Shown in pieces: positions 1-64,000 of a stretch of 64,000 nucleotides of DNA; within the stretch, counting starts at the first letter, position 1, and each line of letters begins with the position of its first letter. Location: NCBI GenBank assembly GCA_002238605.1, contig MPMR01000015.1:1-64000 (forward strand), written 5' to 3'. Under the pieces are notes generated by a model. The model made no database searches. It was not told the origin of the DNA and was given only the letters and a program-made list of their open reading frames with translations. This stretch comes from BD2-11 clade cluster bacterium bin43. Its GTDB lineage: Bacteria > Gemmatimonadota > Gemmatimonadetes > Longimicrobiales > Gaopeijiaceae. Position numbers and translations under genes: made by a program.

Positions 1-1003
1 GTTCGTGCCAGCGACAAGTCCCACGGTCCTCCGTTCCTCGATCTCGCGACGGCGTTCGAGTATCTCGGCGGCGAACTGGATCTGAAGGGCGGCACCCGCC
101 TCACCGTCATGGATGCCGGCACCCGGGGACGCCGAGCTGAGACTCGACCTGGCGCTCGAGCTTGGGTGGGAAGCGGACGGCCTGCTCGACTACTACCTGC
201 CCATTCCCGGATCGACCGTGTTCGTGGCACCCCGCGTCGGCCTGCACAGTGGTCGGCGGCGCGTGGCCATCGACGAGGACCCGGCCGCGGGCTACCGGAC
301 CCGGCGCGCCCTGGCCGGGCTCGACCTCGGAGTGGCTCTCGGTCCGAGGAGCGAGCTTCGGGTCGGGTACGAGGGGGCCGCCCTCGGCGCCCGGGTCGAG
401 AGAGGCGCTCCGCTTCTGACGGATCTGGAGGGATGGGAGCACGGCGCGCGGCTCCGGTGGGTGTACGACGGGCACGACCACTGGCTCGTGCCCGGTAGCG
501 GGACCCGGATCGAAACCGAGGCGCGGTGGCTGGCGGCCACGCCCGGGCAGCCGTCCGGCTTCGCGCAAGCTCAATTGACGAGCAGCACGTTCTTCCCGGT
601 CGGCGGCCGTGGCCGAGTCTTCGTTGTGCTGGCCGGCAGCACGGCGTTCTACTACCGGCTCCCCGCCTTCTATCAGTCCACGCTTGGCGGCCCGTTCCGG
701 CTCGGTGCGTTCGACCGCGACCGGTTCCGGGGCGTGAGGACCGGTTATGCCGGCACCGGCTATCTTCACCGCATCGGCCGGCTGCCCGACCTGGTCGGCG
801 GCGCGGTCTACGCGGGCGCCTGGTTCGAATCCGGGTGGGTCGAGGCCGGTGCGGCACCGCCCAAGGCCGGCCACGGAGACCCTGGCATCAGTGTATCGGC
901 GGGATTGCTGGTCGATACGGTGCTCGGCGCCGTATTCGTCAGCAGCAGCATCGCCCGCGGCGGCCGGCGGCTCCATGTCGCGCTCGGACGCCCGCCTTGG
1001 TAA
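1..1003 (+). CDS. C-terminal part of patatin/BamA-type outer-membrane barrel protein (5' truncated, one frameshift)
   Basis: The open frame ending at 1003 reads as an outer-membrane beta-barrel of the bacterial surface antigen (BamA/Omp85-like) type that follows a patatin lipase domain in NTE/PlpD-like proteins. Alternating hydrophobic strands, aromatic residues and a closing GGRRLHVALGRPPW are visible. Upstream, positions 1-120 continue the same protein in another frame (a stretch with LDLATAFEYLGGELDL and GGTRLTVMDAGTRG), so one base is gained or two lost near 118-130. The first start codon in the long frame, at 113, is therefore not the true start. The lipase domain would lie before the window. 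The barrel alone cannot prove the patatin link, which rests on family architecture. Confidence 0.55.
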
Positions 1004-1084
1004 GTCCGGCGGCAGGTTCGCCGATGCCCATGGCGTGGAGCACTGTGACGTAGTGTCTCGTGAGCGCGCACCGCTCCTCCACTA

Positions 1085-1247
1085 TAGGACCGCACGATCC
1101 CTCCTTCTTGCCTCTTGCAGGCCGTCACCATCCACGGACCGAAAATGCCGGAATTTGGCAGAAAATGGACGGGAAGCACTCTTTCCGGGGTGGGAGGTGC
1201 TCTGGAGCGGAATGAGCTGCTGTCGGTGGGGGCTGTCCGGGGATTTC
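1085..1247. repeat. Dispersed direct repeat, copy 1 (163 bp)
   Basis: Almost identical to 28530-28693. Only one single-base insertion (after CCA near 1133) and one G/C substitution near 1172 separate the copies. It ends exactly where a group II intron domain V half begins on the minus strand. It holds no convincing gene. It may be the end of an unrecognised insertion element. Confidence 0.85.
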
Positions 1248-1700
1248 CCGCATCCGGCTCTCCAGTGGGAACATGCCTCTCGCACGCGGAACGCCGGTTC
1301 GGGGTCACACTCACGGTGCCGGTGGCTTGCGTTTCCCCGGCTTTCCAGAGGCTGCACGGCCTCACCCGCGCGGTGTCCCTCGCCGCCGCGCCACCGGGCC
1401 TGTTCACGCCCCGGCGGCACCGAGCCTCCATTCGGCTCAGCCCCATCGCTTACGCATGTGATGCTTCGGAACTCTCCGCCCCTTCACGCGGGGTTCATAG
1501 GCGACGCCACTCCGGCGGGCTTTCGCTTCCTCCGTCATCCCTCCACACCTGAGGCTCCTTCCCTCGGCGGGTATTACCCCGCGTCTCCGGTACTACGGGC
1601 CTCTCCGCCACCTGTCGGCCCGGCCTGCCCCTCGCGGGGTCCCGGTTGCCGCGTGCACGGGCACCGGCAGGGCTTCCCGTGTTGCTACGCTTGTCGGCCT
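1242..1700 (-). mobile_element. Group II intron relic (class C-like), interrupted in domain V
   Basis: Read on the minus strand, positions about 1615-1530 encode a leader typical of bacterial group II intron reverse transcriptases (AERPVVPETRG followed by RGKEPQVW). Positions 1260-1242 give the 5' half of a domain V hairpin (GAGCCGGATGCGGGAAATC). The catalytic RT core is missing between these two parts, and the 3' half of domain V is replaced by the dispersed repeat at 1085-1247. A less damaged relative lies at 24545-25354. The left limit is uncertain. Confidence 0.5.
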
Positions 1701-2101
1701 TCAGTGCCGCGAAGTCGGCCGGATGACCATCGGAGCACGGAGATGCTCGACAGGGGTCGCGGTCCCGGTGCTCCAACGGTTGCGGACTCGAAGCCGAGCG
1801 GCTACGGTGTCGGTCCGACAGGACCCGAGACCAACCGACCGGACCCAGCGAGGCCACCGCCGCCGCCAGGGGCGGTGGGACACGACAAGATGAGGGAACA
1901 CATCGAATTGGGAACATGCGGCACTTCCGGGAGATTTGCCGGGACGCGCACTCCGACTCCACGGACTGTACGTGGCGGTGAAAACCACCGTCGCGAGGCG
2001 GCAGTGGATCTGTCCATCCGCACGACATCGCTCGGTGGTTGGACGCGGTCTCACCAACCAGCCGCCACGCCGCCGCTCGGTGTTTGGGGAGGTATCGCGC
2101 A
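1701..2101. other. Gene-free stretch before the PhoD-like gene
   Basis: No convincing coding sequence on either strand. The far upstream part of the intron relic could extend into it. A strong ribosome binding site, GGGGAGG at 2086-2092, lies nine bases before the GTG at 2102. Confidence 0.5.
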
Positions 2102-3790
2102 GTGAGCAGCTTGCGTGCTGCGCGGCTCGGGCCGATCGTCGGCCATGTCACACACGAGACCGCCAGGATCTGGATTCGAGGCGATGATTCCGAAAATGCA
2201 GGGTCCGCAAGTGCCCGTAATCGCAGGACACTCGGGGTCGTTACGATCCGGAGGGCGGGGGAAGGTCACGAATCGGACGAAGACGGGACCTGGTACTTCC
2301 GGCTGCATCGAGAGTACGACCGCACGGGGACCTTCACCTTCGGTCGCAGTCGTATTCTGGGCTCCGACCGGCGGTCGCCACGTCTCGCACCGGAAACGCC
2401 GTACGACGTGCGTGTCGGGACCCTCTCCGTTGATGATCCCGATCCTGACTCGATGTCCATCGCGGACAGCGATCTGGTGCATCGCCTGCCTCCGCCCCGT
2501 GTCTGGACAGAGGAACTGTTGTCCCTGCCGGATGACCTTTCGCGAGCCATGTTCACGACCGGTCCAGCCCCGGAGTCCGCCAGCGGCGACTTGGCGTTCC
2601 TCATCGGCTCGTGCCGCTACCCTGGCCGCCTGTGGAAGGCGAGACACGCAGACGAGATCTTCGGGCCGATGTTGGAGGAAGCGCTCGGCCGTGAAGGTCG
2701 CTCTGCCGCGCGGATGGTGCTGATGGTCGGCGACCAGATCTACGCTGACATGTTCAATCGCAAAGTCCCGGTCGGGCGCGCCGACACGTTCGACGAGTTC
2801 CAGCAGCGCTACCTGGCCGCGTTCGGCTCGCCGAACATGCGACGCTTGTTGCGGTCGGTCCCGACCTACATGATCCTTGACGACCACGAGATCGAAGACA
2901 ACTGGCACCAGGACCGAGTCCGCACCGCGGAGGGGCGCCATCTCTTCACTCTCGCCATCGGGGCATACATGTCGTACCAGTGGCTGCACGGACCACGAAA
3001 CTACGGACAGCGCCTGTTCTACGACTTGAGCTGCGCGGGATACCCGTTTTTCGTTCTTGACACGCGCACGCAACGTTGGATGGACAATGAGCCCGGCAAC
3101 CTCGACGACAACCATCTGCTCGGTCGGCCCGCCCTCTCGCCGGAAGAACCCAGCCAGCTCGATCTGTTGTTGAACTGGCTCGCCGAGCAGCAACAGACAC
3201 GCGGGAACGTGCCGAAGTTCATCGTGACTTCGGGCGTCTTCGTGCCGAACCCCGTCTATGCGCGGGAGGGGCGTGCGGGTGACCCGCTCCAGCGCGCGCG
3301 CTGGAAGGAGCGTAGCGATTCGTGGCCGGCCTTCCCCGCCACGCGACGCTCGGTGCTCCAGCAGGTCGTTGACGAGCGGGTGCAGAACGTCGTGTTCCTG
3401 TCGGGCGATGTCCACTGTGCGAATGTCGCCCAACTGGAATTCGGAGGCAACGACGAAGTGTCGCAACTTCGCGCGTACTCGATTACGTCTTCGGCGTTGT
3501 ACTGGCCGTTTCCATTCTCCGATGGTGACCCGGCCGGATTCGTTCACGATTCCAAGGCCGAGGGACAGGAGGACACGTTCGAGTTGGACGATGACGTGAC
3601 GGTGGACTACCGAGCCTGGGGGTTTACCCAAGAGGACAATTTCTGCCGAGTCGATGTCGATCCGGATGGCCATCGCCTGATCGTCAGCCCATTCGGCAAG
3701 GATGGCCGCGAGCTATCCTCCGGCGGCATCATCGGGCGGCGTGGCGAACCTCTCAGGTCCGAACTGAAGCTCGCGCCCTGGCGGGATTGA
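2102..3790 (+). CDS. PhoD-like metallophosphoesterase
   Basis: Belongs to the PhoD-like phosphatase family, which hydrolyses phosphate mono- or diesters with a metal centre. Metal-ligand motifs appear in order: GDQIYAD near residue 209, DDHEIEDNW near 259 and GDVHCAN near 434. The N-terminal part (residues 1-150) resembles the beta-rich domain preceding the catalytic core in this family. The start is placed at GTG 2102 because GGGGAGG sits nine bases upstream and the text that follows (SSLRAARLGPIVGHVT) matches a PhoD-like beginning; an ATG at 2039 lies in frame but without such a site. There is no clear Tat or Sec signal, which is unusual for secreted PhoD. It precedes the lipid-enzyme cluster by 330 bp and may or may not be co-expressed with it. 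Length (562 residues) is normal. Confidence 0.85.
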   Translation: MSSLRAARLGPIVGHVTHETARIWIRGDDSENAGSASARNRRTLGVVTIRRAGEGHESDEDGTWYFRLHREYDRTGTFTFGRSRILGSDRRSPRLAPETPYDVRVGTLSVDDPDPDSMSIADSDLVHRLPPPRVWTEELLSLPDDLSRAMFTTGPAPESASGDLAFLIGSCRYPGRLWKARHADEIFGPMLEEALGREGRSAARMVLMVGDQIYADMFNRKVPVGRADTFDEFQQRYLAAFGSPNMRRLLRSVPTYMILDDHEIEDNWHQDRVRTAEGRHLFTLAIGAYMSYQWLHGPRNYGQRLFYDLSCAGYPFFVLDTRTQRWMDNEPGNLDDNHLLGRPALSPEEPSQLDLLLNWLAEQQQTRGNVPKFIVTSGVFVPNPVYAREGRAGDPLQRARWKERSDSWPAFPATRRSVLQQVVDERVQNVVFLSGDVHCANVAQLEFGGNDEVSQLRAYSITSSALYWPFPFSDGDPAGFVHDSKAEGQEDTFELDDDVTVDYRAWGFTQEDNFCRVDVDPDGHRLIVSPFGKDGRELSSGGIIGRRGEPLRSELKLAPWRD

Positions 3791-4120
3791 GCGCGTATCG
3801 TGGCCATGGCCGCCGCCGGAGTGAGGTCTCCAGCGCTTGGTCGCGTTGACTGGACCGGGGATTCGGTCTGGCCAACCAACGGCATGTCCGGAGCTCGAAC
3901 CTTGGCCGTCGGTTTCCGAGGACTTCCGCGAGGGACATGGATCGGCAGCGGCGGGTCGTAGTTCGTCCCCCGCCGGGTCCGCGGCGACGAGTCGGCCGAT
4001 GCCGCTTCGGTTCCATCGGTCCCCGGGACTGAGACTCGGCGGCGGCGGGCCGCCAGGAGCGCTCACGACAAGTAGCCGCGAAGCGCACCGCAATCCTTCC
4101 AACACCCTCGAGGAGTCCGC
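3791..4120. other. Intergenic region upstream of the GMC oxidoreductase
   Basis: 330 bp without a supported gene. An open frame from 3837 is low-complexity and matches nothing recognised. The only clear element is the ribosome binding site AGGAG about six bases before the ATG at 4121. The length would accommodate a promoter for the downstream enzyme cluster, but no specific -35/-10 pair is claimed. Confidence 0.5.
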
Positions 4121-6508
4121 ATGAGCCTTCTCTCTTCACCTCTGTCCCAACTCAAGAGCCACTACGATGTCATCGTCATCGGCTCCGGCTACGGGGGCTC
4201 CATCGCCGCTGCCCGGCTTGCCCGGGCGGCAAAGCCAAACGGATCGAAGGTCGGCGTATGTCTGCTCGAACGTGGTCGGGAGATTCCGGTCGGCCATTTC
4301 CCCGACACGCTTCTGAAAGCTGCAAGTGAATTCCAAGTCGACACGATGGCGGGGCATGTGGGGAACCGCGAGGCTCTGTTCGACATGCGTCAGAACGACC
4401 AGATAAATGTACTCCAAGGCTGCGGCCTCGGAGGGACCTCGCTGATCAACGCAAACGTCTCGCTGCGTGCCGAGAACTGGGTCTGGGAGGATGAGGCGTG
4501 GCCCGAGGCCATTCGCGATGACCGGTCCGGCCGTTTGGAGGCTGCGTACAAGCGGGCGCAATCCATGCTGCAGCCGAATTCGTATCCAAACAAGCCGAGG
4601 CTCGCCAAGAACGATATGCACCGGAAGTCCGCCGAGCATCTCGGCCGCGCCGACTGTTTCTACAATCCACCTGTAAACGTGACCTTTGCATCCGGCGTGA
4701 ACAACGCGGGCGTCTACCAGGAAGCCTGCAATGGCTGCGGCGATTGCGTTTCCGGCTGCAACGTCGGTGCCAAGAACACACTGATGCGGAACTACCTGCC
4801 GTACGCTAGGAACTCAGGCGCCGAGATCTTCTGCGGTGTGCAGGTCCGGCGTTTGGCCCGAGAAGGCGGAAAGAACATCGTCTACTACGACCCGGTGGGT
4901 GCCGATCGCCGCAAGTTCGGCGGGGCGGACCTGTTCGTCTCGGCGGACATCGTCATCGTTTCGGCAGGTACTCTGGGCACCGCCGAGATTCTCCTCCGGT
5001 CCAAGGAAAACGGCTTGCCGTGTTCAGACGAACTGGGCGCGCGGTTCACGGGCAACGGGGATGTACTCGGTTTCGGCTACGACACGGACTACCGGATCAA
5101 CGGCGTCGGCGCGGGCGATAAGCAGGTCGATCCAGCGGCGCCGGTCGGACCTTGCATCACCAGCATCATCGATCTACGCAAGGTCTACGCGGATCCAGCG
5201 CAAGGTTTCGTGATCGAGGAAGGTAGCATCCCGGGAGCACTTTCGCCCGTGTTGGCCAGCGCATTGAAGGCGGCGGCGGTCGTGGCCGGCAAAGACACGG
5301 ACCGTGGTGCCTGGGATAGCGCCAAGGAAATGGCACGCGTGTGGGAGAGTGCCGCTCCGGGCGGTGCTTATCGGGGAGCCGTTCAAAACACCCAAACCTA
5401 CCTTATCATGGCGCACGACGACGGGGCGGGCAAGTTGAAGCTGAAGGGCGACAGGGTACGTGTCGACTGGCCCGGCTTGGGCAAGCAGCAGGTCTTCCAG
5501 CGCACGAACGACGTCCTGTTTTCCGTAACCGAGGCGCTGGGCGGCACCTACACACCGAGCCCCTTCTTCACGAAGGCGTTCGGGTACGACCTCGTTACCG
5601 TTCATCCGCTCGGCGGCGCCTGCATGGGGGAGCACGCAGGCTCGGGAGTGGTCAATCACAAGGGCCAACTCTTCGCCGGCGATACGGGCGATTCCGTGTA
5701 TGAAGACATCTATGTTTCAGACGGCTCCGTGATTCCGCGCCCGCTCGGCGTGAATCCGCTGCTCACGATTTCCGCCTTGGCAGAGCGCAATGCCTACCTG
5801 CTGGCGGTCGACCGGGGTTGGACCATCGACGAATCTCGACCCGGCGGCCGAGCCAAGCTGGATGGCAGCTGGTCGCCCGACGACAAACTGACCCTGCAAT
5901 TCACGGAACGGATGACCGGGCACTGCTCTACGTCGATACTAAGCGGCTATCGGGCCGCCGAGGAGGACGGCAGAGCCAGGGGCCAGGAGTGCTCGTTCCT
6001 GCTCACGATCCATTCCGACGACCTTGAGCGAATGATCGACGACGACAGTCACGAAGCGACGATCATCGGCACCGTCGACTGTCCGGCGCTGTCCGCCGAA
6101 GCCCTCACCGTCTCCAACGGACGCTTCAATCTGTTCAAGGAGGACGAATCCGAAGAAGGACTGAAGCGAATGATCTATCGTTTCAACCTCGTGAGCATGG
6201 AAGGGGCACGCTACTACTTCAACGGCTTCAAGCTGATCAAGGACGAGAAGGGTGTCGACCTCTGGAGTGATACCACGACGCTCTACATCACCATCCATCA
6301 GGGTGAAGACGCCCAAGGGCCGGTCGCCGCGAAGGGCATGCTCTACATCGCCAAGGAGGACTTTGCGACTCAGATGAGGACGGTGGAATCGCGAACCAGC
6401 GACGGGGAACGGTCATTCGAGGGAACGACCAAACTGGGCGCTTTCTTTTTCCGTGAACTTTGGGATACCTACGGCGTCGAATCCCTCGCCGCAGACCATG
6501 CCGGGTGA
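4121..6508 (+). CDS. GMC-family flavin oxidoreductase, cholesterol-oxidase-like, with extra C-terminal domain
   Basis: An FAD-dependent oxidoreductase of the glucose-methanol-choline family. A Rossmann motif (DVIVIGSGYGGSIAAARL) lies at residues 15-32. The GMC signature GCGLGGTSLINANVS follows near 100, a cysteine cluster CNGCGDCVSGCNVGAK near 203, the active-site region VHPLGGACMG near 493, and the closing FAD segment GVNPLLTISALAERNAY near 543. From about residue 585 an added domain of roughly 210 residues begins. It is clearly related to the C-terminus of the patatin-like protein at 8636-10189 (shared pattern: F-x-G, KD, DL, DTTTLY, H-x-G, GP). The stop overlaps the next gene by 11 bp, so the two are probably translated together. 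Substrates are likely sterol-like or hydrophobic alcohols, inferred from family resemblance only. Confidence 0.85.
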   Translation: MSLLSSPLSQLKSHYDVIVIGSGYGGSIAAARLARAAKPNGSKVGVCLLERGREIPVGHFPDTLLKAASEFQVDTMAGHVGNREALFDMRQNDQINVLQGCGLGGTSLINANVSLRAENWVWEDEAWPEAIRDDRSGRLEAAYKRAQSMLQPNSYPNKPRLAKNDMHRKSAEHLGRADCFYNPPVNVTFASGVNNAGVYQEACNGCGDCVSGCNVGAKNTLMRNYLPYARNSGAEIFCGVQVRRLAREGGKNIVYYDPVGADRRKFGGADLFVSADIVIVSAGTLGTAEILLRSKENGLPCSDELGARFTGNGDVLGFGYDTDYRINGVGAGDKQVDPAAPVGPCITSIIDLRKVYADPAQGFVIEEGSIPGALSPVLASALKAAAVVAGKDTDRGAWDSAKEMARVWESAAPGGAYRGAVQNTQTYLIMAHDDGAGKLKLKGDRVRVDWPGLGKQQVFQRTNDVLFSVTEALGGTYTPSPFFTKAFGYDLVTVHPLGGACMGEHAGSGVVNHKGQLFAGDTGDSVYEDIYVSDGSVIPRPLGVNPLLTISALAERNAYLLAVDRGWTIDESRPGGRAKLDGSWSPDDKLTLQFTERMTGHCSTSILSGYRAAEEDGRARGQECSFLLTIHSDDLERMIDDDSHEATIIGTVDCPALSAEALTVSNGRFNLFKEDESEEGLKRMIYRFNLVSMEGARYYFNGFKLIKDEKGVDLWSDTTTLYITIHQGEDAQGPVAAKGMLYIAKEDFATQMRTVESRTSDGERSFEGTTKLGAFFFRELWDTYGVESLAADHAG

Positions 6509-7571
6509 CTGGCAGCCCTTCTCGATGCAGACCGTGGCAACCGGCGACAAGCGATACAAGGATCGAATCGTGCCTTTCAAGGCGCATGATGGCCGGTTGC
6601 TGGAATTGATTCACGTCACGGGCGAAAAGGAGCCGACCCGCGGACCGGTGTTACTGGTTCACGGAGCCGGTGTCCGGTCCAACATCTATCGTGCTCCCGT
6701 AAGGAAGGACTTCGTCGAAGCACTGCTCGATCACGGCTACGACGTATGGCTGGAAGACTGGCGAGCCAGCATCGACTTTGCTCCGAGCCAATGGACGTTG
6801 GACCAAGCTGCGATCAACGACCACCCCGCCGCCGTCGCCAAGGTGCTGGAGGAGACCGGAACGGACGAGATGAAGGCCGTGATCCACTGCCAGGGCTCCA
6901 CGAGCTTTACGATGTCCGCGATGGCGGGTCTGGTTCCCAATGTGCGGACGATCGTGACCAATGCCGTGTCCCTGCATACGGTGGTTCCTCGCTGGTCGGT
7001 GGCCAAGCTCAATTGCGTATCCCCCATCCTGTCCCTGTTTTCGAAATACTTGAATCCGCATTGGGGTGTCGAAGCCCCTGGACTCTTTCCCAAGCTTGTC
7101 AGACTACTCGTGAACCTGACGCACCATGAATGCGACAACGCCGTCTGTAAGGGCGTCAGCTTCACCTATGGATCCGGATGCCCTGCCTTGTGGCGGCACG
7201 AGAACCTCAACGAGGCGACCCACGAGTGGTTGAAGAATGAGTTCGGTGCCGTGCCGATGAGCTTCTTTCACCAAATGGCCAAGTGCGTGAACAAGGGCAA
7301 CCTCGTCTCGGTCAGTGGCGACAAGGGACTGCCGACCGATTTCGCGCGGACCGTTCCCAAGACCGATGCACGTTTTGCATTCTTCACGGGCGAACAGAAC
7401 CTGTGCTTTCTCCCGGAGAGCCAGATCCGGTCGCATGCATACTTCGACAGCCTGAGAAGGGGCTTTCACACGTTGCATGTGATCCCCAACTATGGTCATC
7501 TGGATATCTTCATGGGACAGGCGGCGTCGGACGACGTCTATCCGACGCTGATCGAGGAACTCGACCGTTGA
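6498..7571 (+). CDS. Alpha/beta-fold hydrolase linked to the GMC oxidoreductase
   Basis: A 357-residue alpha/beta hydrolase. The oxyanion region reads VLLVHGAGVRS. The nucleophile elbow is HCQGSTSF, with serine after C-x-G as in hydrolases that accompany GMC oxidoreductases. The histidine lies in NYGHLDIFMG. At the usual acid position the sequence is GEQNLCF, so the expected aspartate is asparagine, whereas the decayed relative at 10274-12501 has ENDCV there. Start at ATG 6498, overlapping the upstream stop, implies translational coupling; an in-frame ATG at 6525 is an alternative. In other bacteria these two activities occur as one fused polypeptide (family knowledge); here they are separate overlapping genes. 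Likely an esterase or lipase acting on the same hydrophobic compound class. Confidence 0.8.
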   Translation: MPGDWQPFSMQTVATGDKRYKDRIVPFKAHDGRLLELIHVTGEKEPTRGPVLLVHGAGVRSNIYRAPVRKDFVEALLDHGYDVWLEDWRASIDFAPSQWTLDQAAINDHPAAVAKVLEETGTDEMKAVIHCQGSTSFTMSAMAGLVPNVRTIVTNAVSLHTVVPRWSVAKLNCVSPILSLFSKYLNPHWGVEAPGLFPKLVRLLVNLTHHECDNAVCKGVSFTYGSGCPALWRHENLNEATHEWLKNEFGAVPMSFFHQMAKCVNKGNLVSVSGDKGLPTDFARTVPKTDARFAFFTGEQNLCFLPESQIRSHAYFDSLRRGFHTLHVIPNYGHLDIFMGQAASDDVYPTLIEELDR

Positions 7572-7611
7572 CCGAAGACAACGCAGGGAACCGGCAGAGG
7601 AGGCAGCCGAC

Positions 7612-8532
7612 ATGAGAGTGCCATCACGCATCCGAGCCCAGACCGGCCGAAAGGCTCTTGTCGACGGCATCCCGTTCACCATGCCCGTAGTATGCAGACA
7701 ATCTCCTGTCCTGATGGCGGCCTTTTCTGTCAACCCGAAACGCGCGGCCCGTCTGCTGGGCGCCGACGATACGGGACAACTCAGCGTCCTCGGCGGCGGA
7801 ATTCTGATCGTCACGGTCATCGACTATCGCGACACGGTCATCGGCAAGTACATCGAGTACAGCATCGGTATCGCCTGCACACATGATGCCAGCCCGTGCA
7901 AGTTCAAGCTGCCCGGCTTCTTCCGCAGGACCTTGAGCATTGGCCAATACGTCCTCGATCTGCCGGTGTCTAGCGAGGTGTCCGTGAAGGGGGGCAAAGG
8001 CATATGGGGCATGCCCAAGCATCAGGCCTCCCTCGACTTCAGAGTCACCGACGACAAGGTCAAGAGTCAATATGACCTCGACGGCAAGCTCTGCGCGTAC
8101 GTGGAGATAGATCGACCGACAGCAACCACGTTGCCGCTCAAAATGGCCGCGTCCAACTTCTGCGCGTTTCGCGGCATGATGTGGAAGTCGGATTTGTTTT
8201 TCGAGGGCCGAGCAGGTTTTTGCGTGGGCAAGCGGGCCAAGGCGAAGTTCATAGTCGGCGACCATCCTCGCGTCGCAAAGCTGAAGGAACTTGAAATCAG
8301 CGCGGATCCCCTGATGACGGCGTTCATCCCGTCCGCGAACGGCACGCTGGACGACCATTGCGAAGCGTGGTTCATGACCTATGACGAGACGCCAACCGAA
8401 ATGCCAGAGGGGATGGAGAGCGTGGCCGACTTGTCCAACAGCGAAGAATGGCTTCCCCCGCCGAGGGCTCCCGTGCCCGGAATCGACGGGCAGCATCGAA
8501 ACGTAGCCAAGAATGGACCAGAGACAACATGA
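7612..8532 (+). CDS. Acetoacetate decarboxylase-like protein
   Basis: A 306-residue member of the acetoacetate decarboxylase (ADC) superfamily. The core SSEVSVKGGKGIWGMPKHQA (near residues 120-140) contains the family lysine region and the W/F-G-x-PK turn, followed by alternating beta strands. It is longer than classical ADC by about 50 residues, with a non-conserved tail rich in proline. The ribosome binding site GAGGAGG at 7598-7604 precedes ATG 7612. It lies 40 bp after the hydrolase and is probably in the same transcript. Its reaction could be decarboxylation or another Schiff-base chemistry; ADC-like proteins are often not true acetoacetate decarboxylases, so the substrate is left open. 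Confidence 0.75.
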   Translation: MRVPSRIRAQTGRKALVDGIPFTMPVVCRQSPVLMAAFSVNPKRAARLLGADDTGQLSVLGGGILIVTVIDYRDTVIGKYIEYSIGIACTHDASPCKFKLPGFFRRTLSIGQYVLDLPVSSEVSVKGGKGIWGMPKHQASLDFRVTDDKVKSQYDLDGKLCAYVEIDRPTATTLPLKMAASNFCAFRGMMWKSDLFFEGRAGFCVGKRAKAKFIVGDHPRVAKLKELEISADPLMTAFIPSANGTLDDHCEAWFMTYDETPTEMPEGMESVADLSNSEEWLPPPRAPVPGIDGQHRNVAKNGPETT

Positions 8533-8635
8533 AACGATGCTCCGCTCATGGACGTAGGGCACGAGGAATCCGACGTGGTTTCGGAGGCCCTGGATCTCCA
8601 ATATTGCGCTTGCCAGGACTTCTGGCCTCGACAGC

Positions 8636-10189
8636 ATGACCTCAGGACGGATTCCCCACGGCGCCGCGCCCGAGGACTACGACGGTCCGAAGCGCTCGCT
8701 CGTACTGTCCGGCGGTGGCATGCGCCTCTCGTATCAAGCCGGCGTGGTCAAGGCTCTCCTTGACGACGGCCTCGTTTTCAATCACATCGACGGCACTTCC
8801 GGCGGAAGCCTGAACCTCTCAATGATCCTCGCCGGTCTCTCGCCTCGCGACATGTGTGACCGCTGGCGCACGCAGAACCCCAGGCATTTTGCAGGACTGT
8901 CTTCCATAGGAGAATACCTCAACCCCGCGAATCTCACTGCGATGGGGTCAGCCGATGGCTTGGCGGACAAGGTGTTTCCCCATCTCGGCATCGACATCGG
9001 CATGATCCGCCAAGCGACCGGCGTGGTCGGCACCTACAACATACTGAACTACAACGACAAGCTGGCCGAGGTGGTCGAGCATACCGAGATCGACATGGAT
9101 ATGATCTTGGCGGGAATGTCCCTCCCGGGCCTGATGCCTCCGGTCATCAAGGATGGCGTCGCGTACCTCGACACCGGCTTCATGCAGGACGCCAACCCAC
9201 TTGAAGCGATCCGTCGCGGTGCCGAGGAAGTCTGGCTGGTGTGGGCTATGGGCAACACGGCAACCTATCGCGGGGGTGCACTGCGACTCTACGTCCAGAT
9301 GCTCGAAATGAGCGCTAACGGCGCGCTCAACATTCAGATGGAGCGTATCGCCGAACTCAACGAGCGCATTGCCGCGGGCGATTCTCCCTACGGCCAGACC
9401 AGGCCCGTCGTCCTCCATGTCGTCCGGCCAGACCATCCCCTGCCGCTCGATCCCGATCTGTTTCTCGACAGAATCGACCACGCGACCCTCATCGACATGG
9501 GCTACGCCGACGCGCGCAGATACCTCGCACGCATGACGGCCCAAGGCGAAGAGCCGTCCCATCGCGTCACGCAGATGACCGAACCTCGTTTGGGCCTGCG
9601 CTTTCGCGAAACCATGTCCGGTGGATTCGGCGTCGGTGCAACCGATCCGATCGAAGGAAGCGCGAAGGGAAAGAGGGACAACACGGAATTCGCAATTCAC
9701 GCGACGATCGACATCAGGGACATTGTCCGGTTCACCGAGGATCCGGAGCATGCCGAAGCGCTCACGGGACGGATTGATTTCACGCCCTTCGGAACCGACA
9801 TCATAGGCTTCGACGGCACGTTCAATGTGTTCTCGCCGGGCGACGACCCGGCGACGACGCTGATCGTCTATGAACTGGCGTTCGACCACGACGGAAGGAG
9901 CTACTGCTTTTCCGGGAGGAAGGAAGTGAAGGACCATCCGGGCTTCGATCTGTTGGCGGACACAACGACGCTCTACTCCACGCTGCACGAAGGACCGACG
10001 AAGTCCGGCCCGATCATCGGCGCGGGCGTCCTCAAGCTCTCCTTCGGCCAGCTAGCCGACATGGTCAAGACGTTCACGGTAACCCACGCCTCCTGCGCCA
10101 AGGACAAGACGGTCGCGCTTGGGCTCTTCGGTAGATTCTTCCTCGGCGAACTGTGGGATCAATACGCGAGACTTGTCGATGGAGGCTGA
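8636..10189 (+). CDS. Patatin-like phospholipase with the same C-terminal domain as the GMC enzyme
   Basis: The N-terminal 300 residues form a patatin lipase. The glycine-rich oxyanion loop is SGGGMRLSYQAG (near 24), the nucleophile motif GTSGGSL (near 53) and the partner aspartate YLDTGF (near 178). The C-terminal part, from about residue 320, is homologous to the tail of the flavoenzyme at 4121-6508: FRETMSGG against FTERMTGH, FDGTFNVF against SNGRFNLF, LADTTTLYSTLHEG against WSDTTTLYITIHQG. No signal peptide is evident, so it may act in the cytoplasm or at the inner membrane. It lies 104 bp after the ADC-like gene without an obvious Shine-Dalgarno sequence. Likely releases fatty acids from lipids; the shared domain may bind substrate or hold the enzymes together (inference). 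Confidence 0.85.
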   Translation: MTSGRIPHGAAPEDYDGPKRSLVLSGGGMRLSYQAGVVKALLDDGLVFNHIDGTSGGSLNLSMILAGLSPRDMCDRWRTQNPRHFAGLSSIGEYLNPANLTAMGSADGLADKVFPHLGIDIGMIRQATGVVGTYNILNYNDKLAEVVEHTEIDMDMILAGMSLPGLMPPVIKDGVAYLDTGFMQDANPLEAIRRGAEEVWLVWAMGNTATYRGGALRLYVQMLEMSANGALNIQMERIAELNERIAAGDSPYGQTRPVVLHVVRPDHPLPLDPDLFLDRIDHATLIDMGYADARRYLARMTAQGEEPSHRVTQMTEPRLGLRFRETMSGGFGVGATDPIEGSAKGKRDNTEFAIHATIDIRDIVRFTEDPEHAEALTGRIDFTPFGTDIIGFDGTFNVFSPGDDPATTLIVYELAFDHDGRSYCFSGRKEVKDHPGFDLLADTTTLYSTLHEGPTKSGPIIGAGVLKLSFGQLADMVKTFTVTHASCAKDKTVALGLFGRFFLGELWDQYARLVDGG

Positions 10190-10837
10190 ACATTACACCT
10201 TTTCCACCACGGTGTTAACATCGCGTTTCTGGATCGGATCAGGCATTCGTCAACGGAGCCTATCGACTTGATCCTAACCGGATTGCGTTGCTTCCAAGTG
10301 GTCGAGGATATGGGGGTACACGTCCTGGACGGCCTTTTCGCCGATGATGCAATCTACATGACCGTATTGAGGTATTACATGCCGCGAATACTGTGATTTG
10401 GCGTTTTCCTTGGTTAACAGATCATAGGTGGTTTCGGTGCTGCGAGGCAACACACAGTCGTTTTCACTTCCGTGAATGAAGGCGATTGGCAGGTTCATAC
10501 GTTTGAGGCGAGGAAGGTAGACATCTTTCCCTCGGGCGTTGACCAAGTGACTCCTGCGCGTAATCAGCGCCAATTGCTTCAGAGCCCGAACATTCACCAC
10601 CCCAAACATCTCGTATAAGGCGTGATGAGTCTGGGCACCGAGCTTGTCGTGCTTCCACAGGGCCCGTAGATGGAAGTGATGCGGCGGCAAACTGGATTAT
10701 CGCACCGTTCTCCTTTCGGGATCGGGTGCAGGGTCAAGAAGCGGTCGTATAGGCGATTCTTCCAATCCGAGTGGATATCCGTATACGCGTTCAAATGACT
10801 GATGCCCATGGCGGCGATAGCTGACGATACGCGTAAC

Positions 10838-11961
10838 CTAGTGTAGTGCCGCTAAAGCGGTGTTGGCACGGTTGACCTTAGCCAGGATGTCGCGAACGGT
10901 GGCGGTCCAGACGAAGGGTTTCGGGGCGCGGTTTCTGTGGTCGATGTAGGACGTGATCGCGTGGACGAGCTGGCCGACGCTGTGGACGGCGAGGCGTTTG
11001 AGCTGGCGCTGCGTGAGTTCGGAGAAGAAGCGCTCGACGAGATTGAGCCACGAGGACGAGGTGGGCACGAAGTGGAAGTGGACTCGGGGGTGCCGGTCCA
11101 GCCAGTCCTTCACTCGGGCATGCTTGTGGGTGGCGTAGTTGTCGAGGATGAAGTGCAGGTCTAGTTCCGGGTCGCATCGTTCTTCGACGGTGCGCAGGAA
11201 GCGGAGGAACTCCTGGTGCCGGTGACGGGGCAGACACTGGTGGATGACCTCTCCGGTGGCGACGTCCAGCGCGGCGAACAGCGTCGTGGTCCCGTGGCGC
11301 TTGTAGTCGTGCGTCATGGTGCCCGCCCGTCCCTTCTTGAGCGGCAACCCCGGCTGGGTCCGGTCCAGCGCCTGGATCTGGCTCTTCTCGTCGAAGAAGA
11401 CGACGATCGCCCGTTCCGGCGGCGCCACGTAGAGCCCCACCACGTCGCGGAGCTGCTCGACGAAGCGGGGATCGGTGGAGAGCTTGAAGTAGCGCACCCT
11501 GTGGGGCTTCAGTCCGTGGGCGTTCCAGATCCGCCCCACCTGGCTGTGATGCAGCCCCATGCACTCGGCCATCAGGCGGGTGCTCCAGTGCGTCCCCCGC
11601 GGCGGCTTCTCCTCGAGCGTGCGGCGCACGACCTCGGCCTCGACTTCGGGCGTGATCGTACTTCGCGGCCGACCGGGGCGGGACCGATCCTCAAGTCCCG
11701 CGAGCCCCTCTTCGTCGTACCGGTCCAGCCATCTTTGCACGGTCGGCAGCGAGACGCCGATCTCGCGGGCCAGGGTCCGGCCCGGCAAACCCTCCGGCCG
11801 AGCCCAGGATGATCCGGGCGCGCTCCACGCGCCGCTGCGGGGTCGTGCGGGCTCGAAACCCATCCCTCGAGCTCCTTGCGGTCCCCGGGTCGCAATCGAA
11901 TCCTTCGCAGAGCAGGCATGCCATGCAGGATAGCGGATTCGCCATGCGTTAACAATGCCAC
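10838..11961 (-). pseudogene. IS630-family transposase with two N-terminal frameshifts
   Basis: The helix-turn-helix (LAREIGVSLPTVQRWLDRY) and the DDE catalytic core are intact: FFDEKSQIQAL, FILDNYATHKH and NLVERFFSE supply D, D and E. The N-terminus is spread over three frames: MPALRRIRLRPGDRKELEGW from about 11919, then RTTPQRRVERARIIL, then EGLPGRTLAREIG. Two small indels, near 11850 and 11795, therefore inactivate it unless frameshifting restores the product. The stop codon uses bases of the flanking TA target. Confidence 0.8.
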
Positions 11962-11978
11962 TTATGCGACACTACACT
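10841..11978 (-). mobile_element. IS630-family insertion sequence
   Basis: Imperfect terminal inverted repeats begin GTGTAGTGCCGCTAAAG on the left and, complemented, AGTGTAGTGTCGCATAAG on the right. TA dinucleotides flank both ends (10839-10840 and 11979-11980), the target duplication expected for the IS630/Tc1 group. It encodes one transposase on the minus strand and interrupts the alpha/beta hydrolase pseudogene. Confidence 0.8.
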
Positions 11979-12501
11979 TAGTTTTGATGCGGTTGACGGT
12001 TGGCACGACAAGATGCGTGGAAACCTGTGAACATACTGCCGCCCGCACCCCCCCGACAATCCTGCCAGCAACGCCATGGAAAACGTGGAGGATCCTACTC
12101 CGTGGGCCACAACCTGTACACTATCCGTTGCGGCCAACTGCCGGACCTTTGAGACGGCTGCCGGATAATCGCGGGTAGCCACGTCGTCCATCGTGGCTTG
12201 GTTGCGGGATGCGGGCAGCTCGATGCTGAAACGATAATCCAAGAGCCACACATCGAACTCTCTGGCGTAGAGATACTCCAGCAGATTGGTCTTGATAGTG
12301 TCGGTGGCGTACATCAGGCTGGAAACGCCGATGCAGTGGGAGAGGATTACCGGTCCCTTCGAGCCGCCCCGATGTGAGACGTAACGGAGTACCATCCCCG
12401 GAGGGGAAATGGAATTCGTCCGGTGGATCGACTTGCAATGGACGTTTCTGCCGTGGCGTTGCTTCGGGATCATATATGTCCCAGCCCGAGCGCATAAACA
12501 T

Positions 12502-12815
12502 GAAAACCCCCTTATAGCTGGTCAGATCTGGACACCAACGACCGAATGGAGGAGCAAATCCCGTTGGTCGTCATTTCAGTGGCCGCACATCTCGTGATCG
12601 ATCGGCGCTCGGCGCGCCCACCCCCATGCCGCAGGCGGGACGAATTGCGCTGGGATCCGTTTCCCGATCCGATACGAGTAGGGCAATAGTTCGCCAACGT
12701 CCGGTTGACCGTTCACAAGGACACCCAGTCCATTCCCAAGTCGTCGCCCTCCCAACCACGGATCTCCGGCCAAACTGGGTCACCCGCGCACCTCATCTCC
12801 AAGCTACGGAAACGC
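12502..12815. other. Unassigned stretch upstream of the hydrolase pseudogene
   Basis: About 310 bp with short open frames on both strands and no recognised product. It separates the hydrolase pseudogene from the first membrane-protein paralogue. Confidence 0.4.
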
Positions 12816-13745
12816 TCACGGGGCGGATCCCGTGAACGACAACCTGACCTGGGCGAACCCAAACGCGGCAAAAGGGTCCTGATCCGGATCGTTGTGGACC
12901 GCCCGGGAGACGAAGACCATGAAGTGACTCCCCGCATGTTCGAAGAACAGGAAGCTCTTGCTGCGAAGCGAGCCTTGGATCACGACGGCGCTATCTGCAC
13001 CATCGAGGATGGAAAAGCCGTTGTAGCTGTCGCCGAATCCGTCGGCACGGATGCGGAGCGGGTACGGTGGCGAGAGGTCGGCTTCCTGCCCCTGCGTGAG
13101 GTCCTCGGTGTAACGTAGGCCCCGTCCCTCGACCATTTCGAGATGGTCGAACAGGCCGAGTGAGCCGAACGAGGGCAAGCCTATCTGGGCCAAGTCGTGC
13201 GCCCCTGCTTTCACCCGAACCGCGTTGGAATCGTTTCGGATGTCCCAAATCGTGTTCCGCAGGAACTCCGACGCGTCTGGATTCACCGACTCGCCACCGA
13301 TGCGGAGGTCTACGGGCGCGCCATCCCGGCCGATCGCGATCCAATCCTCCGGTTGAGGTTGAATCGCCGGATTCCGTGCGACCAATTCACCGTTCACGTA
13401 CCACATCGCGGCGGCGAAAACCGCGACGCTACCGCCCGCTCGAAACGAGGCCACCGCAAACCGGCTGCCCTCGACTCCACCCAGAAACCGGTATAGCGTG
13501 GCAGTCACCACCAGACACACACACGTCGCCGTGAGCACCGGCGGAAGGGCATACACAAGCGTCAAGGCCGCCCCGCCGGTGAACAGCACGATCATTCCCA
13601 GCAGGATCGTGGTTTCAGCGTCGGCGGTTATGTGGCGGCCCGCCAAGTTGCTTGGTGTTCGTTCCATCCCCTTGCTGACTCCGTCGGTGCCGGATGCGCT
13701 CTGCCGCCATATCCTGCGGCGGGCTTGCCTGACATCAAGGCTCAT
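12816..13745 (-). CDS. Membrane-anchored protein of unknown function, paralogue A
   Basis: One of three related genes (also 13838-14578 and 22424-23236). Three hydrophobic segments occur near the N-terminus (TTILLGMIVLFTGGAALTLV; ATCVCLVVTATLYRFLGG; FRAGGSVAVFAAAMWYVNG). A soluble region of about 180 residues follows, with conserved DWIAIGRDG, FDHLEMVEGR, PYPLRIRADGF and a final AFGFAQVRL. The soluble part probably faces the periplasm. The start could be ATG 13745 or ATG 13667; alignment with paralogue C favours a short N-terminus, but the latter has its AAGGGG directly against the start. No known domain is recognised. Confidence 0.6.
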   Translation of the reverse strand: MSLDVRQARRRIWRQSASGTDGVSKGMERTPSNLAGRHITADAETTILLGMIVLFTGGAALTLVYALPPVLTATCVCLVVTATLYRFLGGVEGSRFAVASFRAGGSVAVFAAAMWYVNGELVARNPAIQPQPEDWIAIGRDGAPVDLRIGGESVNPDASEFLRNTIWDIRNDSNAVRVKAGAHDLAQIGLPSFGSLGLFDHLEMVEGRGLRYTEDLTQGQEADLSPPYPLRIRADGFGDSYNGFSILDGADSAVVIQGSLRSKSFLFFEHAGSHFMVFVSRAVHNDPDQDPFAAFGFAQVRLSFTGSAP

Positions 13746-13837
13746 CACAGGCGGCCGGAAGGGGTTATAGTAGGACGCGCGGTGCCTGTCCGCAATGGGG
13801 TGCCGCGCGACAGGCTGCCGGGCGACGAGGCTGTGGT

Positions 13838-14578
13838 TCACCGTCTGCGGCGGCTGGCCGAGAGTCGGGAGCGCGCGATGGTCCATCGCGACGGATTCGC
13901 CATGGCCCCGGCCTGAGGTCGACGCTCCTTCCCGAGCGCCTCTGAATGAGCCGGACCCCTTGCGTGCGAAAAAACGTGGATGCGCCGCGAGTCGGATGCC
14001 GGAGGATGGTCGCTGCGAGAGGTTGCGAAATCGTGCGAGGCACCGCAGGCGCTGGGAGCGGTAAGCGACGGACGGGAAAGTGGGCCAATGGATTCCCCTG
14101 CTAGCGGCACGCCTAGCTCCAGCTCCGCGAACCCGAAATCCGCCCAAGGCGCTTGGCTTGGGTCGTTGTGAGCAGCCCGGGACACCAAGATCACGTAAGT
14201 CCTGAGCAAGTTCGTGTTCGCCGGGATCGCAGTCTGGCCGATCCTGACTTCGAACGGCTTGCCGGTGCGATCAATTGCGATCCACTCGGTCGGCGCCGGG
14301 CTGATCGGCGGGTTGAGGCTCAGAAGCTCGCCGTTCACGAACCACAGGGCGGCACCGAAGACTGCCGCGCTGCCGCCCGCCTTGAACGACGCGACCGCCA
14401 ACCGACTGCCCTCGACCCGCCGGAGGAAGCGGTACAGACAGGCCGTCACCATCAGGCTTGCGCCGATCGCGGTGATGACGGATGGCTGGTCCCGCCACAG
14501 CGATACCGCAACGCCGATCGAGAACAGTGCGATCAGGCCGAGCAGGATCTGGGTTTCCGCCTTAACGCTGACAGTCAT
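13838..14578 (-). CDS. Membrane-anchored protein of unknown function, paralogue B (internally deleted)
   Basis: Starts with MTVSVKAETQILLGLIALFS after a good GAGAGGAC ribosome binding site. It shares the three membrane segments and the DRTGKPFEVRIGQ region with paralogues A and C. About 100 residues present in C are missing. The text jumps from PANTNLLR directly to TYVILVSRAAHNDPSQAPW, which in C are the start and end of the soluble domain. The frame is kept across the deletion, with a GGAC-like microhomology at the junction. The usual stop after FGFAELELGV is lost, so the frame runs on for about 85 residues of unrelated sequence. It is probably not functional. Confidence 0.5.
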   Translation of the reverse strand: MTVSVKAETQILLGLIALFSIGVAVSLWRDQPSVITAIGASLMVTACLYRFLRRVEGSRLAVASFKAGGSAAVFGAALWFVNGELLSLNPPISPAPTEWIAIDRTGKPFEVRIGQTAIPANTNLLRTYVILVSRAAHNDPSQAPWADFGFAELELGVPLAGESIGPLSRPSLTAPSACGASHDFATSRSDHPPASDSRRIHVFSHARGPAHSEALGKERRPQAGAMANPSRWTIARSRLSASRRRR

Positions 14579-14639
14579 TTGTCCTCTCTCTCAATAATAT
14601 CAAACGCAGACGAATCGGCCACCCGCCACCCGATTCAGC

Positions 14640-14734
14640 TGGAGCCGCAGGACGTTCACGGCGAGCGCAGCTCTCTTGTGCCCACCTTCGCCAGGCCGTT
14701 GCGTCGGGATCCCGCGTTGAACCGCACATCGAGG
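14640..14734. repeat. Left half of a dispersed repeat split by IS21 copy 1
   Basis: Resembles 24296-24362: both contain GCCGCAGGACG, CCTTCGCCAGGCC or CCTTGGCCAGGCC, and GGGATCCCGC. The right half continues at 16870-16945. The uninterrupted relative at 24290-24440 shows what the site looked like before insertion. Confidence 0.6.
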
Positions 14735-14854
14735 TGTCAATGGCCGTTGAAAATGTCCCACTTCTGGCCATTGAAAATGTCCCACTTTTCGAGCCGCCCC
14801 GCGGAGAGAGCGGAGCGACCGGAGCGGGGCGGCTGGCCGGGGAGCCGGGGGCCT

Positions 14855-15670
14855 TCATGACGCTGCTTCCCGGGTGGAGGATGCGGGAGTTGTTCGGGTC
14901 GCCAGCGGATGGATCGCCTTGGAGAGCTCGGCGTGGCGCCGCATCCGATAGCTGTTGCCCCGGATGTTGACGATGTGGCAGCGATGGAGCAGCCGATCCA
15001 GGAGCGCGGCGGCCATTACCTCGTCCCCGAGGATCCGGCCCCACTCCTCGAAGCCCTTGTTCGAGGTCAGGACCGTGGAAGCACGTTCATAGCGCCGGTT
15101 GATGAGCTGGAAGAACAGGACCGCGCCGCTCTGGGTCACCGGCAGGTAGCCGATCTCGTCGACGACCAGCAGGGCCGGGTGGGTGAGCGTCTTGAGGCGG
15201 CGCTCGAGCCGGCCCGCCGCCTTGGCCTCCTCCAGGGAGTTCACCAGGTCGGTCAGCGTCCCGAAGTAGATCTTGCGCCCGCTTTCGGCGGCCGTGATCG
15301 CGAGGCTGATGGCCAGATGGGTCTTGCCGACGCCGGGCGGGCCGAGGAAGACGACGTTCTCCTGGCGCTGCAGGAACCCGAGTTCGTGCAGCGCGTCGAC
15401 CTGCTCGCGCTTGACTGAGGGTTGGAAGGCGAAGTCGAAGTCCGCCAGGGTCTTCACGCACGGCAGCCGGCTGGAGCGCATCGCCGCTTCCAGGCGCCGG
15501 CCGTTGCGAAGGGCGATCTGGGCCGCCAGCAGGCGCTCGATCGCTTCGCCGGCCGTGGTCCCGCCGCCGTCGATGCCGCGCAGGACCTCGTCCAGCGCCT
15601 CCAGCGCGCCGGGCATCTTGAGGTCGGCCAGCTGGGCTGCGATGCGGTCCCTGCGTGGCGGAGGCCTCAT
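14855..15670 (-). CDS. istB: IS21 helper ATPase IstB
   Basis: A 271-residue AAA+ ATPase that helps the IstA transposase choose its target. Walker A FLGPPGVGKTHLA and Walker B LLVVDEIGYLP are intact, and the C-terminal NIRGNSYRMRRH segment is typical. The start at 15670 overlaps the istA stop (ATGA). It appears functional, unlike the copy at 26771-27572, which has lost its Walker B segment. Confidence 0.9.
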   Translation of the reverse strand: MRPPPRRDRIAAQLADLKMPGALEALDEVLRGIDGGGTTAGEAIERLLAAQIALRNGRRLEAAMRSSRLPCVKTLADFDFAFQPSVKREQVDALHELGFLQRQENVVFLGPPGVGKTHLAISLAITAAESGRKIYFGTLTDLVNSLEEAKAAGRLERRLKTLTHPALLVVDEIGYLPVTQSGAVLFFQLINRRYERASTVLTSNKGFEEWGRILGDEVMAAALLDRLLHRCHIVNIRGNSYRMRRHAELSKAIHPLATRTTPASSTREAAS

Positions 15671-16707
15671 GATCCGCCTCCCGCGATCCGGGCGTACTCG
15701 ATCAGCGGGCGGTGCTCGACGTCCACGAGCGGAAGGATCGCCGCATCGGCGGCCTGGCCCGGCTCCGCCTCCACAGGCCGGGGGGTCACCGGACGGTAAG
15801 CCCAAGGGGCCAAAGGCATCAGGCGGGGTCGCTCCGCCTCGAACCGCCGGGCCGGACGCTCCTTCAGAGTCCCGTGGATCCGGACGTTCGCCACGGTGAC
15901 GAGCCACCGCAGGACCTGGGCGTTCAGATCGTCGTCCGAGGCGAAGGTGCGGCCGTAGAAGAAGTTCTTGCGGATGTAGCTGACCAGGCGTTCCACCTTA
16001 CCCTTGGTCTGGGCCCGGTACGGACGGCACGCCCGGATGCGAAAGCCCCAGTGGACGCTGAAGCGCAGGAACTCCGGGTTCTCGACCAGCCGCCCGCCCT
16101 CCTCGCGCCGGTCGCCGAGGACCACGGCCTTCATCTGGTCGAACAGGAGTTCCGAGGGCACCCCGCCAAAGTACCGGAAGGCCGACTCCAGCCCCCGCAT
16201 CACCACCCCCATTGTCTGCCGCTCGTAGTACCGGATCCACATGTAGCGCGAATAGCCCAGCACCACAATCAGCGCGTGCCGCTTGCCCCAGGGAGTGCGG
16301 AACTCCGCGAAATCCACCTGCGCCTGGTGCCCCGGCGGGGTCTCGAACCGCCGCACCGGCTCCTCCGGGGCCCGGGGCCGGACCTCGCGGACGTAGCGCT
16401 TCACCTGACCGTAGCCGCCCGGATAGCCCGCCACCCGTACCTCGTCGAACAGCCGCACGGCGCTGAGCTCCGGATACTCCGCCAGACGGGCGTCGATGAT
16501 CCCCTTGTACGGATCGAGCTTCGAGGACCGCCGGCGCCGCGGCCCGTACCGCACGGCCTCGTCGTCCAACTCCCGGTCCAGCTGGCCGGCCGCGATCCAG
16601 CGGTGCACCGTCCGCCGGTTGATGCCGAGTTCCCGCGCGATGGCGGCCTTGCTCATCCCCTGCTCCAGGTAGTGCCGCAACAGCACCCGCGTCTCCCTGC
16701 CGATCAT
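15667..16707 (-). CDS. istA: IS21 transposase IstA
   Basis: A 346-residue DDE transposase. The N-terminal helix-turn-helix reads RHYLEQGMSKAAIARELG. The integrase core includes QVDFAEFRTPWGKRHALIVV, FDQMKAVVLGDRREEGG and AQTKGKVERLVSYIRKN, which carry the three acidic residues. The start at 16707 (MIGRETRVLL) is chosen because the in-frame extension to 17004 is not conserved in the sister element. It is open throughout and probably active. Confidence 0.9.
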   Translation of the reverse strand: MIGRETRVLLRHYLEQGMSKAAIARELGINRRTVHRWIAAGQLDRELDDEAVRYGPRRRRSSKLDPYKGIIDARLAEYPELSAVRLFDEVRVAGYPGGYGQVKRYVREVRPRAPEEPVRRFETPPGHQAQVDFAEFRTPWGKRHALIVVLGYSRYMWIRYYERQTMGVVMRGLESAFRYFGGVPSELLFDQMKAVVLGDRREEGGRLVENPEFLRFSVHWGFRIRACRPYRAQTKGKVERLVSYIRKNFFYGRTFASDDDLNAQVLRWLVTVANVRIHGTLKERPARRFEAERPRLMPLAPWAYRPVTPRPVEAEPGQAADAAILPLVDVEHRPLIEYARIAGGGS

Positions 16708-16869
16708 TGCGCCTCCACCGCTCAGTGAAGACGCCAACGTATCAATGCCGCCGAAGACCCTCCTGGACACCCCGACCCCGGGTTCCAGCCATCGCTCCGT
16801 CAACCACCCGAAGTGAGACATTTTCGGCGGCCACTTCTGTGCAATTTTGCATGGCCGGTAACATCGAGG

Positions 16870-16945
16870 CCGCCGAGCGACGAGAAGACACCGAAGGCGG
16901 CGCGCTGGAGCAGGCCCCGGACCCGCCCACCCTTTGAGGATGGGC
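16870..16945. repeat. Right half of the dispersed repeat split by IS21 copy 1
   Basis: Continues the sequence broken at 14734. It shares CCGCCGAGCGACGAGA and a later TTTGAGGATGGG with 24383-24430, though some bases inserted in the middle differ. Confidence 0.5.
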
Positions 16946-17032
16946 CTGCTCGATGTGATGGCCGAAGGAGCGCCGACCCCGAATCGCCCCACCCACTTCA
17001 GCAACGGCGGCTAGGAGTCTGCACCGCAGAAA

Positions 17033-18359
17033 ATGGGAACGACGTTCCGACCGTACCAGCCGGACCAGATGCAACTGCTGCCGCAGGATGCTGCGGGAGT
17101 GGGTCCCGGAAGGGCACCTGGCGCACCATGTGAGCGACCTGGTGGACGCGCTGGATCTGAGTGCGTTCTACGCGCCGTACGAGGGGGACGGGCGGCGCAA
17201 CTCGCCGTATGATCCGCGGATGATGGTGAAGGTGCTGGTCTACGGGTACGCGACGGGCACCTTTTCGTCGCGGAAGCTGGCGAGGAGGCTGGTGGAGGAT
17301 ATCGCGTTTCGGATGCTGGCGGCGGGCAACTTTCCGCAGCACCGGACGCTGTGCGAGTTTCGCCGGCGGCATCTTGATGATTTCGGGGCGGTGTTCGCCG
17401 AGGTGGTTCGCCTGGCGCGGACGATGGGGCTGGCGGGGCTTGGCAGGGTCTCGGTGGACGGGACGAAGGTCCGGGCCAACGCGAGCAAGCGCAAGGCGAT
17501 GAGCTACGGCCGAATGCTCAAGGAGGAGCGCCGTCTGCGAGCGGAGATCGAGAGGGTTGCTGGAGGAGGCGGAAGCGGTCGACGCAGCGGAGGATGCCCA
17601 CTACGGGGAGGACGTTCGGGGCGACGAACTGCCGGAGGAACTGAAGCGGCGCGAGGACCGGCTGGCGGCGATCCGGGAGGCGAAGGCGCGGCTTGAAGCC
17701 GAGCAGCGGGCGAAGGACGACGCGCGGGGCCGCAAGCCGGAACAGAAGCGCAACCCGAAGGGCGGCAGTCCCTACAAGCGGGAGTACGGGGAGCCAGACG
17801 AGAAGGCGCAGAGCAACTTCACGGATCCGGAGAGCCGGATCATGAAGACGAGTTCGGAAGGGTTTCAGCAGAGCTACACAACGCACAGATCGCGGTGGAG
17901 GGGGACAACCAGTTGGTGGTGGCGACGACGGTGACGAACAACGCGAGTGACCAGGGCCAGTTGATCCCGATGGTCGACGCGGTGGTGCAGACATGCGGCG
18001 AGACGCGGGAGCAGGTGCTGGCCGACGCGGGCTATTGCAACGAACCGAACCTGCAGGCGCTGAAGGAGCGGGACATCGACGGCTATGTACCGCTGGCCCG
18101 TGAGGGCAAGGCAGCCGCCGACCCCGATCCGAACGACTATCCCGCCAAGGCCCGCATGGCCGAGAAGCTGGCGAGCGACGAGGGCCGAAAACGGTATGCA
18201 CGCCGCAAATGGATGGCGGAGGCGCCGGTCGGCTGGATCAAGGAGGTGATGGGATTTCGAAGATTCAGTTTCCGGGGCTTGCAGAAGGTCGAAGCCGAAT
18301 GGGCCCTCGTGTGCCTGGCTCTCAACGTCAAGCGGTTGCACACCCTCCAGGCGGCATAA
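17033..18359 (+). pseudogene. IS1182-type transposase, broken by three frameshifts
   Basis: Successive pieces in three frames make one transposase. MGTTFRPYQPDQMQLLPQ from 17033 is followed by LREWVPEGHLAHHVSDLVDA from 17090, with RVSVDGTKVRANASK further on. Then LLEEAEAVDAAEDAHYG begins near 17560 and IMKTSSEGFQQSY comes before 17880. The last piece, from about 17890, has DNQLVVATTVTNNASDQGQ, LADAGYCNE and GWIKEVMGFRRFSFRG. Breaks are a one-base gain near 17088, a shift near 17550 and a two-base gain (ACAC) near 17883. The DDE-type core is otherwise complete. Terminal repeats were not identified. It starts 60-90 bp after the split repeat. Confidence 0.8.
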
Positions 18360-18676
18360 GGCGGCGGCCGTTGCCCCGCAACTGTGCCCTCAAGGGCTCC
18401 CGCGGGCCTCCCGGGCCCCAATTTGGCACGGCACGGGCCTCCCGATCCGCCAGCGGCCCGGATCCACTACCTCCCTCTCCCCAATATCCCTCTTGTCCGC
18501 AGCCGCCCTCCACTGTTTCCGTCCCCCGCAATGCGCTTCTGCGGCGCAAGCTCCTAGGCGCGACTTGGAATCACGCTGGCCACCGACGACCGGCCCGATC
18601 ATGGCCCAACGGCAAGAACGGCAGATCGTGCAGTCCAGATTAGTCAGGCTGAGCCGCTGGCCGGGCTCCAGCCCTG
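18360..18676. other. Gene-free stretch between transposase relic and autotransporter
   Basis: No supported gene. It contains ACGGCAAGAACGGCAGATCG at 18609-18628, the start of a 27-bp exact match to 24477-24503 (same strand). The 3' end of the autotransporter frame on the minus strand may have been displaced into the end of this stretch. Confidence 0.5.
18609..18635. repeat. 27-bp repeat, copy 1
   Basis: Identical to 24477-24503, beginning ACGGCAAGAACGG and ending GTGCAGTC. The flanks differ. Its second copy lies about 40 bp before the deleted group II intron, so it may mark an intron or transposon boundary. Confidence 0.8.
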
Positions 18677-20962
18677 TCAGGTGGACTTTCTCCCCGAAGA
18701 GGCGCGCGGACAACGTGCCCGGCATGAGCGATTCCGGCTTCGAGCCCGCCGACGCAGGGACAGCTGGGCTCCCAGGCGGGCGATGGTGCCCCGGACGTCC
18801 TCGATCCTGAATTCGGCAAACGGCGCTAGGACGAGTGAGCCCGCGCGCGGCAGGATGCCGCGCAGGTCCAGGCCCGCTGAGTAGGCGGCCTCAGAACTCT
18901 CGCGCGAGACGCGGCCGCCGAGCAGCGCAAGCTCAAAGCCGCCGCGGCCCGCCGCAGACGCGTCCTCGCGCTGAAGCGCGGCCAGACCGGCGATGCGGAT
19001 CTTGGCGCCCACACGCATCTCGTGGGCGCCGCCTTCGACCCGAACGCCGGCGAACGGCGCGAGCGAGCCGGCCCCGTCGGCCAGCGAGAGACCGTAGTCG
19101 AGGTCGAGGCGCATCCGATCGGGCCGCCATGTGCTCGCCATGTCCGCCGATCCGGTCCCCGACGCCGCGAACGCGCGGCCCCGGCCACGAACGCCGCCCA
19201 GGCCCCGGCCGTCCCGACTCGCCCACAGGTCGTCCATCCGCCGGACGCCGCCGCCCCACTCGGGCTCGAACGTGAGACCGAAGCCCTGACTCCCCTGCCG
19301 TGAACCGCCGACGGCCAGGGACACCGAGGCGCCCCATTCCTCGAATCCCTCCTCCTGGTGGGCCACGAGCCAACGGCCAATCCCGTCCAGTCGCACCGAC
19401 CCGTTCGCGTCGCGCAGCTTGACGCTGCCGCCGACCTCCATGCCCGCGCCGGTCTCCTCGTCGTAGCCGCCCATGCGCGCGCCGATGTCCAGCCGCGGCT
19501 CGAACCGCACGGCCGAGCCGACCGCCGTGCCCAGCGTAAGTGCGAGCCGCGCCTGCGTCACGGCGGCGCTCACCCGGCTCGCTTCCGCCGTCGCCTCCCT
19601 CCCCAACAAGGCTGCAAAGGCGTCGACGAGGTCCGGCTCCAGCAGCCGGTTGTTGATCCCCATCTCATCGGCGGCGCGCGACAGGGCCACGCCCATCGTC
19701 AGGGATCCGACGCGCATGCCGGCCCCGGCGATCGCGTCGGACACGTCGCTATCCACGGAAAACCCGTCGGACCCTGTGGCCGCGCTGGAGTGGCGCCCGA
19801 GCCCATACCGGCCCCACAGACTCCAGCTCGACCCGCCCGGGCCGTCCGTCCCGGCCAGTTGGAGGTTGAATGAACCGCCGCGCCGCCAGCCCTCGGCCCC
19901 GCCCAACAACCCGCCGCCCAGGAACCCCTTTCCGAATGACCCGCGCCGCAACGCCCCCACCGTGCGGCCGAGCGCGCCGGAACGCCAGCCCGGCGCACCG
20001 AGATCGGCGAGGCCGGCGAGCCAAGCGCGCGCCACGCCGAAGCCGTCGCCCGCGCCCCCGAGGAGACCGCCCGCCCCAAGCGCCCGCGTCGGGCCTCGCG
20101 CGCCGTCGTCGTGGCCGACATCCGCCAACGACTCGTCCCGCAGTGCGCGCTCCGTCGCGAGCGTGGCCGCCTGGCCGACCAGGGCTTGGAGCGCGATCTC
20201 GCCGGACAGCACGTCCCGCCCACCGCGCACCAACGGCAAGGCGGCGTCCACCGCCTCACGGTCGGCCAGCAGGCCGGCCAGGTCACCGAGGGCCTTCCAC
20301 CTGGCTTCGCTCAACTCGAGCGTCTGGCCGCCAAGGGTCGCGAATGAAGGGGTCCGCATCCGGTCGAAGCGGCCCGTCACCACGCCCATCGCCACGGTGC
20401 GGCCGAACCCGGCCACCGAGCGTGCTATCCCTGTCAACGCCAGATCGCGGTCATCGGTGATCGTTACAGTCGCGCCCGACACAGTCAGGCTCGTCGCGCT
20501 CCCCGACACGGAGAGCGTCTCGTCGCCCTCCGCCAAAACGTCGTTCGTCGGCGTGAGCGTGAAGGTCGCCGTCCCGGTCGTGGTGCCGGCGGGAATCGTC
20601 AGCACGAAGTCGGCCACCATCGCGTAGTCCGTCCCCTCGGCTGCCGCGTCCGCCGCCGCGCCCACCGACACCGACACCATCGTGGGGCCGGGGAACGCGC
20701 CCCCGGTAAGCGCCGCCGTCACCGTTACCGTCGTCGCGTCCGCGTCCTCCGCCACCTCCGCCGGGCTCACGCTCAGCGCCAGACCCGTCGAGACCACGCT
20801 GTCGTCAGTAATCGTCACCGCCGCCGCCGTCTCGTCGTCGCGGATCGTGTCCGTGGCCGTAGACATCGCGGTCACGGCGACCGAGGTGCTCAGCGCCATC
20901 GCGCCGCCGGGGACGTTCCACAGCATCGCCGCGCTCAGGCAGACCGCGCAAGCTGTGTTCAT
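18677..20962 (-). CDS. Calx-beta domain protein with autotransporter-like beta-barrel
   Basis: The N-terminal part (residues about 50-175) is a Calx-beta-type module (EDADATTVTVTAALTGG, then IPAGTTTGTATFTLTP, then EGDETLSVSG and VTITDD). A glycine-rich linker follows, then from about residue 370 a predicted beta-barrel (SSWSLWGRYGLGRHSS, SAVRFEPRLDIGARMGGYDE, RMRLDLDYGLSLADG, LVLAPFAEFRIEDV). The barrel should sit in the outer membrane. Only one complete Calx-beta unit is left and the start (ATG 20962, with AAGGTGGG upstream) lacks a convincing signal peptide, so the gene is probably the trimmed 3' part of a longer one. After GAQLSLRR the C-terminus runs into about 30 arginine-rich residues, suggesting a lost stop. 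Confidence 0.6.
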   Translation of the reverse strand: MNTACAVCLSAAMLWNVPGGAMALSTSVAVTAMSTATDTIRDDETAAAVTITDDSVVSTGLALSVSPAEVAEDADATTVTVTAALTGGAFPGPTMVSVSVGAAADAAAEGTDYAMVADFVLTIPAGTTTGTATFTLTPTNDVLAEGDETLSVSGSATSLTVSGATVTITDDRDLALTGIARSVAGFGRTVAMGVVTGRFDRMRTPSFATLGGQTLELSEARWKALGDLAGLLADREAVDAALPLVRGGRDVLSGEIALQALVGQAATLATERALRDESLADVGHDDGARGPTRALGAGGLLGGAGDGFGVARAWLAGLADLGAPGWRSGALGRTVGALRRGSFGKGFLGGGLLGGAEGWRRGGSFNLQLAGTDGPGGSSWSLWGRYGLGRHSSAATGSDGFSVDSDVSDAIAGAGMRVGSLTMGVALSRAADEMGINNRLLEPDLVDAFAALLGREATAEASRVSAAVTQARLALTLGTAVGSAVRFEPRLDIGARMGGYDEETGAGMEVGGSVKLRDANGSVRLDGIGRWLVAHQEEGFEEWGASVSLAVGGSRQGSQGFGLTFEPEWGGGVRRMDDLWASRDGRGLGGVRGRGRAFAASGTGSADMASTWRPDRMRLDLDYGLSLADGAGSLAPFAGVRVEGGAHEMRVGAKIRIAGLAALQREDASAAGRGGFELALLGGRVSRESSEAAYSAGLDLRGILPRAGSLVLAPFAEFRIEDVRGTIARLGAQLSLRRRARSRNRSCRARCPRASSGRKST

Positions 20963-21087
20963 AATCTCAGCCCACCTTATTCATGAACTGCCGTGTCGAG
21001 GGTAAGGTGGGGGGCTGAGGGACCTCTCGCAACTCCCGCGAGGGCAGGTGTGGGCGGTTCCGGAGGCCAAAAACAGGGGTTCGGGTC

Positions 21088-21840
21088 CTAAAGGAGAATG
21101 TGCCAGTGCGCCGACGCGTCTCCGGTGATCATCGTGATCCGACGGCCCGAGACGGTGGAGCGCGCCGGGGTGCGGAGCACGCGTTCAGCAAGGCGCCGCG
21201 GGCTCCAGCCGGTGCCTGTCACGCGCTCCAGCACGGCGCTGGACGTGCATGATCTGGTAGCCGAAGCAGGCGGACCTGGTTGCAGGTCCACCCCCTTCTC
21301 GCACTTCCTGATCCCCTTGCCCCGGTTAGTGCCTCTTGCGGCGCGACGTGGCCGACAGGGCCGGGGCGACGACGCTTATCAGCTCGCCCAGATGGCCCTC
21401 TCTGCCTTTGCCGCGGCTTGCGGTACAGCGCCAGGATATCCTCGCCGGACACCTCTGCGGAGGGCATCGAAGTCAGCAGCCAGAAGGTGCGCGGGATGAG
21501 TTCGTCCGGCCGCTCGACGACGACCTGCACGACCCTGCCCGGTAGGGCGACTCGGACCCAGGTGCGGGGCTCGCCGCTAGCGGACGGCCTCGTTGTTCAG
21601 CGCATCCCAGACCACCGCGTCCATGGTCGGCAGCGTCAGGCGCTTCAGCACGGCGTTGTTGCGGACGCGGGCCACATAGTGCGTCCCCCGCTCCTCCAGC
21701 GCCGCCATCAGCGGCTCGCCGGAATATCCAGCGTCGAAGCGCAGGGCGGCGTTGCCGCACAGATGCAGCTCCGCCTTGTGCCACCAAGTGCCCCCCGCCC
21801 CCGGCTGATGCTCGCTGAGGGTCCTGCGGCGCGGGCGGCA
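21088..21840 (-). pseudogene. IS1380-type transposase remnant
   Basis: Pieces in several frames: HKAELHLCGNAALRFDAGYS and MAALEERGTHYVARVRNN (about 21790-21640), VVQVVVERPDELIPRTFWLL and SAEVSGEDILALYR (about 21530-21420), then GWSPRRLAERVLR and a final GDASAHWHILL (to 21088). The order fits the second half of an IS1380-like transposase; the first half is missing. Directly upstream (21928-21840) a different segment, MTDEAVAVLEEARE, may be a scrap of a recombinase, but it is too short to assign. Confidence 0.55.
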
Positions 21841-21929
21841 CCACCGTCTCCCTGTCCCCGGGGTTCGCTTCCCGCGCCTCCTCCAACACCGCTACCGCCT
21901 CGTCGGTCATCGGCGTGACGTGCGGCACT

Positions 21930-22423
21930 GCGGAGCCCCACCAAACCGCGCGTTCCCCGAAGGCGATCGTGGACCGCCGGGTTGGGATGCCACCCAGTTG
22001 CGTGAGCCGCGTAGCCGCCCACGTGTGGTGAAAGAAGGGGCAGACCCTCGCGGGACTGGAACCGAAGCCGGGCCTCTAGAGGCACTCGCTCCCGCGCAAG
22101 GTTGCTTCGGATTTCATGGACCTGCTCAAGGTGCTTTGCGAGCTTGGCGGCTGCGCTGCTACCAGCAACCCGGCGCAGTACAGCTCAGGAAGGCTCTGGA
22201 CAGCCGCTGCCGCAACGATCCCGCCTGATCCGAATCGGCGGGAGTCCGGCCCCGCCGATCCTGTAACACCAATCGCCACAGGCGGATACAGACGCGGACG
22301 CCCGGACTCAGCGCGCCGCATCGGTCTCTTCGACGTGCTCACGCGCTCCGAGGATGCCAGCGCACACGCTGCCGCCCAAGCGCTGCGCACCTGCACTGTT
22401 TCTCCGGCGGGCAAGGCGCCCCC
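21930..22423. other. Unassigned stretch
   Basis: About 490 bp without a recognised gene. Open frames here have no conserved features. It separates the IS1380 remnant from membrane-protein paralogue C. Confidence 0.4.
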
Positions 22424-23236
22424 TCAGCGTACGCTCAGCTCGAACTCCGCGAACCCGAAAACCGCCCAAGGCGCCCGGCTCGGGTCGTTGTGACCCGCCT
22501 GGGACACCAAGATCACATAAGTCCGGCCCTCGTAGCCGAACATCTCGAACGTCCTGGTGCCGAGCAGGCCGGTGGCAATGGCGGTATCGGTCTCCATGTC
22601 CATGATGGAGTATCCGTTGTAGTTGTCGCGGAAGTCGTCGGCCCGGATCCAGAACGGATACGGAGGGTAGAGATCCGCTTCCTTTCCCGGTTCCAACGGG
22701 TTGGTGAATTTGATGTTTCGGTTGTCTGCCATGGAAAGGTCATTGAACAGGCCGATCGAGTCGAGCGATTGGGGATCGACCTTGGCGAGCGTCTCGTCGC
22801 TCGCGACCGCACGGATCTCGCCATCCCGGATCTCTACACGCCACTCGGCGTCCCTGAGCAACTGCGTGTTCGCCGGGTACTCCTTCTGACCGATCCAGAC
22901 TGCGACCGGCGTGCCGGTGCCGTCAATTGCGATCCAATTGGTCGGCGCCGGGTCGATCTGTGGGTTGAGTCTGAGGTTTACCAATTGGTCATTCACGAAC
23001 CACAGGACGGCACCGAACACGGCGGCGCTGCCGCCCGCCTTGAACGACGCGACCGCCAACCGACTTCCCTCGACGCCGCCGAGGAACCGGTACAGACAGG
23101 CCGTCACCATCAGGCTCGCGCAGATCGCCGTGATGACGGGCGGCAGGTCTTGCCAGAGCGATACCGCAACGCCGATCGAGAACAGCGCGATCAAGCCGAG
23201 CAGGATCTGGGTTTCCGCCTTTACGCCGATGCTCAT
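22424..23236 (-). CDS. Membrane-anchored protein of unknown function, paralogue C (complete)
   Basis: The best preserved of three related genes. It starts with MSIGVKAETQILLGLIALFS after GGAGGACAC. Three membrane segments occupy the first 85 residues (second: VITAICASLMVTACLYRFLG). A soluble region of about 180 residues has NWIAIDGTGTPVAVWIGQ, AEWRVEIRDGEIRAVASD, FNDLSMADNRNIKF, PYPFWIRADDFRDNYNGYSI and AVFGFAEFELSV at the end. The soluble part is probably periplasmic. Nothing in it matches a domain known to me. Three related copies in 10 kb imply duplication, then decay in copy B. Confidence 0.75.
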   Translation of the reverse strand: MSIGVKAETQILLGLIALFSIGVAVSLWQDLPPVITAICASLMVTACLYRFLGGVEGSRLAVASFKAGGSAAVFGAVLWFVNDQLVNLRLNPQIDPAPTNWIAIDGTGTPVAVWIGQKEYPANTQLLRDAEWRVEIRDGEIRAVASDETLAKVDPQSLDSIGLFNDLSMADNRNIKFTNPLEPGKEADLYPPYPFWIRADDFRDNYNGYSIMDMETDTAIATGLLGTRTFEMFGYEGRTYVILVSQAGHNDPSRAPWAVFGFAEFELSVR

Positions 23237-23415
23237 GTGTCCTCCTCAACAGTTGGACCTTCGCTTACCGAGGGGCTGAGCGGCATCTGCTCCCAGCCAT
23301 ACCGGTGCCCGTCGTCACTGTCGATGCTCAACGCGACCGAGACCACGTGTCGAGCGGGAAGCTGGTGGCGCGGTCGCGCTGCTGGTGGGGCCTGTCATGA
23401 GAAGTTGCGAGGTGG

Positions 23416-24063
23416 TCAACCCAGCCCCTCGGCCTCCTTCATCAGACGCAGATGCATTAAGGCCTGCGCGAGGCCGCCCTCGCCCTCGCCCCAGGAAACC
23501 CGACCGCTGTCGTCGGCGTCGGTTCCCGACACGATAGCCTCGGTCATCGCAGCGATTTCCTCGGCGAGCGCCATGGCCGCTTCCAGATCGGTCGCGGCTG
23601 CCACTGCGGCTCCCTTCTCGACGATGCCCTCGGCCCAGGTGGCCACGTTCCGGCAGCTGGTCTGCACATGGATCGAGTGGGCTCTGACGGCGTGCGACGC
23701 ATCGTCTGATCGACCGGCCATCCCGATGTGGTCGGCACAGCCGGAGGCCGCCCGGGCGAGCCCGTATCCCTTGCCGGGTCCCCCATCGGAAGTCGACGGA
23801 TTGATCGCGTACAACAATTGGACAATGTGCCGTTGGATACCCGCGAGATCGCTGCTACCCACGGCCAGTTCGGCGTGCAGTGCCGCGACCTCCGCCTCGG
23901 CTTGGGCTGCGGCAAGCAGCCCGACGTTGTCCGGTGTGCCGTTGAACATGTCGGCGACGTGGCCGATATGACGGTGCGCGTCGCTCTGGGCCGACACGGC
24001 CGGCACCGCTACGAGGATGGCGGTCGTCAACGCCGCCGTCGCCAGAATCCTTGGGTTCGTCAT
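23416..24063 (-). CDS. Secreted helical protein of unknown function
   Basis: A 215-residue protein with a clear Sec signal peptide (MTNPRILATAALTTAILVAV, cleavage probably after AVSAQ). The mature part is alanine-rich and helical with histidines in SDAHRHIGHVADMFNG, a central GGPGKGYGLARAASG and two cysteines (GCADH, TSCRN) that could form a disulfide. A strong AAGGAGA ribosome binding site precedes ATG 24063. Likely periplasmic; no function is assigned. Confidence 0.7.
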   Translation of the reverse strand: MTNPRILATAALTTAILVAVPAVSAQSDAHRHIGHVADMFNGTPDNVGLLAAAQAEAEVAALHAELAVGSSDLAGIQRHIVQLLYAINPSTSDGGPGKGYGLARAASGCADHIGMAGRSDDASHAVRAHSIHVQTSCRNVATWAEGIVEKGAAVAAATDLEAAMALAEEIAAMTEAIVSGTDADDSGRVSWGEGEGGLAQALMHLRLMKEAEGLG

Positions 24064-24289
24064 GCCTGTTCTCCTTCCCAGTGGCTAATCGGTGGACGGT
24101 TTCGCCAACAAGGGAGTTCCACACTAACCGGTTGCGACCAGATATGCACGTTCAACCGCCGGAACCAATACCGGGGCAGCCCAGATCCACAGCGCCATCA
24201 TTGCCCGCATGTGCCCCAGAATCCAGAAGCGTACGAGTCTCGCGTTCGATGAAGCGCCGACGAATCGACCGCTCGCCCATCAAGAATGC

Positions 24290-24440
24290 GCTTCAGCCGC
24301 AGGACGCTCGCGAAGGGCTCTCCTGTGCCTACCTTGGCCAGGCCGCCGCGTTGGGATCCCGCAGCTGAACGGCAAACCAAGGCCGCCGGGCGACGAGACA
24401 TCCCCGGCCCGACCACTCCTTGAGGATGGCTCCGTGCACC
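24290..24440. repeat. Uninterrupted relative of the repeat split by IS21 copy 1
   Basis: Matches 14640-14734 followed by 16870-16945, at roughly 80 percent in the best part by eye. It gives the pre-insertion layout. No coding function is evident. Confidence 0.55.
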
Positions 24441-24476
24441 CCGATCTTCGGGTATGAGCGAATCAGACACAACCTG

Positions 24477-24503
24477 ACGGCAAGAACGGCAGATCGTGCA
24501 GTC
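24477..24503. repeat. 27-bp repeat, copy 2
   Basis: Exact match to 18609-18635. It lies just upstream of the reverse transcriptase remnant. Confidence 0.8.
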
Positions 24504-24544
24504 TCAGTTGAACTTAGACGATTCCTTGCAACTATTCAGGTCAT

Positions 24545-25311
24545 CTGCATCCTGCCCTTGGGCATCCCCTGCCTGAGGGACCGGGTTGCGCAGACGTCGG
24601 CAATGCTGGTGCCGTCGCCGATCTTCGAGGCGGACCTGGAGCCGGAGCAGTACGGATACCGGCCGGGACCAGGGAGCCCCGATCTCGCCGCTGTTGAGCA
24701 ACATCTACATGCGGCGGTTCATCCTTGGCTGGAAGGCGCTGGGTCATGCCCGGCGCTTCAGTGCGGAGATCGTGAACTACGCGGACGACTTCTGTGTGCT
24801 CGGAAAGGCACCGGCGGCGGAGATGCTGGCGGCGGTCAACCGGCTCATGGAACGACTGAAGCTGCCGGTCAACGCACAGAAGACCCGATGCCTCCGATGC
24901 CCCGAGGAGCCGATCGAGTTCCTTGGATACCGCATCGGCTGGAACTATCGCCCGACGGACGGAAGCCGGTACATCGGCACCCGGCCCAGCAAGGCGAGCA
25001 TTCAAAGCATACGCCGCAGGATCAGGGCGCAAACGGAGCCACGTTACGAGGGCTGTCCAGCAGAGGAGGTCGTAGGGCGTCTCAATCGGATGCTGTCCGG
25101 ATGGGCAAACTACTTCACACTCGGCCAGGTCAGTCCGGCCTACGCGGCTGTGGATGCGTACGCGGCCCTGCGGCTGCGACAGTGGTTCTGCCGGAAGCAC
25201 AAGGTGAAATCAGGAAGATACGTGCGATTTTCCCACCGATGGCTGTGGGAGGAATGCGGCCTCACGCGCCTTGCGCTTACGACACGACACCTTCCGTGGG
25301 CGAAGGCATGA
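24545..25311 (+). pseudogene. ltrA: Group II intron reverse transcriptase/maturase, internally deleted
   Basis: The first part (24545-24662) has the RT start LPLGIPCLRDRVAQTSAML and FEADLEPEQYGYRPG. The sequence then jumps frame to QGAPISPLLSNIYMRRFILG, skipping about 100 residues of fingers and palm. YADDF, the polymerase active site, is present near 24780, and FLGYRIGWNY follows. The maturase (X) domain is present: RRRIRAQTEP, LNRMLSGWANYFTLGQ and WLWEECGLTRL to the stop at 25311. The deletion removes the first catalytic aspartate region, so it is not active as it stands. Confidence 0.85.
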
Positions 25312-25321
25312 TCCCGACTGA

Positions 25322-25354
25322 GAGCCGGATGCGGGAGATCCGCACGTCCGGTTC
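25322..25354 (+). ncRNA. Group II intron domain V
   Basis: A 33-nt hairpin. Its 5' arm GAGCCGGATGCGGGAG pairs with the 3' arm CGCACGTCCGGTTC in the arrangement of class C introns. It lies 10 bp after the RT stop, the expected position. The intron 3' end should be about 30-40 nt further on. The 5' intron RNA was not located. Confidence 0.85.
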
Positions 25355-25735
25355 GATGAGCGGGGGCTGGAAACGTGACTACGGGAGCCGGTCTGCGGCC
25401 CGGAGCGAAAGCGACGGAATAGCCACCGGACCCTACGGTCGGCGCGCCAGCCCTCGACTCCACCGGGATTTTCGCCTCGGGCGATCCGCCGATGAGCTTC
25501 CGGCGGCAGCTCTCTCAGGTCGCGCTCATGTTTCCAACACCCTGCCGAGGCTCTGCCCACAAATCAAGACGCGGATTGGCGTTACCGGCCATGCAAAACT
25601 TCACAGATGTGGCCGTCGAAATCTGCACACTTCCGGGCCCGAGGAGCGGAAGCGGTAGGGGGTTGGATCCGAGGTTGGCGGGTGTTGCGGGACGGGCTGG
25701 GCAATCTTGCGTCTCCATTGAACGGAGGAGGCGCA

Positions 25736-26774
25736 GTGATCGAGAGAGAGAAACGGGTGCTCTTGCGACATTATCTCGAGCAGGGGATGTCAAAGGCCGA
25801 GATCGCGCGGCAGCTGGAGATCAGCAGGCGGACGGTGTACAACTGGATCGAAGCGGGGGAGCTGGACCGAGGTGCGGACAGCAAGGCGGTAAGGTACGGG
25901 CCCAGGCCACGGCGGCCGTCGAAGCTCGACCCCTACAAGGGCATCATCGACGCGCGCCTGGCCGAGTATCCGAAGCTGAGCGCCGTGCGTCTGTTCAACG
26001 AGGTGCGGGCGGCGGGCTTCGGAGGCGGCTACGGGCGGGTGAAGCGCTACGTGCGCGAGGTCCGGCCGCGGGAGCCTGTGGAGCCGGTCCGGAGGTTCGA
26101 GACCGCTCCGGGCCACCAGGGCCAGGTGGACTTCGCTGACTTCCGGCTGCCGTGGGGCAAGCGGCACGCGCTGATCGTGGTGCTGGGCTATTCGCGGCGG
26201 ATGTGGTTGAGGTTCCACGAGCGCCAGACGATGCCGGTCGTGATGCGGGGGCTGGAGGCGTCGTTCGCCTACTTCGGCGGCGTGCCGTCGGAGTTGCTGT
26301 TCGACCAGATGAAGGCCGTCATCACCGGCGACAAGCGGGACGAAGGGCGGACGGCTGATCGAGAACCCGGAGTTCCTGCGCTTCAGCCGCCACTGGCGCT
26401 TCCGGATCCGCGCATGCCGTCCGTACCGGGCCCAGACGAAGGGGAAGGTCGAGCGGCCGGTCCGCTATATCCGGGACAACTTCTTCTACGGTCAGGAGTT
26501 CGTGTCCGACGACGACCTCAACACGCGGATCCTGCTGTGGCTCGATGGCGTGGCGAACGTTCGGATCCACGGTACGCTGAAGGAGCGCGTGGCGGACCGG
26601 TTCGACCGCGAGAGGCCAAGCTTGAGTCCCCTGGCTCCCTGGCCCTACCGTCCCGTGGCGCCGCGGCACGAGTCTTGGACGACACAGACTGAAGCACCGT
26701 CGGCGTTCCCCGTCGCGGAGGTTGAGCGCCGTCCGCTGTCCGAGTACGCCGGGATCACGGGAGAGATCTCGTGA
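25736..26774 (+). pseudogene. istA: IS21 transposase IstA, one-base insertion
   Basis: GTG start at 25736 with GGAGGAGG upstream. The frame matches the intact IstA (RHYLEQGMSKAEIARQLE, QVDFADFRLPWGKRHALIVV, FDQMKAVITGDKRDEG) to about 26345. An extra G there shifts the frame. The correct text resumes in another frame as RLIENPEFLRFSRHWRFRIR and ends SEYAGITGEIS at 26774. All three acidic residues are still encoded. Confidence 0.85.
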
Positions 26775-27572
26775 AGGCGCGGTCCCGGAGCACGCGCATC
26801 GCGGCCCAATTGGCCGATCTTAAGATGCCCGGCGCCCTGGAGGCCCTCGATGACGTGCTCGCAGACGTGGACGGCGGCGGAGCCACCGCGGCCGAAGCCA
26901 TCGAACGACTGCTGGCCGCCCAGATCACGCTGCGCAACAGCCGGCGCCTCGCCACGGCGATGCGGTCAAGCCGTCTTCCGGCGATCAAGACACTCGCGGA
27001 CTTCGACTTCAGCTTCCAGCCCTCAGTCAAGCGGGAACAGATCGACTCGCTCCACGAACTCGGGTTCCTGGAACGGAAGGAGAACGTGGTCTTCCTCGGC
27101 CCGCCCGGCGTCGGCAAGACGCACCTCGCGATCAGCCTGGCCATCACCGCCGCCGAGAGCGGCTGCCGAGTCTACTACGGAACGCTGACCGACCTCATTG
27201 ACTCCCTCGAAGAGGCCCAGGCCGCCGGCCGGCTCAACCACCGGCTCAAGACCCTCACCCACCCAGCGCTCCTGGTCGTGGACGACCCGTAGCGGCGCCA
27301 TCCTGTTCTTCCAGCTCGTCAACCGCCGCTACGAGCATGCCTCGACCGTGGTCACCTCGAACAAGGGCTTCGAGCAGTGGGGCGAGATCCTGCACGACGA
27401 GGTCATGGCCGCCGCGCTGCTGGACCGGCTGCTCCACCGCTGCCACATCGTCAACATCCGGGGCAACAGCTACCGGATGCGACGCCACATGGAGCTCTCC
27501 AAAGCCATCCACCCCACGGCCTCCCGCGCCGTCTCCGCGGAGCACGCCGGCAACGGGGAAACAGGGTCATGA
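26771..27572 (+). pseudogene. istB: IS21 helper ATPase IstB, 20-bp deletion in Walker B
   Basis: Walker A FLGPPGVGKTHLA is intact. After LLVVD, about 20 bp encoding the EIGYLPV part of Walker B is missing compared with the intact copy, and a TAG stop appears at 27290-27292. The remainder continues in a different frame (SGAILFFQLVNRRYEHAST, NIRGNSYRMRRH) to 27572. It overlaps istA by 4 bp. Confidence 0.85.
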
Positions 27573-27692
27573 CAGGTGTCCGGACTCCATCGGGAGCCCC
27601 CGCTCCGGTCGCTTCGCTTCCTGCGCGGCGCCTCCCGAAAAGTGTGCATTTTTCAATGGCCAGAAGTGTGCACTTTTCGGTGGCCATTGACA

Positions 27693-27861
27693 GCGCGGCC
27701 TCCGCGCGAGAGGCCGTCGCCTTCCGGGCGTGCAGGCGCGTCCAGATCTCGTACTCGAGCAGTCGGCTCGAAACGAGCGTCTCCGTCCAAAACGAGGCCG
27801 CGGGTCGCCGGTCTTCCGCGAACAAATGGGCCAAGGCGACCGAGGTGTCGACGTAGATCAA
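27693..27861 (-). pseudogene. vapC: VapC-type PIN toxin, truncated by IS21
   Basis: Starts MIYVDTSVALAHLFAEDR, a typical PIN-domain opening with the first catalytic aspartate, then SRLLEYEIWTRLHAR with the conserved glutamate. The frame runs into the end of the IS21 element after about 56 residues. The later acidic residues of the PIN nuclease are gone and are not found on the other side of the element. The start overlaps the antitoxin stop by 4 bp. Confidence 0.8.
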
Positions 27862-28151
27862 CGGTCGCTTCGGTCGCCTTCGAGTTCATCGAGCAACACG
27901 GACAGCGGAGCCTCCGGAGGGCCGCCTCGGCGGGGCTGGGATCCCGGAGACAGTGCGGGCGTCAACCAACCCTTCCGCACCGCATCGGCAAGCATCGCGT
28001 CCGCCAGGATGGGACTCCTCGCCTCTCGCGGAGGGCCGATTTCCGCCACGACGCGCCCCCGGTCCGTGACGAGAACGATCTCGCCTCCGGCCGCCAGACG
28101 CACGTACTCACTGAGCCTGCTGTTCAGCGCCTTGATTCCGATGGATCGCAT
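27858..28151 (-). CDS. vapB: VapB/Phd-type antitoxin
   Basis: A 97-residue Phd/YefM-like antitoxin. MRSIGIKALNSRLSEYVRLA and GEIVLVTDRGRVVAEIGP form the DNA-binding N-terminal domain; the tail would bind the toxin. ATG 28151 is preferred, though TTG at 28160 is in frame. It is intact while its partner toxin is truncated, so it may still act as an autorepressor or as an anti-addiction factor. Confidence 0.8.
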   Translation of the reverse strand: MRSIGIKALNSRLSEYVRLAAGGEIVLVTDRGRVVAEIGPPREARSPILADAMLADAVRKGWLTPALSPGSQPRRGGPPEAPLSVLLDELEGDRSDR

Positions 28152-28262
28152 GAGCGACAACGTAGCAACAGGTAGCTACCAGCGTCAACGCAAGAGGCGA
28201 CGCCGGCTTCGGACCGGGCCGGGGAAATGGCGACGAGGGACGCCAAGGCCGCGTCGATCACC

Positions 28263-28518
28263 CTAGAAGCTGATGCGCTCGACGGTGGCTCGACTGACAG
28301 CTCGCAACCGCCGGTCATAGATCTGGGTGGTGCTGGAGTGACGGTGGCCAACCAGATACTGCACGTCCTCGATTGCCACCCCTTGCGAGAGCAGGTCGGT
28401 GACAACCATCGCCCGGAACGAGTGGGGGCAGATGATGGCGGGGCAGGTCGGCGTCCCGCGGCCTCCGCTTGAGCATCAGACCGCCAAACAGTAGTTCGCA
28501 ATCACGGCAAGAAGTCAC
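28263..28518 (-). pseudogene. Tyrosine recombinase (integrase) C-terminal remnant
   Basis: Contains the catalytic box HSFRAMVVTDLLSQG, VQYLVGHRHSSTTQIYDRRL and a stop after VERISF. Arg, His and the nucleophile Tyr are all visible. Upstream text (LMLKRRPRDADLP) lies in another frame, separated by one extra C near 28440. The N-terminal and core-binding domains are missing. It is perhaps the integrase of an element that once occupied this region. Confidence 0.75.
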
Positions 28519-28529
28519 GTAAATCCAAC

Positions 28530-28693
28530 TAGGACCGCACGATCCCTCCTTCTTGCCTCTTGCAGGCCGTCACCATCCATCGGACCGAAAATGCCGGAAT
28601 TTGGCAGAAAATGGACGGCAAGCACTCTTTCCGGGGTGGGAGGTGCTCTGGAGCGGAATGAGCTGCTGTCGGTGGGGGCTGTCCGGGGATTTC
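28530..28693. repeat. Dispersed direct repeat, copy 2 (164 bp)
   Basis: Partner of 1085-1247, 27 kb away in the same orientation. It starts TAGGACCGCACGATC and ends GGGGATTTC. Homologous recombination between the copies would delete everything in between. Confidence 0.85.
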
Positions 28694-29035
28694 AACTGCT
28701 TCGGGAACAAGCCCGTCGGCTGGGACGGACCCGATTCACAGCACCGGCCACGTGCCGTTGCGGTAGATTTCGCCCTACGCGGCATCCCGGCTGCGCCTAC
28801 CGCTTGCGCTCCCTCGAAGATCACTTCGCACGCCCGCCGGACCTCGCTGTTCGCGAACGCCGATGGCTCTTCCTGCAAAGGACGGATGGAGTGCAGCGAC
28901 TCACCGGGGGGCGGTGGCATGGCCGTGTCCCATGCCGATCCGACCCGATGCCGTACAGGTATCGAAAGAGGGGCGCGCCCGCCAGCGAGGAATCTCGGTT
29001 CCCCGTGGCGGCCGCCTCCGGCCCCTGTTCCATAA
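28694..29035. other. Unassigned stretch, probably mobile-element debris
   Basis: No recognised gene. It is bounded by the dispersed repeat on the left and an IS3-type end on the right. Confidence 0.4.
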
Positions 29036-29085
29036 TGGAATCCACCTTAACGACCTGTCCAAGAAACCGGGACCACCTCACTCGG
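29036..29085 (+). repeat. IS3-type element end (orphan)
   Basis: GGAATCCACCTTAACGACCT followed by TGTCCAAGAA and GGGACCACC resembles 48978-49029, the right end of the IS3-family relic. It is in the same orientation. No transposase is left beside it. Confidence 0.6.
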
Positions 29086-29151
29086 CCGGGAAGTTTGGGG
29101 ACTGCGAGGCGAACTCAAGGGCCGGGACCTGATCGCTGGGAGAACCGACCG

Positions 29152-29352
29152 ATGACTGGGAACCCGCACGACGAGTGGATGAAATCCCGTCCTCGGGTGC
29201 CCGTCGTCGCGAATAGCCGGCGCGACGACAACATCCGGAAGCAGCCGGAGTACCGATGCGTCCACCCGCTGCGCTTCGGCGACGAGGTGATGTACGCCTG
29301 CCTCGCGCTGGCCGTCCTCGTCAAGATCGTGCTCTGGATCGCTGACCTGTAG
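29152..29352 (+). CDS. Small membrane-anchored protein, unknown
   Basis: A 66-residue frame, MTGNPHDEWMKSRPRVPVVA at the start, with a hydrophobic C-terminal helix (VMYACLALAVLVKIVLWIAD). GGGAG lies about nine bases upstream of ATG 29152. No family is recognised. The clean tail-anchor and ribosome binding site support a real gene, but its position among decayed elements lowers confidence. Confidence 0.4.
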   Translation: MTGNPHDEWMKSRPRVPVVANSRRDDNIRKQPEYRCVHPLRFGDEVMYACLALAVLVKIVLWIADL

Positions 29353-30072
29353 AAGAACCTCGCGTAACCCGGCGGCTCAGGGCGGCCACGAAGACCCCCG
29401 GTAGGGACCCCCACCACTCCCCGGCTTCTAAGGCCGTGCCTGCGAGAAGCACCACCGTTGCACGTCAGAACGCTCCCGGACGCAACTGGTCCGCCGATGG
29501 GTATGGCTGGCCCGTTGGACGCTTCGGAAGGCCTTGGCAACCCCGGCATGGATGTTGAGGACCCGGTGCTTGGCCGTTTCGCCGACCTGCTTGTCGATGT
29601 CCTGAAAGCCGTAGCAGGAGCCCAGCGGTGATGCGGGTTTCGCCCGTGCCCACCTCGATGCCCACACCCCCCGGGACCCCGAAAGTCGAATGACCGGGTG
29701 TCGAGGTTCGCGTTCCGGCAATCGTCGCTGCCCGCGGCCAGGACTGGAAGTTGGTGCCCCGCAGCAGAGGCACGCTGGCCGGGGTAACGTCCGGATCCAT
29801 CTCTTCCCCTTGAAGCGTGTGAGACCGCGCGACGCGCGGTGGCATGTCCTGATCCTTGCGGCTATGCTGGCGGACGGGCATGCTACCACCAGCATGTTGC
29901 CGGCGGCAAGGACGGAGCGACAAGCCCCCCAACGAGAGGCAACCCAGACGACGTTCAAGCCGATGACACGGTACAGTCGAGCTATCCCGCGGCGGGAGCC
30001 TGCCGTCCGGCCGGCTGCTTGGCGGCAAAGCGACGCGCGGTGGCTACGGCGCAACCAGTGACCATGAACGCT
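29353..30072. other. Unassigned stretch before TnpB region
   Basis: About 720 bp. Long frames exist on the minus strand (for example 29428-30054), but none shows a recognised domain. If a TnpA-type transposase accompanied the TnpB gene, it is not visible here. Confidence 0.4.
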
Positions 30073-30238
30073 TCATGCGGTACGGCGAGGCACGCCGGAA
30101 CCGGGGGCCACTGGCCCCGAAACGCACGCGGAGACCGAAGCTGCCGAAGCCTCTTGGCTTTGGGGGCCGGTCGCGGAGCCGTGAATCGCGGTCGCCCCCA
30201 GTTGGTGGACGCGAATGCCGGAATCGTCACCGTTAAAA
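30073..30238 (+). ncRNA. TnpB 3'-region RNA-like element, copy a
   Basis: Starts with the coding end of a TnpB (RYGEARRNRGP) and carries two hairpins: GGGGCC-ACT-GGCCCC at 30104-30118 and CCGAAGCC-TCTT-GGCTTTGG at 30144-30163. In copies b, c and d the same stems are kept with different bases. The region corresponds to where the guide RNA scaffold of TnpB lies in known families. No complete TnpB gene precedes it. Confidence 0.5.
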
Positions 30239-30336
30239 GCCCCCTCACGGGTACGGGGTCCCTCGTCGAAGCGCGATTCCGCGGTAATGCGAAGGCGGAA
30301 GGGGTTTGAGGCGGGGTTGGGGGTGCCACGGGTTGA

Positions 30337-31632
30337 GTGACGGAACGAACGAGGGTGCGTAGTGCCGTGACGGATGCCTCCGCAAGCAGGACGACGGGCA
30401 CGAAGCCCGCGATCCGCCATGTCGGCATTCGGACGCGTCTTTATCCGAACGCGACGCAGGCGCATGCGATGGAGGCGTGTGCCGAAGCTCTCCGCAACCT
30501 CTGGAATCTTCTGCTCGGCCACTGCATCCGGCACCACGAGGAGCATGGCAGGGCCATGACCCCGAAAGAGCGGGAGGCGTTCGCGCGCCAGTGGAACCAG
30601 GCCACGGGACACACCTATCCGGCGAACTCCGTCTACAGGATCGCGCGCGAAGTGGGAGATGCCTACCGGAACTGGCACCGGGGGCGCGAGGCGGGGCGCG
30701 ACATCGGGCTCCCGGCATTCAGGAGGCGTGGGAACCCCCGGGGCCTCTACATACACAACGAGAGCCTGCGCTTCGACGGCACCCGCGTTCGTCTGCCGAA
30801 GTTCGGCTGGATGCGCTGGCGCGGCGGCAGCCTGCCTGCCGGTCGCCTGCCGGGCCCCAAGAGGCGTGGGACGCGCGGTCTGCTGTCCGGCCGCCTCTGG
30901 CGGGACGCCGGGGAGCGCTGGATGCTCTCGTGTGCGTTCGAGTGCGAGCCGGTAGACGCTGTCGCGCCGGCGACGGACGCGGTTGGCGTGGCCTTGGGCA
31001 CCAGCGACCTCGCGACCGTCTGCGACTCGCGGGGACGAATCACCGTTGTCCGTTCGGAGAAGTGGCTGCGCCGTGCGGAGAAACGTCTCAAACGGCTCCA
31101 AAGGTCCGTTGCGCGCTGCAAGCGGGGCAGCAATCGACGCGCGAAGGCGAAGCGCAGGCTGGCGAACCTGCACCGCGCGATCCGAAACCAGCGACTCGAC
31201 AGGATCCACAAGGCCACGACGACGATCATCAGGATGGCCGGGCAGATCACAATCGAGGCACTGCCGATCCGCGAGATGATGGGCGATCCGCGCCTGGCGA
31301 AGGCTCTGGCAGACTCCGGTCTGGGCGAGTTTCTCCGCCAGATCAGGTACAAGGCGGAGTGGCACGGGCGGACGGTGACGGAAGCCAGCCTGTCGTTTGC
31401 TGGCGCGCAGGTATGCTCGACCTGCGGACACGAGAACGAGGACGGGCAGGGCCTCGAGCGCGAGACCTTCTCGTGCGCGAAATGCGGCTACGATACGGAT
31501 CGCGCCCTGAACGCGGCGCGGAACTTCCTGCGGTACGGCGAGGCGCGCCGGAACCGGGGGCCAGCGCCCCAAACGCACGGGGAGACCGAAGCTGCCGGAG
31601 CCTCGGCTCCGGGGCCGGTCGCTGAACCGTGA
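30337..31632 (+). CDS. TnpB-family protein lacking the first RuvC aspartate (predicted nuclease-dead)
   Basis: TnpB proteins are RNA-guided endonucleases of IS200/IS605 and IS607 elements. This 431-residue frame has the beta-barrel opening (RTRLYPNATQAHAMEAC), a core FGWMRWRGGSLPAGRLPG, the RuvC-II glutamate in ITIEALPI, the zinc finger CSTCGHENE and FSCAKCGYDTD, and the RuvC-III aspartate in TDRALNAARNFL. The RuvC-I motif, normally G-[IV]-D-L-G, reads VGVALG, with GCC replacing an aspartate codon. Everything else is open and complete. GTG 30337 is the upstream start; the conserved part starts about 25 residues later. It may be an exapted DNA-binding protein or simply a recently inactivated transposon gene. 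Confidence 0.8.
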   Translation: MTERTRVRSAVTDASASRTTGTKPAIRHVGIRTRLYPNATQAHAMEACAEALRNLWNLLLGHCIRHHEEHGRAMTPKEREAFARQWNQATGHTYPANSVYRIAREVGDAYRNWHRGREAGRDIGLPAFRRRGNPRGLYIHNESLRFDGTRVRLPKFGWMRWRGGSLPAGRLPGPKRRGTRGLLSGRLWRDAGERWMLSCAFECEPVDAVAPATDAVGVALGTSDLATVCDSRGRITVVRSEKWLRRAEKRLKRLQRSVARCKRGSNRRAKAKRRLANLHRAIRNQRLDRIHKATTTIIRMAGQITIEALPIREMMGDPRLAKALADSGLGEFLRQIRYKAEWHGRTVTEASLSFAGAQVCSTCGHENEDGQGLERETFSCAKCGYDTDRALNAARNFLRYGEARRNRGPAPQTHGETEAAGASAPGPVAEP

Positions 31633-31684
31633 ATCGCGCGTCGCCCTGGTCGGCGGACGCGAATGCCGGAATCGTGACTGCAAC
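31532..31684 (+). ncRNA. TnpB 3'-region RNA-like element, copy b
   Basis: Overlaps the 3' end of the TnpB gene. Hairpins are GGGGC-CAGC-GCCCC (31557-31570) and CCGGAGC-CTCG-GCTCCGG (31595-31612). It ends near GCCGGAATCGT, a terminus shared with copy a. In known systems the guide begins just past this point. Confidence 0.55.
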
Positions 31685-31710
31685 AACCCTTCACGAAAGC
31701 GCGGGTCACG

Positions 31711-31940
31711 CAGCGCATGCTCGACCTGCGGACACGAGAACGAGGACAGGCGGGCCTCGGAGCGCGAGACTTTCTCGTGCTCGAAATGTTGGCTACGATA
31801 CGGATCGCGCCATGAACGCGGCGCGGAACTTCTTGCGGTACGGCGAGGCGCGCCGGAGCCGGGACCTTGGCGTCCCGAACGCACGCGGAGACCGGGTTGC
31901 CGCGGGGGCTTCGGCTACCGTGGCGGTCGCTGAACCGTGA
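31711..31940 (+). pseudogene. TnpB C-terminal fragment (zinc finger and RuvC-III)
   Basis: CSTCGHENEDRRASERETFS and CSKCW are followed, after a frameshift near 31790, by GYDTDRAMNAARNFLRYGEA. It is the tail of a second TnpB placed directly after the first, 80 bp from its stop. No body of the gene is present. Confidence 0.7.
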
Positions 31941-31975
31941 ATCGCGATCACAGAGACCGGGTTATCCCCCGGGAC
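31834..31975 (+). ncRNA. TnpB 3'-region RNA-like element, copy c
   Basis: Hairpins are GGGAC-CTTGGC-GTCCC (31861-31876) and CCGCGGGGGC-TTCG-GCTACCGTGG (about 31900-31923, one mismatch). Both stems differ from copies a and b at paired positions but keep pairing. The 3' boundary is less certain than in copy b. Confidence 0.5.
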
Positions 31976-32215
31976 CGACCCGGCGACTGCCGGAATCGCT
32001 TTGCCGTTTACGCGGGGCCAGCCCCCCGGGGCGCCACCAGAATTCTGACCCCTTGACCGTCAGAAAACCGTGAGCGACCGGTCCCGGGCCGGAGCGTGCG
32101 GGCCAAAATCCATGCAAAACCGGGCTTACCGGGGTGGCACCGTTGTTGCTTCCAAAGCCCGAGGAGCGAGGTGCCATGTTTCCTCGCCGACCGCAACCCA
32201 CTCCCAGGAGGAATG

Positions 32216-35200
32216 ATGAACCGTTTTACCAAGTACGGGCTGGCGCTACTGCTGGCCGTCACCTTCACCGCCTGCGACGAGGGCGATCCACCGCCTGTGG
32301 AGCCCCCGCCGCCGCCGACACCCGTGGGGACCATCTCCGGGTCCGTCACGATCGAAGGGACAGCGGCCAGCGGCATCACCGCCACCCTGTCGTCCGGTGC
32401 GACCACCACGACGGGGTCGGGCGGCAACTTCGCCTTCTCGGGCGTGGAGGCCGGGACCTACACGGTCACCATCAGCGGCTACCCCGAGGATGCGACGTTC
32501 CGCGACGTGACGCAGTCCGCGACCATCGCGACGGATGGTCAGAACGTTCCACTCAACTTCGCCGGCGAATACGTCCGCACGTCCGCGGTGGTCGGCAACG
32601 TGGTTGTGGCCGACGCCATGATGAGCGGCGGCGACGGCCAGCCCGAGACGCTGTCCGGCGTGACGGTCACGCTGGGCGGCGAGCACGCCATGGGCGAGAT
32701 CGAGGAGACCGGCATGGACGGCGGCTTCGCCTTCACCGGGCTCCGCGCCGGCACCTACACGGTCACGATCTCGGACTTCCCCGAGGACGTCTCCTTCGAG
32801 ACGGTGAGCGTCGAGGTAGAGGTCGGGGTGAACAAGATCGGCGACGCCGACTTCACCGGCCACTTCATCCGCACCTCCGCGGTCGAGGGCGAGGTGATCG
32901 TCGACGACGAGGGGCGTGCCGGCGTGACGGTCACCCTGAGCGGCGGTCCGTCCGACGAGAACTTCACGAAGACGACCAACGCCGACGGCATGTACCTGTT
33001 CGAGGACCTGCGCCCCGGCGACTACACGGTCTCGATCTCCGACTACCCTGTGCGCGACTACGAGTTCGCGGCCACGTCGCAGGACGTGAGCGTGGACCTG
33101 GGCGAGACCGGCACGGTCGACTTCACGGGCATCCTGCTCCGCACCTCCGGCATCAGCGGCGGAGTGAGCGTCGACGGCGTGGGCCTCCGTGACATCGCGG
33201 TCACGTTGTCGGGCGCGGCCGACGACACCACCATGACCGACGCGGGCGGCCAGTACTCATTCACGGGCCTGGCGGCCGGCGACTACACGGTCACGATCGC
33301 GGTCGAGAGCAACGCCTACGTGTTCGACTCGATGAGCCAGGACGTGACGCTCGGCGATGACGATCCGGCGAAGGTGAGCTTCCTTGGCGCGCACGCGCGC
33401 ACCGCGAGCGTTGTCGGTCAGCTGTTCCTCGACGAGCTGGACAAGAACGGCGAGCAGGACGCAGGCGAGCACCCGCTCGCGCACGCCGGTATTCCGGTGA
33501 CGCTGGTGGGCCCGGGGGTCAATGAATTCACGCCGGGCGTGACGGGCGCGGATGGCAGGTTCGCGATCTCGAATCTGCGCGCCGGCACCTACCAGCTGAT
33601 CGTGGTGATCGAGGGCGATGCTGCAACGAAACTCGCGGCCGCCAGCGTCGCGTACGGCGGACCGACGCAGGGCTACACCCTCGATGTCGGGGTCGGCGAG
33701 CGCGAGGAGCAGGACATTCCGTTCGCCATCACGCACACGACGGTCAACTTCACCGTGTCGCTGAAGAACGGCGACGAGATGGGTGACGCGCTTCCCGGCG
33801 CCATGGTGACGCTTTCGTCGGGTGACAGCGAAATGACCGGCGACGACGGTTCCGTGGCGATCAGGGTCGCGCGCGCCGGCGTCGCGGGGAACATGGTGAC
33901 GGCGAGCGTCACCCACGACGACTACGAGGACGGTGGCGGCGGCATGACCGAAGTCAGTTGGGATCCGCAGTCGTTCACGGCCGAGGCCTCCAACGCCAAC
34001 GACATCGTCAACCTGAACGTCAACGTGAACATCAGCGGCGCCACGGTCGACCGTGGCGACTACGGTGGCGGCGAAGCATTGGGCGGCTGGGCCATCGACG
34101 TCATGATGGGCGATGCCGAGGTCCCGGGCGCGCCGACGGCGCTGGGCGACGACGGCAGCGTGGCGTTCACGACCACCGTTGAATCGGTCCCGGCAAGCTT
34201 CAGCTTCGCGGTCGCCGACGACCAGGACGACGATCTGGACGGCGGCGAGATGTACGCGTCGTCCGGCGGCATGTACACGCACAACGGCCTTTCGCTGGCG
34301 GGCACGGCCATGGACGCCGACCCGATCGTGGTGACCTACACGACGCAGACGCTCAGGGTCTACGTGCACGAGGAGCTCGACCAGGTCCGCGGCTACACGG
34401 GCAACGTCGGGTACCGCGACGAAAGGAAATCCGGACTGGTCGATATCGAGGTCCGGCACATGAGCGGCACGCGCACCAGTCCGATCTCGAGCGACGCCTG
34501 GGACTCCAGGGCGAACTCGCGCGACAGCAGGGGCGTATACACCTTCGCCCATCTGCCCGCGGACATGGACATCGTGGTTCGGGCGGACCCCAGGGACGGT
34601 TACATGATCCTGGATGATCGCGAGCTCGACACCTACCGCGACATGGACGAGAACGGCGTGACGGGCGGTGCGTTCGGCGATATGGGCGGCTGGGGGCACA
34701 CGGTGACGCTCTGTCCGCTGATGGAGACCGAGCCCACCGGCCAGGACTTCGGCACGTGCGGCTCGTTCGCCGTCGTCAACACGTACGAAGTAACCGCGAA
34801 CGTGTCGAAGATGAGAGTCAGGGAGTCGGGCGCCGGGTTCAATTCGTCCGACCCCAGCAGCACGCATCAATCGGGGGTCACGGTCAGCCTGGAGCCGGTC
34901 CCGGGCAAGAATCTCGCGGGCGTCGGACGGTCCTGGACCACCGCGGGCGACGACGCGACGACAGCGATCGACGAGCGCACGGACCACAACTTCGGCACCA
35001 TGGCGGCCGGCACGTACGAGCTCGGTCTTCCTGACGGGTGGATGGGCATGGTCGGCGACATGGAGGCAGCCGACGCGCTCAGCCCCCTTGCAAGCGATGT
35101 CGACCTCGTCGTCACGCCGTCGACCGCGACCCTCTACGGCTTCGTTCGGAACGAGGAGAAATTCGGCCTCAAGGGCGTGACCGTGACCGTGAACGGCCAG

Positions 35201-37057
35201 ACGGACACGACCGACGAGTGGGGCCGCTACACCGTGTCCGGCATCCCCAACATGAGGCGGCAGCTCTTCGTGCGTACCGCGAGGGAGGGATATGTGGAGA
35301 CCGAGTCGGACTCCACCAACAACCCCGCCTACGACGAAGACCACGAAGACTACAAATCCAACCTCACCCCCATCCCTGCGTTCGCCGCGAACGCCGTGAA
35401 CCGATACGACATTGACCTCCGTGGCGCGAACAACACCGTCACGATCACCGGCAGGGTCACGGAAAGCGGCACCGGCACAGGGATCAAGAGTGTGCGGATC
35501 AAGGTGGGCGGCAACGATCCGCTCAACGGTGATCCGACTTTGTCCGGCTCGTCAAAGAACGGGCTCTTCACGGAAGACGACGGCACCTACATCGCGGTTG
35601 TCCAAGCCCAGCCATTCGATGCCCCAACCGTCAACGTGAGTGCGAGCAGGACCGGCTGGCACTTCCTGCCCGAGGAGTTCCCCGTCCCCGCCATCCCCGG
35701 GTCGAGCCCGACCGCCAACTTCGAAGGCCGCCGGGCCATCGAGATTGTTGGCAGGGTGAACGCTCCGGGCGGCGGGCCCATGAGCGATGTTGTGGTCACG
35801 GCGTACAGTGACCGGGCTCATACAACCAGGGTAGCCGGGTCGGCGTCCCAAGCGACCGCGCTAACCACGGAGACCGGGACTTTCAGCGTCAAAGTGCCCT
35901 ACCTCAGCGGCGCCGTCTTCCTCAAAGCCGAGCCTCGGAAATTTGGCACCAGCACCCGCGCTCCCAACTACAACTATCAGGCTGGCACTAACTACCAGAA
36001 GCTGCGGGACGCGGAGGACTATGTCTGGTTCGATGCCCCGGATGACAGACCCGACGGTCGGATCGCCGTCATCCCCGGCCAGACGTTACAGTTCGGCGTG
36101 TTCACGGGGAACAGCGTCCAGCCCCGAATCACGGACGTTGAGCGGGTGGAGGTCCCGGGCCCGGCCGCCGTTGGCGACCTCGTCAGTGGAGAACCCACGA
36201 GCATGATCGAGGTGACGTGGAAGTACGAGACCAGGAGTGTCTACGATGGTGCAGGCAGCGCCGCCGCCGCGTACTCCGCCTCGAATACGCCTGGGGAAGC
36301 CACCTTTGCAACCAAGAGCGGTATCAACCCAGCCTTTGCTGCTCCTACGGGCGGCATCACCGAGCCGCCCGCGTACAATTTCGGCACGGCCGCGACCCCG
36401 GCCACCGCCCGCGCCGCGGCGGACAACGGTACCGCCATCACGTCCACGCGGAAGACCACGTACGACATTCCAACGGGCGACGAGGACGACTACGGCGAAA
36501 TCGAGATTCGGATCGGAAACCCCGTGATAGATGCGGCTGGAACGCCGCGGGCCGCCACCGTAGCCTTCGATGTTGCAAGGCTTGCCGCCGTGGAATCGGG
36601 TGTCACGGACCTCGATGTGGTACGCAAGACCAAGGTCGAAGGCAATACAGAAAGCGACACTATCACAGCTACCTGGGAAGGAAAGGGTAGCCCGGCGTTG
36701 GAGCACCGAATCGCCCTGTATGCCGAGGTCAGCACCGGTTGGGCATGGATCATCTTCCCCACGGACCCGCTTCCGGTCCTCGGAACAACAGCAACAGTCC
36801 AAGGATCCGTATCGAGGGAGACTGACCGAAGCTCCACCGACTACGAGCAATGGAGCATGGCAAAATTGCCCCTCCACGCGTCGACAATCGACGCCGGATC
36901 CTGGCGTTACGCCGCTGACGAGACCGCGCTCACCAACAACGTCACCCTGGATCAGCTGAGGGCAGCGACCCGCCTTCGCGTCGACACCAGGGTGGACGGG
37001 GCAGCGGGCGAGTGGAAGACGGGCACCGAGGCAGTCATTCCACCCTCCGGCAGCTAA
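32216..37057 (+). CDS. Very large surface lipoprotein with carboxypeptidase-regulatory-like beta-sandwich repeats
   Basis: A 1,613-residue protein with a lipoprotein signal peptide (MNRFTKYGLALLLAVTFTAC) and a proline-rich spacer. About five consecutive units of 90-100 residues follow, each with a V-x-G opening and a GxYTFxGLxAGxYTVTI centre (for example FAFTGLRAGTYTVTISDFPE). They end in an RTSAV connector. These are CarboxypepD_reg/Cna-B-like folds. Later parts have similar but more diverged modules (TATLYGFVRNEEKFGLKGVT; NNTVTITGRVTESGTGTGIK). AGGAGG at 32206-32211 favours the second of two adjacent ATG codons. It probably forms long rods on the outer membrane for adhesion or glycan binding. 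The gene has no frameshifts and ends just before a terminator. Confidence 0.8.
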   Translation: MNRFTKYGLALLLAVTFTACDEGDPPPVEPPPPPTPVGTISGSVTIEGTAASGITATLSSGATTTTGSGGNFAFSGVEAGTYTVTISGYPEDATFRDVTQSATIATDGQNVPLNFAGEYVRTSAVVGNVVVADAMMSGGDGQPETLSGVTVTLGGEHAMGEIEETGMDGGFAFTGLRAGTYTVTISDFPEDVSFETVSVEVEVGVNKIGDADFTGHFIRTSAVEGEVIVDDEGRAGVTVTLSGGPSDENFTKTTNADGMYLFEDLRPGDYTVSISDYPVRDYEFAATSQDVSVDLGETGTVDFTGILLRTSGISGGVSVDGVGLRDIAVTLSGAADDTTMTDAGGQYSFTGLAAGDYTVTIAVESNAYVFDSMSQDVTLGDDDPAKVSFLGAHARTASVVGQLFLDELDKNGEQDAGEHPLAHAGIPVTLVGPGVNEFTPGVTGADGRFAISNLRAGTYQLIVVIEGDAATKLAAASVAYGGPTQGYTLDVGVGEREEQDIPFAITHTTVNFTVSLKNGDEMGDALPGAMVTLSSGDSEMTGDDGSVAIRVARAGVAGNMVTASVTHDDYEDGGGGMTEVSWDPQSFTAEASNANDIVNLNVNVNISGATVDRGDYGGGEALGGWAIDVMMGDAEVPGAPTALGDDGSVAFTTTVESVPASFSFAVADDQDDDLDGGEMYASSGGMYTHNGLSLAGTAMDADPIVVTYTTQTLRVYVHEELDQVRGYTGNVGYRDERKSGLVDIEVRHMSGTRTSPISSDAWDSRANSRDSRGVYTFAHLPADMDIVVRADPRDGYMILDDRELDTYRDMDENGVTGGAFGDMGGWGHTVTLCPLMETEPTGQDFGTCGSFAVVNTYEVTANVSKMRVRESGAGFNSSDPSSTHQSGVTVSLEPVPGKNLAGVGRSWTTAGDDATTAIDERTDHNFGTMAAGTYELGLPDGWMGMVGDMEAADALSPLASDVDLVVTPSTATLYGFVRNEEKFGLKGVTVTVNGQTDTTDEWGRYTVSGIPNMRRQLFVRTAREGYVETESDSTNNPAYDEDHEDYKSNLTPIPAFAANAVNRYDIDLRGANNTVTITGRVTESGTGTGIKSVRIKVGGNDPLNGDPTLSGSSKNGLFTEDDGTYIAVVQAQPFDAPTVNVSASRTGWHFLPEEFPVPAIPGSSPTANFEGRRAIEIVGRVNAPGGGPMSDVVVTAYSDRAHTTRVAGSASQATALTTETGTFSVKVPYLSGAVFLKAEPRKFGTSTRAPNYNYQAGTNYQKLRDAEDYVWFDAPDDRPDGRIAVIPGQTLQFGVFTGNSVQPRITDVERVEVPGPAAVGDLVSGEPTSMIEVTWKYETRSVYDGAGSAAAAYSASNTPGEATFATKSGINPAFAAPTGGITEPPAYNFGTAATPATARAAADNGTAITSTRKTTYDIPTGDEDDYGEIEIRIGNPVIDAAGTPRAATVAFDVARLAAVESGVTDLDVVRKTKVEGNTESDTITATWEGKGSPALEHRIALYAEVSTGWAWIIFPTDPLPVLGTTATVQGSVSRETDRSSTDYEQWSMAKLPLHASTIDAGSWRYAADETALTNNVTLDQLRAATRLRVDTRVDGAAGEWKTGTEAVIPPSGS

Positions 37058-37094
37058 CCGACCCTCCAACCCATCAGCCTGACTGATGGCAGCA

Positions 37095-37130
37095 GCGACC
37101 CCCCGTCCGGTTCGCCGGGCGGGGGGTCGC
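37095..37130 (+). terminator. Strong hairpin terminator
   Basis: GCGACCCCCCG and CGGGGGGTCGC form an 11-bp stem with a GC-rich loop, about 40 bp after the lipoprotein stop. There is no long T tract, as is usual in high-GC genomes. Confidence 0.7.
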
Positions 37131-37447
37131 TCCGTGATGACCGGGAGGAATTGGGACTGGGTGTGAGACAGTCCACGGGTGTTCCTCCCGTACGCCATGG
37201 TCGTCGAAGTCAACACGGCGGCCGATGTCACCCACGGAACGTGACACCGAAGATGGCGCCAACTCACTCGATGTCTACCTGGGCGGCAATGACGAACGGT
37301 GGAAACGTTGCAGCGAGTCGTTCTGCAAGTGTCGAACAGCTGGCCAGGCAGACGTATTCAACAATGACGACAACAACCCGGTCCCGGTCGCTCCGCCGAA
37401 CGATGCCCGCGTCGGTCGCGGAGCCGGGGCCGAATCATCCCGCGGGC

Positions 37448-40400
37448 ATGGAGCGAGAGAGCGACGGCACCCCGAACGACCGCACACGGATTCGCGTTCC
37501 GATGTTGGCGATCTGGGCGGTCGCGGCGTGGGCGTCGGGGTGCGGCGACGGCGCCACGGGCCCTCCGCCCGAGACGCGTCGCGTGGCCAGCGTGACGGTC
37601 ACGCCCGCGGCCGCGACGCTCACGGAGCCGGTCGCGACCGTTCGACTGAGCGCGCGCGTGCTTGACGGAAACGGGCGCGCGATGCCCGGGGTGGCGGTGA
37701 TCTGGACGAGCGTGCTCCCCGAGGTCGCGACGGTCGGCGGGTCGGGGCTGGTGGCGGCGGCCGGCAACGGGACGACCACGATCGCGGCGACGGTCGGCGC
37801 GGTCGCGGGCACGGCGACGGTGACGGTGGCGGTGGAGCATGGGGACCGGGCGGCGCTGGCGGCGCTCCACGCGGCGACGGACGGGCCGAACTGGGCCGAC
37901 GACGAGAACTGGCTGGGCGACGGGCCGCTTGGGGAGTGGCGCGGAGTGGAGACGGACGCCTTCGGCCAGGTCGCCCGCCTGGACCTTGGCGGCCGCCGGG
38001 ACGGGGAGACCGGGGAGTGGACGCCGCACGGCCTGCGAGGTCCGATCCCGCCGGAGCTGGGGCGTCTCTCGGGCCTGACATCGCTCAATCTGAGCGCCAA
38101 CGCCCTGGAGGGTCCGATCCCGCCGGAGCTGGGGGATCTCTCGGGCCTGAGGTCGCTCAATCTGAGCGCCAACGCCCTGGAGGGTCCGATCCCGCCGGAG
38201 CTGGGGCACCTGGCGCGCTTGACGTCATTGAGCCTGCGCGCCAACGCGCTCGAGGGCCCGATCCCGCCGGAACTGGGCGCCCTCGGCGGTCTGGAGGGGC
38301 TGTGGCTCGACGGCAACCGGCTCGAGGGTCCGATCCCGCCGGAGCTGGGGCGCCTCGCGCACCTGAGGGGTCTGTCCCTGAACGGTAACGCGCTCGACGG
38401 TCCGGTCCCTCCGGAGCTGGGCGGTCTCGGGCGCCTGGAGTTCCTGTACCTCGACGGGAACGCGCTGGCGGGTGCGCTCCCGCAAAGCCTCCTGAGGATC
38501 GGCGGGCTGGTGCGGTTCCGTTTCGAGCGGAACGACGGTCTCTGCGCGCCGGGCACGCCCGGGTTCCTCGCCTGGCTGGACGGGATCGGGGAGCTCGGGA
38601 GAGGCCCGTTCTGCGACGAGAAGGACCGGGCGGCGCTGGCCGCGCTGCACGCGGCGGCGGGCGGCGAGGGCTGGACCGACTCGGGAGGTTGGCTGGGCGG
38701 CGCGGCGCTCGCGGACTGGCACGGAGTCGAGACCGACTCACTGGGCCGCGTCGCGACCCTCGATCTGGCCGGCAACGGACTCGCGGGGCGGCTCCCGGCG
38801 GGCCTGGGCGACCTGGCGGCGATGACGGCGCTGCGCGTAGGCGACAACGCGCTGTCCGGACGGCTGCCGCGCACCCTGCTCGACCTGTCGCTACGCGAGC
38901 TGGACTACGCCGGCACGGAGCTGTGCGCCCCGGCGGACGAGGCGTTCCGGGCGTGGCTGGACGCTATCGCCGTGCTGCGGGGCAACGGGGCGGAGTGCGC
39001 GTCCGCCACGGACCGGGAGATCCTCGAGATGTTCCACGCCGCGACGGTCGGGCGCGACTGGATCGACCCGGGGAACTGGCTCACCGACGCGCCGCTCGGG
39101 GAGTGGCGCGGGGTCGAGGTGGACGAGGCGGGGCGGGTGGTCGGGCTGTGGCTCCGGGACAACGGGCTGGCGGGCCGGCTGCCGCCCGAACTCGGCGACC
39201 TGGCGCACCTGGAATACCTGCGACTCAGCGACAACGGCCTCACAGGCACCATCCCGCGGGAGTTCGCCAGCCTGTCCAGTCTCACGCACCTGGCGCTCGA
39301 CGGCAACGGCCTCTCCGGCCGGCTGCCGCCCGAACTCGGCACCTTTTCGGCCCTTGAGGAACTGCGCGTCGAGAACAACGACCTGTCGGGCCCGGTGCCG
39401 CCCGAACTCGGCGGCCTCGCGAGCCTGCGCGGGCTGGGGCTCACGGGCAACCCCCGGCTGGCGGGCCCGCTGCCCGCCGAACTGACGTCGCTCGGCCGGC
39501 TCGAGCGGCTGCTGGCCGGCGGCACGGGGCTGTGCGCGCCCGCGGACCCCGCCTTCGCGGCCTGGCTCGAGGGGATTCCCGCGCGTCGCGTCGCGCCCTG
39601 CGCCGAAGAGGAGGCGCCGGCGGCCTACTTGGTGCAGGCGGTGCAGTCGCGCGCGTTCCCGGTCCCGCTGGTCGCGGGCAGGCCGGCGCTGCTGCGCGTG
39701 TTCCCGACGGCGACGCGGGCCGCGGGCGCCGGCGCGCCCGCGGTCCTGGCCCGGTTCTTCGTCGACGGCCGGGAGGCGCACGTGGCGCGCATTCCCCGCG
39801 CCTCCGGGCGGGTCCCGGAGCGGATCGACGAGGGCTCCCTCGCCACGTCGGCCAACGCGCGGATTCCGGGGAACGTGGTGCGGCCCGGCCTCGAGATGGT
39901 GATCGAGATCGACCCGGACCGGACGCTGGATCCCGCGCTGGGGATCGCGAGGCGGATCCCCGCGACCGGGCGGCTGGCGGTCGACGTCCGGACCGTGCGG
40001 CCCCTCGGGCTGACGGTCGTTCCGTTCCTGTGGGCAGAGGCTCCGGACTCCTCGATCCTGGACGTCGTGGGAGAGCTGGCCGCAGACCCGGAGGGCCACG
40101 TGCTGCTCGCGGACGCGCGCGCGCTGCTCCCGGTGGGCGCGCTCGAGGTGACGGCGCACGAACCCGTCCTGAGCTCGAGCAACGACGCCCGCCGCCTGCT
40201 CGGGGAGACGGAGGCGATCCGCGTGATGGAGGGCGGGGGCGGCCACTACCTGGGCACGATGGCGGGTCCGGCGACGGGACCCTCCGGAGCGGCGTTCGTC
40301 CCCGGCCGGTCGAGCTTCTCGGTTCCCCGGCCGGGCACCATCGCACACGAACTTGGCCACAACATGGGTCTCCGCCACGCGCCATGCGGCGGCGCGGCCG

Positions 40401-41080
40401 ACCCCGACCCGTCGTTCCCCCACCCGGACGGATCGGCCGGGGCGTGGGGCTACGACTTCGCGCGCGGCGAGCTGGTGCGCCCGGAGACCCCGGACCTCAT
40501 GTCGTACTGCGGCCCGCCCGACGGGATCAGCGACTACCACTTCGCCAACGCTTTCCGCCACCGGCTGTTCGATGAGCGGGCGCCGCCGGAGCCGTCCGCC
40601 GCCCCGGCGAGGTCGCTCCTCCTGTGGGGTGGGGCCGAGGCCGACGGCGCGCCGTTCCTGAACCCGGTCTTCGTCGTCGACGCGCCGCCGGCGCTGCCGG
40701 ACTCGGCCGGCGCGTACACGCTGACCGGCCGGACCGACGGTGGGACCGAACTTTTCTCGCTCCGCTTCGCGATGCCCCGGACGGCCGACGGCGCCGGCGG
40801 CTCCGGCTTCGCGTTCGCTCTTCCCGTGGAGCCCGGCTGGGCGGACGAACTCGCCGGCATCACCCTCGCCGGCCCCGGCGGAACGTTCGCTCTGAGCGAC
40901 GACAGCGACGTCCCGACGGCCATCCTGCGCGACCCGGCTACCGGCCGGGTGCGGGGCATCCTGCGCGAGGTGCCGCTCCCGGCCCGGGCGGCGATGGCCC
41001 CGGCGGAACGGTCCGCAGGGCCGGAACTCGAGATGCTGTTCAGCCGCGGGCTGCCGGACGCGGCGGCGTGGCGGCGATGA
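37448..41080 (+). CDS. Leucine-rich-repeat lipoprotein with C-terminal zinc metalloprotease domain
   Basis: A 1,210-residue protein. A lipobox (LAIWAVAAWASGC) is followed by a bacterial Ig-like (Big_2) domain (SVTVTPAAATLTEPVATVRL). Three leucine-rich-repeat blocks come next. Each opens with the same cap: a DRxALxALH helix, a tryptophan, then GEWRGVE-x-D and GRV. LRR units follow, such as GPIPPELGRLSGLTSLNLSA. Near residue 967 the motif HELGHNMGLRH gives a complete HExxHxxGxxH zinc site of the metzincin type, with a following DLMSYCG (Met-turn). Start at ATG 37448 is uncertain; ATG 37502 keeps the signal peptide. Likely a cell-surface, target-recognising protease. LRR plus metzincin in one chain is unusual to me. 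Confidence 0.8.
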   Translation: MERESDGTPNDRTRIRVPMLAIWAVAAWASGCGDGATGPPPETRRVASVTVTPAAATLTEPVATVRLSARVLDGNGRAMPGVAVIWTSVLPEVATVGGSGLVAAAGNGTTTIAATVGAVAGTATVTVAVEHGDRAALAALHAATDGPNWADDENWLGDGPLGEWRGVETDAFGQVARLDLGGRRDGETGEWTPHGLRGPIPPELGRLSGLTSLNLSANALEGPIPPELGDLSGLRSLNLSANALEGPIPPELGHLARLTSLSLRANALEGPIPPELGALGGLEGLWLDGNRLEGPIPPELGRLAHLRGLSLNGNALDGPVPPELGGLGRLEFLYLDGNALAGALPQSLLRIGGLVRFRFERNDGLCAPGTPGFLAWLDGIGELGRGPFCDEKDRAALAALHAAAGGEGWTDSGGWLGGAALADWHGVETDSLGRVATLDLAGNGLAGRLPAGLGDLAAMTALRVGDNALSGRLPRTLLDLSLRELDYAGTELCAPADEAFRAWLDAIAVLRGNGAECASATDREILEMFHAATVGRDWIDPGNWLTDAPLGEWRGVEVDEAGRVVGLWLRDNGLAGRLPPELGDLAHLEYLRLSDNGLTGTIPREFASLSSLTHLALDGNGLSGRLPPELGTFSALEELRVENNDLSGPVPPELGGLASLRGLGLTGNPRLAGPLPAELTSLGRLERLLAGGTGLCAPADPAFAAWLEGIPARRVAPCAEEEAPAAYLVQAVQSRAFPVPLVAGRPALLRVFPTATRAAGAGAPAVLARFFVDGREAHVARIPRASGRVPERIDEGSLATSANARIPGNVVRPGLEMVIEIDPDRTLDPALGIARRIPATGRLAVDVRTVRPLGLTVVPFLWAEAPDSSILDVVGELAADPEGHVLLADARALLPVGALEVTAHEPVLSSSNDARRLLGETEAIRVMEGGGGHYLGTMAGPATGPSGAAFVPGRSSFSVPRPGTIAHELGHNMGLRHAPCGGAADPDPSFPHPDGSAGAWGYDFARGELVRPETPDLMSYCGPPDGISDYHFANAFRHRLFDERAPPEPSAAPARSLLLWGGAEADGAPFLNPVFVVDAPPALPDSAGAYTLTGRTDGGTELFSLRFAMPRTADGAGGSGFAFALPVEPGWADELAGITLAGPGGTFALSDDSDVPTAILRDPATGRVRGILREVPLPARAAMAPAERSAGPELEMLFSRGLPDAAAWRR

Positions 41081-41174
41081 GGGGGCCACGGGGCCCGAAG
41101 GCCTGCCAACCCATTCAGATGGATTCACACACAGGCACGCGCACGACCTTCCCACCGCACAAGGAGGCGGCAGG

Positions 41175-44100
41175 ATGATTCGGAACAGACTGGGCCGACC
41201 GGCCCGCTTTCTCATGATCGCCACCGCGGCGGCGTGGTGGATTCCCTGCGTTCCCGCGGAGGCCGCGGGCATGCCGTTGGCTGAGGACCCCCCTTCGGTG
41301 CCGCTGAACCTGAAGGCGCTCGGCACCACCTACACCACCATCTTCCTCTCCTGGACCAAGCCGACTTCGACCGGCGGAAGCGCGATCGCCAGCTACGTAA
41401 TCGAGGTGTCGAAACTCGGCACCGACTGGAATTCGCTGACGACCACGAGAGGAGATCGGATCTTTTACCAGCACGGGGGTCTCACGGCGGACACGACCCT
41501 CCACTACCGCGTCAAGGCGAGGAACGCCGACGGTGACACGGGGGACTGGTCGAACGAGGCGACCGCCACCACGCTGAAGGGCGTGCCACCGGGCGTGCCC
41601 GGCGACCTGACGGCGGCGGCCGCCGGGCCCACCGTCATCGCCCTGGACTGGGACGCGCCGTCCTCGGACGGCGGGAGCGCGATCACGGGCTACCGCATCG
41701 AGTGGTCCGCGAACGGTCGCGCCCCCTGGCGCTTTCTGGTGACCACGAGTCAGACCCATTACCGGCACACGGGTCTCACGGTGGGCACCACCCGCCACTA
41801 CCGGGTCAGGGCGGAGAGCGCCGGCGGCAATGGGCAATGGGCGGGTTCGGTGAGCGCCACCACGGCGGCCGGCGTCCCCGGGGTGCCCCGCGGCCTGACG
41901 GCGAGCGCCGTCGGAGCCTCGGCGATCGACCTCGAATGGACGGCGCCGGCGCCGGTCGCCGGCGGCGCGCAGGTCACGGGCTACCACGTCGAGTGGTCCG
42001 CGAACGGCGTCACCAACTGGACGCCTCTGGTGAGCAACCTCCGCGACACCCGCCACCGGGACGCCGGTCTCGACCCCGGCACCACCCGGTACTACAGAGT
42101 CGCGGCGGTCAACCAGCATGGACGGGGGGCCTGGACGACGGACCGGGTGAGCGCCACGACGAGCCGTCTGCCCGGCAGGCCGACGCGCCTCACGGCCGAG
42201 GCCCGGGGGCCGTCGACGATCGAACTGGACTGGAACGCCCCGTCTTCGGGAGGAGGCTCGATCACCGGCTATCGGATCGAATGGTCGAGCACCGGGACCG
42301 GCGGATGGAGGTTCGAGGCCAACACCAGATCCGGCACCACCTACACCGACACCGGCCTCAGCCCGGGCACCACGCGCCACTACCGCGTCGCCGCGATCAA
42401 CTCGGCGGGCACGGGACCCTGGTCAGCGGTCGCCAGCGCCACCACCGAAGTCACCGTTCCGGGCGCGCCCACGAGCCTCAGGGCGACTGCGCCCGTTGTG
42501 GGGGGGAGCGACCGCATCCTCCTCACCTGGAGGGCCCCGGCCTCGAACGGAGGGAGCCCGATCACCGGCTACCGCATCCAGTGGCGTTCCACCGGTACCT
42601 CGCGCTGGATCCCGCTCGTACCCGGCCCCACCGGCACGGCCACCACCTACACGCACACCGGTCTCGACCCCAACACGACCCGGTTCTATCGGGTGGCCGC
42701 GCTCAACGGCGAAGGGCAGGGAAACTACTCGAACGCGGTCCCAGGCACCACCCGCGCCGCACGGCCCGGCCAGCCCCGGAACCCGCGCGCGCGGCCGGCC
42801 GGACCGACCAGCATCACGCTCGCCTGGGAGGAACCGACCAGCGACGGCGGGGAGCGGATCACCGGCTACACCATTCAGTTCCGCGGCTCCAGCGACGGAA
42901 ACTGGACCACGATCCCTCGCAACACGGGTCCGCGGGAGACCACCTTCACGCACACGGGCCTCCAGCCGGCGACCGCCTACCGGTACCGGGTGGCGGCGAT
43001 CAACCGCTTGGGACGCGGCCAGTGGTCGTTGGAGGTGGGCAACAGCACGTACGCCCAGGCTCCCGGAGCGCCGGTCGGGCTGACGGCCCGGGTGGTGGGC
43101 ACCTCGCGCATCGACCTGTCGTGGACCGCGCCCCGAAGCACCGGCGGCGCCCCGATCTTTGGCTACCGGATCGAAGCCTCCGACGACGGGGGCAGCACTT
43201 GGCGGACGATCGTCCGCAACACCAACTCGACGGGGACGACGTACCCCGACGTGGACCTCCAGCCCGCGACCACGCGGCACTACCGCGTCGCCGCGCGCAA
43301 CACCGCGGGGACCGGGCCGTTCTCGAACATCGCGCGCGCGACGACCGAAGCCACCGTGCCGGGCTCGCCCCGAAGGCTCGACGCGGAGGCCGACGGCACC
43401 TCGCGGATCGAGCTTTCCTGGCTGGCGCCCACCAGAGACGGGGGCGCGCGCATCACCGGCTACCGCATCGAGGTGTCCGAAGACGGCGGCGTCCGCTGGG
43501 ATGACCTGGTGGCCGACACGCGCAACACGCGCACGACCCACGTGCACAGGGGGCTGGAGCCGGCCACCAGGCGCCACTACCGCGTCTCGGCGATCAACCG
43601 GATCGGCGAGGGCCGGGCGTCGCGGGCGGTGAGCGCCATTACCGACGCGACCGTGCCCGACGCGCCCACCGGGCTGGTCGCCACCGATGTCTCGCCCACC
43701 CGGATCGACCTGTTCTGGGCCGCGCCCGCCTACGACGGCGGCGCCCCCGTCACCGGCTACCGCGTCGAGGTGTCCGAGGACGGCGCCGCCTGGACCGACT
43801 TGGTGGCCAACACCGGATCCAGGGCCACCACGTACCCGCACACCGGCCTGCTGCCGGGGAGCAGGCGGCACTACCGCGTCTCGGCGATCAACCTGGCCGG
43901 CACCGGTGCGGCGTCGGTGAGCGCATCGGCGGAAACGGACGACCCCGTCGGGCGCGCGGGGCGGCTGAACACGCGCGTGCTGCCGCACGTGGCGGCCGCG
44001 ATGACCTCGAGCACCGTCTCGGCGATCGCCCGCCGCGTCGACGCGGTGGCCAACGGGACGGGCATGCAGCGGCGCGTGGAGACGAACGGGCTCTCGTCGA

Positions 44101-45344
44101 TGGCCGCGAGCCTGTCCGCGCCGGACGCGGGGGGTCTCGGCCTCGCGCAGGGCGACCAGGCCGGCCTGGTCGCCCTCTTCGGCGGCACCTCGTTTACGAT
44201 GCCGTTCGGCGACTCCGACGCGCAGCAGCAGTTGGCCACGGGCATGCAACTGGGCAGCTGGGGCGCGGGCGAGTACCACCACCTCGGAGAACCCGGCGCG
44301 AGCGCGCTCGACTGGAAGGGCAACATGGTGAGCGGCCACGTCGGCGTGGACGCGCGCATCGGGCCGGACATCCTGGCGGGTGTCGCGGGCTCGTACTCCT
44401 CGGGCAGCTTCGACTTCACCGACAAGACCGGCGCCAGCCCGGTGAGGGGCACCTACGGCACCACCATGACCAGCGTGCACCCCTACATGGCGTGGTTCTC
44501 CGGCGCGGGCGGCGCCTCGGTGTGGGGCTCGGCCGGACTCGGCCGGGGCGACATCGAGGTCGACGACGAACGCGAAGGGCTCCGCACCAGCCCCGCCAGC
44601 ACCTTGACGGGAGCGGGGGGCGCCAGCTACCGGCTGCTCACGCGCGGCGCGGGCGGCGTCAGCCTCAAGGCCGAGGGCTGGGGTGGTCAGATCAAGGTCG
44701 AAGGCGCCGAGCAGATTGAGGCGGTCACGCTCCAGATGCAGCGCGCGAAGCTGGCCCTGGAGTTGACGCAGGGCTTCAGCACCAACAACGGGAACGAGAT
44801 GGCGTTCGTGCTCGAGGGCGGGATGCGCTACGACGACGGTGACGGCGTGAACGGCACCAGCGCGGAGGTCGGCGGCGGGCTCCGCTACACGAACCCCGGG
44901 CTGGGACTGACCGCGGAGGGCCGCGGCCGGTTCGTGATCTCGGCGCGCAACGGTTACGAGGAATGGGGCCTTGGCGGCATGCTCATGTTCGATCCTGCGG
45001 CCCGTGGCCAGGGACTCTCGCTCCGGGTGGCGCCTTCGTACGGCGACCACGCGAGCGGGGTGAACCAGTTGTGGGAGCGCGGGGTCTCTGACGCGGTGGG
45101 CGGCCACGGCCTGGGAATGGGTCCCAACGTGGACGGCGAGGTCGCATACGGCATCGCCGGCTTCCAGGGGACGCCCTACAGCGGCTTCTACCTGGGCCAG
45201 GGTGGCACGCGGGCCTTCAGCAGCGGCGTGCGCTACGACATGGGCTCGGGAGTCGGGCTGCGCCTCGAGGGCACGCGACGCGAGAGCGGGCTCGCGGGAG
45301 CGCAGCACTCGGTGGGGATCCGCGGAAGGATCAAGCTCCGCTAA
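41175..45344 (+). CDS. Nine-FnIII-domain protein with C-terminal autotransporter beta-barrel
   Basis: A 1,389-residue protein. A signal peptide (MIRNRLGRPARFLMIATAAA to PAEAAG) is followed by nine fibronectin type III domains of about 100 residues. Each has an opening P-x-x-P-x-x-L, a W-x-x-P-x-x-x-GG turn, ITGYRIE and TRHYRVAA. From about residue 960 an autotransporter-type barrel follows (GAGEYHHLGEP, LAGVAGSYSSGSFDF, LALELTQGFSTNNGNEMAFV, closing GIRGRIKLR). AAGGAGG lies nine bases before ATG 41175. The passenger is expected to be exposed on the cell surface and could bind protein or glycan of a partner organism. Adjacent repeats are very alike, suggesting recent amplification. Confidence 0.85.
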   Translation: MIRNRLGRPARFLMIATAAAWWIPCVPAEAAGMPLAEDPPSVPLNLKALGTTYTTIFLSWTKPTSTGGSAIASYVIEVSKLGTDWNSLTTTRGDRIFYQHGGLTADTTLHYRVKARNADGDTGDWSNEATATTLKGVPPGVPGDLTAAAAGPTVIALDWDAPSSDGGSAITGYRIEWSANGRAPWRFLVTTSQTHYRHTGLTVGTTRHYRVRAESAGGNGQWAGSVSATTAAGVPGVPRGLTASAVGASAIDLEWTAPAPVAGGAQVTGYHVEWSANGVTNWTPLVSNLRDTRHRDAGLDPGTTRYYRVAAVNQHGRGAWTTDRVSATTSRLPGRPTRLTAEARGPSTIELDWNAPSSGGGSITGYRIEWSSTGTGGWRFEANTRSGTTYTDTGLSPGTTRHYRVAAINSAGTGPWSAVASATTEVTVPGAPTSLRATAPVVGGSDRILLTWRAPASNGGSPITGYRIQWRSTGTSRWIPLVPGPTGTATTYTHTGLDPNTTRFYRVAALNGEGQGNYSNAVPGTTRAARPGQPRNPRARPAGPTSITLAWEEPTSDGGERITGYTIQFRGSSDGNWTTIPRNTGPRETTFTHTGLQPATAYRYRVAAINRLGRGQWSLEVGNSTYAQAPGAPVGLTARVVGTSRIDLSWTAPRSTGGAPIFGYRIEASDDGGSTWRTIVRNTNSTGTTYPDVDLQPATTRHYRVAARNTAGTGPFSNIARATTEATVPGSPRRLDAEADGTSRIELSWLAPTRDGGARITGYRIEVSEDGGVRWDDLVADTRNTRTTHVHRGLEPATRRHYRVSAINRIGEGRASRAVSAITDATVPDAPTGLVATDVSPTRIDLFWAAPAYDGGAPVTGYRVEVSEDGAAWTDLVANTGSRATTYPHTGLLPGSRRHYRVSAINLAGTGAASVSASAETDDPVGRAGRLNTRVLPHVAAAMTSSTVSAIARRVDAVANGTGMQRRVETNGLSSMAASLSAPDAGGLGLAQGDQAGLVALFGGTSFTMPFGDSDAQQQLATGMQLGSWGAGEYHHLGEPGASALDWKGNMVSGHVGVDARIGPDILAGVAGSYSSGSFDFTDKTGASPVRGTYGTTMTSVHPYMAWFSGAGGASVWGSAGLGRGDIEVDDEREGLRTSPASTLTGAGGASYRLLTRGAGGVSLKAEGWGGQIKVEGAEQIEAVTLQMQRAKLALELTQGFSTNNGNEMAFVLEGGMRYDDGDGVNGTSAEVGGGLRYTNPGLGLTAEGRGRFVISARNGYEEWGLGGMLMFDPAARGQGLSLRVAPSYGDHASGVNQLWERGVSDAVGGHGLGMGPNVDGEVAYGIAGFQGTPYSGFYLGQGGTRAFSSGVRYDMGSGVGLRLEGTRRESGLAGAQHSVGIRGRIKLR

Positions 45345-45380
45345 GGGGAGAGAGGATCGTCGTGGCTATCGAGCGGCCGG

Positions 45381-45421
45381 CCCGGCCCGGCCCGGCGCGC
45401 GCGCGGCCGAGCCGGGCCGGG
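45381..45421 (+). terminator. GC-rich hairpin after the autotransporter
   Basis: CCCGGCCCGGC (45381-45391) pairs with GCCGGGCCGGG (45411-45421). It lies 37 bp after the stop, with no T tract. It may terminate transcription or belong to the TnpB remnant boundary. Confidence 0.45.
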
Positions 45422-45427
45422 GTTGCC

Positions 45428-45505
45428 CGCGCTACGTCGGCTGGCAGTGCCGCCTGTACCCGAACCGGCCGCAGGCCCGCCTGCTCGCCCTGAGCCGGCG
45501 CACCA
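45428..45505 (+). pseudogene. TnpB N-terminal scrap
   Basis: RYVGWQCRLYPNRPQARLLA matches the start of the TnpB-like gene at 49077 (RYVGWRCRLYPNASQGAALL). It stops where the helicase fragment begins on the other strand. Confidence 0.65.
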
Positions 45506-46180
45506 TCACAGCGTCCAGATCCTTCCGGCCCCGCACGTTGACGCCGCGGGTGAAGCGGTGCGGATCGAGGAGTTCGAGCAACGTCGAAAAGCTGTTGGAG
45601 TGCCCGTTGTGGGGGGTGGCCGACAGGAACAGCCGGTGCTCGAAGCGGCCGCAGAGATCCCGCACCGCGCGCGTGAACTTCGATTCGATCCCGTACCGGC
45701 CCCCATGGCTGGGAGCCGCGTGATAAGCCTCGTCGAGGACCAGCAGGCTTCCGGGTAGCATGGTGCCCAACCACGCTCTCATCGGTGCGGCGTAGGTGGG
45801 GTCGACGAGCAGGCCGTGCGAGACCAGAAAGCGGCTGTGCGTGGACCACGGATTGGTCCCGAAGCCACGGTCGCGACGGCTCATCGCCAAATACTGGCGG
45901 TCCAGAATCTGGAAGAGGAGGCCGAACCGCTCCTCCATTTCGCCCTTCCATTGCTCCAGCACCGATGGCGGCGCGGCGATGACGATGGTGCGGACCTTCC
46001 GCCTGAGGAGCAGTTCGCGGACGATCAGGCCGGCCTCGATGGTCTTGCCGAGTCCGGTGTCATCCGCGATGAAGAGGTTGACGCGCGGGAGCCGCAGCGC
46101 ACGGCGGCAGGCGCGGCGGTTTTCCGCGGGCTTCGGGGACGTTAAGTTCTGGGAACCATACTCTGCACCCCCCGCGATAA
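45505..46180 (-). pseudogene. SNF2-type helicase fragment, DISARM DrmD-like
   Basis: Read from 46180: AEYGSQNLTSPKPAENRRAC, then FIADDTGLGKTIEAGLIVRE (Walker A), IVIAAPPSVLEQWKGEMEE, LLVLDEAYHAAP (DEAx motif) and RLFLSATPHNGHSNSFSTLL (motif III), ending near VNVRGRKDLDAVMVRRL. This order is that of the N-terminal ATPase lobe of SNF2-family helicases such as DrmD of DISARM defence systems. Both ends are missing: the second helicase lobe is replaced by the TnpB scrap, and the N-terminus by the AAA ATPase gene. No other DISARM gene is in the window. Confidence 0.7.
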
Positions 46181-46183
46181 GGC

Positions 46184-47314
46184 ATGCCCCTGATGTTCAA
46201 GCGCCTCTACATCGACAACTACAAGTGCTTCGTGAACTTCGAGTTACATCTTCACGAGTTCACGCTGCTCGTCGGGCGCAACGGTGCCGGTAAGACCGCC
46301 GTCCTAGACGTGGTCTACGCCCTACGCCAACTACTCGAGGGCACCTCTAGGATAACTGACAGGGACATCTTCCCTCCGTCGTCGCTGACCAGATGGCAGA
46401 AGCGACCAATTCAAGTAGTCGAGGCCGACCTGGAATTGGATGACATCCAATTCACCTACCGCCTAGAGGTAGAACACCATCGCGTGGAGCGCCGGGCCCG
46501 CATCAAGGATGAGGCCCTTTCAGGGAATGGTGGTCCGCTTTTTTCGTTCAAGAGTGGCGATGTGCGGCTCTACCGTGACGATCACTCGGAGGGGCCTACG
46601 TTCAAGAGTGATTGGAGGGAGTCGGCACTCGCGCGGGTGCAGCCCGTAAAAGACAACATTCACCTTACGCGGTTCTTGGATTTCATGCGCAGCGTGTTGG
46701 TTTGCGGCCTGAATCCACCGACCTTTGCAACAGAAGCGGCTAGCGAAGACCAGATCTTGGCGAGGGATGGACGCAACTTCGTCGAGTGGTACCGTCACTT
46801 CCTTCAGGAGCGGCAGGATCTCAGCCTCTCATATACTCAAGCCATGCAGGATGTCTTGCCTGGGCTACGTGGATTCCGCTTGGAGAAGGTCGGCATCGAC
46901 ACGAGAGCGCTAGTCGGCGTTTTTGGTGACGAAGGTGAGGCGTACCCGTATAAGTTCCATGAGTTGTCCGACGGCCAACGCGCACTGGCCGTGCTCTATG
47001 CATTGACCCACCTTACCACGGATCAACGACGAGCGGTCTTGATCGACGAGCCCGTCAATTTTGTGGAGCTCTCGGAAATTCAGCCGTGGCTGGTTGCTCT
47101 CACCGATGCTTGTGGGAGCACTTGCGGCCAGGCCTTGCTGTCTTCTCACCACCCTGAGGTTATCGACTACCTCGGTGCGGACCGGGGCATTCTACTTTCG
47201 CGCGATGGTACTGGACCGACAAGAGCGAAAGTTCTGGCCGAAGGGTTGAACCACCTTACTGAGGAGGGACCTCTGAGGCTTTCGCAGGTGATGGCCAGAG
47301 GATGGGAGCTGTGA
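46184..47314 (+). CDS. AAA-family ATPase of a two-gene defence-type module
   Basis: A 376-residue ABC/OLD-like (AAA_21) ATPase. Walker A is GRNGAGKTAVLD near residue 32, the signature ELSDGQRALAVLYAL near 263, Walker B AVLIDEPVNF near 284 and a switch histidine in LLSSHHPEVID. There is no large nuclease domain; that role probably lies in the next gene, whose ATG overlaps this stop (TGATG). Family parallels are RloA and the AriA ATPase of PARIS. Base composition looks less GC-rich than neighbours, suggesting transfer. The start may instead be ATG 46193. Confidence 0.8.
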   Translation: MPLMFKRLYIDNYKCFVNFELHLHEFTLLVGRNGAGKTAVLDVVYALRQLLEGTSRITDRDIFPPSSLTRWQKRPIQVVEADLELDDIQFTYRLEVEHHRVERRARIKDEALSGNGGPLFSFKSGDVRLYRDDHSEGPTFKSDWRESALARVQPVKDNIHLTRFLDFMRSVLVCGLNPPTFATEAASEDQILARDGRNFVEWYRHFLQERQDLSLSYTQAMQDVLPGLRGFRLEKVGIDTRALVGVFGDEGEAYPYKFHELSDGQRALAVLYALTHLTTDQRRAVLIDEPVNFVELSEIQPWLVALTDACGSTCGQALLSSHHPEVIDYLGADRGILLSRDGTGPTRAKVLAEGLNHLTEEGPLRLSQVMARGWEL

Positions 47315-47862
47315 TGGCGCAGCGGCGCGTGCAATATGTGTTAGTATGTGAGGACCGGCAGCATGAGGCGTTCGGACGCCGGTTTCTGAGGGAAATGGGG
47401 CTAGTCACGAATCCTTACAAGGTCCGGGTCGAGCGACCGTCTCTTGGGCGAGGCTCCGCCGAGCGGTTTGTCCGGGAGGTATATGTCCAGGAGCTGGAGG
47501 CTGGCCGCCGCAGTCATGTTGATCGGACTTTGATCCTTCTGACGGACGGAGACAACGTGGGTGTCCGTGGGCGCATGCAGCAATTGGCCGCCGCGTGCAA
47601 CCGGGCAGGAGTGCAGGTCAGAACTGACGAGGACGGCGTGGCGGTATTTGTTCCCACTTGGAACATCGAGACCTGGCTCGCGTACCTGGACGGCGAAGAG
47701 GTGGAGGAGGAGTTTGCGAACTATCCCAAGTTGCAAAGGCCGCGTGATTGCGGGGCACACGTCAGGGGTTTGGCAGAAATGTGCAGGGGTAGGGCCTTAC
47801 GGGAACCGGCACCATCGTCTCTTGTGGCAGCCTGCCAAGAGTACGACGGACGGCTGCGATGA
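47314..47862 (+). CDS. Small TOPRIM-like effector paired with the AAA ATPase
   Basis: A 182-residue protein. An early glutamate in YVLVCEDRQHEAFGRRFL and an acidic DxD in LILLTDGDNVG have the arrangement of a TOPRIM nuclease fold; VFVPTWNIETWLAYLDGEE is a further conserved-looking block. It resembles the small partners of RloA/AriA-type ATPases (RloB, DUF4276 or DUF4435 proteins) in size and place, but I cannot assign it to one of these. It is translationally coupled to the ATPase. The likely role is cleaving nucleic acid (possibly tRNA or DNA) when the ATPase senses infection. Confidence 0.65.
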   Translation: MAQRRVQYVLVCEDRQHEAFGRRFLREMGLVTNPYKVRVERPSLGRGSAERFVREVYVQELEAGRRSHVDRTLILLTDGDNVGVRGRMQQLAAACNRAGVQVRTDEDGVAVFVPTWNIETWLAYLDGEEVEEEFANYPKLQRPRDCGAHVRGLAEMCRGRALREPAPSSLVAACQEYDGRLR

Positions 47863-48069
47863 ATCAGCGCGCGCTCCTGCGCGGAAGCGCGCAGTCTTCG
47901 CGCTTGCCGGGCCGCCTGCAGGAACGCCTTCATGACGTCTTCGGGTGTGTCAGGGATCGTCTCTGGTGGAGGGGTGTCCGACGGGTCGATCCGGCGTTTC
48001 CTATTCCCCACTAGAGCGTCCGAGTAGTGACTGTTCTATCGTGATCCAGTATCCTGCTTGTCCGACGAT

Positions 48070-48737
48070 GTGTTTCATTCTACGGGAGCCGGCAGATGAT
48101 GCGGCATCTGCGCCGCGAGGGTGCCACGGCCGGTCGGCACCGGATCCGGCGGCTCATGCGGCTCATGGGGATGGAGGCGACGTATCGGTGGTGCCCGCGC
48201 ACGAGCGTGGCGAACTCGGAGGACCGCATCTTTCCCTACCTGCTGCGCGGCCTGGAGATCTCCCGGGCGGACCATGTCTGGTGCGCGGACATCACCTAAT
48301 ATCCCTGTGACGCAAGGGTTTTTCTATCTTGTGGCCGTGATGGACTGGGCCACCCGGCACGTCCTCTCGTGGCGGCTGTCCAACACGATGGACACCTCGT
48401 TCTGCACCGGGGCTCTGGACGACGCGCTCATCCGGGTGACTCCGGAGATCCTGAATACCGTCCAGGGCGCGCAGTTCACCAGCGAGGCCTTCGCCGAGCG
48501 GGTGCTGGGTGCAGGCGTGGCGTTCTCGATGGACGGCCGGGGCCGGTTCCTCGACAACATCTTCATCGAACGCCTGTGGCGCTCGCTGAAGTACGAGGCG
48601 GTGTACCTGCATGAGCTCCGCGACGGGCTCGCATCATCGGCTCGTGGATCGACTTCTACAACCAGGTGCGCCCGCACTCGTCGCTGGGCGGACGGACGCC
48701 GGGCGAGACCTACCGCAACGGCGCGAGGGCGGCATGA
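48070..48737 (+). pseudogene. IS3-family transposase (OrfB) with lost catalytic aspartate
   Basis: FYGSRQMMRHLRREGATAGR opens the fragment, then YLLRGLEISRADHVWCADIT, where an extra A creates TAA at 48297-48299. The frame resumes with TQGFFYLVAVMDWATRHVLS, GRFLDNIFIERLWRSLKYEA, and, after another shift near 48630, SWIDFYNQVRPHSSLGGRTP. The second D of the DDE triad is replaced: NTVQGAQFTS instead of a D before Q. OrfA is missing. Confidence 0.85.
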
Positions 48738-48890
48738 GCAACCCGCGTCGCGTCCAGTCGGCCGGTGTCGAGTGCCCGCAGGCTCCCGTCCGAGCACTTC
48801 CCCCCGCACCGGGGCGCACACCCCTGAGGCCGCGGGCCGGAGGCACAGCATGCGATCCGCCGGCTCCGCGCGCCTTCCCCGAACGCTAGC

Positions 48891-48935
48891 AAGCCCCGGT
48901 CGACGGTCGGGTTCCCCTCCCGGCGACCGGGGCTT
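48891..48935. repeat. Perfect 12-bp inverted repeat inside the IS3 relic
   Basis: AAGCCCCGGTCG (48891-48902) and CGACCGGGGCTT (48924-48935) pair perfectly with a 21-nt loop. It may terminate transcription after the transposase. Confidence 0.6.
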
Positions 48936-48977
48936 ACGATTCACGTAGCGAAGGTTCCCGAGGGCTCTCAAACCCAG

Positions 48978-49029
48978 TCGGAATCCACCTTAACTTTGCC
49001 GTCGGACTGTCCAACGAAGTAGGACCACC
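48978..49029 (+). repeat. Right end of IS3-family element
   Basis: GGAATCCACCTTAACTTTGC, then GGACTGTCCAACGAAGTAGG and ACCACC. It matches the orphan end at 29036-29085. Complemented, it begins GGTCCTACTTCG, a usual IS3-group terminus. Confidence 0.7.
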
Positions 49030-49076
49030 CCAGCACATCACCCGAAACCCATTCACCCTCAACCCGGATTCCCCAC

Positions 49077-50099
49077 GTGCGCTACGTCGGCTGGCGGTGC
49101 AGACTCTACCCCAACGCCTCGCAGGGCGCGGCGCTGCTACGGTGCCGGAACGCCCTGCGCGAGCTCGCCAACACGCTGCTCGCCAACTCCCAGCTCAGCT
49201 ACACCGAGACCGGGCGGCGACTGACCCTGGCCGAACTGCGGAAGGTCACGCGGGACTGGCGCGGCGAGGCGCTGGACCAGGGCTGTCCCGCAAGCGCCAT
49301 CTACCGCGTGGCCGCCGATCTCGACCGGGCCTTCCGCAACTGGTTCGCCAAGTCCGGCGGACGGAGACGCAAGGGGTTTCCGGAGTTCAAGGCCATCGGC
49401 CGGGAGCCCGGCATCTACGTGAGCAACCAGGCCGTCCGCTTCGAGGGCAACCGCGTGAGGCTGCCGAAGTTCGGCTGGATGCGCTGGAGGGGCGGGAATC
49501 TGCCCCCCGGCAGGCTCGCGGGGCCGTCCGGACGCAAGACCCGGGGCCTTCTCTCCGGGCGCGTCTGGCTGGACGCGGGAGGGCGCTGGATGCTCTCCTG
49601 CCTGTTCGAGTGCGCGCCGCTCGCCCCCGTCGAACCGAGGGCGGACAGGGCCACGGTCCGCGAGAAGGACGGCGAGATCACGGTTTCGGTCGATGGCGGG
49701 CTCGGGCGCGTGATCCGCGAAAGCGGGGCGCTCCGGAACGCGAGACGCCGGCTGGCGAGGCTGGAGCGACGGCTGGCGCGCTGCGAGTTCGGGTCCGAGG
49801 GCCGAAAGCGTGCCCTGGCCCTCATGCGCAACCAGGCGCGCAAGGTCAGAAACCTCCGGGCGGACCTGCTGCACAAGGCCACGACCGGCGTCGTGCAGGA
49901 GGTCCGCGAGATCGAAGTTGAAGGCGTGGGCGCCGAACTGCTGCGCCAGCTCGAGTACAAGGCGGAGTGGCACGGGCGGAAACTGAAGGTACGGCGAGGC
50001 CCGCCGGAACCGGGGAACGGCAAGCCCCGACGCGCGCGGAGACCGGGGAGCCGGTCGCGGAAACGCGAATCGCGGACGCGAAGGCCGGAAGCCCTGTAG
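49077..50099 (+). CDS. Trimmed TnpB-family protein without RuvC-I, zinc finger or RuvC-III
   Basis: A 340-residue frame from GTG 49077. It aligns with the 30337 protein through RCRLYPNASQGAALL, FGWMRWRGGNLPPGRLAG, LARLERRLARCEFGSEGR and YKAEWHGRKLK. About 15 residues covering RuvC-I are missing (APLAPVEPRADRATVREKDG is followed by EITVSVDGG). The zinc finger and RuvC-III are also gone, because the text goes straight from HGRKLK to VRRGPPEPGNGKP, the read-through of the 3' RNA region. The frame stays open despite these deletions. The RuvC-II-like VREIEVEG is kept. Nuclease activity is not expected. It could be a guide-directed DNA-binding protein (TldR-like) or a decayed copy. Confidence 0.7.
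   Translation: MRYVGWRCRLYPNASQGAALLRCRNALRELANTLLANSQLSYTETGRRLTLAELRKVTRDWRGEALDQGCPASAIYRVAADLDRAFRNWFAKSGGRRRKGFPEFKAIGREPGIYVSNQAVRFEGNRVRLPKFGWMRWRGGNLPPGRLAGPSGRKTRGLLSGRVWLDAGGRWMLSCLFECAPLAPVEPRADRATVREKDGEITVSVDGGLGRVIRESGALRNARRRLARLERRLARCEFGSEGRKRALALMRNQARKVRNLRADLLHKATTGVVQEVREIEVEGVGAELLRQLEYKAEWHGRKLKVRRGPPEPGNGKPRRARRPGSRSRKRESRTRRPEAL
49989..50097 (+). ncRNA. TnpB 3'-region RNA-like element, copy d
   Basis: TACGGCGAGGCCCGCCGGAA opens it. Hairpins are GGGG-AACGGCAAG-CCCC (50012-50028) and GACCGG-GGAG-CCGGTC (50041-50056). It is shorter than copies a-c and ends near GGCCGGAAGCC. It overlaps the 3' end of the trimmed TnpB gene. Confidence 0.45.
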
Positions 50100-50150
50100 C
50101 CGTCTGCGAAGGCCGGAACGAATCAGGGGCGAGAGGGCGGCGCCCCAACG

Positions 50151-50198
50151 AAAAGCGCCCCCGGGGGACCGGGTTCTCCCGGGGGCTTTCCGCTTTTA
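50151..50198 (-). terminator. Bidirectional terminator at the end of the terminase fragment
   Basis: AAAAGCG (50151-50157) pairs with CGCTTTT (50192-50198), enclosing a GC stem CCCCCGGGGG / CCCGGGGG. On the minus strand it ends in TTTT just past the terminase stop. Confidence 0.75.
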
Positions 50199-51110
50199 CA
50201 GCGTCAGCAGCAGGTCCGGGTTGTCCACAGCGTCCAGCCAGTCGTCCAGCGACCCCGGCTCTTCCCTGCCCGCCCTGCGCAGGTCCCGCCGCCACATCCC
50301 GACCGCCATGGTCGCGGCCACGAACCCGTCGTCGGCTGACCGCTTGTCCTGCTTCGCCACCGAGTGCGCGAAGCTCACGCCCGTCAGCCCCGTCCGGAGC
50401 TCGACCGACTCGACGTTCCACGACAGGACGGGATTGTGCTCCACCCGGATGGCCCGGTCGGTCACGGCGCTCCGGATGTCGGAGATCGACTCGTTCATCC
50501 CGAGCGTGGAGTGCGGGTGCGGCGCCCCGCTCTGCGAGTGCGCCTCGAGCACCAGCGTGTCGGACCCGATCTCGCCGTCCCGCCACTCCTGGTAGTCGGC
50601 CTTCGAGAAAATGACGCGCGCCTCGAGCCCCGCGTTCGGGGCCGCCTCGCAGAACGCGCGGGTGAACTTCGTGTCCGCGCAGGCCCGGTGGTCGGGGTAC
50701 TCGCTCAGGAGCTCGAGCAGGCGTGCCGCCACCTCCTGGTAGCGCACCTGCGAGCCCTCGCACGCCGTGATGTGCCCGCGCCGGCCCCACTCGTCGATCG
50801 GCACGCCGCAGAGCTCCGTCTTCCTCTCGACGCCCTGGGCGGGCATCCAGTACTCGACCCGGAGCAGCGGGGCAGCGGGGCGCCGCCGTCGAACGGCACG
50901 TAGAGCAGCGCGGCCGCGGTGAGGTCGTCCTTCCTGGAGAGGTCGAGCGCGACGTAGAGGCGCGCATCTACCGGCGGCTCTCCCGGCTCGACGCACGCGT
51001 TGTCCCACTCGGCGCGGCTGAACAGTTCGGCCGTTACGCCGCCGACGACCCCGAAGTTGAGGCGGAGCACCTCGGCGTGGGCCGCCGGCGTGTCCGCGGC
51101 GTCGATCCGA
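50196..51110 (-). pseudogene. Phage terminase large subunit, nuclease-half fragment
   Basis: LYVALDLSRKDDLTAAALLY carries the first nuclease aspartates. VEYWMPAQGVERKTELCGVP and HNPVLSWNVESVEL follow, then KQDKRSADDGFVAATMAVGM with the final acidic residues, as in HK97-type terminase large subunits. The N-terminal packaging ATPase is missing. An exact 8-bp tandem duplication (GCAGCGGG twice, 50864-50879 on the plus strand) breaks the frame; removing one unit restores it. It is adjacent to a phage-type repressor, so a prophage or satellite contributed to this island. Confidence 0.75.
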
Positions 51111-51152
51111 TGCTTGGATGGTGGAGGCGGGCAGCAGATCACCCCAACACGG

Positions 51153-51401
51153 TCACGCCCCCTCCACCTCGTACAGAAGCCCGACGAGGCCGCCGTCGGG
51201 CTCTTGCAGCTCCAGCGACAGGCCCTTGACCGTCTCAAGCGACTCCGACCCGTCCCGCCGCCGGACCCGGATCCGGTCCCCGGGGTCGATGGGGCGGGGC
51301 CACGGGACGGTAACGGCCACGTGCAAGCCCAGCTCGGGCTTCAGCGGGTGGCGCGCCCAGATCCCTTCGCAGTACTCGTCCGACCACCGTGAGCGGGTCA
51401 T
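51153..51401 (-). CDS. Small phage-type protein, unknown
   Basis: An 82-residue frame, MTRSRWSDEYCEGIWARHPL at the start, then IDPGDRIRVRRRDGSESLET and a hydrophobic end GGLVGLLYEVEGA. A GGAG sits upstream of ATG 51401. The fold may be a small beta-barrel. It lies just upstream of the terminase fragment and reads in the same direction. Confidence 0.45.
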   Translation of the reverse strand: MTRSRWSDEYCEGIWARHPLKPELGLHVAVTVPWPRPIDPGDRIRVRRRDGSESLETVKGLSLELQEPDGGLVGLLYEVEGA

Positions 51402-51752
51402 GTTGCGATCTCTCCGTTCGGGCGGTTTCGTTTTTCCGGTTCCGGCAACGCCCAGGCCACCGTGCGCGCGATCATGGCAGATGTCGTGCTTGCGGGGCAC
51501 CTTTGCGAGTTCGACGAACGACGTGGCAGGCACGGCGCAAACATGTACGGATTAGCGCAGTTCGCGCAAGGCACCGGCTACTCGGGGATGGCGATCAGCT
51601 CCGGGCGCCCGGGCGGGATGCACACTCGCACGGGAATCCAACCCGCCAATATAGCGCACGTCCTTCACGGAGCGACCGCTTGGTGCGGAAATCCATTCCG
51701 CGCTTCCGGCGTCGAGCGGTTCTGAGTGCCAATCCGAATGGTCGCTGGGTCC
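51402..51752. other. Unassigned stretch between phage-type genes
   Basis: About 350 bp. Short open frames on both strands, none with recognisable features. A promoter for the small gene at 51401 could lie here. Confidence 0.4.
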
Positions 51753-52478
51753 CTACAGCCTTCTCGAGACCCAGACCGCCCGTCCGACGACGCGGACCTC
51801 TTCGGCGGGCCACTCGTGGCTGCCGTATTCGGGGTTGAGTGACTTGAGTACCACCCGGGACGGATCGGAGTGCGGGACGTGCTCGATCCGCTTCGCGACA
51901 AGCGCGATGCCGTCCCAGATCACGAAGATCCCCGGCGGTGCGGGCACCGTCCGGCTCACGTCGATCATGATGTGGTCGCCGCTTGAGAGCAGCGGTTCCA
52001 TCGAGTCCCCGTCCACCTCGACCATCCACAGGTCGCCGGGATCGGCCCTGAGCCGGTGGCGGATGAACGCATCGGCGAACATCCACGCATCTCCGGTCTC
52101 GCGCAGCTCGCCGTTCCAGGGTTCCTCCGCGTCCGGCTCCTCTCTGAGATCCGCCTCCGGCACGGCGCTGTAGCCGATCGGCGCGGCGTAGGCGTCGTCG
52201 GGCGGCGAACGCCGCGTGGCGTTCGTAGAGAGCCGGAAACTCCGGCCGTGCTTGAGCAGCTCGGGCCGGCAGCCCAAGTGCTCGGCCAGGATCTCGCGGT
52301 CGTCCTCGGCGAGGACCTTCGGCGTGCCCCGGTAGATGAACTGCTGCAGGTAGGCGTCGTTGCGGCCCATGGCGACCGAGGCGGTGCGCAGGTTCGAGCC
52401 CTTCGCCTCCAGCAGCCGGAGTAGCCGCTTGCGCACCGGATCGAGCCGCGCGGCGGATCTTTTTTTCTTTCGTCCCAT
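51753..52478 (-). CDS. S24-family phage-type repressor (CI/LexA-like)
   Basis: A 241-residue regulator. The N-terminal 70 residues form a helix-turn-helix (LRTASVAMGRNDAYLQQFIY). The C-terminal half is an S24 peptidase. The serine is in VEVDGDSMEPLLSSGDHIM and the lysine in ALVAKRIEH, so it should cleave itself upon RecA activation, as CI and LexA do. Start ATG 52478 begins MGRKKKRSAARLDPVRKRLL. It faces away from the AlpA-type regulator and the conjugation operon, a usual arrangement for a repressor that keeps an integrated element silent and releases it in DNA damage (inference). Confidence 0.85.
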   Translation of the reverse strand: MGRKKKRSAARLDPVRKRLLRLLEAKGSNLRTASVAMGRNDAYLQQFIYRGTPKVLAEDDREILAEHLGCRPELLKHGRSFRLSTNATRRSPPDDAYAAPIGYSAVPEADLREEPDAEEPWNGELRETGDAWMFADAFIRHRLRADPGDLWMVEVDGDSMEPLLSSGDHIMIDVSRTVPAPPGIFVIWDGIALVAKRIEHVPHSDPSRVVLKSLNPEYGSHEWPAEEVRVVGRAVWVSRRL

Positions 52479-52859
52479 GGGGCTGAAATAACCCCGCTTC
52501 CGGCCGGTTCCGCAAGCCGGGCGGGACACCGATGGAAGCCGACTTTGCCGGGTAGGCGCCGGGGACGCGGCCAGCGCGCACCGTCTTCGCTTGACCGGTC
52601 CCTCAGGACAGATCCGCGCCACGCCAACCGGATGATCGAACCCGGCCTCTGGGCTTGGTCCCCACCTACCGCCGCCGAGACCTCCCGCGAGCACCCAACG
52701 GGGGTGTCTTCCACCCCGCTGGCGCCGCGATCCACCGGGCTCACCCCCTTACGAGACGTCCATAGACGTTACGAGACAATTAGGGATTTCCCTACGGTTG
52801 TCTTCCTGGAGAGCAATTCTTCACCGTTTTGGCCATGAAGACGCGGGAGCAGTACGGCC
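52479..52859. promoter_or_regulatory. Divergent regulatory region with candidate operators
   Basis: Lies between the repressor and the AlpA-type gene. TTACGAGAC occurs at 52749-52757 and again at 52769-52777, exactly 20 bp apart (two helical turns). A palindrome TAGGGATTTCCCTA follows at 52781-52794. These are natural candidates for repressor or AlpA binding; no experimental support is implied. Confidence 0.55.
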
Positions 52860-53357
52860 ATGGAGACGTTGGAGCGGTACTTCAACTCTCGGACAAGCGC
52901 GTTCCTCGAGGAGACGGGAATGGGAGCTACAACACTCGGAATGAAGGCGGTGGGCGACCCGAATCTGATGCGCGAGATCGCGCAGGGGCGTTCGCCGTCG
53001 CTCAGGATCGCGGATCAGGTGCTGGCGTTCATCGACAGTCACGAAAGGGATTCGGGCGGTGCCCGGGCTCCGCACCGCCGGCGCCGAGCGCCTTCGCCGC
53101 GGGCGAGGAGAACGAAGCGGAGCAGAGTGAAGAGCGAGCAACCGATGGAACGGGGACCGAACGCGCCGATGCGCTTCCTGCGGCTTCCGGAGGTGGAAGC
53201 CCGGACGGGTCTGGCGCGGCCGACGATCTACGCCCGAATGGCCGCGGGGACCTTCCCGCAACCGGTCTCGCTGGGTGGTCGCGCAGTGGGTTGGATCGAG
53301 TCGGAGATCGAGGAGTGGATGCGCGAGCGAATCGCGAACACCCGGGGCGGCGGATAG
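52860..53357 (+). CDS. Two-part DNA-binding regulator ending in an AlpA domain
   Basis: A 165-residue protein. The first 60 residues (ETGMGATTLGMKAVGDPNLM, then IAQGRSPSLRIADQVLAFID) look like a small helical regulator domain. A basic linker (RRRRAPSPRARRTKRSR) follows, then an AlpA/MerR-like helix-turn-helix (MRFLRLPEVEARTGLARPTI, then GGRAVGWIESEIEEWMRER). AlpA-type proteins activate excision genes of integrated elements. It is first in line before trbC, 37 bp away, and probably the transcriptional switch of the operon. The double domain is uncommon. Confidence 0.7.
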   Translation: METLERYFNSRTSAFLEETGMGATTLGMKAVGDPNLMREIAQGRSPSLRIADQVLAFIDSHERDSGGARAPHRRRRAPSPRARRTKRSRVKSEQPMERGPNAPMRFLRLPEVEARTGLARPTIYARMAAGTFPQPVSLGGRAVGWIESEIEEWMRERIANTRGGG

Positions 53358-53394
53358 GCCGGCGCCCCCTGAACCCCAAAAGGGAGAGAACGGA

Positions 53395-53682
53395 ATGAAG
53401 AAGATGTTTGGAACGAAGCTGGCGGCCGCGTGGGCCGCGCTGCTTGTGCTGATGCCCGGCGTGCTCCACGCGCAGGGCACGAGCCCGTGGGTGGAGGCGG
53501 TGAACGAGCTGCAGACGCAGTTCACCGGACCGATCGCGCGGGGGCTGTCGCTGATCGCGATCGTGGTGGGCGGGCTGATGTTCGCGTTCGGCGAGGGCGG
53601 GAGCAAGCGCACGCTGGCCGGGATCATCTTCGGGATCGGGATGGCCGTGGGCGCGGTCAACTTCCTGGCCTGGCTCTTCTGA
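53395..53682 (+). CDS. trbC: TrbC/VirB2-type conjugative pilin
   Basis: A 95-residue precursor with signal peptide (KKMFGTKLAAAWAALLVLMP, cleavage after LHAQ) and two hydrophobic helices (LSLIAIVVGGLMFAFGEGG; LAGIIFGIGMAVGAVNFLAW) joined by a short basic loop. This is the normal form of VirB2 pilins. GGGAGAG precedes ATG 53395. The stop overlaps the next start (TGATG). Confidence 0.9.
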   Translation: MKKMFGTKLAAAWAALLVLMPGVLHAQGTSPWVEAVNELQTQFTGPIARGLSLIAIVVGGLMFAFGEGGSKRTLAGIIFGIGMAVGAVNFLAWLF

Positions 53683-53987
53683 TGCGGGGCCTCACACGCT
53701 GGGCTGGCTACGCTGCGCTCAACCGTCCGCTGACGGTGCTGGGCGTGGAGCGCCGGCTGTTCCTGCTGGGCGCGACGCTCGCGGTCGCGGTGTGGAACGC
53801 GACGGCGTCGCTTGTGGCGGGTGGCCTGGTGTTCGCGGTTTGCTACGGCGCGGGGTGGCTGGCGGGCCGGAGAGACCCGGCGATGCTGGCGGTGCTCCGG
53901 GCCGCCGCGCGCTACCCGGCCCGGTACGATCCGGGCAAGTGGGCGGACGAGCCGTGGCACGTCTTCGTCCGCGGGGGTTCCCGGTGA
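53682..53987 (+). CDS. trbD: TrbD/VirB3-type inner-membrane protein
   Basis: A 101-residue protein with two membrane helices (FLLGATLAVAVWNATASLVA and the following GGLVFAVCYGAGWLAG). NRPLTVLGVERR precedes them, as in VirB3 homologues. It works next to the VirB4 ATPase at the base of the channel. It overlaps trbC by 1 bp and trbE by 4 bp. Confidence 0.85.
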   Translation: MRGLTRWAGYAALNRPLTVLGVERRLFLLGATLAVAVWNATASLVAGGLVFAVCYGAGWLAGRRDPAMLAVLRAAARYPARYDPGKWADEPWHVFVRGGSR

Positions 53988-56437
53988 GGGTCGCCGACGA
54001 ACTCCGGGCCTACGAGGCGGCGGGTTCGCTGGCCGAGGAACTGCCCTACTGGGGCTGGCTCGAAGACGGCCAAAGCTGCCTGACCCGCTCGGGCGAGCTG
54101 ATCGCGGCGGGCCTGATCCGGCCCGCCGTGACCGACGGGAAGACGCCCGAACAGATCGACCGCGTGCTGGGACTCTGGCAGAGGTTGCTGTCGGGCCTCG
54201 GTCCCGGCACGCGGCTCCAGTTTCACATTCTCCGGCGCCCGAGCCGCGCCGAGAGTCCGCAGGACAACGGTTCGGACATCGCGTCCTTGTCGGGGCGCAA
54301 GCGAGGCGCGTTCCTCGCCGGGCGCGTCCAGCGGCTCGACGCCTACGCCGTCTGGACGCACAACCCGGGGCTTCGCCAGATCGGCGGGAGTTCCGGGTCG
54401 GGACCGCTATCGCGGCTCAAGCGACGGCGGAAGCGCGGGGGCAAGACGGGAACGACCTACCTCGCGTCGGAGATCGAGGCCGCTGCGGGCCGGTTCCGGG
54501 CGATGATCGACGCGGGCCGCTCGCTCGTGGCCGAGCACACGCCCGTCGAGATGCTCGGAGCCATGGAAGCGTCTCGGCTTCTCTCCGAGTTGACGAACAA
54601 GCCCGGCACCTTCTGGGACGGCGCGACGGGCAGCGGCATGAACTGGCGCCTCGCGCTGTCGGAGCTGGAGGCGGAGCGTTCGCACCTGAAGCTCGACGGC
54701 GAGCCGGTGATCCTCTACTCGCTGCTGTCGCCGCCGGGGCAGGCGCACGCGAACCTGCTCCAAGACCTCTACTGCCTCGATGCGGTGACGACCGTCTCGC
54801 TCGAATGGCGGCCGTGGACTACTGAAGCGGCGCGAAGAAGGATCCGCAGCGCACAGCGCCACTACTTCGCGCGCCGCTACTCGATGATGGCGCACGCGCA
54901 GGACGCGCAAGGCACGGCGGCGGCGATGGTCGATTCGGCGGCGGCGGCCGAGTCCGACCGGCTGGGGAGCGCGCTGGTCGAACTCGAAGCCGACGGGGTG
55001 GCCTACGGCGAGGCGTCGCTCACCGTGGTGCTCCACGGCGAGCTCGAAGGGATCGAGCGGCTGGACGGGGATGTTCGCCGCCTGTTTGCCGCGCATGACG
55101 CGAAGGTCATTCGCGAAGGCTACGGCCAGCTTCCCGCGTGGTTCGCCCGGCTCCCGGCCCAGCCGCGCAAGCGGCAGGTGCGGAGGGTGTTCGTCTCCGC
55201 CGGGGTCGCGGCCTGCCTCGCGCCCGTGTTCGGTCCGCCGAGGGGGCATCGGAAGAGCCGCCATCTCGACCGCGAGCCGCTGGCGGTGTTCGAGACGCCG
55301 TGGCGGACCAGCTACCGCTACGACCTGTTCGCGGGCGATGTGGGCCACACGCTGATCCTGGGCGCGACGGGATCGGGCAAGAGCTTTGCGCTCAACTTCC
55401 TGCTCGTCGAGTCGCTCAAGTACGACCCCCGCATCCTAATCCTGGACCTGGGCGGTTCGTACCGCTGGCTGACGCGGTTCCTCGGGGGCCGCTATCTGGA
55501 GCTCGCGCCCGGCGAGACGGAGCCGACGCTTCGGCTACAGCCCTTCGCGCTGCCCCCGACAACGAGGACCTTCCAGTTCCTGACCGGCTGGGTGCTGCGG
55601 CTCCTGAAGCTCGGAGGGTACGAGGCCGACGGGTCGGACACGAGCGAGATCCGCGCGCGGATCGAGGACCTCTACGCGCTGGGGCCTGAGCGCCGGACGC
55701 TGAGCGTGCTGGCCGGCTCGCTCCCGGTCGCAATGTGGCCCGCCTTCAGCCGGTGGACGGAGGACGGCGCCTGGGGCGCGTTCTTCGACAACGCGCCGTC
55801 GGGCGCGGCGGACATCGAGTTCCGGGACTGGCAGGTGATCGACCTGGCGGGCGCGGCGGAGCACGCGGACCTCTGCGAGGCGGCGCTCAGCTACCTCCTG
55901 GAACGCATGCGCCTGGAGATCGAAGACCCGGCTGAGACGGCCCGGCTCAAGCTGATGGTCGTGGACGAGGCGTGGCGGTACATGCAGGACCCCGCCGTGC
56001 TGAACTACCTGGCCGAGGCGGCCAAGACGTGGCGCAAGAAGAACGCCGCGCTCGTGCTCGCCACGCAGTCCGCCGTGGACGTGACCGGGACGCCGGGAGC
56101 ATCGGCGCTCCTCGAATCGATCCCGACCAAGCTGTTCCTCGCCAACCCCGAGTTGCCCGCCGAGGCCGGAGCCTTGTTCCGGCTGAACGAGTCGGAGGTG
56201 GCCCAGGTCCGGGAGCTGACGCCGAAGCGCGAACTCTACCTCCGCCGCCCGGACGAGGCGGCGGTGCTCCGGCTCGAAGTCGATCCGGAGAGCTACTGGC
56301 TCTACACCTCCTCGCCGCTCGACGCCGAGAGGCGCGCCGAAGCCGTGGCGAGACACGGCCTGGTCCGGGGGCTCGAAGTGCTCGCCCGGCCGAACCCATC
56401 CCACCACCCCCAAAACGAAAGGGACCTGACACCATGA
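53984..56437 (+). CDS. trbE: TrbE/VirB4-type conjugation ATPase
   Basis: An 817-residue ATPase powering pilus assembly and transfer. Walker A is LILGATGSGKSFALNFLL near residue 457, Walker B KLMVVDEAWRYMQD near 655, and ATQSAVDVTGTPGA follows with a conserved glutamine. The N-terminal 400 residues form the usual VirB4 region. The start is the GTG at 53984 overlapping the trbD stop (GTGA); an upstream in-frame start at 53792 lies inside trbD. Confidence 0.9.
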   Translation: MRVADELRAYEAAGSLAEELPYWGWLEDGQSCLTRSGELIAAGLIRPAVTDGKTPEQIDRVLGLWQRLLSGLGPGTRLQFHILRRPSRAESPQDNGSDIASLSGRKRGAFLAGRVQRLDAYAVWTHNPGLRQIGGSSGSGPLSRLKRRRKRGGKTGTTYLASEIEAAAGRFRAMIDAGRSLVAEHTPVEMLGAMEASRLLSELTNKPGTFWDGATGSGMNWRLALSELEAERSHLKLDGEPVILYSLLSPPGQAHANLLQDLYCLDAVTTVSLEWRPWTTEAARRRIRSAQRHYFARRYSMMAHAQDAQGTAAAMVDSAAAAESDRLGSALVELEADGVAYGEASLTVVLHGELEGIERLDGDVRRLFAAHDAKVIREGYGQLPAWFARLPAQPRKRQVRRVFVSAGVAACLAPVFGPPRGHRKSRHLDREPLAVFETPWRTSYRYDLFAGDVGHTLILGATGSGKSFALNFLLVESLKYDPRILILDLGGSYRWLTRFLGGRYLELAPGETEPTLRLQPFALPPTTRTFQFLTGWVLRLLKLGGYEADGSDTSEIRARIEDLYALGPERRTLSVLAGSLPVAMWPAFSRWTEDGAWGAFFDNAPSGAADIEFRDWQVIDLAGAAEHADLCEAALSYLLERMRLEIEDPAETARLKLMVVDEAWRYMQDPAVLNYLAEAAKTWRKKNAALVLATQSAVDVTGTPGASALLESIPTKLFLANPELPAEAGALFRLNESEVAQVRELTPKRELYLRRPDEAAVLRLEVDPESYWLYTSSPLDAERRAEAVARHGLVRGLEVLARPNPSHHPQNERDLTP

Positions 56438-57318
56438 AAACACCCACCGCAGCGATCCTGCTCGGGATCGTCGTTGTCCTGCTCACGCTGCTCCTGGCGG
56501 CGCTCCCCGGCGACGCCTGCGCGCAACAGACAGGCACCGATGCCGCCTACCTGCGCGTGCCGGTGCCGGAGGAGGGCGCTGAACGGATCCCCCGGCTCCG
56601 CGCGCGCGTGCGCCACACGACTGTAATCGTGCTCCCGGCCGAAGAGCGGATCCTGGACTTCGTGGCCGGCGACTCCGAGTACTGGCACCTGACCGGCGCG
56701 GCGAACATCGCCTACCTCAAACCGCTGGCCGAGGACGCGGCCACCAATGTCGCGCTCGTCTGCGAATCGGGGCGTATCTACTCGTTTCTGGTCTCCGAAC
56801 ACGGGGAGAAGCCGCCGCATCTGGTGGTCCGCGTCGAGGCGGGCGCGGAAGCGGCTGAGATGTCCGGCGCCGCCGGCAGACCCGCGTTCGTCGCCCGGAG
56901 CGAAGTCGCGGCCTACCGGCAGATGGCGGCCCAAGCGGCCAAGTCCGCGGGCCGGGCGCGCGAGGAGGCCGAGGCCGGGATCGCGGAGGCGCGTGAGCAG
57001 GCGGCTGCGGAGATCGAGGCGTTCCGCGCCTCCTACCCCGAACGGCTGCGGTTCGAGTACCGGCTGGACCGGAGGGCATCCGAGCGTCCGTTCCGGGTCG
57101 AGGCGATGTGGCACGACGGGCTCTTCACCTACCTCCGCTCGCGCGCGCAGGAGTCCCCGGCCCTCTACGAACTCACCGACGGCGAGCCGAGTCTGGTCGC
57201 GTTCGATCTGACCGAGGACGGGCTCTACATCGCCCGCCATGTCTTGGGCGACGGCTGGCTCCAGCTTGGCGACAAGAGGCTGCACTGGCGGTTCGAGCCC
57301 GGGGAGGGTTCCCGATGA
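56434..57318 (+). CDS. trbG: TrbG/VirB9-type outer-membrane channel component
   Basis: A 294-residue protein with a signal peptide (AILLGIVVVLLTLLLAALPG, cleavage near DACAQ). The N-terminal beta domain has ILDFVAGDSEYWHLTGAANI and SGRIYSFLVSEH, and the C-terminal domain LFTYLRSRAQESPALYEL and VAFDLTEDGLYIARHV. Both are typical of VirB9/CagX. A helical alanine-rich insert (residues 165-200) joins the two. It overlaps trbE and trbI by 4 bp each. Confidence 0.9.
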   Translation: MKTPTAAILLGIVVVLLTLLLAALPGDACAQQTGTDAAYLRVPVPEEGAERIPRLRARVRHTTVIVLPAEERILDFVAGDSEYWHLTGAANIAYLKPLAEDAATNVALVCESGRIYSFLVSEHGEKPPHLVVRVEAGAEAAEMSGAAGRPAFVARSEVAAYRQMAAQAAKSAGRAREEAEAGIAEAREQAAAEIEAFRASYPERLRFEYRLDRRASERPFRVEAMWHDGLFTYLRSRAQESPALYELTDGEPSLVAFDLTEDGLYIARHVLGDGWLQLGDKRLHWRFEPGEGSR

Positions 57319-58538
57319 GCGGCTGGAAGCAGTGGTTCAGGGAGCCGAAGGGCGCGCTGCCGGGCGGCCTCGTCACGAAGGTCGGGATCGCGCTGATCAC
57401 CGTGCTCGTGGCGGGGCTGCTGTTCTCATCGACGCTCTCCGGTCCCGGCGAAACGGCCGAGGGAGCCGCGCCCACGGAGCAGCGGCCGGTGGACGACCGC
57501 ACGGGCCGCTCGCTCGACGGGCGCCTCGATGCCGAGACGATGCGCCAGACTCAGCAGGCGGCGGCCGATGCGGACCGGGAGCGGCAACCGTCGGATGACG
57601 ACGACGGGCAGGAACCGGACTGGCCAGGCACGGACGAGGGTGCCGGCAGCGCTGGAGTCGGCATCAGCCAGGCCGAGTTCGAGCTTCGCGAGGCGCTCCG
57701 GCTCGAAGAGGTCGAGCGCAGGACGCGCTCGCTCCGCTCGCTACCCGTCGCGCAGTCCCACCGGGATGCGAGCCGAGTCCGGGATGCGGCCGCGGTGTCT
57801 TCGCTGGAATCCGAGTCCCCCGATGCGGCACTCGACGGCGCGCTCGCGTCGCTTGGACAATCCCTGGCCGTGCTTGAGGCCGAGATGGCCGCCGGGCTGG
57901 CAACCGGAGAGCTCGCGCCCGGTGGAGGAGGTTCAGCTCCTCAGGCCAGCTCATCCGAGCTCGGCCGTTTGGTCGAGCCGCTTGACCCGCCGGGCTGGGA
58001 GCGCATCCCCGAGGGCTCGTTCCTCGAAGCCGTATTGCTCACCCAACTCTCCGGCGAGTTCCCCGGCCCGGTGCTCGCGATGGTGTCGGTGCCGATGTAC
58101 TCCGCCGACCGGCAGCGGGTGCTCATCCCGCGCGGTGCGCGCGTCGTGGGTACCGCGAGCGCCGTGCAAAACCGCGACCAGAGCCGTCTAGCCGTGGCGT
58201 TCCACCGGCTCCTGCTCCCCGACGGAAGCTGGGTGGACCTCGAATTCGCCGGTCTGAACCAGGCGGGCGAGAGCGCGCTCAGGGACCAGGTCAACCGGCG
58301 CTACCTCTCGACGTTCGCGGCCGCCGGTGCGGTCGGCGCGCTGAGCGGTCTCACGCTCGCCGGAGCCTCCCCCTACGGACTGCAAGCGGGCGTCGGCCAG
58401 GGACTCGGAGGCAGCGCCGCCTCGATGCTGGACCGGTACCTGAACCGCATGCCCGAAATCACGATCCGCGCGGGCCACCGGCTCCGCATCTGGTTCACCG
58501 CGGATGTGCTCGTTCCCCGCAATACCGCACCTCGTTGA
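57315..58538 (+). CDS. trbI: TrbI/VirB10-type scaffold protein
   Basis: A 407-residue protein. A short cytoplasmic start leads to one membrane helix (VTKVGIALITVLVAGLLFSS). A long acidic, low-complexity periplasmic linker follows (DRERQPSDDDDGQEPDW), then the VirB10 C-terminal domain (IPEGSFLEAVLLTQLSGEFP, RVLIPRGARVVGTASAVQNR, INQAG-like NQAGESALRDQVNRRYLSTF, ITIRAGHRLRIWFTADV). It spans both membranes and couples ATPases to the outer channel. Confidence 0.9.
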   Translation: MSGWKQWFREPKGALPGGLVTKVGIALITVLVAGLLFSSTLSGPGETAEGAAPTEQRPVDDRTGRSLDGRLDAETMRQTQQAAADADRERQPSDDDDGQEPDWPGTDEGAGSAGVGISQAEFELREALRLEEVERRTRSLRSLPVAQSHRDASRVRDAAAVSSLESESPDAALDGALASLGQSLAVLEAEMAAGLATGELAPGGGGSAPQASSSELGRLVEPLDPPGWERIPEGSFLEAVLLTQLSGEFPGPVLAMVSVPMYSADRQRVLIPRGARVVGTASAVQNRDQSRLAVAFHRLLLPDGSWVDLEFAGLNQAGESALRDQVNRRYLSTFAAAGAVGALSGLTLAGASPYGLQAGVGQGLGGSAASMLDRYLNRMPEITIRAGHRLRIWFTADVLVPRNTAPR

Positions 58539-58555
58539 CACGAAAGGACTCCCCC

Positions 58556-59452
58556 ATGCGCCACCGCATCCTCGCCTCCGTTCTTCTCGTCCCGCTGCTG
58601 CTGCTCACGGATGCCGCTCCGGCGAGCGCGCAGTTCGACTTCGGAAGCTGGTTCCAGCGGGCCACGATCATCGCGAACCAGATCACGCAGATCTCGCATC
58701 AGGTCACCCAGATCCGGTCGATGGCCCGCCAGCTTACGGAACTCGAAGACCAGCTCGACCACATGGAGCGCGCCGCGCGCGGCGAGATCGACGCGCTCCT
58801 GCAACCGTTCTCCGACCTCGCCGCCGACCCCGTGGGTCTCGTGCGCGACGGACTCGGCTGGCGGTCCGACTTCACGGGACAGGCCCGCGGGACGGTGGAC
58901 GCCGTCCGGCGCTTCGGCAACGGCCGCTCGTTCACCAACCTCTGGCGCACCGCACACGGCACGGCCGACCGAGTGACGGAGGCTGACGTACTCGGTCTCT
59001 TCCGGAACCTCCCGCCCCAGGCCGCGACCCGGGCGCTTGAGGATTACCGCCGTGCCCGCGAGGCGGCCGACCGGCAGCGGGTCCTCGACTACGCCGCACT
59101 CGATGCGGCCGCCGCGCTCGCCGGGACCATCGAGAGCGCGCAGGGCTCATTCGCGGACATCACGGCGAACGGCAATCTCTCCAACACAGCTCTACAGCAG
59201 GCACGGGTCGCCGCCGCGCTGAGCCAGGGGCGCATCAACGCGGCCGCCGGACAGGTGCTCGCGCACCAGGCGGCCGCCGAGGCGAGCCGGGCGAGGCAGG
59301 CCGAGCTCGCCCGCCTCGAATGGCTTGGACGTTGGCATGACGGCCGGACGCGCGCGAACACGCTCGCCGAGACGATGCGGGACGCCGCCTTGGTGAACCG
59401 GGGAACGCTCCGCGACGGGCTCCTGTTCCAGATCCCGTCGTTCTACCGGTAG
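58556..59452 (+). CDS. trbJ: TrbJ/VirB5-type periplasmic protein
   Basis: A 298-residue protein with a signal peptide (ILASVLLVPLLLLTDAAPAS, then AQF). The mature part is mainly helical, with IIANQITQISHQVTQIRSMA and TELEDQLDHMERAARGEIDA forming coiled-coil-like helices, as in the TrbJ family; it ends FQIPSFYR. It acts in the periplasm or at the pilus tip. GAAAGGA precedes ATG 58556. Confidence 0.85.
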   Translation: MRHRILASVLLVPLLLLTDAAPASAQFDFGSWFQRATIIANQITQISHQVTQIRSMARQLTELEDQLDHMERAARGEIDALLQPFSDLAADPVGLVRDGLGWRSDFTGQARGTVDAVRRFGNGRSFTNLWRTAHGTADRVTEADVLGLFRNLPPQAATRALEDYRRAREAADRQRVLDYAALDAAAALAGTIESAQGSFADITANGNLSNTALQQARVAAALSQGRINAAAGQVLAHQAAAEASRARQAELARLEWLGRWHDGRTRANTLAETMRDAALVNRGTLRDGLLFQIPSFYR

Positions 59453-59465
59453 GGGCACGCGCGCC

Positions 59466-60455
59466 ATGCAACTGCCCCCGCAGTCGATCGACCCGAACGT
59501 CCCCACGCAGATCCCGGAGAACCAACTCCAGGACTTCAAGAGCTTCCTGGACATCGTGCTCGACACCGTCGTCGGCGGGGCCGCGCCCGATGTGCACACT
59601 CTCGGGCTTCAGCTCTGGGGCGGGCTCGCCGCCGTGATGGTCGCCTGGACCGGACTCAAGATCGCGTTCAGCGGCACCTTCCAGCCCTGGGAGATCGTCA
59701 AGCTCGTGATCGGAATCGCGATCCCCCGCACGATCCTCCACTACTACACCGTCCCGATCCCCGGCGTGGGGTCCACCTTCCCGGCCATGATCGCGGGAGG
59801 CGGGATCTGGCTTCAGAACCTGTTCCTGTCCGACGTGGTCTCGGCCGGCTACACCGAGATGACCGCGCTCGTGCAGGCGTACTCGGCGCACCTGAGCGCG
59901 GCGTGGTCCACCGGCAACCTGCTCTCGATCTTGGCTGCGGGCGGGACCGTGATCTTCTCCTCGCTGGTCACGCTCGTGATGGGCGCCTCGCTCGTGTTCT
60001 GTCTGCTGGCCCTGTTCTGCGTCACCTACGCGCAGGTGATCTGGGCGCAGGTCGCGATCGCCATCGCGATCCTGCTCGGTCCGGTGTTCATCGCGTTCCT
60101 GCTCTTCGAGCCGCTCTCCTTCCTGTTCTGGGGATGGTTCCGGACGATGATGGTCTACACGCTCTACGGCGTCGTGGCCGGTGCGGTGCTGCGGGTCTTC
60201 ATGGGCGTCGGGCTCGGCTACATCACGACCTACGCCGATGCGCTGATGGGCACCGGCACGGCGGACCCGTTCGAGCTCTGGCTCTGGGCCGTCGTCCTCA
60301 TGCCGCTCGTCGTCTGCGGCCTCATGGCCGGCCTCAAGGTCGGCGAACTCGCCTCGATGCTCGTCTCCGGCTCCGGCTCTGCCGGGTCCGGGTTCGTCGC
60401 GCTCGTCATGCAGGGCGCCAGCAAGGCCGCCGCCCCCGCCAAGCCCCCCGTCTGA
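59466..60455 (+). CDS. trbL: TrbL/VirB6-type polytopic membrane protein
   Basis: A 329-residue protein with at least five hydrophobic helices (for example LQLWGGLAAVMVAWTGL, TLVMGASLVFCLLALFCVTY, VAIAIAILLGPVFIAFLLF). The short, conserved FEPLSFLFWGWFRTMMVY fits TrbL. It forms part of the inner-membrane pore. The soluble C-terminus is shorter than in RP4 TrbL. Confidence 0.85.
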   Translation: MQLPPQSIDPNVPTQIPENQLQDFKSFLDIVLDTVVGGAAPDVHTLGLQLWGGLAAVMVAWTGLKIAFSGTFQPWEIVKLVIGIAIPRTILHYYTVPIPGVGSTFPAMIAGGGIWLQNLFLSDVVSAGYTEMTALVQAYSAHLSAAWSTGNLLSILAAGGTVIFSSLVTLVMGASLVFCLLALFCVTYAQVIWAQVAIAIAILLGPVFIAFLLFEPLSFLFWGWFRTMMVYTLYGVVAGAVLRVFMGVGLGYITTYADALMGTGTADPFELWLWAVVLMPLVVCGLMAGLKVGELASMLVSGSGSAGSGFVALVMQGASKAAAPAKPPV

Positions 60456-60472
60456 GCCGCAAGGAGAAGCCA

Positions 60473-61144
60473 ATGATGAAACGTGACCGTGACGCGGGCC
60501 GCGAGTACGCCGAGATCTGGGGCGAGGCGGTCGAGGCGAACCGCAAGCTGCGGAGGATCCTGATCCTGCTCTCGGCGAGCATGGTTCTCGGCGTGGGGGT
60601 CCTGCTCCGGATCGCGGGCGCCGAGCCGCCGAAGCCGATCGTGATTCGGGTCGACGAGGTGGGCCGGGCCGAGGCGCTGGCCTACGAGGCCGCCACCGCG
60701 CAGGCCGACCCGCTCGATCCGACAACGAAATACTTCCTGAACCGGTTCGTTCACGACTTCCACTCGCGGCGCCGCGCGACGGCGCAGGAGAGCTGGACAC
60801 GCAGCCTCCGGTTCCTGAGCACCGATCTCGCGAACGCGGCGTTCCAGCGGGACGGCGCGGAGGTCGCGAGCGTCGCCGCGGGAACCGCCGACACCGAACT
60901 CGAGGTCGAGCAGGTGGTGCTCCGCATCCACCCCGCGCCCGAGCCGCCGCACGGCGCGACGGCGGACTTCGACCTCGTGCATCTCAGAGGCGAGCAGGAG
61001 CTGCGACGCGAGCGCTGGACGCTTTCGCTGCGGTTCGAGTTCCTGGACTCGATTCCGCCCGAGCTCGTCGTCCACAACCCGATGGGGCTCCTCGTCACCT
61101 ACATGCGCGCCGACAGGGCGCTCGTGACCGGGGGCGACCGATGA
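60473..61144 (+). CDS. trbF: TrbF/VirB8-type inner-membrane protein
   Basis: A 223-residue protein with one membrane helix (ILILLSASMVLGVGVLLRIA), then a periplasmic NTF2-like domain (KYFLNRFVHDFHSRRRATAQ; RERWTLSLRFEFLDSIPPEL; NPMGLLVTYMRADRAL). AAGGAG at 60461-60466 serves either ATG 60473 or 60476. The order trbL-trbF differs from RP4, where trbF follows trbE. Confidence 0.85.
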   Translation: MMKRDRDAGREYAEIWGEAVEANRKLRRILILLSASMVLGVGVLLRIAGAEPPKPIVIRVDEVGRAEALAYEAATAQADPLDPTTKYFLNRFVHDFHSRRRATAQESWTRSLRFLSTDLANAAFQRDGAEVASVAAGTADTELEVEQVVLRIHPAPEPPHGATADFDLVHLRGEQELRRERWTLSLRFEFLDSIPPELVVHNPMGLLVTYMRADRALVTGGDR

Positions 61145-62076
61145 TCGCGCATCTCAGGGGCCGCGAGAAGGCACTGGAGTCGTTCGGCTGGACGGGCCGC
61201 GAGGCCGAGTGGATCGCGCTGGTGTGCCTCCACAGCGGCGTGTTCACCCGCGACCAGATCAGCGACTGGCTCGGGATCCACCGCCACACCGCGCGCCGCT
61301 TCGTCCAGGACATCACGGACCGGAGACTGGGAGCTGAGGACGCGCTTGAAGGCCGGAGGGTCTGCCGGATCGCCGCGCGCGCCGTCTACCGGGCGCTCGG
61401 AGCGGAAAACATACGCCACCGCCGGATCGCCTCACCGGTGGTCCTGATGCGCCGTCTGCTCTCGCTGGACTACGTGATCGCCCACGTCGGCCAGTCGTGG
61501 CTTCCGACCGAGCCCGAGAAGGTTGGCGCGTTCGAGGCGCTTGGGCTGGATCGCCGGGTCCTGCCCGTGCGCACGTACCGGGGCGCAGCGGGCGATACCC
61601 ACCGCTACTTCCCCCTCAAGCTGCCCGTCGCGCTGGATGCCGAGGGCGCGGTGTTCGTCTACGTGGATCCGGGCCATGACACGGCGACCGGGCTCCATTC
61701 CTGGGGCCGAGTCCACCGGGAACTCTGGGAGGGGCTCCAGGAGCAGGGCCGAACGGTAGAGGCGGTCGCGGTCGTCCGCACCGACAGCGAGTTCGACCGG
61801 GCGGAGAAGGTTCTCGGCAACTGGGCCGATCCGGCCCGATCCCCCGGCCGCTCGAAGGGGTCCGCGACCGGACGCGAGATCCGCCGCGAGATCGAGCGGA
61901 TCGAACAGGGGATCCGCAGCAGGGACAAGAGCGTGACCGGGCGGTACGGCAGCCTCCGGGGCTGCCTGGTGCGGCTCGCCGAACTCCGGGCGGCGCTCCC
62001 GACCGCGCCCTCGGAAGCGATGATCGACGGGTTTGCCGTTTGGCGATCCACGCGTCTCGCGGGGGACCCGTTTTGA
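61141..62076 (+). CDS. Winged-helix protein of unknown function in the conjugation operon
   Basis: A 311-residue protein coupled to trbF by a 4-bp overlap. Residues 18-60 look like a winged helix (EAEWIALVCLHSGVFTRDQI, WLGIHRHTARRFVQDI), and a second domain contains HRYFPLKLPVALDAEGAVFV and VAVVRTDSEFDRAEKVL. The form recalls replication-relaxation-type plasmid proteins, which pair a winged helix with a nuclease-like domain, but the match is too weak to name it. It could be an accessory mobilisation or regulatory protein. Confidence 0.6.
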   Translation: MIAHLRGREKALESFGWTGREAEWIALVCLHSGVFTRDQISDWLGIHRHTARRFVQDITDRRLGAEDALEGRRVCRIAARAVYRALGAENIRHRRIASPVVLMRRLLSLDYVIAHVGQSWLPTEPEKVGAFEALGLDRRVLPVRTYRGAAGDTHRYFPLKLPVALDAEGAVFVYVDPGHDTATGLHSWGRVHRELWEGLQEQGRTVEAVAVVRTDSEFDRAEKVLGNWADPARSPGRSKGSATGREIRREIERIEQGIRSRDKSVTGRYGSLRGCLVRLAELRAALPTAPSEAMIDGFAVWRSTRLAGDPF

Positions 62077-62380
62077 GCGCCGGGCGCCCGTGCCGATGCC
62101 GATCCGCGAGTGTACATGGCACTCGGGGGGTCGCCGGACACGAAATCGCGTCTGCGATGGACACGCATCCGATTCCGTATGTCGCGGGCGCGCTTGCGGT
62201 TGCACCACGGCAGAGGGAGAGCCGATGCCGATCCGGCCATCGAAGCCGTGGCTGGGAGCGACCCCCCATCGAGGCATGCCTCGATCGGCATCGGGGCGGA
62301 TGGCGATGTACAACGCCATCCGCCCCTCCGCTCCGGGGTCTCTCCCAGCCAGCGGTCCCTCCGGGAAGGGTGTTCCTCCG
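62077..62380. promoter_or_regulatory. 304-bp gap holding an elaborate palindromic element
   Basis: No gene fits here. Outer arms GGCTGGGAGCGACCCC (62250-62265) and GGGGTCTCTCCCAGCC (62336-62351) pair with one mismatch. Inside lie an 18-bp perfect palindrome ATCGAGGCATGCCTCGAT (62268-62285) and a perfect 13-bp hairpin, GGGGCGGATGGCG (62293-62305) with its complement at 62314-62326. A further hairpin CGAGTG-CACTCG lies near 62108-62126. GCCGATGCCGATCCG occurs at 62092-62106 and 62221-62235, and its reverse complement (near-exact) at 62283-62295. It could be an origin of transfer, an attenuator before traG, or a small inserted palindromic element. Confidence 0.7.
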
Positions 62381-64000
62381 ATGAGGTACGGTACCCTCGC
62401 CATCATCGGGAGCGCGGTCGGCGCAGTCGGCGGCCACGCGCTCAGGGCTCCGTTCCCGTCCCTCGGCGCGAACCCGTACCTCGACCTCATTGCGTCGCAC
62501 GACCCGGGTCTGCACGCCGCCATCCGCGTCTGGCACTACGCATGGCCCGCCGTCCTGGTCGTGCTCGCGGGCTCGTTCGCGCTCTCCGTCTGGCGGGTCT
62601 GGCTCCAGCCGCTGTTCCGCCTCAGGCGGCGAGGCAAGCTGCCCGAGTGGCCCGTCTCGCCCGAGGACGAAGCGCCCTCGCTCGTGATCGGCGAGCTGCA
62701 CCATCCGACCGTTGCGCGCGAGAGCGAGCAACCGGCCTGGCTCGTCATTCCCGAGAAGGGGCTCTACACCGGCACGCTCATCGTGGGCGCCGTCGGTACG
62801 GGCAAGACCAGCGGCTGCATGTACCCCTTCGCCCGCCAGATCCTCACATGGCAAGCGGACGATCCCGGCCGCCGCGCGGGCGCGCTCGTGCTCGAAGTGA
62901 AGGGCGACTTCTGCCACCAGGTCCGAGGCATCCTCGAGGACGCCGGACGCGCGGACGACTACCTCGAGATCGGGCTCGGCGGCTTGGTCCAGTGGAACCC
63001 GCTCGACGATCCCCTCCTCGACTCCTACTCGCTCGCCTACGGCGTCGCCTCGCTCATCAACCAGCTCTTCGGCAAGTCTCGCGAACCGTTTTGGCAACAG
63101 GCGTACACGAACCTCGTGCGCTGGATCATCGAGCTGCACCGGCTCCTGCCGGGCGGCTGGGTCACGCTCCAGGACATCTACCGCTGCACCGTGGACGCGG
63201 AGCTCCTGGCCCAACAGATCGGCGAAGCCCAGAAGATCGCGGACCAGGTATCCCCGGTGGACGCCGTCCTCACCAATGAAAGCATGATCTCCCACGCCGA
63301 TGCGCTCAAGAAGTGGAACTGGGAGGAGGACGGCGACGACCGGGTGCGCGCGCGGCTGGACGCCGAGCTTCGGGCCAAGCTCGCGAAGCTCAAGCTCACC
63401 TATGTGGTGGAGGCGGCCGGGGGCGGCGGAGACGGCGAGTTCAGGGAGCGGGTCGAGGCGATCGAGCGGTGGTACGACAAGGACTGGTCGAAGCTGGACG
63501 TGAAGCTCCGCACTTCGATCGTCGAGGGGATCAGTGTGTTCCTCTCGCTGTTCGACCAACCGGACGTAGCGGAAGTCTTCTGCCCGCCGCCGCCGGAGGC
63601 TGCCAAGCCGGAACCCAAGGGCGGCGGTGACGCCGGCGAAGAAGACGAAGACAACGACGCCGACGCCGTGAAGGGTCCGCCCATGCAGGGGCTCCGCCGG
63701 AGGCTGCCCCCGCTCTCGGAGTTGATCGAGGGCGGCAAGGTGCTCGCGCTCAACATGCCCGCGGGCGCGAACCCGGCGCTCGCCCGCGCCATCGGCGTGC
63801 TGCTCAAGAGTGCGTGGATGCAGGCGCTGCTCCGGCGGCCCGCCGAGGCAGCACAGCGTCCCGACCGCTACATGCGGCCCGCCGTGTTCATCTGCGACGA
63901 GTATCAGGCGTTTGCCACCGTGGGCCAGGACGATCCCTCGGGCGACGAGAGGGCGTTCGCGCTCACGCGGCAGTGCCGGTGCATCCCCATCGTCGCCACG
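62381..64000 (+). CDS. traG: TraG/VirD4-type coupling protein (3' end beyond window)
   Basis: At least 540 residues. A membrane helix (PAVLVVLAGSFALSVWRVWL) precedes the ATPase. Walker A is LIVGAVGTGKTSGCMYPFA near residue 133, and Walker B PAVFICDEYQAF near 503. Between them a helical, charged insert (EEDGDDRVRARLDAELRAKL) and an acidic stretch (GGDAGEEDEDNDADAV) are unusual additions. Coupling proteins bring the relaxase-DNA complex to the VirB channel. It starts at ATG 62381, after the palindrome-rich gap, and reads off the end without a stop. Confidence 0.85.
   Translation, partial: MRYGTLAIIGSAVGAVGGHALRAPFPSLGANPYLDLIASHDPGLHAAIRVWHYAWPAVLVVLAGSFALSVWRVWLQPLFRLRRRGKLPEWPVSPEDEAPSLVIGELHHPTVARESEQPAWLVIPEKGLYTGTLIVGAVGTGKTSGCMYPFARQILTWQADDPGRRAGALVLEVKGDFCHQVRGILEDAGRADDYLEIGLGGLVQWNPLDDPLLDSYSLAYGVASLINQLFGKSREPFWQQAYTNLVRWIIELHRLLPGGWVTLQDIYRCTVDAELLAQQIGEAQKIADQVSPVDAVLTNESMISHADALKKWNWEEDGDDRVRARLDAELRAKLAKLKLTYVVEAAGGGGDGEFRERVEAIERWYDKDWSKLDVKLRTSIVEGISVFLSLFDQPDVAEVFCPPPPEAAKPEPKGGGDAGEEDEDNDADAVKGPPMQGLRRRLPPLSELIEGGKVLALNMPAGANPALARAIGVLLKSAWMQALLRRPAEAAQRPDRYMRPAVFICDEYQAFATVGQDDPSGDERAFALTRQCRCIPIVAT

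What the first reader, a model, noticed from the sequence alone, without database searches (positions are those of the whole stretch)
30073..31975. Covarying hairpins in repeated TnpB 3' regions (also 49989-50097)
Four copies keep two hairpins while changing paired bases together: GGGGCC/GGCCCC, GGGGC/GCCCC, GGGAC/GTCCC and GGGG/CCCC for the first; CCGAAGCC/GGCTTTGG, CCGGAGC/GCTCCGG, CCGCGG.../...CCGTGG and GACCGG/CCGGTC for the second. Compensatory change is strong evidence for a functional RNA. Three copies lie within 2 kb of each other, two of them without a full TnpB gene, so one protein could serve several RNAs with different guides.
Basis: seen in the sequence. Interest (0 to 1): 0.75.

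Follow-up and report, generated by a model that had tools for sequence, protein, structure and literature searches.

The report
Nuclease-dead TnpB with structured RNA
Sponge-associated bacteria keep an old family of RNA-binding transposon proteins that have lost their DNA-cutting parts but still carry a folded guide-RNA scaffold, and these genes sit almost always next to giant cell-surface protein genes, which suggests that they were turned into RNA-based switches for the cell surface.

Summary
The covarying hairpins are real. With 33 homologues the RNA has four helices, 96.9% of pair cells paired and 11 of 18 pairs changed on both sides; 0 of 500 shuffles match this. They are TnpB reRNA/omegaRNA-type scaffolds at tnpB 3' ends. 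The proteins are the bigger surprise. Both window TnpBs (30337-31632, 49077-50099) belong to a lineage that has lost the RuvC-I and RuvC-III catalytic aspartates (15 of 15 dead versus 0 of 7 canonical). The commoner form also lacks the zinc finger. They are under purifying selection (dN/dS about 0.3), occur in 1-5 copies per genome in Candidatus Palauibacter and relatives (Gemmatimonadota), and the genus has no Y1 TnpA. In 25 of 30 loci they lie within 3 kb of giant surface-protein genes (0 of 8 canonical TnpBs); the main one has a sigma54-type promoter (18 of 18). In 16 loci tnpB follows a helix-turn-helix regulator gene. This is the anatomy of TldR (TnpB-like nuclease-dead repressors), in a new lineage with new partner genes. 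The guide's target is NOT identified: own-promoter matches do not exceed chance. Two window scaffolds are orphans, one conserved in a second species.

The parts
30080..30226 (+). Scaffold copy 1, orphan: no tnpB in front of it; sequence after it TCACCGTTAAAAGCC resembles that after the L034 scaffold (TCACCGTTACAATCC)
   Evidence: CM hit 30080-30188; homology of the copies ends at GCCGGAATCG
30337..31632 (+). Full-length TnpB-like protein (start uncertain, 30337 or 30367), nuclease-dead: RuvC-I GVALG (D to A), RuvC-II Glu kept (IEALP), RuvC-III DRALNAA (D to A); zinc finger kept
   Evidence: Pfam OrfB_IS605, Cas12f1-like_TNB, HTH_OrfB; alignment with canonical TnpBs; dN/dS 0.26 against L034
31533..31674 (+). 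Scaffold copy 2, overlapping the 3' end of the gene 30337-31632
   Evidence: CM hit 31533-31636
31695..31836 (+). Decayed tnpB 3' end in front of scaffold copy 3
   Evidence: tblastn similarity to the 3' part of tnpB, frame broken by indels
31838..31998 (+). Scaffold copy 3, orphan, upstream of the surface lipoprotein gene; its counterpart lies at the same place in G010 (L216)
   Evidence: CM hit 31838-31944; alignment W/G010: scaffold 80% identical, downstream intergenic 76%
32135..32149 (+). Sigma54-type -24/-12 promoter of c1, TGGCAC-CGTTG-TTGC
   Evidence: Seen in sequence; same TGGCAC-N5-TTGC in 18 of 18 c1 upstream regions
32213..37057 (+). c1: giant putative lipoprotein with CarboxypepD_reg/SpaA/SdrD-like repeats, the usual neighbour of the dead TnpB
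   Evidence: Pfam; neighbourhoods
37403..41080 (+). c6: LRR plus M66-like surface protein, same cluster
   Evidence: Pfam; clusters
41175..45344 (+). c5: fibronectin type III repeat protein, same cluster
   Evidence: Pfam; clusters
49077..50099 (+). Truncated nuclease-dead TnpB-like protein: RuvC-I aspartate absent, segment after RuvC-II lost, zinc finger and RuvC-III absent
   Evidence: AlphaFold model pLDDT 80.5, top Foldseek hit ISDra2 TnpB 8h1j E 1.2e-20
49989..50130 (+). Scaffold copy 4, directly after the truncation point; the reading frame passes through it up to the stop at 50097-50099
   Evidence: CM hit 49989-50072; conserved up to GAATCAGGG in the genus

Best explanation
A TldR-like system: an IS200/IS605-type TnpB that lost its nuclease but kept its omegaRNA scaffold and was domesticated in Gemmatimonadota (Candidatus Palauibacter and relatives). 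Shown by computation: TnpB homology and fold, loss of catalytic aspartates, retained structured RNA at the 3' end of the gene, purifying selection, no Y1 TnpA in the genus, and lasting linkage to giant surface-protein genes with a sigma54-type promoter, often directly behind a helix-turn-helix regulator gene. Inferred: the protein binds the scaffold RNA made from its own transcript (and perhaps orphan scaffolds such as window copies 1 and 3) and the complex acts as a DNA- or RNA-binding regulator, most likely a repressor, of the surface-protein genes or their paralogues. Not shown: the guide boundary, any target, transcription of the RNA.
For: RuvC-I D replaced in 15 of 15 dead-lineage proteins and kept in 7 of 7 canonical TnpBs; RuvC-III D replaced or absent in all 15; lineage support 84/83. 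Clean loss of ZnF/RuvC-III in the W_2 clade, with open frames almost throughout. dN/dS mostly 0.22-0.36, W_1 against L034 0.26. Scaffold p-distance 0.7-13% where the same pairs have pS 7-43%; the frame through the scaffold differs between members (L045/L057 against L050; L035, L039, L040) while the DNA stays alike. Covariation 11 of 18 pairs, 0/500 shuffles. CM finds scaffolds at 3' ends of tnpBs outside its training set. Surface genes within 3 kb in 25 of 30 dead loci and 0 of 8 canonical; the distant forms L130, L131 and L217 also lie by c1 and L132 by a c3 homologue. c3-tnpB tandem in 16 loci, overlapping by 4 bp in most. No PF01797 in 11 of 11 genus genomes, control positive. TldR precedent with partner-gene linkage, multiple loci and 6-nt guides (PMC13418256).
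Against: No target found: the longest match between post-scaffold sequence and own sigma54 promoter region is no better than with other loci's promoters (7.50 against 7.63, P about 0.83); conserved 3' segments have no second exact genomic match where searched. Sequence after the conserved scaffold is not conserved between orthologous loci (L042 against L058), unlike a maintained long guide. Dead-lineage monophyly only 84/83. All genomes appear to be MAGs; no transcript data. Surface-gene families are multi-copy, and some c1 copies lack a tnpB nearby in the assemblies.
Confidence: 0.62

Rival explanations
1. Guide-independent RNA regulator: dead TnpB binds only its scaffold RNA, processes its own mRNA 3' end and autoregulates the c3-tnpB operon or acts with c3; the guide has lost its role.
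For: Post-scaffold sequence varies between orthologues and in L058/L059 runs straight into the end of the convergent gene c2; no target found; TnpB is known to process its own mRNA (PMC10278001 title/abstract).
Against: Known TldRs work with guides as short as 6 nt (PMC13418256), which my tests cannot see; orphan scaffolds away from tnpB would be useless for autoregulation.
Confidence: 0.22
2. Decaying IS200/IS605 remnants: pseudogenes and solo right ends without function.
For: Copy 3 has a frame-broken tnpB remnant; orphan copies exist; a few members carry stops near the 3' end.
Against: dN/dS about 0.3, conserved open frames in about 20 genomes, same derived deletions and conserved neighbourhood across species, covariation.
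Confidence: 0.06
3. The hairpins are DNA structures, the right ends recognised by a Y1 transposase, not RNA.
For: IS200/IS605 ends are hairpins bound by TnpA (general knowledge).
Against: No Y1 transposase in 11 of 11 genus genomes; a four-helix fold including a helix enclosing another one, within a tnpB 3' region; same scaffold at a canonical tnpB 3' end.
Confidence: 0.05
4. Anti-phage or plasmid interference by binding without cutting, as in nuclease-inactive type V effectors, rather than regulation of the surface genes.
For: Effector resembles Cas12u4/Cas12f profiles; the window has phage/conjugation-type genes near 49077.
Against: No relative in viral contigs; linkage is to surface genes, not to defence genes.
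Confidence: 0.05

Closest known systems
TldR (TnpB-like nuclease-dead repressors; fliC- and csrA-associated clades, PMC13418256; first report Wiegand et al. 2024, known to me only through that paper's text and memory)
   Same: TnpB fold, RuvC inactivated, guide-RNA scaffold kept next to the gene, lasting association with non-transposon genes for surface structures, several loci per genome
   Different: Gemmatimonadota rather than the hosts named in PMC13418256; partners are giant lipoprotein/FN3/LRR genes with a sigma54-type promoter plus an HTH regulator; target not identified; ZnF and RuvC-III removed cleanly in the main clade; orphan scaffolds
ISDra2 TnpB/reRNA (8h1j, 8exa, 8bf8)
   Same: Closest natural solved fold and profile hit; scaffold RNA at the 3' end of the gene
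   Different: ISDra2 TnpB is an active nuclease of a transposon with TnpA; here the catalytic residues are gone and no Y1 TnpA is found in the genus
Type V effectors Cas12u4 / Cas12f (PADLOC profiles)
   Same: Profile similarity in the TnpB superfamily
   Different: Best profile matches only reflect superfamily membership; no CRISPR repeats noticed in the scaffold loci read

Membership tests
TldR | TnpB homologue with inactivated RuvC | tested here: met
   RuvC-I and RuvC-III aspartates replaced or absent in all 15 dead-lineage members
TldR | Retained guide-RNA scaffold at the 3' end of the gene | tested here: met
TldR | Lasting association with a non-transposon gene | tested here: met
   surface-gene cluster within 3 kb in 25 of 30 loci
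TldR | No transposase partner (domestication) | tested here: met
   no PF01797 in 11 genus genomes; IS607-type TnpA was not tested
TldR | Guide complementary to a genomic target, often at the partner gene | tested here: inconclusive
   nothing above chance; tests blind to a 6-nt seed and to an unknown guide boundary
TldR | RNA-guided transcriptional repression | not testable with these tools
   Needs experiment
Active IS200/IS605 TnpB | Asp-Glu-Asp RuvC triad | tested here: not met
Active IS200/IS605 TnpB | TnpB fold and sequence family | tested here: met
   (W_1 above the NF040570 cut-off, W_2 below it)
TnpB reRNA/omegaRNA | Structured RNA region overlapping or following the tnpB 3' end, shared with a canonical TnpB | tested here: met
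   hit at the 3' end of canonical L068, 28.5 bits, E 2e-4; Rfam gave no match for it
Type V CRISPR-Cas | CRISPR array beside the effector | not tested
   No array-like repeats noticed in the window loci; no dedicated search was run there

The most novel reading that the evidence does not exclude
An independently domesticated, nuclease-dead TnpB family works as an RNA-guided switchboard for a multi-copy family of giant sigma54-driven surface proteins in sponge-associated Gemmatimonadota, with orphan scaffolds serving as trans guides so that one RNP coordinates several surface loci.
Probability: 0.3. Interest if true: 0.88.

Novelty: new variant of a known kind. Interest (0 to 1): 0.72.

Why it matters
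TldRs are natural RNA-guided transcription factors, and the clades described in the paper I could read act on flagellin. A deep lineage in another phylum, tied to giant surface proteins, would show that TnpB was turned into a regulator more than once and that control of the cell surface is a recurrent use. The lineage spans graded stages (both aspartates lost with the zinc finger kept, then clean C-terminal loss), so the path from nuclease to binder can be read. The guide question is testable with one ChIP-seq experiment. I found no paper in the held library that describes it; Wiegand 2024 and Altae-Tran 2023 were not held, so a mention there cannot be excluded.

Tried and rejected
Guide targets: exact matches of 11 nt or more of post-scaffold sequence to loci of the same genome gave only chance-like hits and duplicate scaffolds. 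Patterns CTGTAGYCGTCTGCGA and AGTTTGAGTTCGCCGAAGG with up to 3 mismatches gave background counts apart from the scaffolds themselves. A seed scan against c1 upstream regions showed only excess k-mers from homologous GC-rich leaders, and the own-against-permuted test was negative. Leads dropped as not above chance: L035 ACGAAGGCCG just after the -12 box of its c1; window copy 1 CACCGTT in the c1 promoter; CCGACTCAA/AGTTTGAGT at c1 start codons. Column-pair scanning of the whole alignment without structure was uninformative because clade signal dominates. Viral contigs: no relative. Rfam: only a group II intron.

Full report
Observation. Each starts GTACGGCGAGG. The window copies are 30080-30226, 31533-31674, 31838-31998 and 49989-50130.

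Statistics. Swapping 5' and 3' arms between homologues, native arms pair better than swapped ones for hairpin 1 (14/20000 over all, not significant within subfamilies) and hairpin 2 (2/20000 over all, 299/20000 within subfamilies). A covariance model built from 13 sequences was run over 29 sources and gave 33 hits. On these, 18 pairs in four helices are 96.9% formed, 11 pairs have double-sided changes, no shuffle of 500 reaches this, and slid controls drop to 33-43%. The alignment is fitted to the model, a bias in favour. The model also finds the scaffold at the 3' ends of tnpB genes not in its training set: L130, L131, L132, L217 and the canonical L068.

The proteins. The gene 30337-31632 is full length but reads GVALG at RuvC-I and DRALNAA at RuvC-III, where canonical relatives read GLDWG or GVDAG and DRDWNAA or DRDVNAA; its relative L034 (73% identical) has the same losses. 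The gene 49077-50099 belongs to a clade of about 28 loci in the genus and family that lacks the RuvC-I aspartate, the stretch after RuvC-II, the zinc finger and RuvC-III, and continues directly into the scaffold. More distant members (L062, L063, L117-L119) also lack the aspartates. dN/dS is mostly 0.22-0.36 (one pair gives 0.14, and two of the closest pairs, with few changes, give 0.52-0.59). The AlphaFold model of 49077-50099 (pLDDT 80.5) is a TnpB fold, best PDB match ISDra2 TnpB; its last 32 residues, encoded by the scaffold, are predicted with very low confidence.

RNA rather than peptide. Scaffold DNA differs by 0.7-13% between pairs whose synonymous differences are 7-43%. Indels put members in different frames through the scaffold (L045/L057 against L050; L035, L039 and L040), yet the DNA stays alike.

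Taxon and spread. Named hits are Candidatus Palauibacter and other Gemmatimonadota MAGs (some records labelled Gammaproteobacteria), plus one Vicinamibacteria MAG. In 395 genomes of the phylum, 22 gave matches at the threshold used, a few of them canonical or distant TnpBs. L113/L134 in another family is 97.6% identical to L034 over 4 kb including the surface gene, so transfer or MAG contamination.

Neighbourhood. Surface genes c1 (CarboxypepD_reg/SpaA/SdrD-like lipoprotein), c5 (FN3) or c6 (LRR, M66-like) lie within 3 kb in 25 of 30 dead loci and 0 of 8 canonical tnpB loci. At least some of the other five dead loci are cut by contig ends. In the genus the usual order is c1 divergent from c3-tnpB, then c2 (LuxR-type by inspection) and c4 (histidine kinase-like by inspection). 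c3 has weak helix-turn-helix matches. In the window the order is tnpB, c1, c6, c5, then the second tnpB. All 18 c1 upstream regions examined have TGGCAC-N5-TTGC, the sigma54 pattern. No Y1 transposase was found in 11 genus genomes.

Orphan scaffolds. The own genome has six scaffolds (four in the window, one each on C38 and C60), of which window copies 1 and 3 lack a tnpB. L216 (G010) has the counterpart of copy 3 in front of c1 without tnpB; its scaffold is 80% and the intergenic stretch 76% identical to the window, so it is kept but not clearly better conserved than its surroundings. L052/L053 carry a second scaffold.

Guides. The boundary is uncertain. In the W_1 type, homology ends at GCCGGAATCG. 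In the genus clade it ends at GAATCAGGG, preceded by a tandem GCGAAGGCCGGAA unit and a possible compensating stem (CCCTG/CAGGG against TTTGAG/CTCAA). By homology with the canonical L068 it could also be right after GAATCG. No boundary gave a target above chance.

Comparison. This matches the anatomy of TldR as described in PMC13418256. The functional part (guide target, repression) is untested, so I call it TldR-like rather than a TldR. I put dead nuclease plus functional scaffold RNA at about 0.93, a regulatory role tied to the surface genes at about 0.6, and coordination through trans guides at about 0.3.

Noticed in passing
L065 7952-9091 and 9245-9501 (own genome C38, about 244951-246500): A 380-aa TnpB/Cas12-like protein with an intact catalytic triad, followed by four 36-nt CRISPR-like repeats (GTCGCAACGGCGAGATTACCGGGTCGCGAGTGCCAC) at 69-73 nt spacing: a possible minimal type V-U CRISPR locus. 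A relative is on C28 (L001/L072).
   Followed up: partly
window 24586-25436: C-terminal part of a group II intron reverse transcriptase followed by a group II intron RNA match (Rfam RF00029, 25320-25436).
   Followed up: no
window 46184-64000: Mobile-element genes around the second dead tnpB: IS3-like transposase fragment near 48121, terminase-like ORF (50196, minus), LexA/CI-like repressor (51753, minus) and conjugation-type genes from 53395 (by inspection of translations).
   Followed up: no
L037 2727-2900, L061 7687-7850: The unit CGAAGGCCGGAA is repeated two to three times after the scaffold with 12-22 nt between units, like a tiny repeat-spacer array.
   Followed up: partly
L134 (G209 C25) against L034 (G008 C10): c1 plus dead tnpB nearly identical (97.6% over 4 kb) in genomes of different families: recent transfer of the cassette or MAG contamination.
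   Followed up: partly
c1 upstream regions, e.g. L042 and window 32050-32070: Conserved TCAGAAAAC[AC]G motif upstream of the sigma54-type promoter, a possible enhancer-binding-protein site.
   Followed up: no
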